The notes under the pieces were generated by a model. It saw only the letters and a program-made list of their open reading frames with translations. It had not been told where the DNA came from and searched no databases. A stretch of 64,000 nucleotides of DNA from Zanthoxylum bungeanum. Taxonomy: Eukaryota > Streptophyta > Magnoliopsida > Sapindales > Rutaceae. A program made the translations under genes and the position numbers. This document shows positions 1-64,000 of this stretch, one piece after another; position 1 is the first letter of the stretch; each line of letters begins with the position of its first letter. The stretch lies in NCBI GenBank assembly GCA_019454045.1, contig SKCR01025340.1, positions 124,001-188,000 of the forward strand, in the 5' to 3' direction.

Positions 1-334
1 TAAGTACCGGATGACATGTAGTATGGCTCTTCTGAGAGTGTTTTTCTGGGTAAAAACAGATTCAACTAGCCAATTTCTAGGGTCCATATCTTTCTCAATT
101 TTAATTCAAATTAAGCAAATGATATACCAAATTGAAGATCTCATGACGTAGTTTTCAAAACATATTTGAACATGCGATTATCAATTTTCTACAGAAAGTT
201 ATTACGGCCCAAAGTTGGAAGAAAATCATTTTTGAAAAACAAAAACTAGAAGCATTTTCAACATTTTTCATGCATGTTCATGCAATTTTTGTGTAATCCA
301 ACTAGAATACATGCATTTAAGCTACTGATACCAA
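1..334 (-). mobile_element. 5' leader of a copia-type element running off the left edge
   Basis: AT-rich, no long reading frame. It lies just inside a primer binding site and LTR that read on the minus strand, so it should be the untranslated leader between the 5' LTR and a gag start left of the window. It does not visibly match the leader of the copia at 3021-9611, although the LTRs are the same family. Assignment rests on position only. Confidence 0.6.
321..333 (-). other. Primer binding site, initiator tRNA-Met type
   Basis: On the minus strand this reads TGGTATCAGTAGC, one base after the LTR end. TGGTATCAG is the usual copia primer site complementary to the 3' end of initiator tRNA-Met. 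It fixes the element orientation as minus and shows that the interior lies to the left. Confidence 0.8.
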
Positions 335-534
335 TGTTAGGAAACATAATCCCTAATATATTTACATGTTTGTCCTTTTAGGATCTAACCATACATGTAT
401 TACTAGTCCTAGATTTATTTACATGCTAATTGAAATAAATCTATATTAACCACAACACAATTGCATACCTTTTATACTTGTAGAGACCTCTTAATCAAAC
501 TTGATTGATTGTTTAACTCAATAAGCAAATGGTC

Positions 535-545
535 TTATTTATAGG
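535..545 (-). promoter_or_regulatory. Candidate TATA box in LTR A
   Basis: Minus strand CCTATAAATA. About 400 bp of U3 lies upstream (546-945), including the 62 bp repeats. Predicted from sequence only. Confidence 0.5.
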
Positions 546-757
546 AGGGAAATCAAGTCACTATGTAATCACATGCATTGATTACTATTAATCACATTAT
601 TAGGATGCATAATGACATTTTCTAACCCTTCCAAAAATGTTACCATCATTGGTGTACCATATGTTCCCCATTGAACATTTTACTAATTGTTGTCACTTAA
701 CAACTCTTGTTGTTACTTAATTATTTGATTAACAACTCTTGTTGTTTACTTAGTAAT

Positions 758-943
758 GAAATCATTACTAATTGTTGTTATTTAACAACACCACATAATT
801 AACTTATAATTTCCAACATGAAATTATTACTAATTATTGTTATTTAACAACACCAAATAATTAACTTAATAATTTCCAAATGAAATTATTATTAATTGTT
901 GTTATTTAACAACACCAAATAATTAACAACAATTAATTTCCAA
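758..943. repeat. Three tandem 62 bp repeats in LTR U3
   Basis: Units start at 758, 820 and 882. Each begins GAAATNATTA and contains the palindrome GTTGTTATTTAACAAC. The same repeats occur inverted in the LTR at 9002-9195. Repeated U3 units of this kind often carry enhancer activity in plant LTRs; here that is inference. Confidence 0.85.
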
Positions 944-987
944 TAGAACTATAGCCAAATCTATAGAAAATAAGCTCCAGTTGATTT

Positions 988-2740
988 TTGGAAGAAATAA
1001 TCTCCCTAAACCAAAGTACTTTTATCCCAAATAGGTTGATAACAGATAATATTAACATGGGTTATGAAAGTCTTCACATGCTTAGGGGAATGGAGAAAGG
1101 GAAACATGGTTTTGTGGCACTGAAGGTAGATATAAGCAAAACTTATGATAGAGTGAAATGGAAGTTTGTGGAGATGTTGATTACAAAAATGTGTTTCTCG
1201 GCTAGTTAGAGGGGATTAGTGATGGGGGAATGAAGTGTATTTCAACCACAACGTACTCAATTCTGATTAATGGCGAGGCAAGAGGCATGATTCACCCTCA
1301 AAAGGGTATAAGACAAGGGTGCCCACCATCTCTATATATTCATCTTGTGTGCAGAAGCCCTCTCATCTTTTCTACACAAAGCAGAACCTGAAAAGCTTAT
1401 TACTGGTGTGAAATTCAGCTCAGATCTCACCGCGTCCCGCCTCTTTTTCGCTGATGATGGTCTGATCTTTACCCAAGTTACTGTAGAGGAATGCAACCAT
1501 TTGAAGAAGATTTTTGATTGTTATGCCGCAGCCTCGGGTCAGTTCTTCAATTATGATAAGTCATCCATGCTTTTCAGCCTTTATATTGGCAGTACCATAT
1601 CTGTAGCCATCAAAAAGATTTTCAATTTCAATATTGGCTCCAATTAAAAAAAAAAAAAAAAATTACTTGGGGCTTCCCTCTATGATTGGCAAGAATAAGA
1701 AAAGCATTTTCAATGAGATCAAATTGAAGATAAGTAATAAGGTGAAGAACTGGCAGTGTAAGTTATTTTCGATTGGAGGCAAAGAGGTACTCATAAAAGC
1801 CGTGGTATAAGCAATCCCATCCTTTGCAATAAGTGTGTTTAAGATACCTGGAACTCTTTACAATGAAATCAAAAAGCAATTGTCTGCGTATTGGTGGGGA
1901 TCCTCAGAAACGAAGAAAAAAGTCCATTGGGTTAGTTGGAATCGTCTTTGTCTGTCAAAAAGGGACGGTGAAGTGGGGTTTCTAGATTTTGAAAGTTTTA
2001 ATCAAGCTCTCTTGGCTAAATAAGTATGGAGGATAATTAAATATCATGGATTGTTGGTGGCGAGGATTCTCAAAGCTCGATACTTTAAAAACGAGAATTT
2101 CCTAGAGGCTTACATAGGCTATAATCCATCTTTCATTTGGCTTAGCATCTTATGGGGCAGAGAAATATTGATAAAGGGGCTGAGATGGAGAATTGGTGAT
2201 GGGAAATCAACATCGATTTACGAAAGTAATTGGATCCCTAGGCCAAATTTGTTTAAGCCTGTCTCTCCGTCTACATTGCCGATGGAGTCAAAAAGTTCCA
2301 TTCTGCTCAATAAGGATAACCAGTGGAATGAACAGCTTATAAAGCAACAGTTTATGGAGATGGATGTGCAAGAAATTCTGTATATTCCCTTGCCAATTGA
2401 TCCTAAAGGGGATAAGTTATGCTGGCACTTGAAAAGTGGGCCAATTCTGAGTTAAAAGTGTGTATCTGGTCGCAAAGGATGCAAATAATAATGCAAAGGC
2501 TTTTAGCTCGATTCAAAGTTCAGGTCTATGGAAGAGCATCTGGATAATGGAACTCCAAGGAAAGATTAAGATCTTTATTTGGAGATGTCTAGTCAATTTG
2601 CTTCCAACATCAACAAAGCTGCTGTCAAAGAAAATAGTGTCATCCAATGAATGTCAGAGGTGTGGGAGATATGCTGAATCTCTGTTACATACTTTACTCC
2701 ATTGTAAGTTCTCGAAGCAATGTTGGCATATATCTTAGTT
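988..2740 (+). pseudogene. LINE ORF2 fragment: reverse transcriptase and zinc-binding RT-associated domain
   Basis: Broken into several frames. 988-1209 holds the RT start, with the palm motif VDISKTYDRVKWKF. 1345-1647 holds the catalytic patch LFFADDGLIF (plant L1 version of YADD). A run of about 17 A follows at 1647. 1835-2023 and 2051-2455 carry the post-RT region (YWWGSSETKKKVHWVSW, RWRIGDGKSTSIYESNW). 2460-2738 carries the zf-RVT cysteine/histidine patch (CQRCGRYAESLLHTLLHC). Stops and frameshifts separate all pieces. Typical of an old, 5'-truncated plant L1; the LINE RNase H region would lie around 2870-3020 and 9612 on. Confidence 0.85.
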
Positions 2741-3015
2741 TGATGGTTTTGTCTCTAGTTTCAAAGGCAACGGTTTGTGGGAATTTTTTCAGTATTATGT
2801 ATCAAGCCTTACAAAAAATTGAGTTGAAACAGATTTGCGGTTTGTTGTGGGCTTTATAGGGAGCTCGAAATGAAACTTTGTTTCAGAGGCATATTCCGGA
2901 TCAGTTCCAGATTTTAGCTAGAGCAGAAGCTGTGAGCAGCTCCTTTGAATTAGTGAACCAGCCAGGTGGAAAAACCAGTAGAGATGTCTTGGTCCTTTGC
3001 AACTGGATCAAGTTA

Positions 3016-3020
3016 TATGT
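3016..3020. repeat. Target site duplication TATGT, left copy
   Basis: TATGT precedes the element start TGTTGGAAAT at 3021 and is repeated at 9612-9616 after the end TTTCCTAACA. Removing one copy plus 3021-9611 rejoins the LINE sequence. Confidence 0.8.
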
Positions 3021-3089
3021 TGTTGGAAATTATTACTAATTGTTGTTATTTAACAACACCAAATAATTAACAACAATTAATTTTCAACA
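3021..3089 (-). repeat. Truncated 3' LTR fragment
   Basis: From 3027 it matches the last 62 bp repeat of LTR A up to the LTR edge (TTTTCAACA). The left edge TGTTGGAAATTA looks like the opposite LTR edge fused through the shared GGAAATTA. About 540 bp of LTR is missing. Confidence 0.75.
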
Positions 3090-3099
3090 TCTCCCACTC
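3090..3099 (-). other. Polypurine tract
   Basis: Minus strand GAGTGGGAGA directly before the 3' LTR start, the usual copia plus-strand primer position and composition. It confirms minus orientation. Confidence 0.7.
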
Positions 3100-4115
3100 A
3101 CACATGATAGGATCAACAATTTTTATTATCTCTACAAGAATAATTCATACTTTGCAATTGTGCCGTGCGACCAGCATACTTCGAGAGCTCACTTGCTATA
3201 CATCTGTTAGGAATATATAGCCGCTCGAAAAATGGATAGAACCATAGTGGATTATGTATGCAGTATCATCGATCATTTATCACATTAAATCTCTCTCGAT
3301 CTCTTTTCGAATGTAATATTTATTTTGTATTCACAATCATGTTTGATCACATAGAATAACATAATTGGTCGACCAGTGAATACAAGCTAATGTGATATTA
3401 CTCATATAATGATCTTTCTCATTTCTCGAATCTCTCAATTTTGATTCAATTCGCTTTTCCAGATATGTTCTTTCAGATCGAATCTCTCATGATCTTTCAG
3501 CAACACTCCAAGATAGCGATCATCAAATCTAAGTTTTAAGAAGCAGACAAGAGTCTAAAGGGTACAATGTGAGATTGAAATAATCTCAAGGGTCTCACAC
3601 ATATCAAGACTGAGATCTTTACTTGTATTACCCTCAATAGTCACAAATGTACACATGGTATGAAAACATGTGCTACAGTATTCTCTCCTTTCCCATGGAG
3701 AGCATGTCTCATAAAATACCATACAGATTATAGTTCAGACAAACACAATGTCCAACTCATAACTGACATTAAGACAAGTAAGGTGAAACAAACTTATTCA
3801 CCTTAGGTCATATCACAGAGAAAGTGACCCCATAACGACATTACTTAATTTTCAAGCTTGAGCTCTCTAAATTATCACTCAGATAATTAGCTTAAAAATT
3901 TGTCTCATCTCCCATTAACACAAAGTAATGGAGGCGATTTCCCCGTGAGAGGGCCAATCATTCACTTGTCCGACATACTTCTCATACTAACAAATAGTAT
4001 ATTTGTTTAAACATGTATCAACATAATAACATGTAAGCATTGAACACAAATATCAATGATATTAACATTAGTAAACATTATTTGGGAAAAATACATATCA
4101 TAATATGTAAGCACA
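3100..4115 (-). other. Non-coding 3' region of the nested copia
   Basis: About 1 kb between the RNase H stop and the polypurine tract. AT-rich, no long frame on either strand, and no recognisable extra gene. Confidence 0.6.
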
Positions 4116-4517
4116 TTAACATCTACGCAATCCCTGAGTTTTTACATGTCTAACAAAGACATCTCTAGGAACAGGCTTGGTCAATGGATCTGCTACCATT
4201 TCTTGCGTAGAAATGTACTTCATGTTTACCTCTTCTCGTGCAACTATGTCTTTCACAAAGTTATATTTGGTATCTATATGTTTCGTTTTACAATGGAATT
4301 TTGGGTCTTTTGTGTAGGCTATCGCTGCTTCACTATCACAGTTAACTAATACTGGACCAGAAGCTTCATTTGACATACCCAAATGATCCAAGAACCTTTT
4401 CAACCACACAGCCTCTTGTACTGCTGATGAAAAGGCCACAAATTCAGCCTCCATTGTGGATAAGGCTATACAAGATTGTTTCTTACTGCTCCATGAAATG
4501 ACACCATTGTTTAGCAA
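4116..4517 (-). pseudogene. Copia Pol: RNase H domain
   Basis: 133 codons. Recognisable patches are ISWSSKKQSCIALSTMEAEF, the mid-domain DSEAAIAYTKDP, the HIDTKYNFVKD segment and the terminal ADPLTKPVPRDVF, ending at a stop near the polyprotein end. A frameshift near 4545 separates it from RT. RNase H degrades the RNA strand during reverse transcription. Confidence 0.9.
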
Positions 4518-4549
4518 GAAAACAAATCCGGAGGTAGATTTTCTTTCAT

Positions 4550-5392
4550 CTAATCTCCTCCCCAGTCAGCATCAGTATAGTCTCTCAATTGCAGATCATT
4601 TCCTTGATAACACAATGAGTAATCAGATGTCCCTCTCAGATACCTAAATATTCTTTTAACTGCTTTCCAATGTGCTAGTCCTGGATTGGATTGGTATCTA
4701 CTTACCATTCCAACAGCTAAACAGATATCAGGTCTTGTACACAACATTGCGTACATTAAACTTCCAACTGCATTTGCATAAGGAACTTTCTTCATTTGTT
4801 CCTTTTCCTGTGGAGTTTCAGGACACAATCTACGACTTAAAGCTTCAGTTTTCGTGATAGGAGTATCAATGAGTTTGCAAGCCTGCATTTGGAAGCGTTC
4901 AAGAATTTTCTTTATATATGACTCTTGTGAAAGAGATAATAAATTCTTTGAACGATTTCTTGAGATCTTAACCCCAAGAATATATGCAGCTTCACCCATA
5001 TCTTTCATCTCGAAGTTAGATGATAACCATTCTTTAATGTGTTTTACAAACTCCTTATCATTTCCGGCTATAAGTATATCATCCACGTACAAAGATAAGA
5101 TAATGAACTTATCTTTATCTCTCTTGGTGTACACACAATGATCCTCATCTATCATTGTGAAATCATTCGAAATGATTGTATTGTGGAATCGTATATACCA
5201 TTGTCTAGACGATTGCTTGAGACCATATATAGACTTTAAAAGTTTACATACTTTCTCCTTTTCATTTTCTTTTATGAAACCTACTGGTTGTTCCATGTAG
5301 ATTTCTTCATCAAGTTCTCTATTGAGAAAAGCAGTCTTTACATCCATTTGATGTAATTCTAGATTCATACTTGCTACTATAGCCAGAATCAA
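4550..5392 (-). pseudogene. Copia Pol: reverse transcriptase
   Basis: 280 codons with the full copia RT signature: HQMDVKTAFLNRELDEEIYM near the start, YGLKQSSRQW, the catalytic LYVDDILIAGND, and the connection-region YLRGTSDYSLCY. The upstream reading frame continues past an in-frame TGA near 5444 (after TQQE) into the linker at 5444-5998. The domain itself is open, so this is the best-preserved part of the element. Confidence 0.92.
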
Positions 5393-5443
5393 GCGAATTG
5401 AGGTAAACCTTACAACAGGTGAAAAAATCTCTTCGTAGTCAAT

Positions 5444-5998
5444 TCATTCCTGTTGCGTATACCCTTTTGCCACAAGTCGTGCTTTATATCTTTCGATATT
5501 GCCATCGGCATTACGCTTTATTTTAAGAACCCATTTGTTCTTAACAGCTTTACGTCCTTTGGGTAGATCAACCAATTCCCAAACTTGGTTGGACCTCATT
5601 GACTCCATCTCTTCTTCCATTGCTTTCATCCATTTTTCCTTAGCAGGACACTGAAGAGCCTCTCTTATGTTTCTAGGTTCTTCATCATCTTGAGGTAGAA
5701 TCATAAAGGTTTCTCCTTCGATATCGAAACGACGTCGAGGAATGCCTATACGATTACTACGTCGCAATTGGGATTCTAGTGGTGGAACTGATTCCTCACT
5801 TTCGATATTATTCCCATTTGGATCGTGCACATTGCTCCCACTAGGATTATGTACATCACTCCCACTCGGATCACGTAAATGAGACTCGTGTGAAACTAAT
5901 TCATCATTTTGAGATTCATGTGAAACAGATTCATCATGTTTTATCAAATTTATCTCATCACTCACCACTTGAATTAGGTAAACTCGAGTGTTCACCAA
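5444..5998 (-). pseudogene. Copia Pol: integrase C-terminus and linker to RT
   Basis: 184 codons. The N-terminal half is an acidic, Ser/Asn-rich linker with short imperfect repeats (SHESQND, DPSGSDVHNPSGSNVHD). The C-terminal half is the conserved RT entry region (WMKAMEEEMESMRSNQVWEL, RYKARLVAKGYTQ). It ends at the TGA that separates it from the RT frame. Confidence 0.85.
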
Positions 5999-6723
5999 TC
6001 ATGTGATCCATGTGATCTTGAGTTTCATATAGAGATAATCTTGACCTATCTCTCCCTGCTTAGGAAAATCATTTTCTAAAAATGTGATATCTCGTGATTC
6101 AAATTCTGTCACGCCTCCACTTTCATGTTCACCTATGCAAACATAACCTTTTGATTGTTCAGAATATCTTATGAAGATACTCTTTTTTCCTCTTGGGCCT
6201 AACTTTCCATGTTCGTGAGAACGCACATGAACATAAGCCACACAACCCCAAGGTTTTAGAAATTGAATATCTGGTTTACGACCTGTCCATAACTCAATGG
6301 TGTGGTGGACACAGATTTAGATGGCACTCGGTTAAGTACATATGTGGCAGTTAATAATGCATCACCCCAATAGGTTATAGGCAAATTTTCTTGTGCCATC
6401 ATAGACCTAACCATCTCAAGAAGAGTTCTATTTCTTCTTTCCGCAACACCATTTTGTTGAGGAGTAGCAGGAGTAGTCAACTGACGACTAATTCGTTTTT
6501 CATCACATAATTCTCTGAACTGATCAGATAAGTACTCACGACCACGGTCAGTGCGTAGTGCTTTAATTTTCTTGTCTAATTGATTTTCTGTTAAATTCAT
6601 AAATTTCTTGAAACATTCTAATGCTTCGGATTTATGAGCAATCAAATAGACATAACCAAAGCGAGTAAAATCATCTATAAATGTGATGAAATAAGATGCT
6701 CCATGCCTTGCCCTGACATTCAT
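5999..6723 (-). pseudogene. Copia Pol: integrase catalytic core
   Basis: 6256-6723 contains the DDE-type core: the FITFIDDFTRFGYVYL strand with the first Asp, the second Asp in LRTDRGREYLSDQF, and the Glu in PQQNGVAERRNRTLLEMVRS. 5999-6241 continues with the post-core region (LGPRGKKSIFIRYSEQSKGY). A break lies at about 6241-6256. Integrase inserts the cDNA into the host genome. Confidence 0.9.
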
Positions 6724-6762
6724 TGGACCACAAATATCTGAATGAATTAATTGTAATGGAAA

Positions 6763-7330
6763 TTATGCTCTAGTCCCTTTTCCAAATGGTTTTCTCGCAG
6801 TTTTTCCGGCCAAGCAATATTCACAGGTTGACAATTCCACATTCTCAATATTTCCCAGAAAGCCTTCTTTGGCAAATCTGTTCATTCTTTGCTGGCCAAT
6901 GTGGCCAAGTCTAGCATGCCACACAGTTACATCACTATCACCACTGACAGATGAAGTAACAAATGAAAAACCGGAATTGTGATTAAAACATTCAACATTT
7001 AATACAATAAAACCATCTAGAAAATAACCAGAACCATAGTGTATTGTACCTAAGTACAAATCAACACCAAATTTATGGAAGTTCAAATTGAAACCTAAAT
7101 TAACCAAAACCAACACAGAAACTAAATTTCGACGAATTTGTGGAGCAAACAATACATCATGTAGTAGTAAAGTTTTTCCACCATGCATGACTAACTTGCA
7201 TGTTCCTATGCCTTTGACTTCAACCCGTGAGTTGTTGCCAACATATATCCACTTCACCCCAGGTGAAATTCGTCGAAATTCCGAAGGAATCTCTATCCTT
7301 CGCTACATGGTCTGTGGCTCATGAGTCTAC
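6763..7330 (-). pseudogene. Copia Pol: protease end and integrase zinc-binding region
   Basis: The zinc-binding region before integrase is clear (HARLGHIGQQRM...STCEYCLAGKTARKPFG, an HHCC arrangement). The protease active site is damaged: the expected Asp-Ser-Gly-Ala reads Asp-Ser-stop-Ala, with a TGA at 7319-7321. That single change (Gly GGA to TGA) would abolish both protease and downstream Pol. Confidence 0.85.
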
Positions 7331-7407
7331 AGTCCACAAAGGATTAGATTCAGTTAGAAAGATTGAACTTGAAACACATATTTCATTTAAATATGCACGA
7401 AAGGTAT

Positions 7408-8274
7408 TCACCTTTTTAGGCTCAGTGCAGTCACGAGCAAAATGACCTTTCTTACCACAGTTAAAACATTTAACCTTTGCCATGTTTTTCTTTTTGGTAG
7501 GACGTTTTCCTTTACCATGTTGATTGGTTTTCTGTTTCTTTTCTGGCTTAGAAGAATTTTGTTCTTTTCCGAACTGGAACCCACCACCATGAAATTTTCT
7601 TTTCTTTTTGAAACCCCCTGGTTGCTAGTTTCTGTCATATACACTTCAGCATTTGACTTAGCAGCCGCAAGGCGGTCGCTTTCTAATTCAAGGTGGCGTT
7701 TGGCATCATCAAAGGTTTTGATGCTCTCATTGTGGGTCAAATGCATTTTCATATGCTCCCAGCTATTTGGAAGAGAACGAATGACCGCTTGGACTTTCTG
7801 TTCATCTGTAAGAACATGTCCAGCATCTGCCAGTTCAGTAATCATGTTTGACATTTGCCTCAAGTGTTTTGACATAGTGAACTCAGGACGTTTCTTGTAT
7901 GTGTCAAACTTGATTGTCAGTGACCTGAGTTTGGTTATTGAGGTACTACCAAACTTTTCAGCTAGTGTGGACCACATGTCCTTAGCCATGTCATATTTCC
8001 TGAACTCTTTCATTAGGTCATTATCCATACTGCTCAGCAACGTAATGCGGGCAATGGAATTCTTTTTCTTCCAGGCCTCATAAGCCTCTCGGTCTCGCTT
8101 GTGTTGGGCCGTAGTGCCCTGTTCAGGTTCATCCATGCTCATTTTCAAAGTTTCAAGAACCTCTTGTTCTTCTAGCACATATTGGATTTTCATGCTCCAA
8201 ATTTCATAATTATCGCCATTCAGTTTCTCACCCTTGTTGAGTTCAGCAATAATGTTCTTTGTTGCGGAAGCCAT
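7408..8274 (-). pseudogene. Copia Gag
   Basis: 288-codon frame starting at ATG 8274. N-terminal capsid-type domain of the UBN2 / copia gag class (LNGDNYEIWSMKIQYVLEEQ, WSTLAEKFG, LRSLTIKFDTYKK). The zinc knuckle CX2CX4HX4C (CFNCGKKGHFARDC, 7427-7468) is in a different frame, so a frameshift lies near 7590-7610. The upstream leader is 8275-9001. Confidence 0.9.
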
Positions 8275-9001
8275 ATTAAAAACACAAAGTTTCTATAGAC
8301 ATTCATGCACAATTGTTAATACTTTTTTATTTTTTTATCATGAAACGAATTATGTTTAATAAAATTCTTCAATGGGGTTGGAGTCAAAAGGCCACTATGT
8401 GTCCAATCATCATCCAATTACCCAATGTAAAAATATTATCAACATAATCAATCATGTAAAATCATTTTCTAAAAATTACGTAAATTCTTAGAACATCTTA
8501 ATCATGCGATTATTGTACATGACAATCATTGATTTAATTACATAAATTCAAAATCAACATGAAACATTCAAACATATAAATACAATATTTACATGCCGTA
8601 AAATAACACACAGAAACAACATGAAAGAAATTAATATTTTACAATAATAATTTTCCCAGTTGTAGAGTCCCACACATATATGTTTTTGGATACGAATCCT
8701 CAAACTCTTTGGGTAACTCGTAATTAATCTTGGACAGCCATGGAAAACCTATAGCAAATTTAGGATCCTTACAACGTTTCAGGGACATCGAAGGAAAAAT
8801 ATTATTATTTGCCTTATGCCGTAGATACTGAACCGCTAACCTCTCAATGGCTTTATTATAAGGAACATGTTTTTCCTCACGTTTTACTAATATCCAAATA
8901 CGAGTAAGTTATTTTTGCCATATCTTGGGGAGAGTGTTCTCAGTAATCTGAATCTATTCGGTTGTCCTATCCAATTACCTGCCCAGATAGACTCCTGTAG
9001 A
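8275..9001 (-). other. Leader region between gag and the right LTR, with an orphan coding patch
   Basis: 8275-8640 is AT-rich leader. 8642-8887 contains an open minus-strand stretch of about 82 codons without an obvious start (patches LAVQYLRHKANNNIFPSMSL and FAIGFPWLSKINYELPKEF). A shorter frame lies at about 8890-8995. I do not recognise the protein. It does not look like Gag or Pol and could be a captured host fragment. No primer site is present next to the LTR at 9002. Confidence 0.4.
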
Positions 9002-9611
9002 TGTTGGAAATTAATGTTGTTAATTATTTGGTGTTGTTAAATAACAACAATTAGTAATAATTTCATTTGGAAATTATTAAGTTAATTATTTGGTGTTGTT
9101 AAATAACAACAATTAGTAATAATTTCATGTTGGAAATTATTAAGTTAATTATGTGGTGTTGTTAAATAACAACAATTAGTAATGATTTCATTACTAAGTA
9201 AACAACAAGAATTGTTAATCAAATAATTAAGTAACAACAAGAGTTGTTAAGTGACAACAATTAGTAAAATGTTAAATGGGGAACATATGGTACACCCATG
9301 ATGGTAACTTTTTGGAAGGGTTAGAAAAGGTCATTATACATCTTAATAATGTGATTAATAGTAATCAATGCATGTGATTACATAGTGACTTGATTTCCCT
9401 CCTATAAATAAGATCATTTGCTTATTGAGTTAAGCAATCAATTAAGTTTGATTAAGAGGTCTCTACAAGCATAAAAAGTATGCAATTGTGTTGTGGTTAA
9501 TATAGATTTATTTCAATTAGCATGTAAATAAATCTATGACTAGTAATACATGTATGGTTAGATCCTAAGAGGACAAACATGTAAATATATTAGGGATTAT
9601 GTTTCCTAACA
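9002..9611 (+). repeat. LTR C, inverted relative to the copia genes
   Basis: 610 bp, TGTTGGAAATT...TTTCCTAACA. It is the reverse complement of LTR A (335-945), including the 62 bp repeats (9002-9195). For a minus-coded copia the opposite orientation is expected. It is followed by the TATGT target duplication. Confidence 0.85.
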
Positions 9612-10130
9612 TATGTTGAGTAGCCCTTTGCAAGGATCTTCGGTGGGCAGGTCTTGGATCGGTCTCCTGGGATCACACAGAAAGAGTTATTGCTGCAGCT
9701 GTTAAAAAAGTGTAGTTCAAAGGAGATGTTGAGCAAGCAGAAGTTGCGGCTATAATTTTGACCTTCAGTGTGCTAAGGAGGCGAGATTTATGTCTCTTAT
9801 TAGCGAATCATATTATTTTAAACCTAGTAAATTTGGTGTTTGGTACTTCAAGCAGTTCCAAAGAAATTTATTGGGTTATCTCTGATATCCAGAACACCGA
9901 TAGGGACCTTGAATGTTATAAGGTTCAGTTTAAATTAGGAAGGTGTAATGTTACAACTCAATTTTTTAGTGAAGTGGCGTGTAATTGGCCATGTTGTTTT
10001 TAGGTCAATGACCTTCCTGTTACTATTATTGTATTCTGTAATTTTACTTTTTTTCTTAATGAAGTTCTTGTGTTTTAAAAAAATAAAACACGCCCGGTTC
10101 ACTGAAAAAAAAAAGCAAAAAAAAATTGAA
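9612..10130 (+). mobile_element. LINE fragment, part 2 (3' end)
   Basis: Continues the LINE after the copia insertion (TATGT repeat at 9612-9616). No clean frame. It ends with A-rich tails (TTTTAAAAAAATAAAA near 10075 and further A runs to about 10128), as expected for the 3' end of a LINE. Confidence 0.75.
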
Positions 10131-11500
10131 ACTTCAACTGCCAAGGTAGAATTCAATTTTTCATGACAAAGAAAGAGAACATAAGATTGAACTTGGAAGC
10201 CAAAGTTGGAATCAAATGATATACAATTATAATGCAGTCAAGAAATATATCTACCCCTATTTATATTTATGAAAAGCTATTTGAAATTCAACATGTGGGA
10301 CTGTAATTAGGATTGGCATGAAAACTTAAACTTATTCGGGATTGAGATTCAAGTTCTCAAATCATTCAATATGAGATTTGAGAAAAAAAATTAATCCCAA
10401 ATATAAATATTTATCGAGATTTGAGAATGAATAGAACATCTCGAATTTCATTTTAGTGAGGACACCAATTCACCATTGAGCTTATAGCGTAGTGGCCTAT
10501 AATTCCACATGTTAGTTTGATATTTGGTTAGAATAATTATTGTTGTTGGTAGTCCTAGAAAGGCAGAAAGGTGGGTTGGAGTAAGGACACTATAAATGAT
10601 ATCATTCACATAAAGATTCTTAAATTAAAATTATGTTGGATATAACAATGCTTTTTTTTTTTTCCCTCTCATTTATAATTGTTTGTATAAAAAAAATAAA
10701 ATAAAATCCAATCTAATTAAAATAGTTTAGAAAAAAATTCAAGAAATGAAAGTAGCTTAGGAAATTAAGAACATAGGAGGAAGTTGGTTCAGGAGTCACT
10801 TCTGCTCCATGAACATATTTTTCCCGAAGTAACAGGATATGACAAAGTGAAATAATGAGAGAGTTGAAGAATTTATTTCAAAGCATATAAATTCAAAGAA
10901 GAAGCTCAAAATAAGGGACAATCAAATCAATTCAGAAATCAACCCAATCAATCAAGGCAATTTAATTCAATCTTTAGAAATTTCCATTCCAGCATTGTAG
11001 TTTAAATTTCTTTATGTACTCAATCTCTTTTGTAATTAGAATCCAATTTAATTTCAATATAACATTATATTTTTAAATTTCAATTTCTTCTTTACTTGTC
11101 TTTATTACATATTCCTATGATTTAACTACTTATATCATTCAGGCAATTAGAAAACTCGCACATAATCATTTTGATTTTTAAAAGTCGGCTTTTAATTCAA
11201 TTATTTTGAGAATCTGCTCATCCGGCACGCCCACACAGGAACTTGATGTACTTTTCCAAGGAGAAGCAAACATTACCCAAACAAACTCCCCATCTCATGA
11301 TGGGGAGTTTGTACTTACAACAATAGGGTAAAAAGGAATCATTTCATAAATAATGGAATAAATTGAGAGGAATCTTACTCCTTCAAAAATTCATAACCAA
11401 GAGACTCAAACCCTAATATAACCTAATATCGGGGTTTTAGGTGATGCACCTACAAATTTCACTAATATTGATTTAATTTATATTTCATATTAAATAGTGA
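10131..11500. other. AT-rich intergenic stretch, no gene seen
   Basis: No frame above background, no terminal repeats and no recognisable protein patches. The only structured item is the hairpin at 11281-11312. Confidence 0.6.
11281..11312. repeat. Perfect 14 bp hairpin
   Basis: Arm ACAAACTCCCCATC, loop TCAT, then the exact reverse complement. It sits alone in AT-rich DNA. It could be the core of a decayed MITE or a cruciform-forming site; nothing around it decides. Confidence 0.8.
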
Positions 11501-11996
11501 AAATGATAGAAGTCTGTCAAGTGAAATTCTTGCAAGCCCTAGAAGCCAGTAAAAGAAGAGTCCTACAATTCTTAGAGAGGATTGAACAACTCATTTCTGA
11601 TGGGACTCGATCCAATCCTAATAATTAAAAATATGAAGGCCATAAAGCAACCTCTCGATTAGTTAGGTAGGAAGAACTCAGAGAACATTCCTCCGAAGGT
11701 TCTCATGAAGCTAATGGACTACCACGTTCTATTGTTCCTGCTACCCCTCATTGGAGGAAAAAAGATATCAACCCCTCATTGGAGGAAAAAAGTTGGAGGA
11801 TTGGCCATAATTCATGCTACAAATGGCTGCCTTTTTGGTAATGGCAGACATATGGTTCTTTAATAATTATCCGGGGCCATGAATCTGAACAATTATTCTG
11901 CAATTTATGAAGAACGGGCGCATGTAGGAATGGGCTCGGGGAGCTCTTCCAATATTCAGCAGAGGAAATCCTCCATAAATACACAGACTTTCTGAT

Positions 11997-12004
11997 CACA
12001 AAAT
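11997..12004. repeat. 8 bp target duplication of hAT MITE 1 (left)
   Basis: CACAAAAT, matched after the element by CATAAAAT at 12548-12555 (7 of 8 identical). Confidence 0.75.
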
Positions 12005-12547
12005 TAGGAGTGGCAAAACGAATCAACGAATCAAATTTGTATCAAATCCTAAACGAATCGAATCAAAATTTGATGAATTCGTATTCGATTCGTTTATTAA
12101 ACGAATTCCAACATCATGATTTGTATCCAATTTGTTTATTAAACGAATTGAATACGAATGTTCATTTAGTCATGATATTATTCAATAAAATAATTTACCA
12201 TAATTTATTTACATTAATTTTTCATAGATATATACATATGAAATATGTAATTAATATATTTACTAAATATATCTCATCAAATATAGACAATATTATTTTT
12301 CTATGGTAATTAGCTAAAATTTCTCGAATTTTAATTGAAAAATAACAATAAGTAAAAGAAAATAATAAAACGAATCTTAAACGAATAAACGAATCAATGA
12401 GTTTAACTTTATATTCGATTCGTTTAATAAACGAATCGAATCGAGTTGACTCATTTATTAAACGAATCTATTTTTTCAAACTCGTATTCGCTTTAAAGCG
12501 AATCGAATGAAAATAATAAACGAATCATAACCCAAATTGACACCCTA
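12005..12547. mobile_element. Non-autonomous hAT MITE 1
   Basis: 543 bp. Ends TAGGAGTGGCAA and, as reverse complement, TAGGGTGTCAAT, i.e. the TAGGGGTGTCAA-type hAT terminus. It is flanked by an 8 bp duplication. The interior is filled with AAACGAAT and its complement in both orientations, a family-specific subterminal repeat as used for hAT transposase binding. No coding capacity. Confidence 0.85.
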
Positions 12548-13200
12548 CATAAAATCCATTAAGATGAAGAACTTAAAGGAAATGATTATTGTAAGTATCA
12601 CAATTCATGTAATTATACCACTAACTCTTGTTGGGGATTTAAAAGGATTGTGTAAGACATGATCAATAAAGACATATTAAAGTATTCGTGAAAGAATGAA
12701 ACTATCCCTCCTATGGTGTCTACCAATCCTGCAACTTTTGACTTGCGTAATTAATTGAATGCAAAGATGAGGTAAAATGAAAATCCCTTGGAGATTTGTC
12801 CAAAAATAAATTTTCGTTAAATTGTGTTTTCCTAAAAAAATTTGGTGCAAGAAAATTATGCAGGATATAACCTGAAAGAGAAACGGATAATCAAGGTTCG
12901 GTATCCTCCAAGTCCCTCAACCACCTCCTACCATTTCTTTTAAGATGAGACAGTGAAATTTATAGGTCCTTCAATGGCCAGGTCGAGCAATCAATGGCAC
13001 ACAGTGGAATATAAAAATTTCATGAGAAACTTTCCCGTACCCAAAAAGAAGACTCCTACACCAAAAAAACTACTCTAAGAGAAATGAGACATCATTGTAG
13101 GATTTTGCAAATGCGAAGTCAAAATTTTACAGGAAAGTCACTAACGATCAAGAATCAGTGGATAGTTTAGATGATATAATAGAGGAATCAGACTAGTTTA

Positions 13201-13506
13201 TAGGAGAAACTTTTTTGGTGGGAGAAATTTCTATTTGTGCCACGATAAGATGACTCTATGGAAGGTGGAAAAAAGATCACACCAACACATTAAGGAATTG
13301 CAAGATCATCTCCTCTTCATTAATAAGAAAAAAAGTCTTTTTATGGAGTGACCATCTAGGCTGTTGAATTTGAAGGTCCCAAGTATTTAAACTTCTTTCC
13401 ATTTATTTTCTTATTACACTTTTAATTATAAATAAGATATAAACCAACATATATTTTATTTATGTAAAAAATAAATTTCAGGCAATATCTTATAAAAGTT
13501 GGCCAA
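13201..13506. other. AT-rich flank of the copia array, no gene seen
   Basis: No recognisable feature. This is the pre-insertion sequence on the left side of the tandem copia array; it resumes at 38768. Confidence 0.5.
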
Positions 13507-13511
13507 TCAAT

Positions 13512-16033
13512 TGTTGGGGTTTTAGCGCGGGATAAGCGGAAGCTCGCGGTTCGGGCGAAATCGTAACATTAAAAACTTTTAAAATTACCAAATAAATTAT
13601 TCAATATCCAATATGAATAATTCATTCATATTTCACTTAAACATATTTATTCGATATTAAATAATGACATAAATAGGTTAGAAACATCGCAAAACTTTTA
13701 CGAAAATATTTTTCCGCAAAATGGCATAAAATGCGTTTTTATCCGAACCGACCAACCAATACACATGGGGGCTGCCCAGGTCAGCTCCAATAGTACTTGG
13801 GCAGTTCTTGGGCTGTCCGAATAGTGACCAATTCACTGTTTGGACAGTGGACACCCGGTAAGCCCGAAACTCACCCAGTAGCTCCGTTTTTCACCGTTTT
13901 CGCATATTTCAACTCCGAAATAATTTACGGAAATTGTTCCAATGCCCAAAACACATCCAATATATTTATATAACATACTTTTCATCACCAAAAATACAGA
14001 ATTTTCAGATCTGATTTGGTAACTAAAAATATCAATTTTCATGCTTTAAATCCAATTTTCTCAACATTAATCATATTAACACTTACACCAACCAAAGCCA
14101 CCACCTATGAAGAACTGAAGAACAATTCTAGGAGTTACAAGTGTCGTCATAATACTCTAGAATGGCAACAAGTCATCAAATGATAAAATTGAACTAATAT
14201 TGCGGTAATATTATTCAATCAAACTTCACACATGCATCTAACCTCCAAATCCATCATCTAAATCAAAAAGCTCCAAAATATAAGAAAGGAAGAAACCCTA
14301 AAACTATTCTAGATATTCAAGAACAAGAAGCAAGCTTTCTAAGTTTAATATTATTGAAGATTACCTCCAAATCTTGTAATTTTCTTAAACTTTTTTCTTG
14401 AATTTCTTCACTTTCTTCTTTGACTCTCTCAAGAAAATTTGGGTGTTTTTCATTTGGGAGAGGTTTCGGCCATGAGGTCTTAAAATGAAGAAAAAAAAAT
14501 TTCAACTTTAAATACAAGGGTAAATCGACTTAGGGGGGAGATATAAGGGTATTTTGGTCATTTGGTCATTTTTAATCTAATTAAATAATAATAAGCTTTT
14601 AAGTTGACAAATCCAATTTGTAAACTTTAAGCCTAATAAAACATGACACATGTAACCAATAATAATCAAACATATTGCATACCATTTATGTAATATTGAA
14701 ATAATTTAATTATCTAGATATTTAACATTTAAACACCTAAATAATTAATTAATGCGATTATTATTATATATGTTTTTTTATTCACATTAAATAACAAATA
14801 CATATATTAATGGCATGTGTCAAAGTCTCAGTTGATGATTAATTAATATGTATCAAATCAAATCTTGTATCAAATACAAATACAAATTAATTATTAATTG
14901 ACCGAAATGCCCCTAATGCATGTATTTTTGTTTAAACGTTTAAACGACTCGAATTAACTCTCATTTAATTCGGTGAAGTATTATTCATAATCTATATTAT
15001 TCATAACGATTTGCCCAAGTGCTCAACGAGTACACTTCATATTGTGGGACTCTCTAAGTTTAGGTTTATCCGTCATGAAATCCAATTTCGTGTCCATAAT
15101 CCACCCACTCATGAATTATGACGACCACATATAATCTTGCTAAACTATGCAAGTCGAGGTCATTGCATACGTATAATCCATACATCATAGGCTATCAATA
15201 ATATACCGGGGATATAGATAAGAACGTCAAATCCTTAAGGTATAATATAGTCGACTTTTAAATTTACGATCTCTAAGTACACTCAGAACTCACTTCCGAA
15301 GTATACCACAACCATGGATTTACTAGATCGCAAATACGTACATGATACCTATGCCATGTACACAGGACTGACGAATTCTATCTGACACTCACATGATATA
15401 ATGAGCATCAGTCCACACCCAACGAACAGGCGAAGGTCTGATCTAAATTGATCGGTGACGTGACTGCCATCAAAGTGTGGAGGATAACTCATATATCCAC
15501 AGTTGTATCTCAAGTTGAAGGACCACTATGCTACTCGACTCGAGAAGATTCCTATTGACATTGGTGTACCATCTATTAGGAAATCTTCAGTGAGTTGTTT
15601 AGTGTTTATCAAAAAAATACCTACATGTCTATACGAGTCTCCCAAGACTCATGGTTTATTGGGATAAACCATCGGACCAAGTCTCGATATACGAGATGTA
15701 CTGGTCTCAGCGGATTTTACTAACCGACCAGTGTTAGTAAATATTGACCAGAAACTTTATTTGATAATATACTTTTAGTAGTGACACTTCTCAATGTCAA
15801 TTACAAACTACTTTATAACTGCGCACTACAAATATATTATCGGGTCTTTGTCTAATATATACATATCACTAAACCATATTTAGTTTCAATCTAATCGTAA
15901 TTAGATCGAATATGTATATAAAAGCAAGAAGTACTACCTTAAATAAGTAATATTATGGAAAAAGAAATTGTTTGTATTCATGAATCGGACATAAATACAA
16001 TCCGGATTGGCACTCCGAGCACCAACCCTAACA
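13512..16033 (-). repeat. LTR1 of the tandem copia array
   Basis: 2522 bp, TGTTGGGGTTTTAGCG...CACCAACCCTAACA. Several percent diverged by eye from LTR2 and LTR3. It contains a 69-codon minus-strand frame at 13833-14042, present in all four LTRs, and a short minus frame at 14317-14517. Confidence 0.9.
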
Positions 16034-17657
16034 ATTTCTCCCACTTGCTCTAGTGCCAATCCACAGTATCATATACACATCTAAATATGTATTACATATG
16101 CATGGTCCTCAAGAGCTGACCTAGCACTCAAGAGGTATGCAACAACAAGTAAGCCCGCTGTAACATATTGAGTTTGTCTAACAAATCCAATCGTTTCCAT
16201 TTTTCTGCATCATTCATATATTGTATAACTTAAGTTATACATCAATATGACTCATATGCGACACCAATATTGTGCTACAGCTACAGAGTCGTCTATGTAT
16301 TTAAAGATCAACTCCAAATACTATGAGACAACCGCAAGCACAATACTAATATCAAAACTTCTAATCTATAAGGTCACTTTACAACTTCATAAGTCAATAC
16401 TTCATAAGTTACAACTAATTCCACTTACACAGTAGAATCATTTGTGACACTCCCACTGCATCTTTTCTGACTCTATATGACGTAGAATGTCTAACGTCAT
16501 AATTAGACTCAAAACTAATTTGATCATAATAGTTGCTGACTTTATCCTCCATGAACAAGAAACTCGTTCTTAATATCTCAAAGATAACAAAGAACATGTT
16601 TCAAGACACATCCTATGGTCTACAACATATCAAAATAGCTCTAACAATTACGATTAAAGTGATATCTTTAATCGCACATAATGTAATATTCATTATGCCA
16701 TCAACCTAAGATGGATAAGATTGACTAGACATTCTAATCAATTTCTCTTTCGACAAATGAATCATCCATTATGAAAGATAAATACTATATATAAGAGACA
16801 CACTAACTGTCAAATAGTTATACTAACTGTCACACAGATAGTCTTGCTATGTCATTTATTAGATTATATCTATTGCACGACTAATGAGAGTATCTCACAA
16901 GTCTCTTAGTTTTATATCATATGTGAAACTTTATGTCAAATATAACAGAGACTACTCCAACTGCTTTCACGGAGAAAAAAAGACTTAAGTAAATATATTT
17001 CGACTCACAACTTTGGCACATTCTCACCTACGTATATTCACAGGTAGATAACTCATTGTCAATCACACTAACTGTGACCCATGATTTTGGTCCTGATCGT
17101 TTCTCGTTATGACAACTTTGCCACGTTCACAAGGAGGCGTATCAAGACTTCACCTGTCAGTGACAAACTCAAGCTACCGATGTAGTCTTGACAGCTTTAG
17201 CACGTTCATGATTTCCACTTTCACTTGAATTTGTCTCTTATCATATAAGTTCTATCGGCACAAATGAACTACCATCAGCCATAACTGCACAGCTTTAGCA
17301 CGATACAACTACAACATCAAGAAAATATTTGCATCCGTATTGACAAGGCGGACCAAGAAACAAGTATTCCTAATACTAGTTACTTTAATGCCATATTTAA
17401 GCGGGGATATTCCTTCAGAGGTTCTTTACTCTACATCAAATGCATATTTTAATTTTGATCAATTTCTCAACAGTTCGATTCCACCTTGGGAAACATAACT
17501 TAACTTAACCATTAAATCTGTGTTATGTTTTCTGTTAACGTAGAACTGAAAAGTTAAGAAATATCTAAATTACATGCATGTGCAAATATCAAAATTGGAT
17601 TATATATCATATATCAAGCATGAAAAATGTAATGGATGAAGAATCGGACCTCCTCTG

Positions 17658-19741
17658 TGTTAGAGTTTCTACGGTCCCGAGGATCGAATCAAGTATGAAA
17701 ATAAGTGCGAATACAATCGAAGAAGTCACGGAATACTTACATCGAGCAGTTGACCGACGCGGTGGACAACAAAACTTCATTTTCTGCCCTCTGTCAAGCT
17801 CGGCAGTGAGCTGTGTGGAGGTCCTCCATTTTCGGCTTTGTGTCTTCCTCCAAGCTCCAAGCTTTGGTTCCATGCTCTTGAGTGGTTTCCCTATCACCTT
17901 CGCATGTCTCTTTGAGTGCTAGCTCTTGATGTTTTTGCCATAAAAAACATCACACTTTGCTTCCATTTTTCCTCCATTTTCACGGTCAAACCAGTGAGTT
18001 TTTGAGAAGAAAAATGGCATGTTGGCCGAGAGAGAAGAAGAAGAATTTTAGCTCCAAATTCGTGAACCAAGGAGAGAGAGAGATGGATAATGTGTTGTAA
18101 TGTGTTAAGTGTATCTAATACACTTCCTTTGATTTCAAAAATCAAAATAAAACATATACAAATAATTAAAATAACAATAAATGTCATTCAAGCTTTCAAA
18201 AAGCTTTCCATCAACTCACATCACTCATGAATAGTGACTGGTGTCAATCACTCAAAGTGAAAGACATCTATCACTTTATTGACGAATGATGTGACGCTAG
18301 ATGCGACTAGTGATTTGACGCTTGAATTGACTTGCGTGCCGCACTCAAATTTGAAATGCGAATGCGCTCGCAAACAATCTCGGGCTCGGGTTCGCTAATT
18401 CCAAATTAACGAATTTTCCGTTGCGACGCAATTAAATGATTATGCCTAGCGAAATCACTATTCACGTCGCTAACGAATTAATTCTAAATTAACTCGTTCG
18501 CCCAAATTAAAATCCAATTTTAATTCTGCGTCGAAATCCAATTTCGTATAATATATCGAATATATTATTTTATCGATTAATTCCAAATTAATCGTTATCT
18601 CTCTTAATTGATATTTTATCCCAGATAAAATATCTCTTCAATTAATACCAAATTAATTTTCTCTCTCATCTAATTAATCCCAGATTAATTAAAAGTGCGA
18701 GTCATACGTCATCGGTGAATCTTCGGGAAGGGACCCATGAGATCCCCGGATATATTTGTAGTAAATTCGGTCGTCGGACTATCCGAACACGTAAGTACCT
18801 AGTACTACGTTTATACCGATTTACAAGACAATGTTGGCTTCTAGCAAAGCGTCATGCCTACCCGATTCTCCAGAAATATCTTTACAAGAATATAAGGATC
18901 TATATCATGCGTAGTATACGTAGTATTGCGTATCTCGATCCAGTATCGGATGTCACGTGCTAGGCCTGGGGCTAGAATTGTGTCTGCCCCGTACGAAGCA
19001 CATTCAGATCTATGGTAACTAGTCTCTATAATCAGATATACATGAACTTGTCATAATATCCCGATAGCTGCAGCATATAAGAGAACCAGTTCCGTATCCT
19101 ACTTGACCATCATCTCCACTATGACTGGAGTGATACTTCCATCTTGACATCACACCCAACACACTACGATTCTCAATATACCCAGCAGAGGCGTACACAG
19201 AACCTGTTAAAGCCCTGGACGACCAAAACCAAAGTGTATTGATTGTCGCAAGTATTAGCGGTGCAAGTCTCAGGTTAAGACCAAATACACCTACCCTGAT
19301 TTCGGACTTCCATAGACACATAGTCATACTACCAATGGAATTCCGAGGGGGTCTATCCAGAGCGAAGCTGTTTCTCGTACCATCGGTAAAACACAACCTC
19401 CTATTACAATTGCATGAGTATCCTATACCCAAATATATGAGAACTATGTCGTTATGCCCTCACAACGCGCACAAGTGTTATACTAGTCTTTTACGCATTA
19501 TCGATGTCCAATCTCGATAATACTCTTACTAGGGATATTTAATGATTTATCCTTCGTGGATTGATACTGTCTCATATCATCTCAATCCAGGAACAAATCA
19601 TAAGGACCTCCTATCATTTATACATCTTGGTGATCTAATCACAAATGATAAGAGAGCAATCTCCTTTGTCACATAGTTAATTTGTACAACAACACCATGA
19701 TCTGTACAAATAGTGACGCTATGGGTCATAACTGTCCAACA
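17658..19741 (-). mobile_element. Solo LTR of a second copia family inserted in the primer site (copy 1)
   Basis: 2084 bp, TGTTAGAGTTTC...ACTGTCCAACA, flanked by CTCTG (17653-17657) and CTATG (19742-19746), a 5 bp duplication with one change. The flanks are the two halves of the array's own initiator-tRNA-Met primer site (GCTCTGATACCA), which it splits. Related to the LTR at 39117-41053. The open frames inside (for example 19019-19432 minus) match no known protein and I do not call them genes. Confidence 0.85.
18391..18691. repeat. Array of short palindromes with CCA loops
   Basis: Perfect stem-loops at 18505-18525 (9 bp arms), 18532-18546 (6), 18574-18594 (9), 18612-18636 (11) and 18671-18691 (9), all with loop CCA. 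One at 18548-18568 has loop CGA, and one at 18391-18413 has loop CCA and one arm mismatch. Repeated in the duplicate solo LTR around 24634-24935. Confidence 0.85.
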
Positions 19742-19756
19742 CTATGATACCATTTT

Positions 19757-22276
19757 TATTGGGGTTTTAGCGCGAGAGCAGCGGAAGCGCGCTGTTCGGG
19801 GGAAATCGTAACTTTAAAAACTTTTAAAATTATAAAATAAATTATTCAATATCCAATAGGAATAATTCATTCATATTTCACCTAAACCTATTTATTCGAT
19901 ATCAAATAAAGACATAAATAGGTTAGAAACATCGCGAAACTTTTACGAAAATATTTTTCCGCAAAATAGCATAAAATGCGTTTTTGTCCGAACCGACCAA
20001 CCAATACACATGGGGGCTGCCCAGGTCAGCTCCTATAGTACTTGGGCAGTTCTTGGGCTGCCCTAAAAGTGACCAATTCACTGTTTGGATAGCGGACACC
20101 CGGTAAGCCCAAAACTCACCCGATAACGCCGTTTTTCACCATTTTCGCATATTTCAACTCCGAAACAATTTCCGGCAATTGTTCCAATGCCCAAAACACA
20201 TCCAATACATTTATATAACATACTTTTCATCACCAAAAATACAGAATTTCCAGATCTGATTTGGTAACAAAAAATATCATTTTTCACGCTTTAAATCCAA
20301 TTTTTTCAACATTAATCATATTAACACTTACACCAACCAATTCCACCACCTATGAAGAGCTCAAGAACATTTCTAGGAGTTACAAGAGTGGTCATAACAC
20401 TCTAGAATGGCAAAAAGTCATCAAATGATAAAATTGAACTAATATTATAGTAATATTCTTCAATCAAACTTCACACATGCATCTAGCCTCCAAATCCATC
20501 CTTCAAATCAAAAAGCCCCAAAATATAAGAAAGGAAGAAACCCTAGAACTATTCTAGATATTCAAGAACAAGAAACAAGCTTTCTAAGTTTAATATTATT
20601 GAAGATTACCTCCAAATCTTGTAATTTCCTTAAACGTTTTTCTTGAATTTCTTCACTTTCTTCCTTGACTCGTCAAGAAAATTTGGGTGCTTTTCATTTG
20701 GGAGAGGTTTCGGCTATGGAGGTCTTATAATGAAGAAAACAAAATTTTTCAACTTTAATACAAGGGTAAATCGACTTAGGGGGATATATAAGGGTATTTT
20801 GGTCATTGGTCATTTTTAATCTAATTAAATAATAATAAGCTTTTAAGTTGACAAATCCAATTTGTAAACCTTAAGCATAATAAAATCATGCCACAAGTAA
20901 CCAATAATAATCAAACATATTGCATACCATTTATGTAATATTGAAATAATTTAATTATCTAGATATTTAACATTTAAACACCTAAATAATTCATTAAGGC
21001 GATTATTATTATATATGTATTTTTATTTACATTAAAAAACAAATACATATATTAATGGCATGTGTCAAAGTTTCATTTGACAATTAATTAATATGTATCA
21101 AATCAAATCTGGTATCAAATATAAATACAAATTAATTATTAATTGACCGAAATGCCCCTAATGCATGTATTTTCGTTTAATCGTTTAAACGACTCGAATT
21201 AACTCATTTAATTCAGTGAAGTATTATGAATAATCTATATTATTCGTAACGCTTTGCCCAAGTACTCAACGAGTACACTTCATATTGTGGGACTCTCTAA
21301 CTTTAGCTTTATCCGTCACGAAATCCAATTTCGTGTCCATAATCCACCTACTCATGAATTATGACGACCACGGATAATCTCGCTAAACTATGCAAGTCGA
21401 GGTCATTGGATACGTATAATCCCTCCGTCATAGGCTATCAATAGTATACCGGGGATATAGATAAGAACGTCAAATCCCTAAGGTATAATATTGTCGACTT
21501 TTAAATTTACGATCTCTAAATACACTCGGAACTCGCTTCCGAAGTATACCACGGCCATGGATTTACTAGATCGCAAATACGTACATGATACTTATGTCAT
21601 GTACACAGGACTAACAGATTCTATATGATACTTACAGGATATCACGAGCATCAGTCCACACCCAACGAACAGGCGGAGGTCTGATCTAAATAGATCGGTG
21701 ACGTGACTGCCATCAAAATGTGGAGGATAACTCATATATCCAAAGTGGTATCTCAAGTTGAAGGACCATTATGCTACTCGACTCGAGAAGATTCCTATTG
21801 ACTTTGGTGTAGCATCTATTAGGAAATCTTCAGTGAGTCATTCAGTGTTTATCAAATAAACACCTACATGTCTATACGAGTCTCCCAATACTCATGGTTC
21901 ATTGAGATAAACCATCAGACCAAGTCTCGATATACGACATGTACTGGTCTCAGCGGATTTTACTAACCGACCCGTGCAAGTAAATCTTGATCAGAAACTT
22001 TATTTGATAATATACTTTTAGTGGTGACACTTCCCAATGTCAGGTACAAACTACTTTGTAACTGCGCTCTACAAAAATATTATCGGGTCTTTGTATAATA
22101 TATACATATCACTAAACCATATTTAGTTTCAATCTAATCATAATTAGATCGAATATGTATATAAAAGCAAGAAATACTACCTTAAATAAGTAATATTATG
22201 GAAAATGAAATTGTTCGTATTCATGAATCAGACATAAATATGATCCGGATTGGCTCTCTGAGCACCAACCCTAACA
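19757..22276 (-). repeat. LTR2 of the tandem copia array
   Basis: 2520 bp. Starts TATTGGGG (TG edge changed to TA), ends CACCAACCCTAACA. Differs from LTR3 at only scattered single bases. Carries the conserved minus frame at 20078-20287. Confidence 0.9.
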
Positions 22277-25200
22277 ATTTCTCCCACTTGCTCTAGTGTC
22301 AATCCACGGTATCATATACACATCTAAATATGTATTACATAAGCATGGTCCTCAAAAGCTAACCTAACACTCAAGAGGTAGACAACAACAAGTAAGCCCG
22401 CTATAACATATTGAGTGTGTCCAACAAACTCAATCGTTTCCCTTGTTCTGCATCATTTATATATTATATAACCTAAGTTATACATCAATATGACTCATAT
22501 GCGACATCAATTTTGTGCTACAGCTACTAAGTCGTCTATGTATTTAGAGATCAAATCCAAATACTATGAGACAACTGTAAGAACAACACTAATATCAAAA
22601 CTTATAATCTATAAGGTCACTTTATAACTTCATAAGTCAATACTTCGTAAGTTACAACTAATTCCACTTACACAGTAGAATCATTACTGACACTCCCATT
22701 GCATCTTTTCTGACTCAATATGACGTAGACTGTCTAACGTCATAATTAGACTCAAAACTTATTTGATCATAATGGTTGCTGACTTTATCCTCCATGAATA
22801 AGAAACACGTTCTTAATATCTCAAAGATAACAAAGAACATGTTTCAAGACACATCCTATGGTCTACAACATATCAAAATAGCTCTAACAATTACGATTAA
22901 AGTGATATCTTTAATCGCACATAATGTAATATTCATTATGCCATCAACCTAAGATGGATAAGATTGACTAGACATTCTAATCAATTTCTCTTTCGACAAA
23001 TGAATCATCCATTATGAAAGATAAATACTATATATAAGAGACACACTAACTGTCAAATAGTTATACTAACTGTCACACAGATAGTCTTGCTATGTCATTT
23101 ATTAGATTATATCTATTGCACGACTAATGAGAGTATCTCACAAGTCTCTTAGTTTTATATCATATGTGAAACTTTATGTCAAATATAACAGAGACTACTC
23201 CAACTGCTTTCACGGAGAAAAAAAGACTTAAGTAAATATATTTCGACTCACAACTTTGGCACATTCTCACCTACGTATATTCACAGGTAGATAACTCATT
23301 GTCAATCACACTAACTGTGACCCATGATTTTGGTCCTGATCGTTTCTCGTTATGACAACTTTGCCACGTTCACAAGGAGGCGTATCAAGACTTCACCTGT
23401 CAGTGACAAACTCAAGCTACCGATGTAGTCTTGACAGCTTTAGCACGTTCATGATTTCCACTTTCACTTGAATTTGTCTCTTATCATATAAGTTCTATCG
23501 GCACAAATGAACTACCATCAGCCATAACTGCACAGCTTTAGCACGATACAACTACAACATCAAGAAAATATTTGCATCCGTATTGACAAGGCGGACCAAG
23601 AAACAAGTATTCCTAATACTAGTTACTTTAATGCCATATTTAAGCGGGGATATTCCTTCAGAGGTTCTTTACTCTACATCAAATGCATATTTTAATTTTG
23701 ATCAATTTCTCAACAGTTCGATTCCACCTTGGGAAACATAACTTAACTTAACCATTAAATCTGTGTTATGTTTTCTGTTAACGTAGAACTGAAAAGTTAA
23801 GAAATATCTAAATTACATGCATGTGCAAATATCAAAATTGGATTATATATCATATATCAAGCATGAAAAATGTAATGGATGAAGAATCGGACCTCCTCTG
23901 TGTTAGAGTTTCTACGGTCCCGAGGATCGAATCAAGTATGAAAATAAGTGCGAATACAATCGAAGAAGTCACGGAATACTTACATCGAGCAGTTGACCGA
24001 CGCGGTGGACAACAAAACTTCATTTTCTGCCCTCTGTCAAGCTCGGCAGTGAGCTGTGTGGAGGTCCTCCATTTTCGGCTTTGTGTCTTCCTCCAAGCTC
24101 CAAGCTTTGGTTCCATGCTCTTGAGTGGTTTCCCTATCACCTTCGCATGTCTCTTTGAGTGCTAGCTCTTGATGTTTTTGCCATAAAAAACATCACACTT
24201 TGCTTCCCTTTTTCCTCCATTTTCACGGTCAAACCAGTGAGTTTTTGAGAAGAAAAATGGCATGTTGGCCGAGAGAGAAGAAGAAGAATTTTAGCTCCAA
24301 ATTCGTGAACCAAGGAGAGAGAGAGATGGATAATGTGTTGTAATATGTTAAGTGTATCTAATACACTTCCTTTGATTTCAAAAATCAAAATAAAACATAT
24401 ACAAATAATTAAAATAACAATAAATGTCATTCAAGCTTTCAAAAAGCTTTCCATCAACTCACATCACTCATGAATAGTGACTGGTGTTAATCACTCAAAG
24501 TGAAAGACATCTATCACTTTATTGACGAATGATGTGACGCTAGATGCGACTAGTGATTTGACGCTTGAATTGACTTGCGTGCCGCACTCAAATTTGAAAT
24601 GCGAATGCGCTCGCAAACAATCTCGGGCTCGGGTTCGCTAATTCCAAATTAACGAATTTTCCGTTGCGACGCAATTAAATGATTATGCCTAGCGAAATCA
24701 CTATTCACGTCGCTAACGAATTAATTCTAAATTAACTCGTTCGCCCAAATTAAAATCCAATTTTAATTCTGCGTCGAAATCCAATTTCGTATAATATATC
24801 GAATATATTATTTTATCGATTAATTCCAAATTAATCGTTATCTCTCTTAAATTGATATTTTATCCCAGATAAAATATCTCTTCAATTAATACCAAATTAA
24901 TTTTCTCTCTCATCTAATTAATCCCAGATTAATTAAAAGTGCGAGTCATACGTCATCGGTGAATCTTCGGGAAGGGACCCATGAGATCCCCGGATATATT
25001 TGTAGTAAATTCGGTCGTCGGACTATCCGAACACGTAAGTACCTAGTACTACGTTTATACCGATTTACAAGACAATGTTGGCTTCTAGCAAAGCGTCATG
25101 CCTACCCGATTCTCCAGAAATATCTTTACAAGAATATAAGGATCTATATCATGCGTAGTATACGTAGTATTGCGTATCTCGATCCAGTATCGGATGTCAC

Positions 25201-25999
25201 GTGCTAGGCCTGGGGCTAGAATTGTGTCTGCCCCGTACGAAGCACATTCAGATCTATGGTAACTAGTCTCTATAATCAGATATACATGAACTTGTCATAA
25301 TATCCCGATAGCTGCAGCATATAAGAGAACCAGTTCCGTATCCTACTTGACCATCATCTCCACTATGACTGGAGTGATACTTCCATCTTGACATCACACC
25401 CAACACACTACGATTCTCAATATACCCAGCAGAGGCGTACACAGAACCTGTTAAAGCCCTGGACGACCAAAACCAAAGTGTATTGATTGTCGCAAGTATT
25501 AGCGGTGCAAGTCTCAGGTTAAGACCAAATACACCTACCCTGATTTCGGACTTCCATAGACACATAGTCATACTACCAATGGAATTCCGAGGGGGTCTAT
25601 CCAGAGCGAAGCTGTTTCTCGTACCATCGGTAAAACACAACCTCCTATTACAATTGCATGAGTATCCTATACCCAAATATATGAGAACTATGTCGTTATG
25701 CCCTCACAACGCGCACAAGTGTTATACTAGTCTTTTACGCATTATCGATGTCCAATCTCGATAATACTCTACTAGGGATATTTAATGATTTATCCTTCGT
25801 GGATTGATACTGTCTCATATCATCTCAATCCAGGAACAAATCATAAGGACCTCCTATCATTTATACATCTTGGTGATCTAATCACAAATGATAAGAGAGC
25901 AATCTCCTTTGTCACATAGTTAATTTGTACAACAACACCATGATCTGTACAAATAGTGACGCTATGGGTCATAACTGTCCAACACTATGATACCATTTT
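22277..25999 (-). mobile_element. Interior 2 of the array, duplicate of interior 1
   Basis: 3723 bp. The first about 535 bp resembles interior 3; from about 22814 it is almost base-for-base interior 1, including the same solo LTR insertion. That mosaic shows the unit arose by a crossover inside the interiors, after the solo LTR had formed. Confidence 0.8.
23901..25984 (-). mobile_element. Solo LTR of second copia family (copy 2, by duplication)
   Basis: Same insertion as 17658-19741: same flanks CTCTG (23896-23900) and CTATG (25985-25989), same length, with a few single-base differences and two compensating 1 bp indels. It was copied by the tandem duplication, not independently inserted. Confidence 0.85.
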
Positions 26000-28519
26000 T
26001 ATTGGGGTTTTAGCGCGGGAGCAGCGGAAGCGCGCGGTTCGGGGGAAATCGTAACTTTAAAAACTTTTAAAATTATAAAATAAATTATTCAATATCCAAT
26101 ATGAATAATTCATTCATATTTCACCTAAACATATTTATTCGATATCAAATAAAGACATAAATAGGTTAGAAACATCGCCAAACTTTTACGAAAATATTTT
26201 TCCGCAAAATAGCATAAAATGCGTTTTTGTCCGAACCGACCAACCAATACACATGGGGGCTGCCCAGGTCAGCTCCTATAGTACTTGGGCAGTTCTTGGG
26301 CTGCCCTAAAAGTGACCAATTCACTGTTTGGATAGCGGACACCCGGTAAGCCCAAAACTCACCCGATAACGCCGTTTTTCACCATTTTCGCATATTTCAA
26401 CTCCGAAACAATTTCCGGCAATTGTTCCAATGCCCAAAACACATCCAATACATTTATATAACATACCTTTCATCACCAAAAATACAGAATTTCCAGATCT
26501 GATTTGGTAACAAAAAATATCATTTTTCACGCTTTAAATCCAATTTTTTCAACATTAATCATATTAACACTTACACCAACCAATGCCACCACCTATGAAG
26601 AGCTCAAGAACATTTCTAGGAGTTACAAGAGTGGTCATAACACTCTAGAATGGCAAAAAGTCATCAAATGATAAAATTGAACTAATATTATAGTAATATT
26701 CTTCAATCAAACTTCACACATGCATCTAGCCTCCAAATCCATCCTTCAAATCAAAAAGCCCCAAAATATAAGAAAGGAATAAACCCTAGAACTATTCTAG
26801 ATATTCAAGAACAAGAAACAAGCTTTCTAAGTTTAATATTATTGAAGATTACCTCCAAATCTTGTAATTTCCTTAAACGTTTTTCTTGAATTTCTTCACT
26901 TTCTTCCTTGACTCGTCAAGAAAATTTGGGTGCTTTTCATTTGGGAGAGGTTTCGGCTATGGAGGTCTTATAATGAAGAAAACAAAATTTTTCAACTTTA
27001 ATACAAGGGTAAATCGACTTAGGGGGATATATAAGGGTATTTTGGTCATTGGTCATTTTTAATCTAATTAAATAATAATAAGCTTTTAAGTTGACAAATC
27101 CAATTTGTAAACCTTAAGCATAATAAAATCATGCCACAAGTAACCAATAATAATCAAACATATTGCATACCATTTATGTAATATTGAAATAATTTAATTA
27201 TCTAGATATTTAACATTTAAACACCTAAATAATTCATTAAGGCGATTATTATTATATATGTATTTTTATTTACTTTAAAAAACAAATACATATATTAATG
27301 GCATGTGTCAAAGTTTCATTTGACAATTAATTAATATGTATCAAATCAAATCTGGTATCAAATATAAATACAAATTAATTATTAATTAACTGAAATGCCC
27401 CTAATGCATGTATTTTCGTTTAATCGTTTAAACGACTCGAATTAACTCATTTAATTCAGTGAAGTATTATGAATAATCTATATTATTCGTAACACTTTGC
27501 CCAAGTACTCAACGAGTACACTTCATATTTTGGGACTCTCTAACTTTAGCTTTATCCGTCACGAAATCCAATTTCGTGTCCATAATCCACCTACTCATGA
27601 ATTATGACAACCACGGATAATCTCGCTAAACTATGCAAGTCGAGGTCATTGGATACGTATAATCCCTCCGTCATAAGCTATCAATAGTATATCGGGGATA
27701 TAGATAAGAACGTCAAATCCCTAAGGTATAATATTGTCGACTTTTAAATTTACGATCTCTAAATACACTCGGAGCTCGCTTCCGAAGTATACCACGGCCA
27801 TGGATTTACTAGATCGCAAATACCTACATGATACTTATGTCATGTACACAGGACTAACAGATTCTATATGATACTTACAGGATATCACGAGCATCAGTCC
27901 ACACCTAACGAACAGGCGGAGGTCTGATCTAAATAGATCGGTGACGTGACTGCCATCAAAATGTGGAGGATAACTCATATATCCAAAGTGGTATCTCAAG
28001 TTGAAGGACCATTATGCTACTCGACTCGAGAAGATTCCTATTGACGTTGGTGTAACATCTATTAGGAAATCTTCAGTGAGTCATTCAATGTTTATCAAAT
28101 AAACACCTACATGTCTATATGAGTCTCCCAAGACTCATGGTTCATTGAGATAAACCATCAGACCAAGTCTCGATATACGACATGTAATGGTCTCAGCAGA
28201 TTTTACTAACCGACCCGTGCAAGTAAATCTTGATGAGGAACTTTATTTGATAATATACTTTTAGTGGTGACACTTCCCAATGTCAGGTACAAACTACTTT
28301 GTAACTGCGCTCTACAAAAATATTATCGGGTCTTTTTATAATATATACATATCACTAAACCATATTTAGTTTCAATCTAATCATAATTAGATCGAATATG
28401 TATATAAAAGCAAGAAGTACTACCTTAAATAAGTAATATTATAGAAAATGAAATTGTTCGTATTCATGAATCAGACATAAATACAATCCGGATTGGCACT
28501 CTGAGCATCAACCCTAACA
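26000..28519 (-). repeat. LTR3 of the tandem copia array
   Basis: 2520 bp, TATTGGGG...CATCAACCCTAACA, nearly identical to LTR2. It shares the TA-edge mutation with LTR2, as expected if both derive from one LTR by duplication. Minus frame 26321-26530 is kept. Confidence 0.9.
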
Positions 28520-30847
28520 ATTTCTCCCACTTGCTCTAGTGTCAATCCACGGTATCATATACACATCTAAATATGTATTACATAAGCATGGTCCTCAAGA
28601 GCTAACCTAACAGTCAAGAGGTAGACAACAACAAGTAAGCCCGCTATAACATATTGAGTGTGTCCAACAAACTCAATCGTTTCCCTTGTTCTGCATCATT
28701 TATATATTATATAACCTAAGTTATACATCAATATGACTCATATGCGACATCAATTTTATGCTACAGCTACTAAGTCGTCTATATATTTAGAGATCAAATC
28801 CAAATACTATGAGACAACGTAAGAACAACACTAATATCAAAACTTCTAATCTATAAGGTCACTTTATAACTTCATAAGTCAATACTTCGTAAGTTACAAC
28901 TAATTCCACTTACACAGTAGAATCATTCCTGACACTCCCATTGCATCTTTTCTGACTCAATATGACGTAGACTGTCTAACGTCATAATTAGACTCAAAAC
29001 TTATTTGATCCTAATGGTTGCTGACTTTATCCTCCATGAACAAGAAACACGTTCTTAATATCTCAAAGATAACAAAGAACATGTTTCAAGACACATCCTA
29101 TGGTCTACAACATATCAAAATAGCTCGTAACAATTACGATTAAATTGATATCTTTATTCGCACATAATATAGTATTCATTATGCCATCAACCTAAGATGC
29201 ATAAGATTGACTAGACATTCTAATCAATTTCTCTTTCGACAAGGGAATCATCCATTACGAAAGATAAATACTATATATAAGAGACACACTAACTGTCAAA
29301 CAGTTATATTAACTGTCACACGGATAGTCTTGCTATATCCTTTATTAGATCATATCTAATGCACGACTAATGAGAGTATCTCACAATTCTCTTAGTTTTA
29401 TATCATATGTGAAACTTTATGTCAAATATAAAAGAGACTACTCCCACTGCTTTCACGGAGAAAAAAAGACTTAAGTAAATCTTTTACCTCACAAATATCT
29501 CATTATTACATTCATAATGATAATGTCTTTAAGATATATAACACTAGAAAGAAATATGTGCGCTCTCACTAACCCTACTATCACATATGTATTCTCTATG
29601 CTTTGATAAAATCAGACAATCTAACTGTAATCAAATTTAGAGAACACAAATTTCCGGAAAGCTCACCTGAGTCTACAATAGGCTCTATAAGCCATCATAA
29701 CAAACTGCGATCTTATCAGAATACAAACTCCAGGGCCATTCCAGAACGAACTCTTCAAACAAAGAAATCACAATGGATCTCTTCTTCGAAGAAACCATTC
29801 AGGAACGCCACTTTGCATTCTTTAGCCAAAATACATAGTTTAATATCAACATTAACCAACAGATCTTTAATTGTTCAATCAGTGTGACTAGAGACAAGTT
29901 TCCTCAGAATCTACAATAGATATTGAGTATAACATTTCTCACTGTCATACTATAAAGGTCAAACCTTTAATAAGCTCACTTTGCTTTTGCTGCGTAAATA
30001 ATTTACATATTTTATGAACGATTCATAACGAAAGCTTAATCAAGTTCTAAACTTGATCGTAGTAAGCTATGAACAATTTTAGATATATGGTTTAATGCTA
30101 ACTTCCGAAATCGTTATCAAATATCACTCCCACTATAAGTTATAGGATAATTTTCTTCGATAAGAAAACATTAGAACCATTAAGTATCAAATAATTTGCA
30201 AATGATTCTGACATCCTATTAGACTTATATGGAAGCTTTATAAGAGTCTTTTCATCTTATTAATTATGTGGTTCCATTTATAGTTTATCACTCTAACATT
30301 TGACTTGAATAAGTCAAGTCTTTTCTACAGTAGTCAACATCTGATGTTACACACCAAGTAATAAAATAATTTTATTACTCGGGATCTTAGAAAAAATATT
30401 CTATCAAATAGAATACAATATTCTATTAAATAGAACAAATGATAAAATTTTACTTGTAACTCCGAGGCGTAAGTACTTTTCAATTATATAACCATTATAC
30501 AAAAGAAAGATTCAAATCTCAAACTTTTCAAGATTCGAATTTTCTACTTATACATATCATATATGTCACTGTATAAAAAAATGGAACATTAATTAAAAGG
30601 ATGAATTAGCGTTACTGGAGCATATCCCCAAGAGTATTGAAACTAATTCGGTAACACTCAATATCAAACGAATCAAATCGTATAGGATTCGATTTCTCCC
30701 ACTGACCAATTTCATCACAATGAAATCGTAGAAGAATAATATTGAGCAAGAATCACATTCATTAAATAACCTTAGAACAATTGCCATAAATTCATATGTT
30801 TGATCATATCAAACATCTTTGAACAATTCAAAGACTCATGATGAATT

Positions 30848-30855
30848 TTAAAGAT
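30848..30855. repeat. 8 bp target duplication of hAT MITE 2 (left)
   Basis: TTAAAGAT, repeated exactly at 31325-31332. Confidence 0.85.
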
Positions 30856-31324
30856 TAGGGGTGTTCACGGGTCGAGTTTTTTGAAATTTTATGAGACCCG
30901 ATCGGGTCGGGTCACATGAAGTTTGGGTCGTGGGAGGTTGGAAACCAATCGGGTTTGGGTCGGGTCGGGTCGGCAGAAAAAAAATAATTTTTTTTTATGA
31001 ATTAATTATTTTGAAATACAAATATTTGTTATTTTATGTCTAAAAAATTATCATAAATATAAAGTTTTAATACAACAAAAATAATAAATAAATGAAATAA
31101 AAGTAAAAACTTTAAAAATAATAATAAAATTTTTAGAAAAATAATAAAATTTTTAGAAAAATAATATAAATACTATAGGGTCGGGTCGGGTCAGATTTTA
31201 GTATCAAACCCGTTGCCCAACCCAAAAATTTCGGGTCGGGTTGAAAATTTGTAATTTTTGTTTGGACCCGCGCGGGTCGGGTCGGGTCGGGTCATAAGTT
31301 GACCCGACCCTATGAACACCCCTA
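30856..31324. mobile_element. Non-autonomous hAT MITE 2
   Basis: 469 bp. Ends TAGGGGTGTTCA and its complement TGAACACCCCTA, with an exact 8 bp duplication. Subterminal regions are packed with GGGTCGGGTC / GACCCGACCC repeats around an AT-rich centre. No coding capacity. Confidence 0.9.
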
Positions 31325-33281
31325 TTAAAGATACAATTTTCAAAACTTCAAATCGAATATCTTTCAACCATTCAAAATATTCTATCCGCGTTTCATCAGA
31401 AACATAATGAAAGTTCTTGAACCATTCAAGACGTTTAATATATATTCTTTTAGAAACACGTAACTAAGTCATGACAATTCATTAACTAAGTTACGAAGTA
31501 AAGAAAACTATCCAAGGCAATTTCTAATTCCTTAAACTACATACATCCAATGTATTAGTTTAATAAATCTGTGGTCCAATGACGATCATTGGTTAAATGA
31601 GATTTAATCATATTCCCGAATACAATAGTCATTAAATGGATAAGGATATATGGTGTGATCTCATATCATACCATCATTTACCATACGGAATAAACATCTA
31701 ATGCTTATGTGATAAAATCTCATAAAGCACTGTTCTAAATTATTTACTTAACCGAATATTTTTCTTAATATTTATCTCTATATCAATGACACTACTAGTC
31801 GTATTAAAATATATAACAACTGTTTATAAAGAACAAGTAACTATCCAATAGTCGCAAGTTCTGATATCCAATATCAAAAAAATCATTAAACAATATTTTA
31901 AATAACTAGACGGGAGATCGGGTATCCAATACCTATCGTTGTCGTATTGTGAGAATCAATATTCTCTACACACAACTATATACATCTCCTTTCTTTAGCT
32001 TTATATTTTGCCTTCAACTATTCACAATAATTGTAGATAATTGATTAGCAAACTGTGTCTGACATATTACCTTTAAAGGTCACTAAAGCCAAGAAAAGTC
32101 ATTATCAGATAAACAAATACCTAATGGGGGTTTCTTAATGCCAGTCAAGAATCTCGAGACATGAACAAATTCACATCAATTCTTATCGCACAAGAAACTA
32201 TTCTCTTTAAACAATTATATCCTAAAATGGATATCTATTTAGATTACCTAATGTGACTTAGTAACTAAGTCACTAACCATCTTGATTTTCAAAGAAAATC
32301 GGAACAACAGTTCCCGATGGTTTTGACTAATTTAACAATATCCAAGCCTACTATTAATCTAGAACCTATTCTAGAAATCTGCAACAATAAGGAAAGTCGG
32401 AAAACATATATATAAAATATGCATGCAGTGGATTAAAAGTTTGATTATATCAACAATATAGAATAAAGGAAACATTAGCGGTAATTTTCATAATATTACA
32501 CACTGTATTGGTTATGGATTTTTAACCCAGCAGTGCCTCCCACTATTTTATGTAATACCGTAATCCCCAACGGAAAACGGAAATACAATAATTAAATTGA
32601 ATTCCATAATGGGAAGTGGACCATGTGAATATATTTCGACTCACAGCTTTGCACGTTCTCGCCTACGTATATTCACAGGTAGACAACTCATTGTCAATCA
32701 CACTCACTGTGACCCCTAATTTTGGTCCTGATCGTTTCACGTTATGACAGCTTTGGCAAGTTCACAAGGAGGCATATCAAGGCTTCACTTGTCAGTGACA
32801 AACTCAAGCTACCGATGTAGTTCTGACAGCTTTGGCACGTTCATGATTTCCACTTTCACTTGAATTTGTCTCTTATCATATAAGTTCTTCCTGTGCAAAT
32901 GAACTACCATCAGCCATAACTGCACATCTTTGGCACGATACAGCTACAACATCAAGAAAACATTTGCATCCGTATTGACAAGGCGGACCAAGAAACAAGT
33001 ATTCCTAATACTAGTTACGTTAATGCCTTATTTAAGCGGGGATATTCCTTTAGAGGTTCTTTACTCTACATCAAATGTAGATTTTAATTTAGATCACTTT
33101 CTCAACAGTTCAATTCTACCTTGGAAAACATAACTTAACTTAACCATTAAATCTGCGTTATGTTTTATGTTAACGTAGAATCGAAAAGTTAAGAAATATC
33201 TAAATTACATGCATGTGCAAATATAAAAATTGGATTATATATCATATATCAAGCATGACAAATATAATGGATGAAGGATCA

Positions 33282-33298
33282 GACCTGCTCTGATACCA
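33282..33298 (-). other. Intact primer binding site of interior 3
   Basis: Minus strand TGGTATCAGAGCAGGTC, four bases inside LTR4. TGGTATCAGAGC is the full 12-base copia primer site for initiator tRNA-Met. It proves minus orientation of the array. Confidence 0.9.
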
Positions 33299-35449
33299 TT
33301 TTTGTTGGGGTTTTAGCGCGGGAGTAGCAGAAGTGCGCGGTTCGGGCGAAATCGTAACTTTAAAAACTTTTAAAATTACCAAATAAATTATTCAATCTCC
33401 AATATGAATAATTCATTCATATTTCACCTAAACATACTTATTCGATTTCAAATAACGACATAAATAGGTTAGAAACATTGCAAAACCTTTACGAAAATAT
33501 TTTTCCACAAAATGGCATAAAACATATTTTTGTTCGAACCGACTAACCAATACACATGGGGGCTGCCCAGGTCAGCTCCAATAGTACTTGGACAGTTCTT
33601 GGGCTGCCCGAACAGTGACCAATTCACTGTTTGGACAGCGGACACCCGGTAAGCCCAAAACTCACCTGGTAAAGCCGTTTTTCACCGTTTTCGCAAATTT
33701 CAACTCCGAAATAATTTCCGGCAATTGTTTCAATGCCCAAAACACATCCAATATATTTATATAACATAATTTTCATCACCAAAAACATAGAATTACCATA
33801 TCTGATTTGGTAACTAAAAATATCATTTTTCATGCTTTAAATCCAATTTTCTCAACATTAATCATATTAACACTTACACCAACCAAAGCCACCACCTATG
33901 AAGAACTCAAGAATAATTCTAGGAGTTACAAGAGTGGTCATAACACTCTAGAATGGCAACAAGTCATAAAATGACAAAATTGAACTAATATTATAGTAAT
34001 ATTATTCAATCAAACTTCACACATGCATCTAGCCTCCAAATCCATCCTCCAAATCAAAAAGACCCAAAATATAAGAAAGGAAGAAACCCTAGAACTATTC
34101 TAGATATTCAAGAAAAAGAAACAAGCTTTCTAAGTTTAAGATTATTGAAGATTACTTCCAAATCTTGTAATTTTCTTAAATTTATTTTCTTGAATTTCTT
34201 CACTTTTTTCCTTGACTCTTCAAGAAAATTTGGGTGCTTTTCATTTGGGAGAGGTTTCGGCCATAGAGGTCTTAAAATGAAGAAAATGAAAATTTTCAAC
34301 TTTAAATACAAGGGTAAACCGACTTAGGGGTAGATATAAGGGTATTTTGGTCATTTAGTCATTTTTAATCTAATTAAATAATAATAATCTTTTAAGTTGA
34401 CAAATCCAATTTGTAAACTTTAAGCTTAATAAAATAATGCCACATGTAACTAATAATAATCAAACATATTGCATAACATTTATGTAATATTGAAATAATT
34501 TTATTATCTAGATATTTAACATTTAAACACCTAAATAATGAATTAATGTAATTATTATTATATATGTATTTTTATTTACATTAAATAACAAATACATATA
34601 TTAATGGCATGTGTCAAAGTCTCATTTGATAATTAATTAATATGTATCAAATCAAATCTTGTATCAAATACAAATACAAATTAATTATTAATTGACCGAA
34701 ATGCCCAAAATGTATGTATTTTCATTTAACCTTTTAAACGACTCGAATTAACTCATTTAATTCGGTGAAGTATTATGAATAATCTATATTATTCATAACG
34801 CATTGCCCAAGAGCTCAACGAGTACACTTCATATTGTGGGACTCCCTAAGTTTAGTTTTATCCGTCACATAATCCAATTTCGAGTCCATAATCCACCCAC
34901 TCATGAATTATGACGACCACATATAATCTCGCTAAACTATGCACATCGAGGTCATTGCATACGTATAATCCCTCCGTCATACGCTATCAATATTATACCG
35001 GGGATATAGATAAGAACGTCAAATCCCTAAGGTATAATATAATCGACTTTTAAATTTACGATCTCTAAATACACTCGGAACTCGCTTCCGAAGTATACCA
35101 CAGCCATGTATTTATTAGATTGAAAATACGTAGATGATACCTATGCCATGTACACAGGACTGGCAGATTCTATATGATACTCACAGGTTATCACGATCAT
35201 CAGTTCACACACAACGAACAGACGGAGGTTTGATCTAAATAGATCGATGACGTGACTGCCATCAAAGTGTGAATGATAACTCATATATCCATAGTGGCAT
35301 CTCAAGTTAAAGGACTACTATGCTACTCGACTCGAGAAGATTCCTATTGATGTTGGTGTATCATCTATTAGGAAATTTTCAGTGAGTCGTTAAGTGTTTA
35401 TCAAATAAACACCTATATGTCTATACGAGTCTCCCAAGACTCATGGTTC

Positions 35450-35457
35450 ATTGGGAT
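35450..35457. repeat. 8 bp target duplication of the hAT transposon (left)
   Basis: ATTGGGAT, repeated exactly at 38388-38395. Confidence 0.9.
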
Positions 35458-35787
35458 TAGACCCGGCCACGGTTCCGGTTCGGAACCGGAACCGAATCGG
35501 AACCGAACCGGTCCGAACCAGTGGAACCGTACGGTTCCACCGGTTCGGACGGTTCCAACCGGAACCGAACGGTTTCGGTTGGAACTGTAGGGTTCCTGTT
35601 GGAACCGTAGGGTTCCAACAAGAACCCTACGCGCAGGGACCCGTTTGGCTCCCTGCCCAAATAAAAAAAATTAAAAATAAAAATTATTTTTATTATATAA
35701 AATATAAATTACTAATGTACCCCTAATAACGGTAATAAAATGGTTATATTTAGGGGTATTTTTGGTATGAAAAAAATTCTAAAATTC

Positions 35788-35796
35788 TATAAATAA
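35788..35796 (+). promoter_or_regulatory. Candidate TATA box of the hAT transposase
   Basis: CTATAAATA, about 210 bp before the ATG at 36002, followed by a pyrimidine-rich leader. Position and composition fit a plant core promoter. Confidence 0.55.
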
Positions 35797-36001
35797 GATT
35801 CATTTTTCATAATTCATCACACCAAATTCTCAACTCTCTCATTTTCTATAATTCTCTTATTCTCAATCTTACTTCAATACAATTCTCTTATAATCTTATA
35901 TTCTTATTCTCAATCTCAATTCATTTAGTTGTTAATTTGTTATCATTCGCATCGCAATTATTCAATTTTCTTATTTTTCTTCCTAATTTCTCAAACGAAA
36001 A

Positions 36002-38050
36002 ATGGCAAGCTCATCTGACAACATAATGTCAAATATGCCAACCCAAGAGAGCGGCCCTACTGTCAGTGCACAATCACGGAGAAGAGAAGTTAAGGCTCGG
36101 TCCTCAGATATTTTCAAAATTCATTTTACTTTGGAACGCCTAGAAGATGGTTCACAACGAGCAATTTGCAACTATTGTGGGGTTATCTATAAATTTTCTG
36201 GTGGATACGGCAATATGATCAAGTACATGGAAAAACATCATCCGGTTGAATTTGGCATTGATACGACGCAGACTCAAATGGCCAGGTACGCATCATCTAG
36301 TAGAGGTACGAGTAGTGTAGATTTATTTAAATATTCTGATGCAAAAAATAGAGAAGAATTTGCGAAATTAACTTGTATGGCACATCTTTCTTCAAGCTTT
36401 GGTGAAAAACTTCATTTTACTAATTACGTGCATAATGCTTTAAACCATGATGCATGTAGAATGACTCGAAACACAACAAAACGTCATATTTTCAAATTAT
36501 ATAAAGATGGTAAAATTATTTTAAATGAAATATTTAAAGAGATGAAATGTCGTATTTCTATATGTTCTGATATTTGGAGTGACCATTGGCAAACACACTC
36601 ATACATGGGTGTGACTTGTCATTGGATTGATGCATCATTTACCATGCAAAAAAGACTTATTGCATTTAGAGTTTTTGATGACCCACATACTGCACATAAT
36701 ATTTATAGAATGATGAAGGTAATTTTTGATGAATATGGTTTAGTAGAAAAAATTTTAACAATTGGATTTGATAATGCATCTGCAAATACTGCATCCATTC
36801 ATGATTTAAAATCCTTATGTGAACCAAATTTAGGGGGTTGATTTTTTCATATTCGTTGTACATGTCATTTCCTTAACATATGTGTGCAAGACAGACTAAA
36901 ATTATTATCACCTTTCCTTGATCCAATTAAAACGGCACTTAACTGTATTTGGTCATATTCTCAAGTTAGGAGAGAATGGACCAAGTTTTGTAAAATAAAT
37001 GGTATTAAACCGATTAAATTTTCAAGAGATGTTCCAACACGTTGGAATTCTACTTATTTTCTTTTATGTCAAGCATTTCAATACAAAGATGCATTATGTA
37101 GTTTTTTTTCTCAACATGTTCAAAATATCACCCTTTATCCTAGTTAATGGGATATTTGTGAATTTTTTTAAGATATTTTAAGAGTTTTTAATGATGCTAA
37201 TTTAGTTTTTAGCGGTGTTTATTATCCTACAACACATTTATTTCTTCTTGAGAGTTTGAATATTGTTGGCACTCTCGATGAGCATGTTGACAGTGACGAC
37301 CCTAATGATATTATTTTGCTCGAAGCTATGAAGGTAAAATGGTTGAATTATTTTAGAGAAATTCCTTTACTTTATCTTATTGCTGCTATTTTTGATCCTA
37401 GATTTAAATTAGAAGGTTTGAATGGTGGTTTACAAGCTTACTATGGTTATTTAGGAATATTAGATGATGTTGATATTACGAGCATAATGACGAAATTAAG
37501 AAGTGATTTAATTATTTTATTTAATGATTATATTGTAAGATAAAACTTAGGAACATTAGGTCAATCTAGTAGTAGCGAACCGGTAATTCAAACAAGACTT
37601 AGCGTAGGGGATCGTTGGTTATTACAGTGAAATAAAAAATATAGGGATACGACAACTAATAACCCTGAATTAGATAATTATTTATCTACAAATTTTGAGT
37701 TTTCTAATGAAAGTTTATGCAGTAAAAATTTTAAAATCCTTGAATGGTGTAACCGGCATCAAAATATATATCATGTTTTATCTATTATTGCTAAAGAGAT
37801 CTTGGCAGCACTTATTTCCACCGTTGCGGTTGAGCAAGCCTTCAGCTTGGGAGGTAATATATTGGAAGCTAGGCGATCTTCATTACATCCAAGCACTCTA
37901 GAAGCAACAGCTTGTGTGGATGATTGGACTCGAGCTGATCTGAGACAACAAGAAGATGCCCCCGATGATTTTGAAGATTTGTTCGATAATGCTTCTGCAA
38001 CAAGTGCAAGCGGAACCGGAGCCGAAGGATCAACTGATAATGATGATTGA
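36002..38050 (+). pseudogene. hAT transposase with BED finger and dimerisation domain
   Basis: One frame of 683 codons from ATG 36002 to TGA 38048-38050. No frameshift is seen, but there are five internal stops: TGA 36839, TAA 37145, TAA 37169, TAA 37541, TGA 37628. Domains in order: BED zinc finger near residues 35-80 (CNYCG then MEKHHP; one usual His is Tyr); the DDE-type core, including ICSDIWSDHWQTHSYMGVTC and the FHIRCTCHF region after the first stop; VPTRWNSTYFLL; the C-terminal dimerisation segment STVAVEQAFSLGGNILEARR near 37820. Acidic tail. It would cut and paste the element; as read it is inactive. Confidence 0.9.
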
Positions 38051-38767
38051 TAATTGTAAAATTATAATTTACAAAGGGGATATGTCTAAAACTTGTAATG
38101 GAACTACGTGAGCTTTGATTGCTCTCACCCTTGGAGGATACGTAGGCAACTTAAATTTTTAAAAATTTAAGCTCAAGCTTTTCAATGTATTAATTTTTTT
38201 TTTATTTATAAAATTAATCTCATTTATTTTAATTAATTTTCAAAAAAAATATATATTCTCTGAAGCGAACCGGAACCGAACCGTTCGGTTCCGGTTCGGT
38301 TCAGTGTTCCGGTTCCACACTTGTGGAACAAGAAATCGGCCAGTTCGGTTCGATTCCGAACCGGAACCGAACCGCCGGCCGGGTCTAATTGGGATAAACC
38401 ATCAGACCAAGTCTCGATATACGACATGTAATGGTCTCAGTGGATTTTACTAACCGACCCGTGTTAGTAAATCTTGACCAGGAACTTTATTTGATAATAT
38501 ACTTTTAGTAGTGACACTTCCCAATGTCAATTACAAACTACTTTGTAACTGCGCACTACAAATATATTATCGGGTCTTTGTCTAATATATACATATCACT
38601 AAACCATTTTAGTTTCAATCTAATCATAATTAGATCGAATATGTATATAAAAGCAAGAAGTACTACCATAAATAAGTAATATAATGGAAAAATGAATTGT
38701 TCATATTCATGAATCAAACATAAATACGATCTGAATTGGCCCTCCGAGCACCAACCCTAACATCAAC

Positions 38768-39116
38768 TACTTTATCATGAATAAAAAGAATGAACCAACC
38801 TATGTCTTTCTTATTCTAAATTTGATTTACAAATAAAGTCCAAGAATTTCCCATATGAATTGAGGATTTCTTCCAATCTTTTCATCATTTCTTCCAACTA
38901 AAAGGAGAAATAAAGGATGTTATCTAACATTTAGATGATGTCCTCTAACCTTGAGGTCAATTTCTCCAAATTAAAAGGAGAAACACATGACATCTTTTAA
39001 ATTTGGATTATCCAACTTTTGGATCATGTCTTCTAACTTTTAGGCGATGTCCTTCAATTTTTGAGGCCATGTCCTCCAACTTAAATGGAGATGTCCTCTA
39101 ATTTTTTGATGATGTC
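38768..39116 (-). other. Degenerate repeat with coiled-coil-like phrasing
   Basis: Between the array and the next LTR. On the minus strand, repeated GAGGACAT..AAA.TT phrases in shifting frames read like KLEDM/KKLED heptads. Probably a decayed fragment of a coiled-coil gene or gag. No complete frame. Confidence 0.3.
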
Positions 39117-41053
39117 TGTTGGGTTCTCCTAGAACATGCCAAGGATCTATTAAGCATAAAATTGTTTGAATAATCAATGAAGTTTGCAGAAAAATCACTT
39201 ACATTGATCGGCTATTCGATGTAGAGATAACAAAAATTTCCAACCTTTGTGTAGTGCTCCAAGCTCTCCTTTGTATGAATGGTTTAGCTCCAAGCTTGAT
39301 CTTTGAATTCCAAACTAAAGGGGATAGTTTCCCTATCACCTTTGTTGACTCCTTTGATGTGCTAGCATGCAAGATTTTGAATCAAAAATCAAGAAACATG
39401 AGCTCAAAGCTCACGACAATTCCAATGGGAGAGAGGAGAAGAGGTTTCGGCCTTGGCCAAAAATTGAGAGAGAAAAAGTGTTGTGTTACTTGTTTTGATT
39501 TTCCAAAAATCAATATGTCAAATACCAAATCTCCAAGAGTTGGTAAAAGTCTATCACAAGTCAAAATAAAATAAGCTTGTGTAAGAAACAAGCTAACAAC
39601 AAATCTTCACTAACTTCCATCCCCAAAAAGTAAGTGAAGTTGACAAGTGATGTGACTTGTGGGCCCCGCTAAACACATTTCGGGCTCGGGTTCGTTAATT
39701 CCGAATTAACGAATATTCCGTTGCGACTTAATTAAATCAAATTTAATTAAATAATAATGTCTCGCAAAATTATTACGAAAGTCGATTGTGAAATAATTCT
39801 AAATTAATTCGTTCGCCTGAATTAAAATCCAATTTTAATTCCGCTTTGAAATCTAATTTCATTTAATATATCAAATATATTATTTAATCGATTAATTCCA
39901 AATTAATCGTTCTCTCTCTACTATTTGAATTTTATCCCAGATAAATTCTTTCCGTAATTAATCCTAGATTAATTTTCTCTCTCTCATAATTAATCCCAGA
40001 TTAATTTTGTTCGAGTCAAACGTCATCAGTGAATCTTCAGGAAGCGACCCATGAGATCCCTGGATATATTGGCTGTAAATCCGGTCATCCGACTATCCGA
40101 ACACACGCGTACCTCGTACCACGTTCTTACCGATTTACAAGACATGGTTGGCTTTTAGCAAAGCACCGTGCCTACCCAATTATCCAGATATATTCTTTAA
40201 AGGAATATGTAATCTTTGTCAGGCGTAGTATACGTAGTATTGCGTATTACGATCCAATATCGGATGTCACATGCTAGGCCTGGGACTGGAATTGTGTCTG
40301 CCCCGTATGAACCACATATCGGATCACTAGCAACTAGTCTCTTTAATCGGATAATCATGATCTTGTCATATTATCCCGATAGCTGCAGTATATTAGAATG
40401 TACCAGTTCTGTACCCCTGCGTGATCATCATCTCCATATGACTGAAGTGATATTACCATCTTGACATCACACCCAATACACTACGATTCTCAGTATACCC
40501 AGAAAAGACTTACACAGAACCTGTTAAAGCCCCAGACAACCAAAACCAAAGTATACTGATTATCGCAAGTATTAGCGATGCAAGTCTCAGGTTAAGACCA
40601 AATACACATACCCTGATTCGGATTCCCATAGACACATAGTCATACTACCAATGGGATTCCGATGGGTCTATCCAGAGCGAAGCTATTTCAGTTCCATCGG
40701 TAAACAGAACCTCATATTACACTTGCATGAGTATCCAATACCTAAATATATGAGAATTATGATGTTACGCTTCCATAACACGCACAAGTGTAATACTAGC
40801 CTATTCCACATTATCGATGTCCAGTCTCGATAATACTACGACTAGGGATATTTAATGATTAAACCTTACGTGGATTAATATTGTCTCATATCTTATTAAT
40901 CTGGTACTAATCACATGGACTTTTATCATTTATATATCCCGGTAATCCAATTACAAATGATAAAAGAGTAATTTCCATTGTTATATAGTTAATTTGTACA
41001 ACAACACCATGTTCTGTAAAAATAGTGTTGCTATGGGTCATAATTGTCCAACA
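39117..41053 (-). repeat. 3' LTR of copia 2
   Basis: 1937 bp, TGTTGGGTTCTC...AATTGTCCAACA. Related to the solo LTRs at 17658 and 23901, including the palindrome array (a perfect 10 bp stem with loop CCG at 39691-39713, others to about 40010). The polypurine tract follows on the minus strand. Confidence 0.85.
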
Positions 41054-42068
41054 ATCTCCCATTTGGCCTATAACCAATCACTCAAGTGTCCTAAACCCGA
41101 ACTATGTACGGGGCGCTCAGACTTTTGCTGAGAAACAACTTTCGTCAGCAGATTTGCAAAGTTATCATCTGATGCGATTTATTCGATCATTACATCGCCA
41201 CGATGTATGATCTCACGAATCAGATAAATCCGTCGAAGTACATACTTGGATCATTGATGAGACCGCGGTTCTTTAGCCTGTGCTGTAGCCCAGCTTAGCT
41301 GCTAACAGAACTATACCTAATCCAATTAGGATTATATAGATCCAAAAATGCTTCTTTTGCTGCCTCAGCTGCAGCAATGTTCCGCTCTTGTTGTTTATTC
41401 GGCAACACTATCTTGCTTGGAAGATTTCCAGCTCACTGTTCCATTATTCAAACTAAATACGTACCCTTATTGCAACTTACAGTCATTTTTTTCGGTTTGG
41501 AAACTTGCAGTGGTGAACCTAGTCACCTCAAGTTCTCCTTTCCCCATATTATCAGAAAGCATCCTTAGTTCGTCCAAGATAGTCAAAGATGTCCTTAACA
41601 TCAATCCAGTGACCATCACCTGGATTAGCCTGATTGTGACTCCATATGCTCAAAGCATATAAGACACCAGGTCACGTACATGTCTTTCAATGTACGAGTT
41701 CTCGAAGAGTGCCAACAACTTTTAGATCTAACCCAGTAGATTCTTATTCCTAGAATAAAGGTTGCCTCTCCCAAGTAGTCTATGGAGAATTTTTCATGAA
41801 AGCCAAGCTTTCACCGATTGTATTATAGGAATGTCATTTCCAAGAAATAATATATCATCATTATATTGGACAGTCACTGTCAGTGCGCTCCCACTAACCT
41901 TCTTATATACACAAAAATCTTTACCGTTTTGAATGAAACCATATACCATTATGATCTTATCAAAATGTTAGTTCCAAGAACGCAATGCTTGCTTCAATCC
42001 ATAAATGGATCGATTTAACTTCCAAACTTTGTTTGCATGTTTTTGGTACGACAAAATCGTCAGGTAGT
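41054..42068 (-). pseudogene. Copia 2 Pol: RNase H and 3' part of RT
   Basis: Minus strand, heavily mutated. Near 41075-41260 it shows the copia polyprotein end (SKYVLRRIYLIREI, DDNFANLLTK). Near 42000-42060 it shows the RT segment NRSIYGLKQA. Broken by frameshifts and stops and cut at 42068 by the Athila-type element; the rest of RT resumes at 51606. Confidence 0.75.
42064..42068. repeat. Target site duplication GTAGT (left)
   Basis: Repeated exactly at 51606-51610 after the right LTR. It defines the insertion of 42069-51605 into copia 2 RT. Confidence 0.88.
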
Positions 42069-43430
42069 TGACCGGCGTAAACACACACGTATAACGCAAG
42101 CGCACGTATCGTTCAAGTAGTATAAAAATATCGATCCCACGAGGACTTAATTCCTACTATTGTTATTAATTATTGAATCTATTTATTTACAGATATCTAA
42201 TTAAATGAAGAAGAGAATGATTGTTTGATTGGTTGAAAGTGATTTTACAAAATAAATAAAAAGACAAAAGAAAATACTAAGGAAAATAACAAAAGACACA
42301 AAGATCTAGGGTCGTGAATCATTCTAATATCATTTAAAAGATAAAGTGGTTATTTTATGTTTGTGTAATAAATCAGTTTACTAACCTGGAACACTAAATT
42401 ATGCAAAAGCCTCTGTCGATGGTCAGACGCAAATACCCAGTTTAACTCAATTGAACCATATGTCTATGTCAACCAAATTATCTGGATTCATTAAGTTTAA
42501 GTTCCAATTATGGCTACCCCCGCCCGACAGGTATATTCCTATCCTGTAAGGAAATCTATTAAAGGGTTATTTATCCTCAAGGAAGATCGTGGGCTATTAA
42601 GTCTAAGGCTGAAACCTAAAATCCCTATGTCTAGTTCATTTTAGATTTACCATATCAATCTTATTGGTGATCAGACAACAAGAAGCATTAAGCTTAAGAT
42701 TTAATAAATAAACTTTTAAATTACCCAAACTATAAAATAACCTCTTATAAACCGGTGATATTAAAATCATCACAACACAACCCCAGATAACTAACACATA
42801 ACTAGGACTAGTAAAGACATAAAAGTAAAAGACATAAAGTAAAGCTGAAAAGTAAAATACAATAAAATAAAATGCTAAGGTAAAAGGAATTACTTTTACT
42901 ACTACTAATTTAGATATCTCCCATAAAATAATATATAAACTTGTGATAAATTAACCAACCGACCAGTCTGGCGGTATCCTGATTAAGTCAAATTAAGTCC
43001 AACCAGCCATTAAGGCGGAACCAAAAATAAATTTACCAACCGACCAGTCTGGCGGTATCCGTGATTAGTCAGGTTTAATCAGATTAAAATTAAATTACCA
43101 ACCGACCAATATAGCGGTATCCCTTATTAAGTCAATATTTTAAATAGTTAATATATTATTTTTAAGGGAGATTAATCTAAATAGCAATAGTAGAAGAATT
43201 ACCTTTCACCCTAGCTGAGGAAATTACTTCAACATGGTGAATAGTAAAAACTGTAAAAAGTAAAAAGTAAAAATTAAATTACTATTATTACAAAACGTAA
43301 TTAAAATTATTTACAAAACTAAAAATTAAAACTAAAAAAAATAAAAAAAATAAAAATTCTAGAGAGAAACTCTCTTTTAGAGAGAATTCAAGAGAGAGAG
43401 AGGTGTGTTGAAATCTGAAATTTCGCGCTG

Positions 43431-43440
43431 AATTTATAGG
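43431..43440 (-). promoter_or_regulatory. TATA box, 3' LTR of LOG element 1
   Basis: Minus strand CCTATAAATT, followed by a CT-rich leader (CTCTCTCTCT), as in plant core promoters. The ACGT cluster starts about 65 bp upstream. Confidence 0.65.
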
Positions 43441-43505
43441 CAAAAATTCACTGTTCGCAGCGTCGCGACGCCAAGGACCTCAGCGTCGCGACACTGGATT
43501 TGTCG

Positions 43506-43980
43506 ACGTGGCACGATGAGAAGGCGACACGTAACAAGGCGGCTGACTGTTCAAAGCGACACGTGTCATGGCGGCTAAGACTCAATTATTATGATGACGT
43601 CATTGATGACGTCATGCTGACGTGGCGCTGACGTGGCGATGACATGGCGCTGGCGTGTGTTGCAATTGTCGGCACAATAGGATTTTGACACGTGGCGACA
43701 CGTGTCACGCTGTGATTGGCTGATGCTGACGTGGCATGTTGACTTCGTTGACCTTGTGACGTGGCTGATGACAAGGCGTGACACATGGCGAAGTTGACTC
43801 GTTGACCGCTGACATGGCTGATGACGAGGCGACACGTGTCAAGTCTGAGTGTCGGCAGCATATGATGTTGACACGTGGCATGGCGCACGTTAGCCGATTG
43901 GTTGTGATGGTGACACGTGGCACGGCGCATTTTAGCAAAGTCAAACTTCTCAAATCCTGATCAGTTGACCAGGCGCACGT
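43506..43980 (-). promoter_or_regulatory. Cluster of 16 ACGT-core elements in U3
   Basis: Sixteen ACGT tetramers in 475 bp, mostly as ACGTGGC (ABRE-like) or GACACGTGTC (G-box palindrome, three copies), mixed with TGACG and TTGACC/TTGACT sites. ACGT cores are bound by plant bZIP factors, some also by bHLH factors. About two would be expected by chance. The arrangement directly upstream of the TATA box suggests a regulated promoter. Confidence 0.75.
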
Positions 43981-44226
43981 TAGCTGATTCGGCGCATGCT
44001 GGGCGTCGCGACGCGGAAGGTCTGGGCGGCGCGACCCTGGAAATTACCAAAATGCCTTTTTTCGCCAATTTTCACTGTTTTGCTCCAAATCACCTCCAGA
44101 ATGTCCTAAAACTTTATTTATCTACAAAATAACACAAATCACATCAAAACATTCACAAAACTCAAGAAACTATACAAAATATTAGATTAAATGAGTGGGA
44201 AATAGTGATATAAATACCACTCATCA

Positions 44227-44238
44227 CACCCTCAAACC
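44227..44238 (-). other. Polypurine tract of LOG element 1
   Basis: Minus strand GGTTTGAGGGTG directly before the 3' LTR start TGATGAGTGG. Confidence 0.7.
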
Positions 44239-45540
44239 TAACATTTTGCTAGTCCTCGAGCAAAATACAGAATAAAATAACATAATAAAATTTCACTAAG
44301 CCATTTTCGTATGGATCACGGTTGCATTTAGCATATGCAACAAGCCTTTAAACCCCTAGGTGTCCCTAGTGGACGAGTTGTAGTCTCGTGAGGGTTTACA
44401 GCAATGATACCCACAAACATTTTATAAAAGTAAAAATGTAGTGAAACTAATGCACACAAAAGCAAAAAGACAAGAGAAAATAGAATAAAGAAGTTAGTGA
44501 CTAATCAGGTGAAACTTCTACTCCAAGTTACTAGTTGTTTTGTTTCTTTCTAAATTACCGAATAAGTAAATTCTCCGATTATTTTTACCATTCTTCATCT
44601 ACACAACCAACAAAATATTAAACAACTCATTTTTGCCCACAACAGTCACAAGTGCAGTTGATAAGAGAGTAATATTTTTGTCCTAAAGTTCTATCAGATT
44701 TCGCACCTTTTTGTAGCAATGGAATAATTTTTCTCATTTTTCTAATTTTTTCTTTGCTTTTTCTGAATTTTGACTTTTTATTTATATACAATACCTTCCG
44801 TCTATGTAGCGAGCTTTGGGTCGGTGGCTCCCAAACCAGTTGGCTTTAGGGCACCAGGTGTTAAGACACCCCTACGAACTTAATTACTCAGACTTCAGAT
44901 ATATATATTTTTGCAGCATCTTCGATCCATGTAACGAGCTTTGGGCCAATGACTCCCAAACCAGTTGGTTTTAGGGCACTAGGTGTTAAAACACCCCTAC
45001 AGACTTAATAACCCGGATCTTAGATACTTTATTTTTGTAAATCAAAATTTTTTTTTTTTTTTATTCCATAACTATTAATAGATGCTTCCTCCAATTAAAC
45101 TAGAGCACGGAATATTACAAAGCTTTTCAATTACACAGCTCATGTTGTATGTTACTATGCATGTTGATAATACCTGTCAAATGAGCATATGAAGATTCAT
45201 TTTAGTCAGTATTATGGAGAATTCACAAATTAAATAATTCAAAATGAAATAAACAAAAATTAACTTGTTTCGAAATAAATGGTTTGAAATACGTCTCATG
45301 AGTGGAAACTCATTACTCAGCTATCTCTTACCAATTTCACCTTTTTAGTCAAAATAAAAACACAAAAATTTTCAATTTTTTTTATTTTTCGAAAAAATTT
45401 GGACTAAAAATAAAACACAATACAAACAAGTACTATTAACTATACCTCACCCCCAAACCTAAATGAGACATTGTCCCCAATGTCTTAAACAGTAGAAGAA
45501 GAGTTTAGAAAATAATACCTGATGACCTGAAATTCTACAG
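44239..45540 (-). other. 3' non-coding region of LOG element 1
   Basis: AT-rich, no gene. Contains phrases typical of the 3' end of this clade (TTTGCTAGTCCTCGAGCAAA near 44250) and a two-copy tandem repeat at 44795-45020. Confidence 0.6.
44795..45020. repeat. Two 125 bp tandem repeats
   Basis: Units start at 44795 and 44920, each containing GTARCGAGCTTTGGG, CTCCCAAACCAGTTGG and AGGTGTTAARACACCCCTAC. About 80-85 % similar by eye. Confidence 0.85.
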
Positions 45541-45544
45541 GAAA

Positions 45545-46197
45545 TTAAAGGTTAAGATCCAGATTAATTCGACGCCTCTTACCACGATCGTCCTCGGACC
45601 ATTTTATCTTTGAAAGGAGAGGGTCAACTTGTGGTTCATAAGCTACGAGTTGGTCAATTAGGTCCGGAGCAGTTCTGGCAGTGAAGAGGAGTTCTTTCAT
45701 AGGTTTCGACACGAACCCATTTCTCCGAGCATCATCAAGAAACACACAAAGAAAATCATAAAATCCATCAACGTTGAGCAGTCCAAGCGGTTTCTGGTGT
45801 ATATTCAGGTTCGCCTAAGATAGAACTATAAAAATTTCCTCCAATGTGCCCAAGCCACCTGGCAAAGCAATAAAAGCATCAGCACGGTTAATCATTTCTA
45901 CCAGTCGTTCAGACATACCTGGCACGATCAGTTCCTCTCCGTTTGACGAACCAATAAGATTGCCTCTGCCAAGGGTTTTGGGATGATTCCCAAAACGTGA
46001 CTGCCTCCTTCCTGTACAGCCTTTGAAACGATCCCCATAAGTCCGAGATTGCCTCCGCCATATATTAAGTGCATATTCCTTGCTGCTAAGACTCGACCTA
46101 ATTCCTGTGCTGCTTCTATGTATTGTGGCTTAGTTCCAACACTAGTACCGCAAAACACGCAGATGTTTTCAACTCGTCTTCTTGAAGTGGCTTCCAT
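45545..46197 (-). pseudogene. LOG: LOG-like cytokinin-activating enzyme carried by LOG element 1
   Basis: Intronless homologue of LONELY GUY, which releases free cytokinin bases from cytokinin riboside 5'-monophosphates. From the ATG at 46197 the frame shows ICVFCGTSVGTKPQY, the nucleotide-binding YGGGNLGLMG, then a 1-base deletion near 45960. After that follow PGMSER (the conserved Arg) and the family signature LPGGLGTLEE (near 45836-45868, with the catalytic Glu). A TAG at 45815-45817 replaces the Trp found in the second copy. The C-terminus is complete (KWSEDDRGKRRRINLDLNL) and ends in an LxLxL motif. Length about 215 codons, normal for LOG. Two lesions make it a pseudogene. Confidence 0.9.
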
Positions 46198-46269
46198 TTT
46201 TTTTTTTATGTATTTCTTTCTCAACTCTGGATGCCTTCAAAAGTGCAATGACAGGCTAAATTTATAGTA

Positions 46270-46280
46270 CCTGAAAAGGG
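46270..46280 (-). other. Candidate splice acceptor before LOG copy 1
   Basis: Minus strand CCCTTTTCAGG about 75 nt before the LOG ATG. The same site precedes LOG copy 2 (57619-57630). It could give a spliced subgenomic LOG mRNA, as proposed for env-like genes of Athila elements. Inference. Confidence 0.5.
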
Positions 46281-46654
46281 TGAGTAATAATAGCACTAAT
46301 ATCTTCCAAAGGACGATTGTTAACTAAACAACAAAATGAATCGTGAAGGTCAAAAAGTCTGGATCCTGTCTACGAAAATAAAGATAATTACAAAAGAAAA
46401 GCGAATCAAAGCAATAATTAAGGCAACGGAATTGTGTATGCAATACGCCACTTGCATAGTATAAATTCATTAGGATGTGTCTCAAGACTTAATTCTTTAC
46501 TCAGCCATCACAAATGAATTAGCTCTCTTTTTTTTTTTTTTGATTATCAAACACAATTCCTTCTGTATTAAAATGCTCCGTTTGTGCTTTTCTCTACAAA
46601 AATAACACACAAAATTAAAAAGTTCACACTATGTATACACAAAAGAGTTCAGAA

Positions 46655-46790
46655 GATAATACCTGGTCAGCTGAAATTTTACAGGAAAAATTACCGATAG
46701 GAAAAATTTATGTTCAATTTACGTTTTTTTACTTACCACGATCGATAATTGACCATTTTTTAGTGAAAATTTCGACAGAGTCTCCTCTAA
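46655..46790 (-). pseudogene. Second, degenerate trace of a LOG 3' end
   Basis: Aligns with the end of the LOG gene and its 3' flank at 45515-45620. Shared are ATAATACCTG, CTGAAATT.TACAGGAAA, the 13-mer CTTACCACGATCG and GACCATTTT. On the minus strand it still reads KKWSIIDRGK, matching KWSEDDRGK of the LOG tail. The body of LOG is not seen upstream. Confidence 0.6.
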
Positions 46791-48005
46791 AAACTCAAAA
46801 TTTCCCCAAATTCATCCTAAAACTAACACTTCAAAAATCACCACAAGGTCAAACTTCGCCCCCCAATTCTACAAATTCCATCGATCTGGCAGTTTCTAAA
46901 CTCAGAATTCAGCCAGTTATTCACCGCTAAACTTCCAAACTTCACAATCCTCCAATTTCAACAAAATCAACCACAAACTCATTCAAATTTTTTTTATCAC
47001 ACACCTAAATCTATCAAATGCCACAAATACTCCAATTCAACTCTTTGCCCCCACGACTACGAATCAAACTACCAACAATCCAACACTTCGTAATCCAATC
47101 CACAGTCATAATCAACCAAATCACAATTCAATTCTATTTTTCAGTTTACCCAATTACCAAATCAAATTTTTATCAAATCATTACCGTAAAATTAGTTTTG
47201 ATTATGGCAGTGAGGATACGGATTGGTTGTGACTTGGTTGTGGGTTGGTCTAGTGGCTCGGCTTCTGTGACTCTCGGTTTGGGTGTTGGTTGTCTCTCGG
47301 TGGTGAGGTTCACGGCAGATCTGGCTCGGCAAAGGTGGGTTTCTGGTTTCTGGTAGATCTCGTCTTGGGTTTCTGGTGGGGTGGCTGAACGGCAGTGATG
47401 ATGGCTTGGTTTTGACTCGGCGAAGGAAGGCTCGGTCACGGCAAGGGTGGTAATGGTTTCAGTTCAGCTTCGGTCGTGGATTTTGGCGATCTCACGGTGG
47501 CTGGACGGTTTGGTTTGGCGATGGTTGCGGCTGTGGATCTCGGCTGGCGAAGATTTGCTCACAGCAAGGATGGCTCTCGGTGGGTTTGCTTGCGGTGGTT
47601 GTTGATGCGGCTGGTGGATCTCGGTTTGGTTTGTGGTTGAAGTGGCTGTGATGGATCGTTGGGTGGTGGTTGAAGATGAAGAAGATGAAGAGTGAAAGGA
47701 GATACTGCCAGCACCCTGTTTTGTGTCTCTGATTTCGAGTCAGCGTCGCGACGCTGAAATTTTTTTTTTTTTTTTTTTTTGGCAAAACCATGTCTTGCGA
47801 CAGATAAATCCATAAGACTTCTTACTCTCGGCCGTCTTTTCTGGATCAACTTTGTATCTTCGTGTTTTGTCAAATTTTTATTTTGTGAAAATCCCGCTTG
47901 TACTGGCTTGCTTTGTCCTGATAAATTCCATTTTAATTTTTCCTGCAAAACTCACACACAAATTAAAAAGTTCACAAAAAAAAAAAAATAAATAAATAAA
48001 TTACA
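46791..48005. other. Base-skewed, unassigned segment of LOG element 1
   Basis: 47180-47700 is G/T-rich on the plus strand with imperfect repeats (GTGGATCTCGG, GGCTCGG, GGTGGTTG). It is followed by the perfect palindrome CAGCGTCGCGACGCTG (47741-47756) and a T run. Open frames occur on both strands because of the skew; none matches a known protein. Not part of a standard Athila body; it may be captured sequence. Confidence 0.4.
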
Positions 48006-48240
48006 ACAAATTGCATGGGTTGCCTCCCTGCTAGCGCTAAATTTTTCGTCTTCAGCCAGACGTGACTGAAATTTATCTGTTAAGGAGGTTTCAGTGTCGT
48101 TTTGGATGTCCTTAAAGACAATCCCGTGAGCGTTGCTTTTGAATGGTCTCTTCCAACGGTAAAGTGGCAGAAATAATTTTTTCTCATTCAATGCTCGTGC
48201 CACCTTTTTGACTTTTGTTGCTCCAGTGGTTCCTGAAAAG
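48006..48240 (-). pseudogene. Short accessory frame of LOG element 1
   Basis: Open minus frame (ARALNEKKLFLPLYRWKRPF...LAEDEKFSASREATHAI) preceded by a splice-acceptor-like CTTTCTTTTCAG near 48235. The end (SASREATHAI) matches the region just after integrase in LOG element 2 (SARMEATHAI at about 58440-58480), so it probably marks the old pol/3' junction. Function unknown. Confidence 0.45.
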
Positions 48241-48299
48241 AAAGAAATAAATTAGGAGGTCTCGTATGGTGCTTGACTTGGAATGGGAGTTCCATTCTG

Positions 48300-49326
48300 T
48301 CAAGCTTCTGGTTGATATCTTTGATTTGTACTCCCCAAAACAGTGATGTTTCTTCCTGAATGCTCTGGATCTTTATTAAGGTCAGATATTTGCTCTTCTA
48401 TTTGCTCTGCTTCTTGCTCCACCTTTTCTTCACAGATGTATTTTAAAATTTCCATATTCAGTTCTTCATCTGTCATTTGTGAAATACATGTTTCAAAATT
48501 TTCAACCTGAAAAGAAATGTTTGATTTTAGGTCTTCATCCTCTGATCTGGTTGAAATGATTAGCTCAGGTAGATCTTCATCAAACATTTGTGCAATGGAA
48601 TCTCCAAGATCTTCATTTTTAGGATACAGAATTCCATCCTCAATTTTTGATGCAGTTGGTACAAACAGCTTAGTTTCATCCTCGTCAGAATCTGAATAAT
48701 AGAAATCAAATCGAGACTTTGCCGGTTCGGGTTCCTGAACTGATACCTCTGGTTGTTGATACTGCTCAGCCTCCTCATCTGTTAAGGTGTCATTGTGGAT
48801 TTCTGGGTTCTCGAAGGCTTCATCAGTGTCATCTGAAACTGGTTCTTGAGGTATGATGTTCTGGTTTTCTATTAATTGTCTGATCTGATCTGTCATTCTC
48901 TGCATGGATTCTGCGTTACTCTGAATTTGTGCATCAAATCGAGCTTCCTGTTCTTTGAACATGTGAATTAATTGATCTTCCTCGGATGGTTCTGGTTATT
49001 GATAAGGATCGAATGAAGATGGTGGATAAGATGGAAAATGATGGTTCTGTGAAATATGTTGGCTCATCATACCATGAAGGATTCTGATAGTTCTGCCACC
49101 CTGAATTGTAGTTGTACTCGCAAAAATCGCTTGGGTGGTTACCATTACATATGTCACATCTCCACATTGAGTTCTGTTGAACAAAAGTAGTATTACTTGG
49201 TTCTGTCATCCAGTGATAGTCATTGGGTTGTACAACAGGCCTCAGAAAACCGGACTGTTGCTCCCAGATTTGGGGTGTATCTTCTTGTAAAGCTTGTGAT
49301 TTTTCAATCTCCCAGTAGTGTTCCAT
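48300..49326 (-). pseudogene. Partial Gag of LOG element 1
   Basis: Starts at ATG 49326, about 105 nt after the primer site. The first part holds a Cys/His knuckle (CDICNGNHPSDFC, CX2CX3HX4C) and Asn/Tyr-rich sequence as in Athila gag C-terminal regions; the capsid domain is missing. After a frameshift near 48970-49060 comes a coiled-coil segment (FKEQEARFDAQIQSNAESMQ) and a very acidic tail of about 160 residues (DSDEDETKLF, CEEKVEQEAEQIEEQ). No protease follows. Confidence 0.7.
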
Positions 49327-49430
49327 TTTTTAATCACCTGAAAACAAAAAATAAAAATTACAAAATAAAAGAAAGAAAATTAGATATAAGTAAATTAGAT
49401 AGTTTCAAAATTAACAACTCAAGAAATTAA

Positions 49431-49449
49431 GTCCCCGGCAACGGCTCCA
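49431..49449 (-). other. Primer binding site of LOG element 1
   Basis: Minus strand TGGAGCCGTTGCCGGGGAC, one change from the Athila/Tat-type site TGGCGCCGTTGCCGGGGAC found intact at 63869-63887. Six bases from the LTR. Confidence 0.85.
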
Positions 49450-50810
49450 AAAACTTGACCGCGTAAACACACACGTATAACGCAAGCGCACGTATCGTTC
49501 AAGTAGTAATAAAATATCGATCCCACGAGGACTTAATTCCTACTATTGTTATTAATTATTGAATCTATTTATTTACAGATATCTAATTAAATGAAGAAGA
49601 GAATGATTGTTTGATTGGTTGAAAGTGATTTTAAAAAATAAATAAAAAGACAAAAGAAAATACTAAGGAAAATAACAAAAGACACAAAGATCTAGGGTCG
49701 TGAATCATTCTAATATCATTTAAAAGATAAAGTGGTTATTTTATGTTTGTGTAATAAATCAGTTTACTAACCTGGAACACTAAATTATGCAAAAGCCTCT
49801 GTCGATGGTCAGACGCAAATACCCAGTTTAACTCAATTGAACCATATGTCTATGTCAACCAAATTATCTGGATTCATTAAGTTTAAGTTCCAATTATGGC
49901 TACCCCCGCCCGACAGGTATATTCCTATCCTGTAAGGAAATCTATTAAAGGGTTATTTATCCTCAAGGAAGATCGTGGCTATTAAGTCTAAGGCTGAAAC
50001 CTAAAATCCCTATGTCTAGTTCATTTTAGATTTACCATATCAATCTTATTGGTGATCAGACAACAAGAAGCATTAAGCTTAAGATTTAATAAATAAACCT
50101 TTAAATTACCCAAACTATAAAATAACCTCTTATAAACCGGTGATATTAAAATTCATCACAACCCCAGATAACTAACACATAACTAGGACTAGTAAAGACA
50201 TAAAAGTAAAAGACATAAAGTAAAGCTGAAAAGTAAAATACAATAAAATAAAATGCTAAGGTAAAAGGAATTACTTTTACTACTACTAATTTAGATATCT
50301 CCCATAAAATAATATATAAACTTGTGATAAATTAACCAACCGACCAGTCTGGCGGTATCCTGATTAAGTCAAATTAAGTCCAACCAGCCATTAAGGCGGA
50401 ACCAAAATAATTTACCAACCGACCAGTCTGGCGGTATCCGTGATTAGTCAGGTTTAAATCAGATTAAAATTAAATTACCAACCGACCAATATAGCGGTAT
50501 CCCTTATTAAGTCAATATTTTAAATAGTTAATATATTATTTTTAAGGGAGATTAATCTAAATAGCAATAGTAGAAGAATTACCTTTCACCCTAGCTGAGG
50601 AAATTACTTCAACATGGTGAATAGTAAAAACTGTAAAAAATAAAAAGTAAAAATTAAATTACTATTATTACAAAACGTAATTAAAATTATTTACAAAACT
50701 AAAAATAAAACTAAAAAAATAAAAAAATAAAAATTCTAGAGAGAGAAACTTTCTCTTTAGAGAGAATTCAAGAGAGAGAGAGGTGTGTTGAAATCTGAAA
50801 TTTCGCGCTG

Positions 50811-50820
50811 AATTTATAGG
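50811..50820 (-). promoter_or_regulatory. TATA box, 5' LTR of LOG element 1
   Basis: Same CCTATAAATT as in the other LTR, with the CT-rich leader downstream. In the 5' LTR it is the functional promoter position. Confidence 0.65.
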
Positions 50821-50885
50821 CAAAAATTTCACTGTTCGCGCGTCGCGACGCCAAGGACCTCAGCGTCGCGACACTGGATTTGTCG

Positions 50886-51360
50886 ACGTGGCACGATGAG
50901 AAGGCGACACGTAACAAGGCGGCTGACTGTTCAAAGCGACACGTGTCATGGCGGCTAAGACTCAATTATTATGATGACGTCATTGATGACGTCATGCTGA
51001 CGTGGCGCTGACGTGGCGATGACATGGCGCTGGCGTGTGTTGCAATTGTCGGCACAATAGGATTTTGACACGTGGCGACACGTGTCACGCTGTGATTGGC
51101 TGATGCTGACGTGGCATGTTGACTTCGTTGACCTTGTGACGTGGCTGATGACAAGGCGTGACACATGGCGAAGTTGACTCGTTGACCGCTGACATGGCTG
51201 ATGATGAGGCGACACGTGTCAAGTCTGAGTGTCGGCAGCATATGATGTTGACACGTGGCATGGCGCACGTTAGCCGATTGGTTGTGATGGTGACACGTGG
51301 CACGGCGCATTTTAGCAAAGTCAAACTTCTCAAATCCTGATCAGTTGACCAGGCGCACGT
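50886..51360 (-). promoter_or_regulatory. ACGT-core cluster, 5' LTR of LOG element 1
   Basis: Same 16 ACGT cores as at 43506-43980; the two copies differ by very few bases over this stretch. It lies upstream of the TATA box in the transcribing LTR. Confidence 0.75.
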
Positions 51361-51605
51361 TAGCTGATTCGGCGCATGCTGGGCGTCGCGACGCGGAAGG
51401 TCTGGGCGGCGCGACGCTGGAAATTACCAAAATGCCTTTTTTCGCCAATTTTCACTGTTTTGCTCCAAATCACCTCCAGAATGTCCTAAAACTTTATTTA
51501 TACAAAAATAACACAAATCACATCAAAACATTCACAAAACTCAAGAAACTATACAAAATATTAGATTAAATGAGTGGGAAATAGTGATATAAATACCACT
51601 CATCA

Positions 51606-53943
51606 GTAGTTGTAAAAACATCCTCCAAAGGTTTCCGTTTAAGGAAAGCGGTTTTGACGTCCAGCTGCCATATTTCATAAATGAAACATGGAGCTGTTGC
51701 AAGCATTATTCGAATGGATTTAATCATGGCAATGGGTAAAAAGTTTCGTCGTAATTGACATTATGTTGATGACGATACCCTTTCGCTACAAGCCTAGTTT
51801 TGTACGTTTATATGTTGACATCCATGTATGTCTTCCTTGAAGACTCATTTGCAACCAATAGGCACAATGCCTTCTGGTATATCAACCAATATCCAAACTT
51901 GGTTGTATATATAGAATCCATTTGGACTTCAGGGCACTTTGCCATAAAAGGAGTCAATATCTTATATCACATCCTCATACGTAGTCGGTCTAACTTCCTC
52001 AATAGGATTAACATCTACATGAGGTGAGATCATAAACCCATACCTCCCAGGTTGTTTTCTGACTCTCTCCGACCTACGCAGTTCTTGTATATTCGAAGAT
52101 TGTGGTACAGTTTCATCCCAGATGAACTGTTTGTGTTCCGTGAGGACTCGGTGCCTGGAACAGTATTACTCCGATTTTCATCGACTTTTACTTTCCTCCC
52201 ACTTACACTGCATATAGGAATTCTTCTTAGGAAAACCGCATGGAGAGCAACAATTACATTGTTATTTTGTGAGTTGTATAAGTACTATACTTTGGTTTCC
52301 CTAGGATAACCAATTATAAATAGGCACTTATTCGATTTGGGTTCAAGTTCGGTACTATCTAAACGTTCAGTATCCCAAAATCTTCAGGAATGAGAAACCC
52401 GGTTTCTTTCTTGTCCATGTCTAATGTAGAGTCTGTCCAACAGACTTTGACGAAACCTTATTCAAAATAAGTATTGCATTGTTTAATGTGTATCCTCAGA
52501 AGGATATTGGTAGCTCAGAGCGACTCATCATTAACCTTACTATGTCCAACAAAGTTTGGTTTCTTTGTTCGGACACACCACTTAATTGAGTTATTCCGAG
52601 AGGAGTCCACTATGAAAGAATACCATACTCTTTCAAATAATCGAGAAACTTATTGCTTAAGTATTTCCACCACGGTCCAATCGTGATGTTTTAATACTTT
52701 TTCCGGTCTGTTTTTCTACTTCGTGTCGAAACTCATTGAATTACTCAAAAGTTTCTGACTTGTGTTTCATAAGATACACATAACCATAACGCGATGCCAC
52801 ATCTGTAAAGGTTACGAAGTATTCATATCCACGTCTAGCCTAGCTAGACATGGGCCCACTTACGTCACTATGAACGAGGGCTAACAGATCGGTGGCACTT
52901 GTACTTTTACCAAGTAAAAGGTGTTTTAGGCATTTTGCCTAATAAACTAGATTCGTAGACATCATTAGAATTAGAATCAAATCCGTCCTAGTATCCAATC
53001 TTCGAAAGTGTGGATATACGAGTCCTGTTAATGTGTCCCAGACAACAATGCCATAAATAAGTCTCATCTGATTAATTCAGTTTGAGCTATTTGTTTGTCA
53101 TGTTATATGTTTGAGATTCATTTATATTCTAAATATAAATACTATTATTCACATCTAATGTGCTTATCTCAATATCATCTTTATAAACAAAACACTTAGT
53201 GTTCTAGAATATAAAGGTATACTCGCAACGGGTTAAACTAGATACAGAGATAATGTTCCTAGTCAAACTAGATACATTATAACAGTTTCCTAATTTAAGT
53301 ACATGCCCAAAGGGTAGTTCCAAAAATTAGGTTCCCACAGTCAAAACAACGACTCTCATCCCGTTTCTGACTCGCAGGTCGATCTCATTTGAAGCCAGTA
53401 TCATGATCAGCAGATCCCGCACATCAGTACATATCTACGTACCACATCCAGTATAAAATCCAATTTTAAAATCAGTAGTGGATACGTTTATTACAATAAC
53501 AAACATATCTGACGTCGAAGCCTTGCCCCACCCTTATTTCCTTCATGGATGCCTTGTCCACACGACAGTCACGCTTCCAGTGACCCCCGTTTACCACAGT
53601 TTAGGCAGAAATCTTGGGATATGTCTTTTGTCTTCCCAGAATACTGTAATGATTTTGCCTTTGCCCCTTTTAGAAGCTCTGGCTCTGCCTTCTTGAGCAT
53701 AGCCATCAACTCTCCAAGAGTTTTCTCTTGGTTCATAGTGAACCCGCCTCAGCATTCGGGCAGAGACTGTAAGATAAAATCTTTGGAAGTCTCGACCTCA
53801 TAGGTAATGCCCAGCTAACCTAGCTGTTCGATGTCAGCAATCATATGCGACACATAGTGTTCGATAGACGTACCTTCTGACATACGCGAGCGAAAGAGAT
53901 TCTTTTGCAATTTGTAATTCTAGGATCTAAGGTTAGATCTATG
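51606..53943 (-). pseudogene. Copia 2: Gag, integrase and 5' part of RT
   Basis: Resumes copia 2 after the Athila insertion. 51618-51665 reads WQLDVKTAFLKRKPLEDV (RT). Around 52750-52890 is the integrase core start (SDVSGPM, YEYFVTFTDVASRYGYV). Around 53565-53620 is a gag zinc knuckle split by a 1-base shift (CLNCGKRG then GHWKRDC). Frameshifts throughout. It is cut at 53943 by LOG element 2; gag N-terminus and 5' LTR lie outside the window. Confidence 0.75.
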
Positions 53944-54593
53944 TGACCGCGTAAACACACGCGTATAACGCAAGCGCACGTATCGTTCAAGTAGTATAAA
54001 AAGTATCGATCCCACGAGGACTAATACCTAAGCTATTAATTTTATGAGGTCAAATGATTACTAGTATCTAACAGGTTGTTTGATTGATTTGAAATGGTGA
54101 AGATTCTAAATTTAAAAACAAGTAAATAAAATTGCTTGAAAGTAGGTTTGAGAAAATTCAATATTAAAAACTATTTACGGTTGTGAATCTTTCCAATATT
54201 ATTTAAAGATGAAGTGGTTATCTTATAGTCGGGTAAAATATTGATTTATTAACCTGGAACACTAAATTATGTAAAAGCCTCTTCCGATGGTCAACTACAA
54301 ATATCCAGTATAACCCAATTGAACCATATGTCTATGTCAACCAAATTACCTAGATTCATTAAGATTAAGTTCCAATTATGGCTACCCTCCTCCAACAGGT
54401 ATATTCCTATCCTGTAAGGAAATCTATTAAAGGGTTATCTATCCTCAAGGAAGATCCTGGGCTATTGAGTCTAAGGTCTTAAACCTAAAATCCCTATGTC
54501 TAGTTCATTTTAAGTTTACCTAATCAATTTTATTAGTGGCCAGTTAATAAAAAGCATTAAGATTAAGACTCAATAAATAAATCTTTATATTAC
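53944..54593 (-). repeat. Partial 3' LTR of LOG element 2
   Basis: 650 bp matching the plus-sense start of the LOG element 1 LTR with moderate divergence. It stops at 54593 where TGTAGGCATTGC begins. Confidence 0.85.
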
Positions 54594-56831
54594 TGTAGGC
54601 ATTGCATTTTTGCATATCAGCCCGATGATGAGTCTCGTATGGAGACACTACCTCTTTAGTTGTGAAAGCCGCGAGAAATGGACGTTGGAAGGGTAAAGTT
54701 GGAAATTAGTATTTTGTCAGATTTAACTCGCTTGTTTCGCTTCGGGTTCGCTTGTTGGACCTCTGTTTTAAAACACACCAAACCCATTAAATCACAAATT
54801 AAATAATTAAAACATTTAAAATACATGTCACTAATTAAATTAAAACCAATTAAATTAAATCACATTCACCAATTAAATTAAACTTGAATTTAAATTAAAA
54901 TCTAATTAAATTAAAATTCCTAATTTAAATAAAACACATTTCTAATTTAATTAAATCACCTACCAATTTAAATAAATCATATCCTTAACTAAAAAGAATA
55001 AATCAAATCACTTCCCTTAATTAAAAGATTTCCTTATCACATACTAAATTAAAAGATATCCCCAAATAATACACAAATCCTATTCCTTCCCCAACAAGGT
55101 AAATCCCCTCCCTTGGCCTATAAAAAGAACCCTTAACCCACACATCCAAACCCTGGCTGGCTGGCAAAGACTCACAAAAAATAAAACGGAAAGAAAACAC
55201 CACTGCTCTCACGCCCTTGCCCTCACACCACACGGCCGAGCCCACAAACTCTCGCCTCAATACCTCACGCCAATCGCCTCAATACCTCACGCCAATTGCC
55301 ACCTTGCCTCACGCCAATTGCCACATTGCCTCACGCATCAACACAACACTCACGTTGCCCTCATCTAACGCCACGCCCACTAGCCACAAAACAATCAACG
55401 CCACATAGCCCTGCCTCAGCTCACATAACCAACACATCACTCACGTAACCCTCGCCCTGCACGCTCAAAAACCATGCACACAACGCCACACATTAGCCCT
55501 GCCACACAGCCTCATCAAGCCCACGATCCCCACGCTCACACACCTCACCGATTCAGCCCATCACGCCATCAACAGCCCCTTAGCCACCTATTGCCTTCAG
55601 CGCCTAAACAGACCACACCAAGCAACCATATCTTGCCTTCATTCATAAGCCCCTATCCCACATCGCCTAGCCTTCAACAGCCACGCCATTATCCCTCAAA
55701 TCAGCCCCTTTTGCTTCACGCTAGTTCACCAACAAAACCAGCCCAGTTCACACCTATATACCTCCCGAATTAACCCCAAAACTGCACCAAAACTCCCCAG
55801 AAAACTGCCCTAAAACCACCCTAAAACTACAGTAAAAAACTGCACAAAGTTTCCCTAAAACCGCAAGCCAATTAGCCTTCCAAATCGCCCAAAACAGTCC
55901 CCTAAATAAACAAAACAGTGACCTGAAATACAACATAAAACAGCAGCAAAACGGAGTAAAAAACAGCAGCCCGAACAGAAAAACAGCGAGGAAAGACGTT
56001 GAGTTGGTGAACCAAAAGAGTATCGGATCATTCACCCTTCCAACGGACGTGTAACGCCCCTTTCTTGAGACGACAAAAGAGGTTAGAACTGATGGCACCC
56101 TTTTATTTATATCTTTCATTTTATTTTATTTATCTTTGAAATACTATTGCATGAGAGTCGTTTGAGGCATGATGTGATTGTTGGATGAGCGGGATATGTG
56201 TCCCCTTTTGTGGTATATCGGATGGAAACCCGGACTTAAATTCCATAGCCGATTCCGAATGGACAGTAGTATGGTCTGCACTCGGGATACAATGCCACGT
56301 ACCACTTAAGATGCACGTATCTCGTCTCATCCAAATTTGTATTTGAGCATGTCATAGTTATAGGCCGTTTATTTATTATTTTAAGCATGAGTGAATTTAG
56401 TCTTGTTATTTAATTTTCAAAGCATGATTGTGTTATTTAGGCATGTTGTTTCTTCATTCTTTATGCATGATGTTTCGTTTAGTTTATTTTTATGTTTAAT
56501 TAGTTATTTGTTTACTTTGGTTTAATGGTTCAATATGCTCGTTGTGTTATATTGCGTGGAGTTATTTGGATGAAAGCATGTTAGATCTAAATACCCTTGA
56601 GCATGAATGTTGAATAGATTCGGTTAGTTTATTGCACAAATCATATCATCACAAGTGACATAAGTAAGGGACCAATCCGAACCCAACGGTTTGAGGTCTT
56701 CCCTTGCGAGGGGTGAGTACGGCCTTAAATCTTTATCCCGGTTCACACCGGGTGGCGACTCCATGATATTTCATACTTCCCAACTAGGCCGCGAGCCTGG
56801 AACAGCGTCGCCCAGGTTCTGTTGTCCTACA
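54594..56831 (+). repeat. LTR of a third retroelement family, plus orientation
   Basis: 2238 bp with inverted ends TGTAGG and CCTACA. TATA-like CTATAAAAAG at 55118. Downstream, about 55190-55990 is strongly C/A-rich and G-poor with repeats of CTCACGCCAATTGCC. Followed by its own primer site. Only this LTR and about 136 bp of interior are present. Confidence 0.8.
55118..55127 (+). promoter_or_regulatory. Candidate TATA box in the third-family LTR
   Basis: CTATAAAAAG, about 30 bp before CCCACACATCC, where the C/A-rich leader begins. Plus strand, agreeing with the primer site orientation. Confidence 0.55.
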
Positions 56832-56834
56832 GTC

Positions 56835-56852
56835 TGGCGACTCCACTGGGGA
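56835..56852 (+). other. Primer binding site of the third-family element
   Basis: TGGCGACTCCACTGGGGA, three bases after the LTR end. A different tRNA type from the Athila and copia sites in this window; similar TGGCGACTC-type sites occur in plant Ty3 elements. Confidence 0.75.
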
Positions 56853-56967
56853 TTTATAGAGAATTGGCCCCGAAATCATGTCTTGTGATGTGTATAATTT
56901 GTGCTTTAATTAATCGTTTCTATAGTGAGTTGAAAAGGGTGTAATCAAAGGCATTGTTAAGGCTAGG
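56853..56967 (+). other. Interior stub of the third-family element
   Basis: About 115 bp of leader ending abruptly at the LOG copy 2 junction near 56967 (shared bases resume at TTTATCTTTGAAAGG). A deletion joined this stub to the LOG gene. Confidence 0.6.
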
Positions 56968-57567
56968 TAATTTATCTTTGAAAGGATAGGATCAACTTGT
57001 GGTTCATAGGCTAAAAGTTGGTCAATTAGATCCGGAGCAGTTCTGGCAGTAAAGAGTAGTTCTTTCAAAGGTTTTGACACGAACCCATTTCTCCGGACCT
57101 CATCAAGAAACACACAAAGAAAATCATAAATTCCTTCAACGTTGTACAGTCCAAGCGGTTTCTGGTGTATGTTCAGGTTCGCCCAAGATAGCACTATAAA
57201 AATTTCCTCCAATGTGCCCAAGCCACCTGAAAAAAGTAATAAAAGCATCAAAACGATTAATCATTTCTATCAGTCGTTCAGACATACCTGGCACGATCAG
57301 TTCTTCTCCGTTTGATGGTTCAATAAGATTTGCCTCTGCCAAGGGTTTTTGGATGATTCCCAAAATGTGACTGCCTCCTTCCTGTATAACTTTTGAAACG
57401 ATCCCCATAAGTCCAAGATTGCCTCCGCCATATACTAAGTGCATATTCCTTGCAACTAAGACTCGACCCAATTCCTGTGCTGCCTCTACGTATTGTGGCT
57501 TAACACCAACACTACTACCGCAAAACACACAGATGTTTTCAACTCGTCTTCTTGAAGTGGCTTCCAT
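56968..57567 (-). pseudogene. LOG: LOG-like cytokinin-activating enzyme carried by LOG element 2
   Basis: Homologue of the gene at 45545-46197, same ATG context (MEATSRRRVENICVFCG). Patches in order: ICVFCGSSVGVKPQY, YGGGNLGLMG, PGMSER, then a 1-base insertion near 57229-57235 just before the active-site signature. In the shifted frame the gene continues (GGLGTLEE, SWANLNIHQKPLGL, LLFTARTAPDLIDQL) to SKI, where the third-family stub begins, so about 20 C-terminal residues are lost. The Trp codon is intact here and the 1-base deletion of copy 1 is absent, so the two copies decayed independently. Confidence 0.9.
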
Positions 57568-57618
57568 GTTTTACTCTGGATGTCTTCAAAAGTGCAATGA
57601 TGAGTTGAATTTATAACA

Positions 57619-57630
57619 CCTGAAAAAGGG
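57619..57630 (-). other. Candidate splice acceptor before LOG copy 2
   Basis: Minus strand CCCTTTTTCAGG, about 50 nt before the LOG ATG. Conserved in position and sequence with 46270-46280. Confidence 0.5.
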
Positions 57631-58080
57631 TGAGTAAAATAATAGCACTAGTACCTGCCAAATGACAATTATTAGTTAAACAGTAAAATAAATCGTGATA
57701 GTCAAAAAGGTCTGGATCCTGTCGAAGAAAATAAAAGAAAACAACAAAACAAATTACAATTATTAGGAAAAGACAAAGAGATATAATATTTACAAGAAAA
57801 GTAGCGGCTTGATTGACGTCTATGCGTCAGGGACAAGCTTCCCATCCAATTTTATTATAAATTGGCAAACAGGGTCTTTTTTAGTCAGATTCTCAAGACT
57901 TAACTGTTGTCTTTCTTTTTGAAATTGTGTATGTAATTTGAAAGGCTATGTGAACATATCCACTGGGATGCGTCTCAAGAGTCGAAGATATATCATCTAA
58001 AGACTCCTTACTCAAGCCATCCCTAATGAATTTAATTTTATCTTCGCGATTATCAGACACCATTCCTAAAGAACGAAAAC
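57631..58080 (-). other. Spacer between accessory frame and LOG in LOG element 2
   Basis: No gene. Phrases near 57885-58040 (TCTCAAGACTTAA, GATGCGTCTCAAGA, TACTCAAGCCATC) match 46465-46520 of LOG element 1, confirming that the two elements share this region. Confidence 0.6.
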
Positions 58081-58366
58081 GAGTATTGCAATTTCAGCGT
58101 GCACATTTGTAACAAACCCCCATTTGCTCAGCTCTACGTTTCTTTGCATAGGTGATTCTTCCAAAACCAGGCAGATGTGAAATAAAAGATTCAGAAGACT
58201 CACCTGCCAATCGGACCCGTGCTTCAATTACCCAACGAATATCATTAGGAACACCATGGATTGTCAGTAACCTCATCTGTTCCAAGCGAGCTTTGTAGAC
58301 TTTCATCAGAGATTTTTAAGGGAGAGAAGGAAATTGCTTGTGAAGATTTGCGAGAGCTTCTTCCAT
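58081..58366 (-). pseudogene. Accessory frame between integrase and LOG, unknown function
   Basis: From ATG at about 58366 (MEEALANLHKQFPSLP, then a stop) and continuing in the same frame from 58306 for 70 codons: MKVYKARLEQMRLLTIHGV, RWVIEARVRLAGESSESF, ISHLPGFGRITYAKKRRAEQ and a terminal Cys pair VCYKCAR. I do not recognise it. Basic, with a CX2C that may bind metal. It sits where extra 3' frames occur in Athila/Tat elements. Confidence 0.5.
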
Positions 58367-58504
58367 CTTGAAATGTCTTAATCTGTAAAAACTAAACACA
58401 CAAAATTAAATCACACCAAATCACAATATATATAAAAATTGCATGGGTTGCCTCCATGCGAGCGCTAATTTTAAAGTCGTCAGCTAAACTTGACTTCTCG
58501 ATCG

Positions 58505-58975
58505 TTAGGCTGGATATGAAAGTGTGACACTTTCTTTTTGTCGCTCAAATGATTCTCCCCAGTAGTGTTTGACACGCTGACTGTTAACCTTGAATGTGTT
58601 GTTGGAATTGGGATCCAGTAATTCAACAGCTCCATAAGGTAAAACCTGAGTGATCACAAAAGGACCGGACCACATAGATTTCAATTTTCCAGGGAAAAGT
58701 TTCAACCTCGAGTTGTACAACAACACCTGCTGCCTTGGTTCCAACTGTCTGTGCACTATTTTTCGGTCATGCCATTTCTTTGTCTTTTCTTTGTATAATT
58801 TGGCATTCTCATAAGCCTGTAGATAAAACTCCTCCAATTCGTTGAGTTGATGAAGTCGTTTCTCTCCTGAAGCTTGTGAATCAAGATTCAACTTCTTTAG
58901 TGTCCAGTACGCCTTGTGTTCAAGATCAACTGGAAGATGGCATGCTTTCCCAAACACCAATCGATATGAGGACAT
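58505..58975 (-). pseudogene. Athila Pol: integrase C-terminal part
   Basis: 156 codons: [20 protein letters not shown], a helical linker, then the GPY/F-like module ([21 protein letters not shown]) typical of Ty3 integrases, ending at SYPA and a stop. In a different frame from the core at 59100-59765. Confidence 0.9.
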
Positions 58976-59099
58976 ACCAATGGGTGTCTTGTAAGCTGTT
59001 CGGTAGGCCCATAATGCATCATCTAGTTTTGTTGACCAGTCCCTCTTTGTTGATCCAACGGTTCTCTCTAGGATTCTCTTGATCTCCCTGTTTGAAACC

Positions 59100-59765
59100 T
59101 CAACCTGTCCATTTGACTGTGGATGGTAAGCAGTGGCAACCTTGTGAGTAACTCCATATTTGGATAGGAGTGCATCGAAGTATCTGTTGTAGAAATGTGA
59201 GCCACCATCGCTGATGATTGCACGAGGTGTTCCAAACCGAGTGAAAATGTTCTTTTTTCAGGAATTTGATCATGACTTTTGAATCATTGGATGGCAGTGC
59301 AATTGCTTCGACCCATTTGGAGATGTAGTCTACAACAACCATGATGTACAAGTTTCCGAATGATGGAACAAAAGGTCCCATGAAATCAATACCCCATACA
59401 TCGAATATTTCCACTTCTAGAATGTTTTGCAACAGTCCTTCATTTCTCCTTGAAATATTCCCCGTTCTCTGGCACCTGTCACATTGGAAAGCAAAAAGAT
59501 AAGCATCTTTAAAAAGAGTGGGCCAGAACAAACCTGATTGTAGGACTTTGGCTGCAGTTTTGTTTCCGCTGAAGTGTCCGCCATATGGTGATGAATGACA
59601 GTGCTGCAAAACACTATTGACTTCCTCATGTGGAACACACCATCTCAATAGTTGATCAGCACACCGTTTGAACAGGTACGGCTCATCCCAGACATAATGC
59701 TTGACTTCTTTGAAGAATTTCTTCCGTTGCTGAGTTGTCCATTCCAACGGCCATTTTCCTGACAC
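59100..59765 (-). pseudogene. Athila Pol: integrase zinc-binding region and core
   Basis: Zinc-binding region HCHSSPYGGHFSGNKTAAK...CDRCQ (HHCC), then VWGIDFMGPF with the first catalytic Asp and YISKWVEAIALPSND. A frameshift at about 59250 (T run) breaks the frame before the second Asp; the remainder continues in other frames to 58976. Confidence 0.9.
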
Positions 59766-59905
59766 AATTAATTGACATAGTTAGCATACCAAGGGCCATC
59801 TTGCTGTTTCATGGCCAACAGCTGTTCATCTGGAAAAGTTTCTTTGATTGACAGATCTTTGTCAGCTGTTTTCCCATTCTCGAGCCTCGATAAGTGATCT
59901 GCCAC

Positions 59906-60235
59906 CTAGTTTTCTGTCTCTTTCCTGTCTCTGATCTCCACGGCAAATTCTTGCAGAAGAAGTATCCAACGGATCAATCTGGGTTTGGCATCTTTCTTCA
60001 TGATCAAGTATTTGATTGCTGAATGATCTGTGTAGACCACCACTTTGGGACCCAGCAGATAGGAGCGGAATTTATCAAAAGCGTACACAACTGTGAGAAA
60101 CTCATTTTCGGTGGTTGTGTAGTTGAGTTGAGCTTCATTCAGAGTTCTGCTGGAATAATAAATGGTGTGGAAAATCTTTTCTTTACGTTGTCCCAAAACT
60201 GCACCTACAGTAAAATCACCAGCATCGCACATCAC
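59906..60235 (-). pseudogene. Athila Pol: RNase H
   Basis: 109 codons with [18 protein letters not shown] (first Asp), [18 protein letters not shown] (Glu) and [12 protein letters not shown] (Asp), the Ty3 RNase H pattern. Ends at an in-frame stop near 59906 that in intact elements is read through (VADHLSRLE follows). Confidence 0.9.
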
Positions 60236-60444
60236 TTTAAATGGAATGGTCCAGTCTAGTGCTACTATGATGGGGGCAGAGACCAGCTTCTGTTTTAAGA
60301 TCTCAAAAGCTTACTGGCATTCTTTGGTGAAGTTGAAAGGCACATCCTTCTCCAGAAGATTGGAAAGAGGTTTTTCAATTTTGGAAAAGTCTTTGATAAA
60401 TCTCATGTAAAAACCCGCACGTCCAAGAAAACTTCGAATACCTT

Positions 60445-61459
60445 TTATGATGTTGGTGGAGGTAGTTTTTCAATTGTCTCTATCTTTGCTTTGTCTACCT
60501 CAATCCCTTTTTGTGAGATCCGGTGTCCAAGAACAATGCCTTCCTGCACCATAAAGTGGCATTTCTCCCAGTTGAGTACCAGGTTTGTATCTTCGCACCT
60601 TTGTAACACATGTTCCAAATTTTGCAAACAATGGTCAAAAGAATCTCCAAACACAGAAAAGTCATCCATGAAAACCTCCATACTCTGCTTCAGCATGTCT
60701 GAGAAGATGGCCATCATGCAACGCTAGAATGTAGCAGGGGCATTACATAATCCAAATGGCATTCTGCGGAAAGCAAAAGTACCATAGAGACATGTAAATG
60801 TAGTTTTCTCCTAGTCTTCTAGAGCGATGGAAATCTGATTGTACCCTGAATATCCATCCAGAAAGCAATAGAACTCATGTTCTGCCAGTCTGTCTAACAT
60901 CTGGTCAATGAATGGTAGCGGAAAATGATCATTTCTCGTGGCTTTGTTCAGCTTCCTGTAATCCATGCATACTCTCCATCCAGTCACCGTTCTTGTTGGG
61001 ATTAGCTCATTCTTTTCATGGGTAACCACATTAATTCCTCCTTTCTTTGGTACACACTGCATAGGACTCACCTAACTACTATCTGAAATAGGGTAAATGA
61101 TGCCAGCATCCAACCATTTGATTATTTCTTATTTACGACTTCCTTCATGATTGGATTGAGTCTCCGTTGATGCTCCACTGTGGGTTTGTACTCATCATTC
61201 ATCAGAATCTTGTGCATGCAAAATGATGGACTAATGCCTCGAATGTCTGCTTAGTCCAGCCAATGGCTCTTTTGTGCTCTCGTAATACTCTCAGTAATTT
61301 TTCTTCATGCTCCAATGTTAGTGAAGAAGAAATAATAACAGGTAATTCAGAAGAGTTTCCAAGAAATGCATACCTGAGATGGCTCGGAAGTAACTTCAGC
61401 TCCAACTGTGGTGGTTCTTCAATCGAAGGCTTGATTCGATCTTTCTTTGGCAGTTCCAA
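60445..61459 (-). pseudogene. Athila Pol: reverse transcriptase
   Basis: Three open pieces. 61202-61459 is the RT approach (LELKLLPSHLRYAFLG, LLRVLREHKRAIGWT). 60811-61071 holds PKKGGINVV, GWRVCMDYRKLNKATRNDHF and FYCFLDGYSGYNQI. 60445-60717 holds the catalytic FMDDFSVFG and CHFMVQEGIVLGH. Stops and frameshifts lie near 61072, 60810 and 60723. Sequence style is Athila clade. Confidence 0.9.
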
Positions 61460-61570
61460 GCTTTCAACTGGTGGTGTTGCTTTGAATCGGAATGGTTTGT
61501 CAAGGTAGTTGATATATTCCAGGATTTCAGCATCTAGCTCGCGCTGTCAGTCATGTTGGTGATGCAAGCT

Positions 61571-62065
61571 TTAAGTGTATCCATGGGATTGGCTCAGTAT
61601 TTGAACGATACTATCAACAACATCAACTCTGAAGCATTCTTCTTCCTTTTCATCGCTTGGGAATTTCATGGCTTTGAAAACATTAAAGGTAACTTCTTGG
61701 TCCTGCACTTTCATGGTCAGTTCTCCTTTTTGCACATCAATCACAGTTTTACCTGTAGCCAAGAATGGTCTCCCAAGAATGATAGGTATTTCTTTGTCTT
61801 CTTTTATGTCAAGGATGATGAAATCTGCTGGGAGAATTAGTTTGTCGACTTTGACCAGCACATCTTCAACAACACCTCTTGGAAATGCGAGTGTTCGGTC
61901 AGCAAGTTGCAATGAAACTGAGGTAGGCATTGCTTCTCCAGTATGCAGTTTCCTGTAAATAGAAAAAGGCATCAAGTTAACATTGGCTCCTAAATCACAT
62001 AAAGCCTTACCGATGTAATGTTCTCCAATAGTGCATGAGACAGTGAAACTGCTAGGATCTTTCAA
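61571..62065 (-). pseudogene. Athila Pol: aspartic protease
   Basis: 164 codons. The active-site region reads ALCDLGANVNLMPFSIY (Asp-Leu-Gly, the usual form in this clade), then LQLADRTLAFPRGVVEDVLV and ILGRPFLATGKTVIDVQKGE. It would process Gag-Pol. Open across the domain, so among the best-kept parts. Confidence 0.9.
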
Positions 62066-62115
62066 CTTCGGGGGAAGTTTCCTCTGAATGATGGCGCTGC
62101 ATTCTTTCGTTAATG

Positions 62116-62433
62116 CTACTGTTCGTAGTCTCCCAATCTCCGTTTTCGTGAAAGAATGTCTTTCATGAATTTGATATAGCTGGGCATTTCTTCCAAGGCT
62201 TCTGCGAATGGGATGTTGATATGAAGCTTTTTGATCACCTCCAGGAATCGAGCAAACTGCTTGTCCAGTTTATTTTTCTGAAGTCGCTGTGGAAAAGGTG
62301 GAGGTGGAGTGATTCTTTCTGGTTCTTTTTCCTTTGCTTCTTTTTCCTCCATCTGTGGATCTACATCTTTTGGAGGTTCTTCAATCGTTTCCTTGATTCC
62401 AATATCTTTGTTAATCTCAGTACCGCTTTTCAA
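62116..62433 (-). pseudogene. Athila Gag-Pol linker
   Basis: 105 codons, Glu/Lys/Pro-rich (KEKEPERITPPPPFPQRLQK) then KLHINIPFAEALEEMPSYIK, the conserved segment before the protease in this clade. Separate frame from gag. Confidence 0.85.
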
Positions 62434-62587
62434 AGTAATGGCTTGACATTGCTCCTCCCTCAGTCCTTGGATTGGGTTCTGTATTGCTGGGAAGGTTCCT
62501 GGTGGTCTGTAACTCTGAGCATTGGCCAGTTGTCCGATTTAATTCTCCAGTGCTTTGATTGAAGCAGATTGGCTTTGAAATATAGCA

Positions 62588-63784
62588 TCATATGCTGCTT
62601 GTTGCTTTTTGAACATCTCTGCAATCGATTCTTTCATTTTGGTTCTTTTTCAAACTCCTGGCTTTTGTTCTGTTGCTGGAATCCATGTGGTGGATAGTTT
62701 TTTTGCCCTGAATTGTTGCTCCATGAGAAATTGGGATGATTCCTCCACCCCGGGTTGTAGGTGTTGGAATATGGATTGTTCCCCTGTCTGTTGAAATTGT
62801 TGACATAATTCACCGTCTCTTCAGTTGGTTTAGTTCTGGTGCTCCTCCATATGGTGAACTTGTGGATCCAATGTTGCTTTGCATGCCGAGAGTCTCCATG
62901 AATTTGCATATTTGATCCAGTTTGGCACTGACTGCTGAATTGGCTCTAACTTCATAAATTCCAGCAATTCGTTGAATCATGCTCCTTTCTGTTGGCCACA
63001 AGGAATTGTTGTTGGCCATTTCTTTGATTAGGTCCCAGGCTTGATCTTCTTCTTTTGCCATCAAAGCTCCTCCAGCAGCATCATCAATTGTGGTTTTCAT
63101 TATTCCAGAAAGTCCATTATAGAATGTTTGGACTTGAAGCCATTTTGGAATCTCATGGTGAGGACATTTCCGGAGCAAATCTTTGTACCTTTCCCAAGCT
63201 TCGTAGAGAGTTTCTGATTCTTGTTGCACAAAGGATGGGATGTCATTCCTCAGCTTTCCGGTTATGGCTGGTGGAAAGTATTTTGCAAGAAATTTGGTGG
63301 CTAAAGTGTTCCAAGTTGTGATGGAACCTGCTGGTAGTGAATGTAGCCAAGCTTTAGCTCTGTCCTTCAAGGAGTATGGGAAAACACGCAATCTCATTGC
63401 TTCTTCAGCTTCTCGGTTGTAATTGAAAGTGCCGCAAACTTCTAGGAAGTTGTTGATGTGGGCATTAGGATCTTCAGTTGCATTCCCCCCAAACTGAACT
63501 GACTGCTGAATCATCTGAATGCATGTTTTGATGTCACCCGTATTTGCTGGTAAGGGAGGAAGTACAATGCAAGAAATGATTCTGTCAACCACCGGAATGG
63601 TTCTGTCTCGAATGGGAATTGGTGGTGCAACCTCCAAAGGTTCAGGTTCCATGTTGACTAAAGCTTCTTGGCCTTCTCGCCTTTCCCTTCTCAACTGTCT
63701 GATGGTTCTTTCAATTTCTGGGTCAAGCGGTCGGAGTTCAAAGCTTCTGGTTCGTCTCATGAAGTTTCTGAGAACCTGAAACAC
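62588..63784 (-). pseudogene. Athila Gag
   Basis: 62810-63784 is a 324-codon frame from ATG 63784: Arg-rich N-terminus, PPLPANTGDIKTCIQMIQQS, then the retrotransposon gag capsid fold (FLEVCGTFNYN, LKDRAKAWLHSLPAGSITTW, FLAKYFP, YEAWERYKDLLRKCPHHEIP). The C-terminal Asn-rich region (NRQGNNPYSNTYNPGWRNHP) is in another frame at 62634-62909, so there is a frameshift near 62830. ATG lies about 85 nt inside the primer site. Confidence 0.92.
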
Positions 63785-63868
63785 AAGAAAAACAAAAACA
63801 ATAAGTAAAAAGAAATTAGATACAAGTAAAGGTATCTAACCTTTAAACTAATAGTAAAAGATAAATAA

Positions 63869-63887
63869 GTCCCCGGCAACGGCGCCA
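63869..63887 (-). other. Primer binding site of LOG element 2
   Basis: Minus strand TGGCGCCGTTGCCGGGGAC, six bases from the LTR at 63894; intact Athila/Tat-type site. Confidence 0.9.
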
Positions 63888-63893
63888 AAAACA

Positions 63894-64000
63894 TGACCGG
63901 CGTAAACACACACGTATAACGCAAGCGCACGTATCGTTCAAGTAGTATAAAAAGTATCGATCCCACGAGGACTTAATACCTAAGCTATTAATTTTATGAG
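63894..64000 (-). repeat. 5' LTR of LOG element 2 (start only)
   Basis: TGACCGGCGTAAAC... identical in layout to 53944 and 42069. Runs off the right edge; its promoter region is not visible. Confidence 0.9.

Follow-up and report, generated by a model that had tools for sequence, protein, structure and literature searches.

A LOG-fold gene with replaced pocket residues and an EAR-like tail as a candidate accessory gene of a predicted Athila-type retrotransposon family

Extra ORFs are common in plant LTR retrotransposons and, to our knowledge, mostly have no readable function; the one described here combines a known enzyme fold, a readable pocket change, and a short interaction motif, and is open in many copies. 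For Citrus sinensis and C. clementina, and with a looser filter for Populus trichocarpa, a YgdH/LOG domain has been reported in consensus sequences of Ty3/gypsy elements (PMC9289625, which cites Steinbauerova et al. 2011). Those elements likewise hold a LOG-family domain inside a plant Ty3/gypsy element, but the section of that paper devoted to them records presence only; pocket, tail, selection, copy number, and non-autonomous members are absent from it. Since Populus proteins fall in the clade of the element proteins described below, the Citrus and Populus elements perhaps represent the same ancient lineage. The AlkB m6A demethylase found in Gypsy elements of orchids, treated in the same paper, is likewise a case of enzyme cargo fixed in a Ty3/gypsy lineage, but it is a different enzyme, was confined to Phalaenopsis in that screen, and had its activity shown in vitro.

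Athila elements, as presented in the relevant parts of PMC7264820 and PMC6317226, carry extra or env-like ORFs in the same position and orientation as LOG (sense, between pol and the 3' LTR) and likewise lack a second RNase H in the interval from RNase H to integrase. The products of those ORFs are env-like transmembrane proteins or Athila ORF-1, whereas the LOG cargo has a host-derived enzyme fold. The plant cytokinin riboside 5'-monophosphate phosphoribohydrolases of LOG3/LOG8 type share that fold, the PGGxGTxxE motif, and the catalytic Arg/Glu pair with the element protein, which differs in its intronless gene, replaced pocket, basic and LxLxL tail, and separate clade. The pathogen effectors HaRxL21 and Jsi1, described as binding TOPLESS, are likewise products of a foreign agent that use a short EAR-like motif, which in HaRxL21 sits at the C-terminus; the element protein differs in being borne by a transposable element, in having a LOG fold, and in being a candidate TOPLESS binder from its motif alone.

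The window, by which we mean the whole 64,000-nucleotide stretch analysed here from a 3.96-Gb plant genome, contains two neighbouring minus-strand LTR retrotransposons, each with one intronless LOG homologue in sense orientation, as the initial annotation had read them. Their features are as follows.

42064–42068, no strand: left copy of the target-site duplication flanking element 1, reading GTAGT on the plus strand
42069–44226, minus strand: 3' LTR of element 1, 98.7% identical to 49456–51605
45545–46197, minus strand: LOG copy 1, with a frame change near 45960, TAG at 45815, and the tail KRRRINLDLNL at the 3' end
48300–48962, minus strand: post-gag ORF of element 1, 220 aa, without a Pfam match
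48934–49326, minus strand: ORF of the gag C-terminus of element 1, 130 aa, in which a CxxC...H...C motif resembling a knuckle was read by eye, without a Pfam match
49431–49449, minus strand: putative primer binding site of element 1, TGGAGCCGTTGCCGGGGAC
49456–51605, minus strand: 5' LTR of element 1 (98.7% LTR pair)
51606–51610, no strand: right target-site duplication of element 1
53944–54593, minus strand: remnant of the 3' LTR of element 2, 81% identical to the element 1 LTR
56967–57567, minus strand: LOG copy 2, with a frame change near 57237 and the last ~18 codons lost
58505–58975, minus strand: integrase C-terminal region of element 2, named from its position, without a Pfam match
59100–59765, minus strand: integrase of element 2, with an H2C2 zinc domain and an rve core under Pfam's cut-off
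59906–60235, minus strand: RNase H of element 2, 140 nt ahead of the integrase
61571–62065, minus strand: aspartyl protease of element 2, a weak match under Pfam's cut-off
62810–63784, minus strand: gag of element 2 (PF03732, E 1.8e-21)
63894–64000, minus strand: start of the 5' LTR of element 2, which runs on into L009

LOG copy 1, recognised through its similarity to copy 2, reads from 46197 to 45545; it begins with MEATSRRRVENICVFCG and ends with KRRRINLDLNL before the stop at 45545. Its frame switches somewhere from ~45952 to ~45979, and the TAG occupies the position of the conserved Trp128 codon. Copy 2 has neither lesion but a frame change and a 3' truncation of its own, so the two copies were correctly described as differently damaged. 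Both open pieces of copy 2 belong to the LOG/'lysine decarboxylase' family (Pfam), and the likeness is not due to chance, because the broken copy-2 frame matches Arabidopsis LOG3 with an E of 4.1e-27 and, as a query against the genome, gave at least 150 scored matches among 82,974 first-look candidates. This first search, with a broken copy as query, favours copies with the same frame change; its matches were kept out of the selection test below, and nine long ones supplied the regions compared with the window.

Element 1 is a complete insertion: it has two LTRs and is flanked at either end by a 5-bp target-site duplication, which reads ACTAC on the element strand. Upstream of LOG, element 2 has gag, the weakly matched protease, RNase H, and integrase; the RNase H and integrase have no match inside element 1. 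Since only gag-end and post-gag ORFs occur upstream of LOG in element 1, it is, judged by this gene content, a non-autonomous derivative. The env-like position that had been assigned to LOG is borne out, with this correction to the gag/pol upstream of it in element 1. The putative primer binding site TGGAGCCGTTGCCGGGGAC resembles the complement of the tRNA-Asp 3' end, which makes tRNA-Asp a candidate primer; a non-Met tRNA primer (Asp and others) is one of the Athila criteria.

The domain order is that of Ty3/gypsy (gag-protease-RT-RNaseH-integrase), as read from an RNase H upstream of the integrase. In all six elements with both domains (in the window, L011, L021, L024, L025, and L027), the gap between them is ~140–145 nt and contains no second (archaeal-type) RNase H; the 140 nt of element 2 therefore leave no room for one. 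The second RNase H is the defining trait of Tat, the sister clade of Athila (part of PMC6317226). By these features the carrier family, which is abundant, is Athila-type Ty3/gypsy, which agrees with the lineage first proposed, and 39 of its 40 anchored loci carry LOG.

These 40 loci were picked by the integrase C-terminal region (93–96% identical to the window's integrase end), not by LOG. LOG sequence lies 0.88–1.64 kb downstream of the integrase end in the 39, and in 37 of the 40 nearly the whole gene falls within a 761-base stretch that begins 0.88 kb past that end. It is on the element's strand in all nine regions besides the window. By its layout, LOG is a fixed extra ORF at a constant place, sense, between integrase and 3' LTR. 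Of ten regions, five showed a matching pair of duplicated 5-bp targets, each pair with its own sequence; the other five yielded no matching pair. Segmental duplication as the source of the copies, which the initial annotation had named as an outcome that would undo its proposal, is rejected on these five insertions with five different duplications.

The element protein differs from host LOGs at its C-terminus, where 90 of the best 120 element-type matches have a basic stretch followed by LxLxL, in contrast to none of the best 120 LOG3-type and none of the best 120 LOG8-type matches. The tail conforms to the sequence definition of an EAR motif (LxLxL or DLNxxP). Its Leu columns have entropies of 0.75, 0.54, and 0.70 bits, and the columns between them 1.82 and 2.18 bits (91 of 99 proteins). 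The predicted structure is a confident LOG fold, closest among solved structures to Arabidopsis LOG3 and LOG8, with a tail predicted to be disordered (pLDDT <50). We note that LxLxL is a short motif, that stretches rich in K/R are common, and that TOPLESS binding is assigned from the motif; not every LxLxL motif binds TOPLESS, as an example in PMC9956375 illustrates.

The protein retains the PGGxGTxxE motif and, with it, the nucleotide-phosphate motif. The catalytic pair, Arg and Glu, is intact in 93 of 103 proteins of the element clade; taken singly, Glu is kept in 79/81 tailed and 18/18 untailed proteins, and Arg is changed to Gln in 3/81 and 6/18, respectively, and in 2/37 anchored copies of this genome. 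The equivalents of His97, Lys100, and Glu125 of the Corynebacterium glutamicum enzyme are invariant in 40 host LOGs (a sample of 240 fetched) and six bacterial LOGs, but are mostly replaced in the element clade. Replacement of both the Lys100 and the Glu125 equivalent is seen in 80 of 81 LxLxL-tailed proteins, 13 of the 18 others in the clade, and 4/4 in this genome, versus 0/40 host and 0/6 bacterial LOGs; together with a tail present in 0/240 host-type LOGs, this speaks against the earlier idea of a mobile source of a cytokinin-producing enzyme. Among anchored copies with a readable codon, the positions of His97, Lys100, Glu125, and Trp129 are Ser (36/36), Leu (35/35), Ile (37/37), and Trp (37/37), so that Trp129 is the only one of these four proposed cytokinin pocket residues kept in this genome. 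Apart from the stop in copy 1, the pocket varies in 3 of 13 single copies compared. The prenyl-site roles of Lys100 and Glu125 were inferred from superposition in the bacterial LOG (part of PMC4979012). Lys100 also touches adenine, so a protein that has lost it could be inactive altogether.

We give about even odds (a probability of roughly 0.5) to the reading that LOG is a conserved accessory gene of the Athila-type family encoding a nuclear, TOPLESS-recruiting, nucleotide-binding protein. The protein would be a dimer of LOG fold in the nucleus, still able to bind and perhaps also to hydrolyse a nucleotide, and its ligand would probably not be the cytokinin ribotides of host LOGs. Its EAR-like tail would recruit TOPLESS-type corepressors, which may alter host transcription in the cells where the element transposes. 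More tentatively, a captured hormone enzyme may have turned into a pathogen-like nuclear EAR effector, with a new nucleotide ligand and TOPLESS either recruited or disarmed, present across eudicots and kept in pol-less elements. If the tail binds TOPLESS, these transposons would steer host transcription through protein mimicry; activity of the enzyme on a different nucleotide would reveal what the element must consume or sense.

It is doubtful that the element protein still activates cytokinin, which would raise free cytokinin in element-active cells (e.g. meristems) and favour gamete-forming cells. The kept LOG fold and catalytic pair, the strong purifying selection described below, and Arabidopsis LOG3 and LOG8 as the closest solved structures are what such an enzyme would have, but three pocket residues are replaced in most of the clade and the new tail is conserved. 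Against it also stand the alanine changes tested in the C. glutamicum enzyme, which nearly abolished activity with the exception of S19A (residues not itemised in that part of PMC4979012).

We regard as unlikely a non-enzymatic structural or scaffold part, such as a nucleotide-binding particle chaperone or a protein env-like by position only, in which LxLxL would be a packaging or oligomer signal. The env-like position, the change of catalytic Arg to Gln in a minority of the clade, and the retention of LOG alongside gag-end ORFs in non-autonomous members are compatible with a scaffold, but catalytic Glu is kept in nearly all tailed and all untailed proteins, and a basic stretch with LxLxL resembles a nuclear repression tail more than a packaging signal.

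The element LOG is under purifying selection. Choosing copies by LOG score biases dN/dS, hence a second sample anchored on the integrase C-terminal region, which gave a lower, not a higher, ratio than the LOG-chosen sample: pN/pS is 0.190 (codon bootstrap 0.136–0.252) over 37 near-complete anchored copies and 666 pairs, with mean dN 0.030 and mean dS 0.177. In pol-less elements it is 0.23, from five copies of which two are near-identical neighbours. Because 36 of the 37 copies share the same last five codons, selection on LxLxL is not measurable in this genome. Open LOG frames are numerous among element copies, and the 37 include six with an undisturbed frame; neutral dN/dS without an intact member, the other outcome named in advance as refuting, is thus not what we observe. 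The 37 copies contain 97 frameshifting indels versus two in-frame stops. Errors of assembly, not lesions, may account for many of these frameshifts, a reading for which the scarcity of stops beside frameshifts is the sole basis. As to a homopolymer cause, runs of at least three adjoin 29 of the 82 one-base indels (0.354), a share not above background (0.347).

The view of LOG as a neutral passenger, acquired a single time, copied along, and now decaying, is very improbable and is rejected on the pN/pS of 0.19. Frame changes in many copies, both window copies included, would fit decay, but that ratio comes from a sample not chosen by LOG, pocket and tail residues are near-invariant in the anchored copies, the excess of frameshifts over stops suggests assembly indels, and related proteins occur in several plant families.

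These relatives, from rosids and an asterid, were placed in the element clade by sequence, the location within elements being read in this genome. LOG is thus an old cargo and not a local peculiarity, and a LOG/YgdH domain in Ty3/gypsy is already in print (PMC9289625); neither the pocket change nor the tail was found described among the best-ranked entries of the open-licence PMC literature or in PMC11963269, PMC13317346, and PMC11728184. In the tree, element LOGs form a clade separate from plant LOG3/LOG8-type proteins; six of the best 80 prokaryote loci served as outgroup and do not form one clade after rooting. By identity and title, none of 23 viral and these best 80 prokaryote loci resembled a plant element.

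With a 39-residue probe, host-type matches all stop at residue 35–37, at the PGG motif (30/30), whereas 119 lower-scoring element-type matches read straight through. At two host LOG loci, the gene lies in separate blocks and ends without a tail. The presence of introns in host genes and their absence from element copies, predicted at the outset, is borne out, as capture at the RNA level would lead one to expect. A LOG gene would have been taken up intronless at an early date and then passed down in autonomous and non-autonomous members alike.

In Populus and other plants, some LOG homologues that bear similar tails carry ordinary gene annotations, but a host family of LOG retrocopies lying near elements by chance is scarcely credible and is contradicted in this genome by the constant 761-base stretch, by LOG lying between LTRs with target-site duplications, and by its uniform strand. 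Some 'LOG' genes in plant genome annotations may instead belong to transposons and have no part in making cytokinin.

LOG (the cytokinin riboside 5'-monophosphate phosphoribohydrolase family) is a selected, standing, and old part of an LTR retrotransposon family with two members in the window, elements 1 and 2. Both of their LOG copies, with the lesions described in the initial annotation, were found in the window sequence.

42069-44226 and 49456-51605, minus strand: LTRs of element 1, 98.7% identical
45545-46197, minus strand: LOG copy 1 (element 1)
53944-54593, minus strand: LTR remnant of element 2, left after interruption of its 3' side
56967-57567, minus strand: LOG copy 2 (element 2)

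Element 1 is a complete LTR retrotransposon with a 5-base flank, GTAGT (plus strand), on both sides and a primer binding site a few bases past its 5' LTR. It contains gag-end/post-gag ORFs and LOG; in a comparison with element 2, nothing matching the latter's RNase H or integrase was found in it. Its post-gag ORF is separated from LOG by ~2.1 kb (46200-48300); the spacing in four other post-gag/LOG copies is ~0.74-0.78 kb. Element 2 (minus strand) encodes gag, protease, RNase H, and integrase, followed by LOG, and its 3' side is broken by other sequence from ~54594 to 56966. Within this broken end, a plus-strand segment (56655-56860) contains LTR-end-like sequence and then TGGCGACTCCACTGGGGA, which we take to resemble the primer binding site of another Ty3/gypsy lineage.

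In all six elements having both domains, the gap between RNase H and integrase is 140-145 nt, leaving no room for a second RNase H, whereas one is described at this junction in Ogre and Retand, the Tat elements of angiosperms (PMC6317226). This difference excludes Ogre and Retand, and by domain order the LOG-bearing elements would belong to Athila, the OTA lineage remaining.

The genome searched comprises 3.96 Gb and includes the window. Among the best 150 of 47,331 first-look candidates for the Pfam LOG family, a list biased to intact copies, 147 have no internal stop in the match. The uninterrupted frames sought by the initial annotation exist: all 20 of the copies fetched contain stop-free frames of 212-232 codons, some lacking the usual start, and 11 of them end in INLDLNL. 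A LOG-independent sample was drawn from the best 150 of 56,353 candidates matching the integrase C-terminal region, 40 of which were used (L049-L088); for each, the stretch from 880 to 1640 bases downstream of the match was fetched. Of these 40 loci, 39 contain LOG sequence, a fraction valid for close kin of element 2, and in 37 it covers more than 600 of 654 bases; two loci are partial (L075 and L078), and no LOG sequence occurs in the downstream stretch of L062.

LOG lies on the element sense strand in each of nine further regions of 19-21 kb, where it accompanies gag-pol, gag-protease-integrase end, or post-gag, three arrangements in all. Target-site duplications could be matched in five of ten regions, and no two are alike (ACTAC for element 1 on the element strand, CCCTT, GCTAG, GTTAT, and GTCAT). 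Two adjoining post-gag/LOG copies (L017 and L018, contig C39667), with stretches 97.5% identical over 7 kb, resemble an LTR-internal-LTR-internal-LTR array of the kind that unequal recombination produces.

Selection was assessed on 37 anchored copies (666 pairs), after exclusion of L062 (no LOG) and the partial L075 and L078. Mean dN is 0.030 and mean dS 0.177; the ratio of 0.17 falls in the purifying range, not at the neutral value that the initial annotation named among its refuting outcomes. Pooled pN/pS is 0.190 (codon bootstrap 0.136-0.252, an interval to be taken as a guide because pairs are non-independent), mismatches by codon position are 0.050, 0.020, and 0.108, and the 20 top Pfam LOG copies give a ratio of 0.21. 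Close pairs (dS < 0.05; 20 pairs) have a ratio of 0.27 and distant pairs 0.16, as expected if selection acts in active lineages and relaxes after insertion. Only six of the 37 copies have neither a stop nor a frame change. The imbalance between 97 frameshifting indels and two in-frame stops suggests that many of the one-base indels are probably assembly errors; the frameshifting indels are not enriched at homopolymers. Across five pol-less copies pN/pS is 0.23, which hints that LOG is maintained in non-autonomous members too, or recombination with full elements could yield the same value. The LOG cargo noticed by the initial annotation is real.

A 39-residue LOG3 probe gave 149 matches in the genome. 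All 30 host-type matches stop at residues 35-37, at the PGG motif, the site of an intron, while the remaining 119, lower-scoring and element-like, reach the probe end. In two host loci (L089 and L090) the gene was matched as six blocks; one block extends across an intron containing stops, so that about seven exons can be inferred. Past the last block the coding end is ENEQLGHTPKFEISR in L090 and EMEQLDYSQEYDINIISR in L089; LxLxL is absent from both.

A FastTree phylogeny of 149 proteins included 99 from the element search (81 "tailed", with LxLxL at the C-terminus, and 18 untailed), four from this genome, 22 LOG3-type, 18 LOG8-type, and six bacterial. Element-type proteins form a single clade (support 0.91), and host LOGs, sampled from the LOG3 and LOG8 types, form a separate one (0.998). 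The six bacterial proteins form no single clade, and the root may be distorted by long branches. Among the best 120 of 7,872 database relatives, the highest identity is 89%, and proteins from Populus, Xanthoceras, Paulownia, Reevesia, and Diplodiscus are 50-59% identical.

The model of one native open element protein (mean pLDDT 86, confident save residues 1-5 and 204-217) has Arabidopsis LOG3 as its best structural match. In Corynebacterium glutamicum LOG, catalysis is proposed to involve Arg99 and Glu122, adenine is held by Met96, Lys100, and Glu121, and the proposed prenyl-group residues (Met96, His97, Lys100, Glu125, and Trp129) have identical counterparts in Arabidopsis LOG3 and rice LOG (PMC4979012). 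Tailed element proteins contain the catalytic Arg (78/81) and Glu (79/81). The Lys100 position is Leu, Ile, or Met in 80/81, Glu125 is replaced in 80/81, and His97 is retained in 15/81; the His, Lys, and Glu are retained in all 40 host LOGs (a random sample of 240 fetched) and all six bacterial proteins. The substitutes are fixed in anchored copies of this genome (Ser 36/36, Leu 35/35, Ile 37/37), and three of 13 other copies have one differing pocket residue each, in addition to window copy 1 with its stop. Both Lys and Glu are retained in six of the 99 database clade proteins, five of them without LxLxL, suggesting that the pocket changed after the clade arose. Five proteins (P0032, P0034, P0035, and, from Xanthoceras, P0069 and P0112) combine a host-like pocket with a KRRRLD or KKRRLA end that lacks LxLxL, and are possible intermediates.

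LxLxL occurs at the C-terminus behind adjacent basic residues in 90 of 120 element-search matches; none of 240 LOG3/LOG8-search matches has LxLxL. In the 91 of 99 clade proteins with a comparable end, Leu occupies positions -5, -3, and -1 in 80, 83, and 81 while -4 and -2 vary, an alternation predicted by selection for LxLxL. The final five codons do not differ among 36 of 37 anchored copies and are thus uninformative on selection within this genome. LxLxL and DLNxxP EAR motifs are described as transcriptional repression motifs, often C-terminal, with TOPLESS among their interacting corepressors (PMC9956375). Based on the pocket, tail, selection, and pol-less carriers, we infer from sequence that the element protein may be a nuclear effector with an EAR tail, and that its nucleotide ligand would have changed. 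A LOG/YgdH domain has already been published in Citrus and Populus Ty3/gypsy elements (PMC9289625); the pocket replacement, basic plus LxLxL tail, anchored selection test, and pol-less carriers are new as far as literature searches reach.

The window also contains a tandem array (13497-35051) of three to four copies of a ~6,243-bp unit, some stretches being 100% identical between copies; no large ORF in the ORF list accounts for it. Copia-like pol ORFs (4116-8274, minus strand) lie inside a feature at 334-9612, bracketed by arms (334-806 and 9141-9612, 96-97% identical) that are inverted rather than direct, which is odd for an LTR element. A 279-aa ORF at 36002-36841, with a BED zinc-finger match under the Pfam cut-off, is perhaps a DNA transposon or a domesticated gene.
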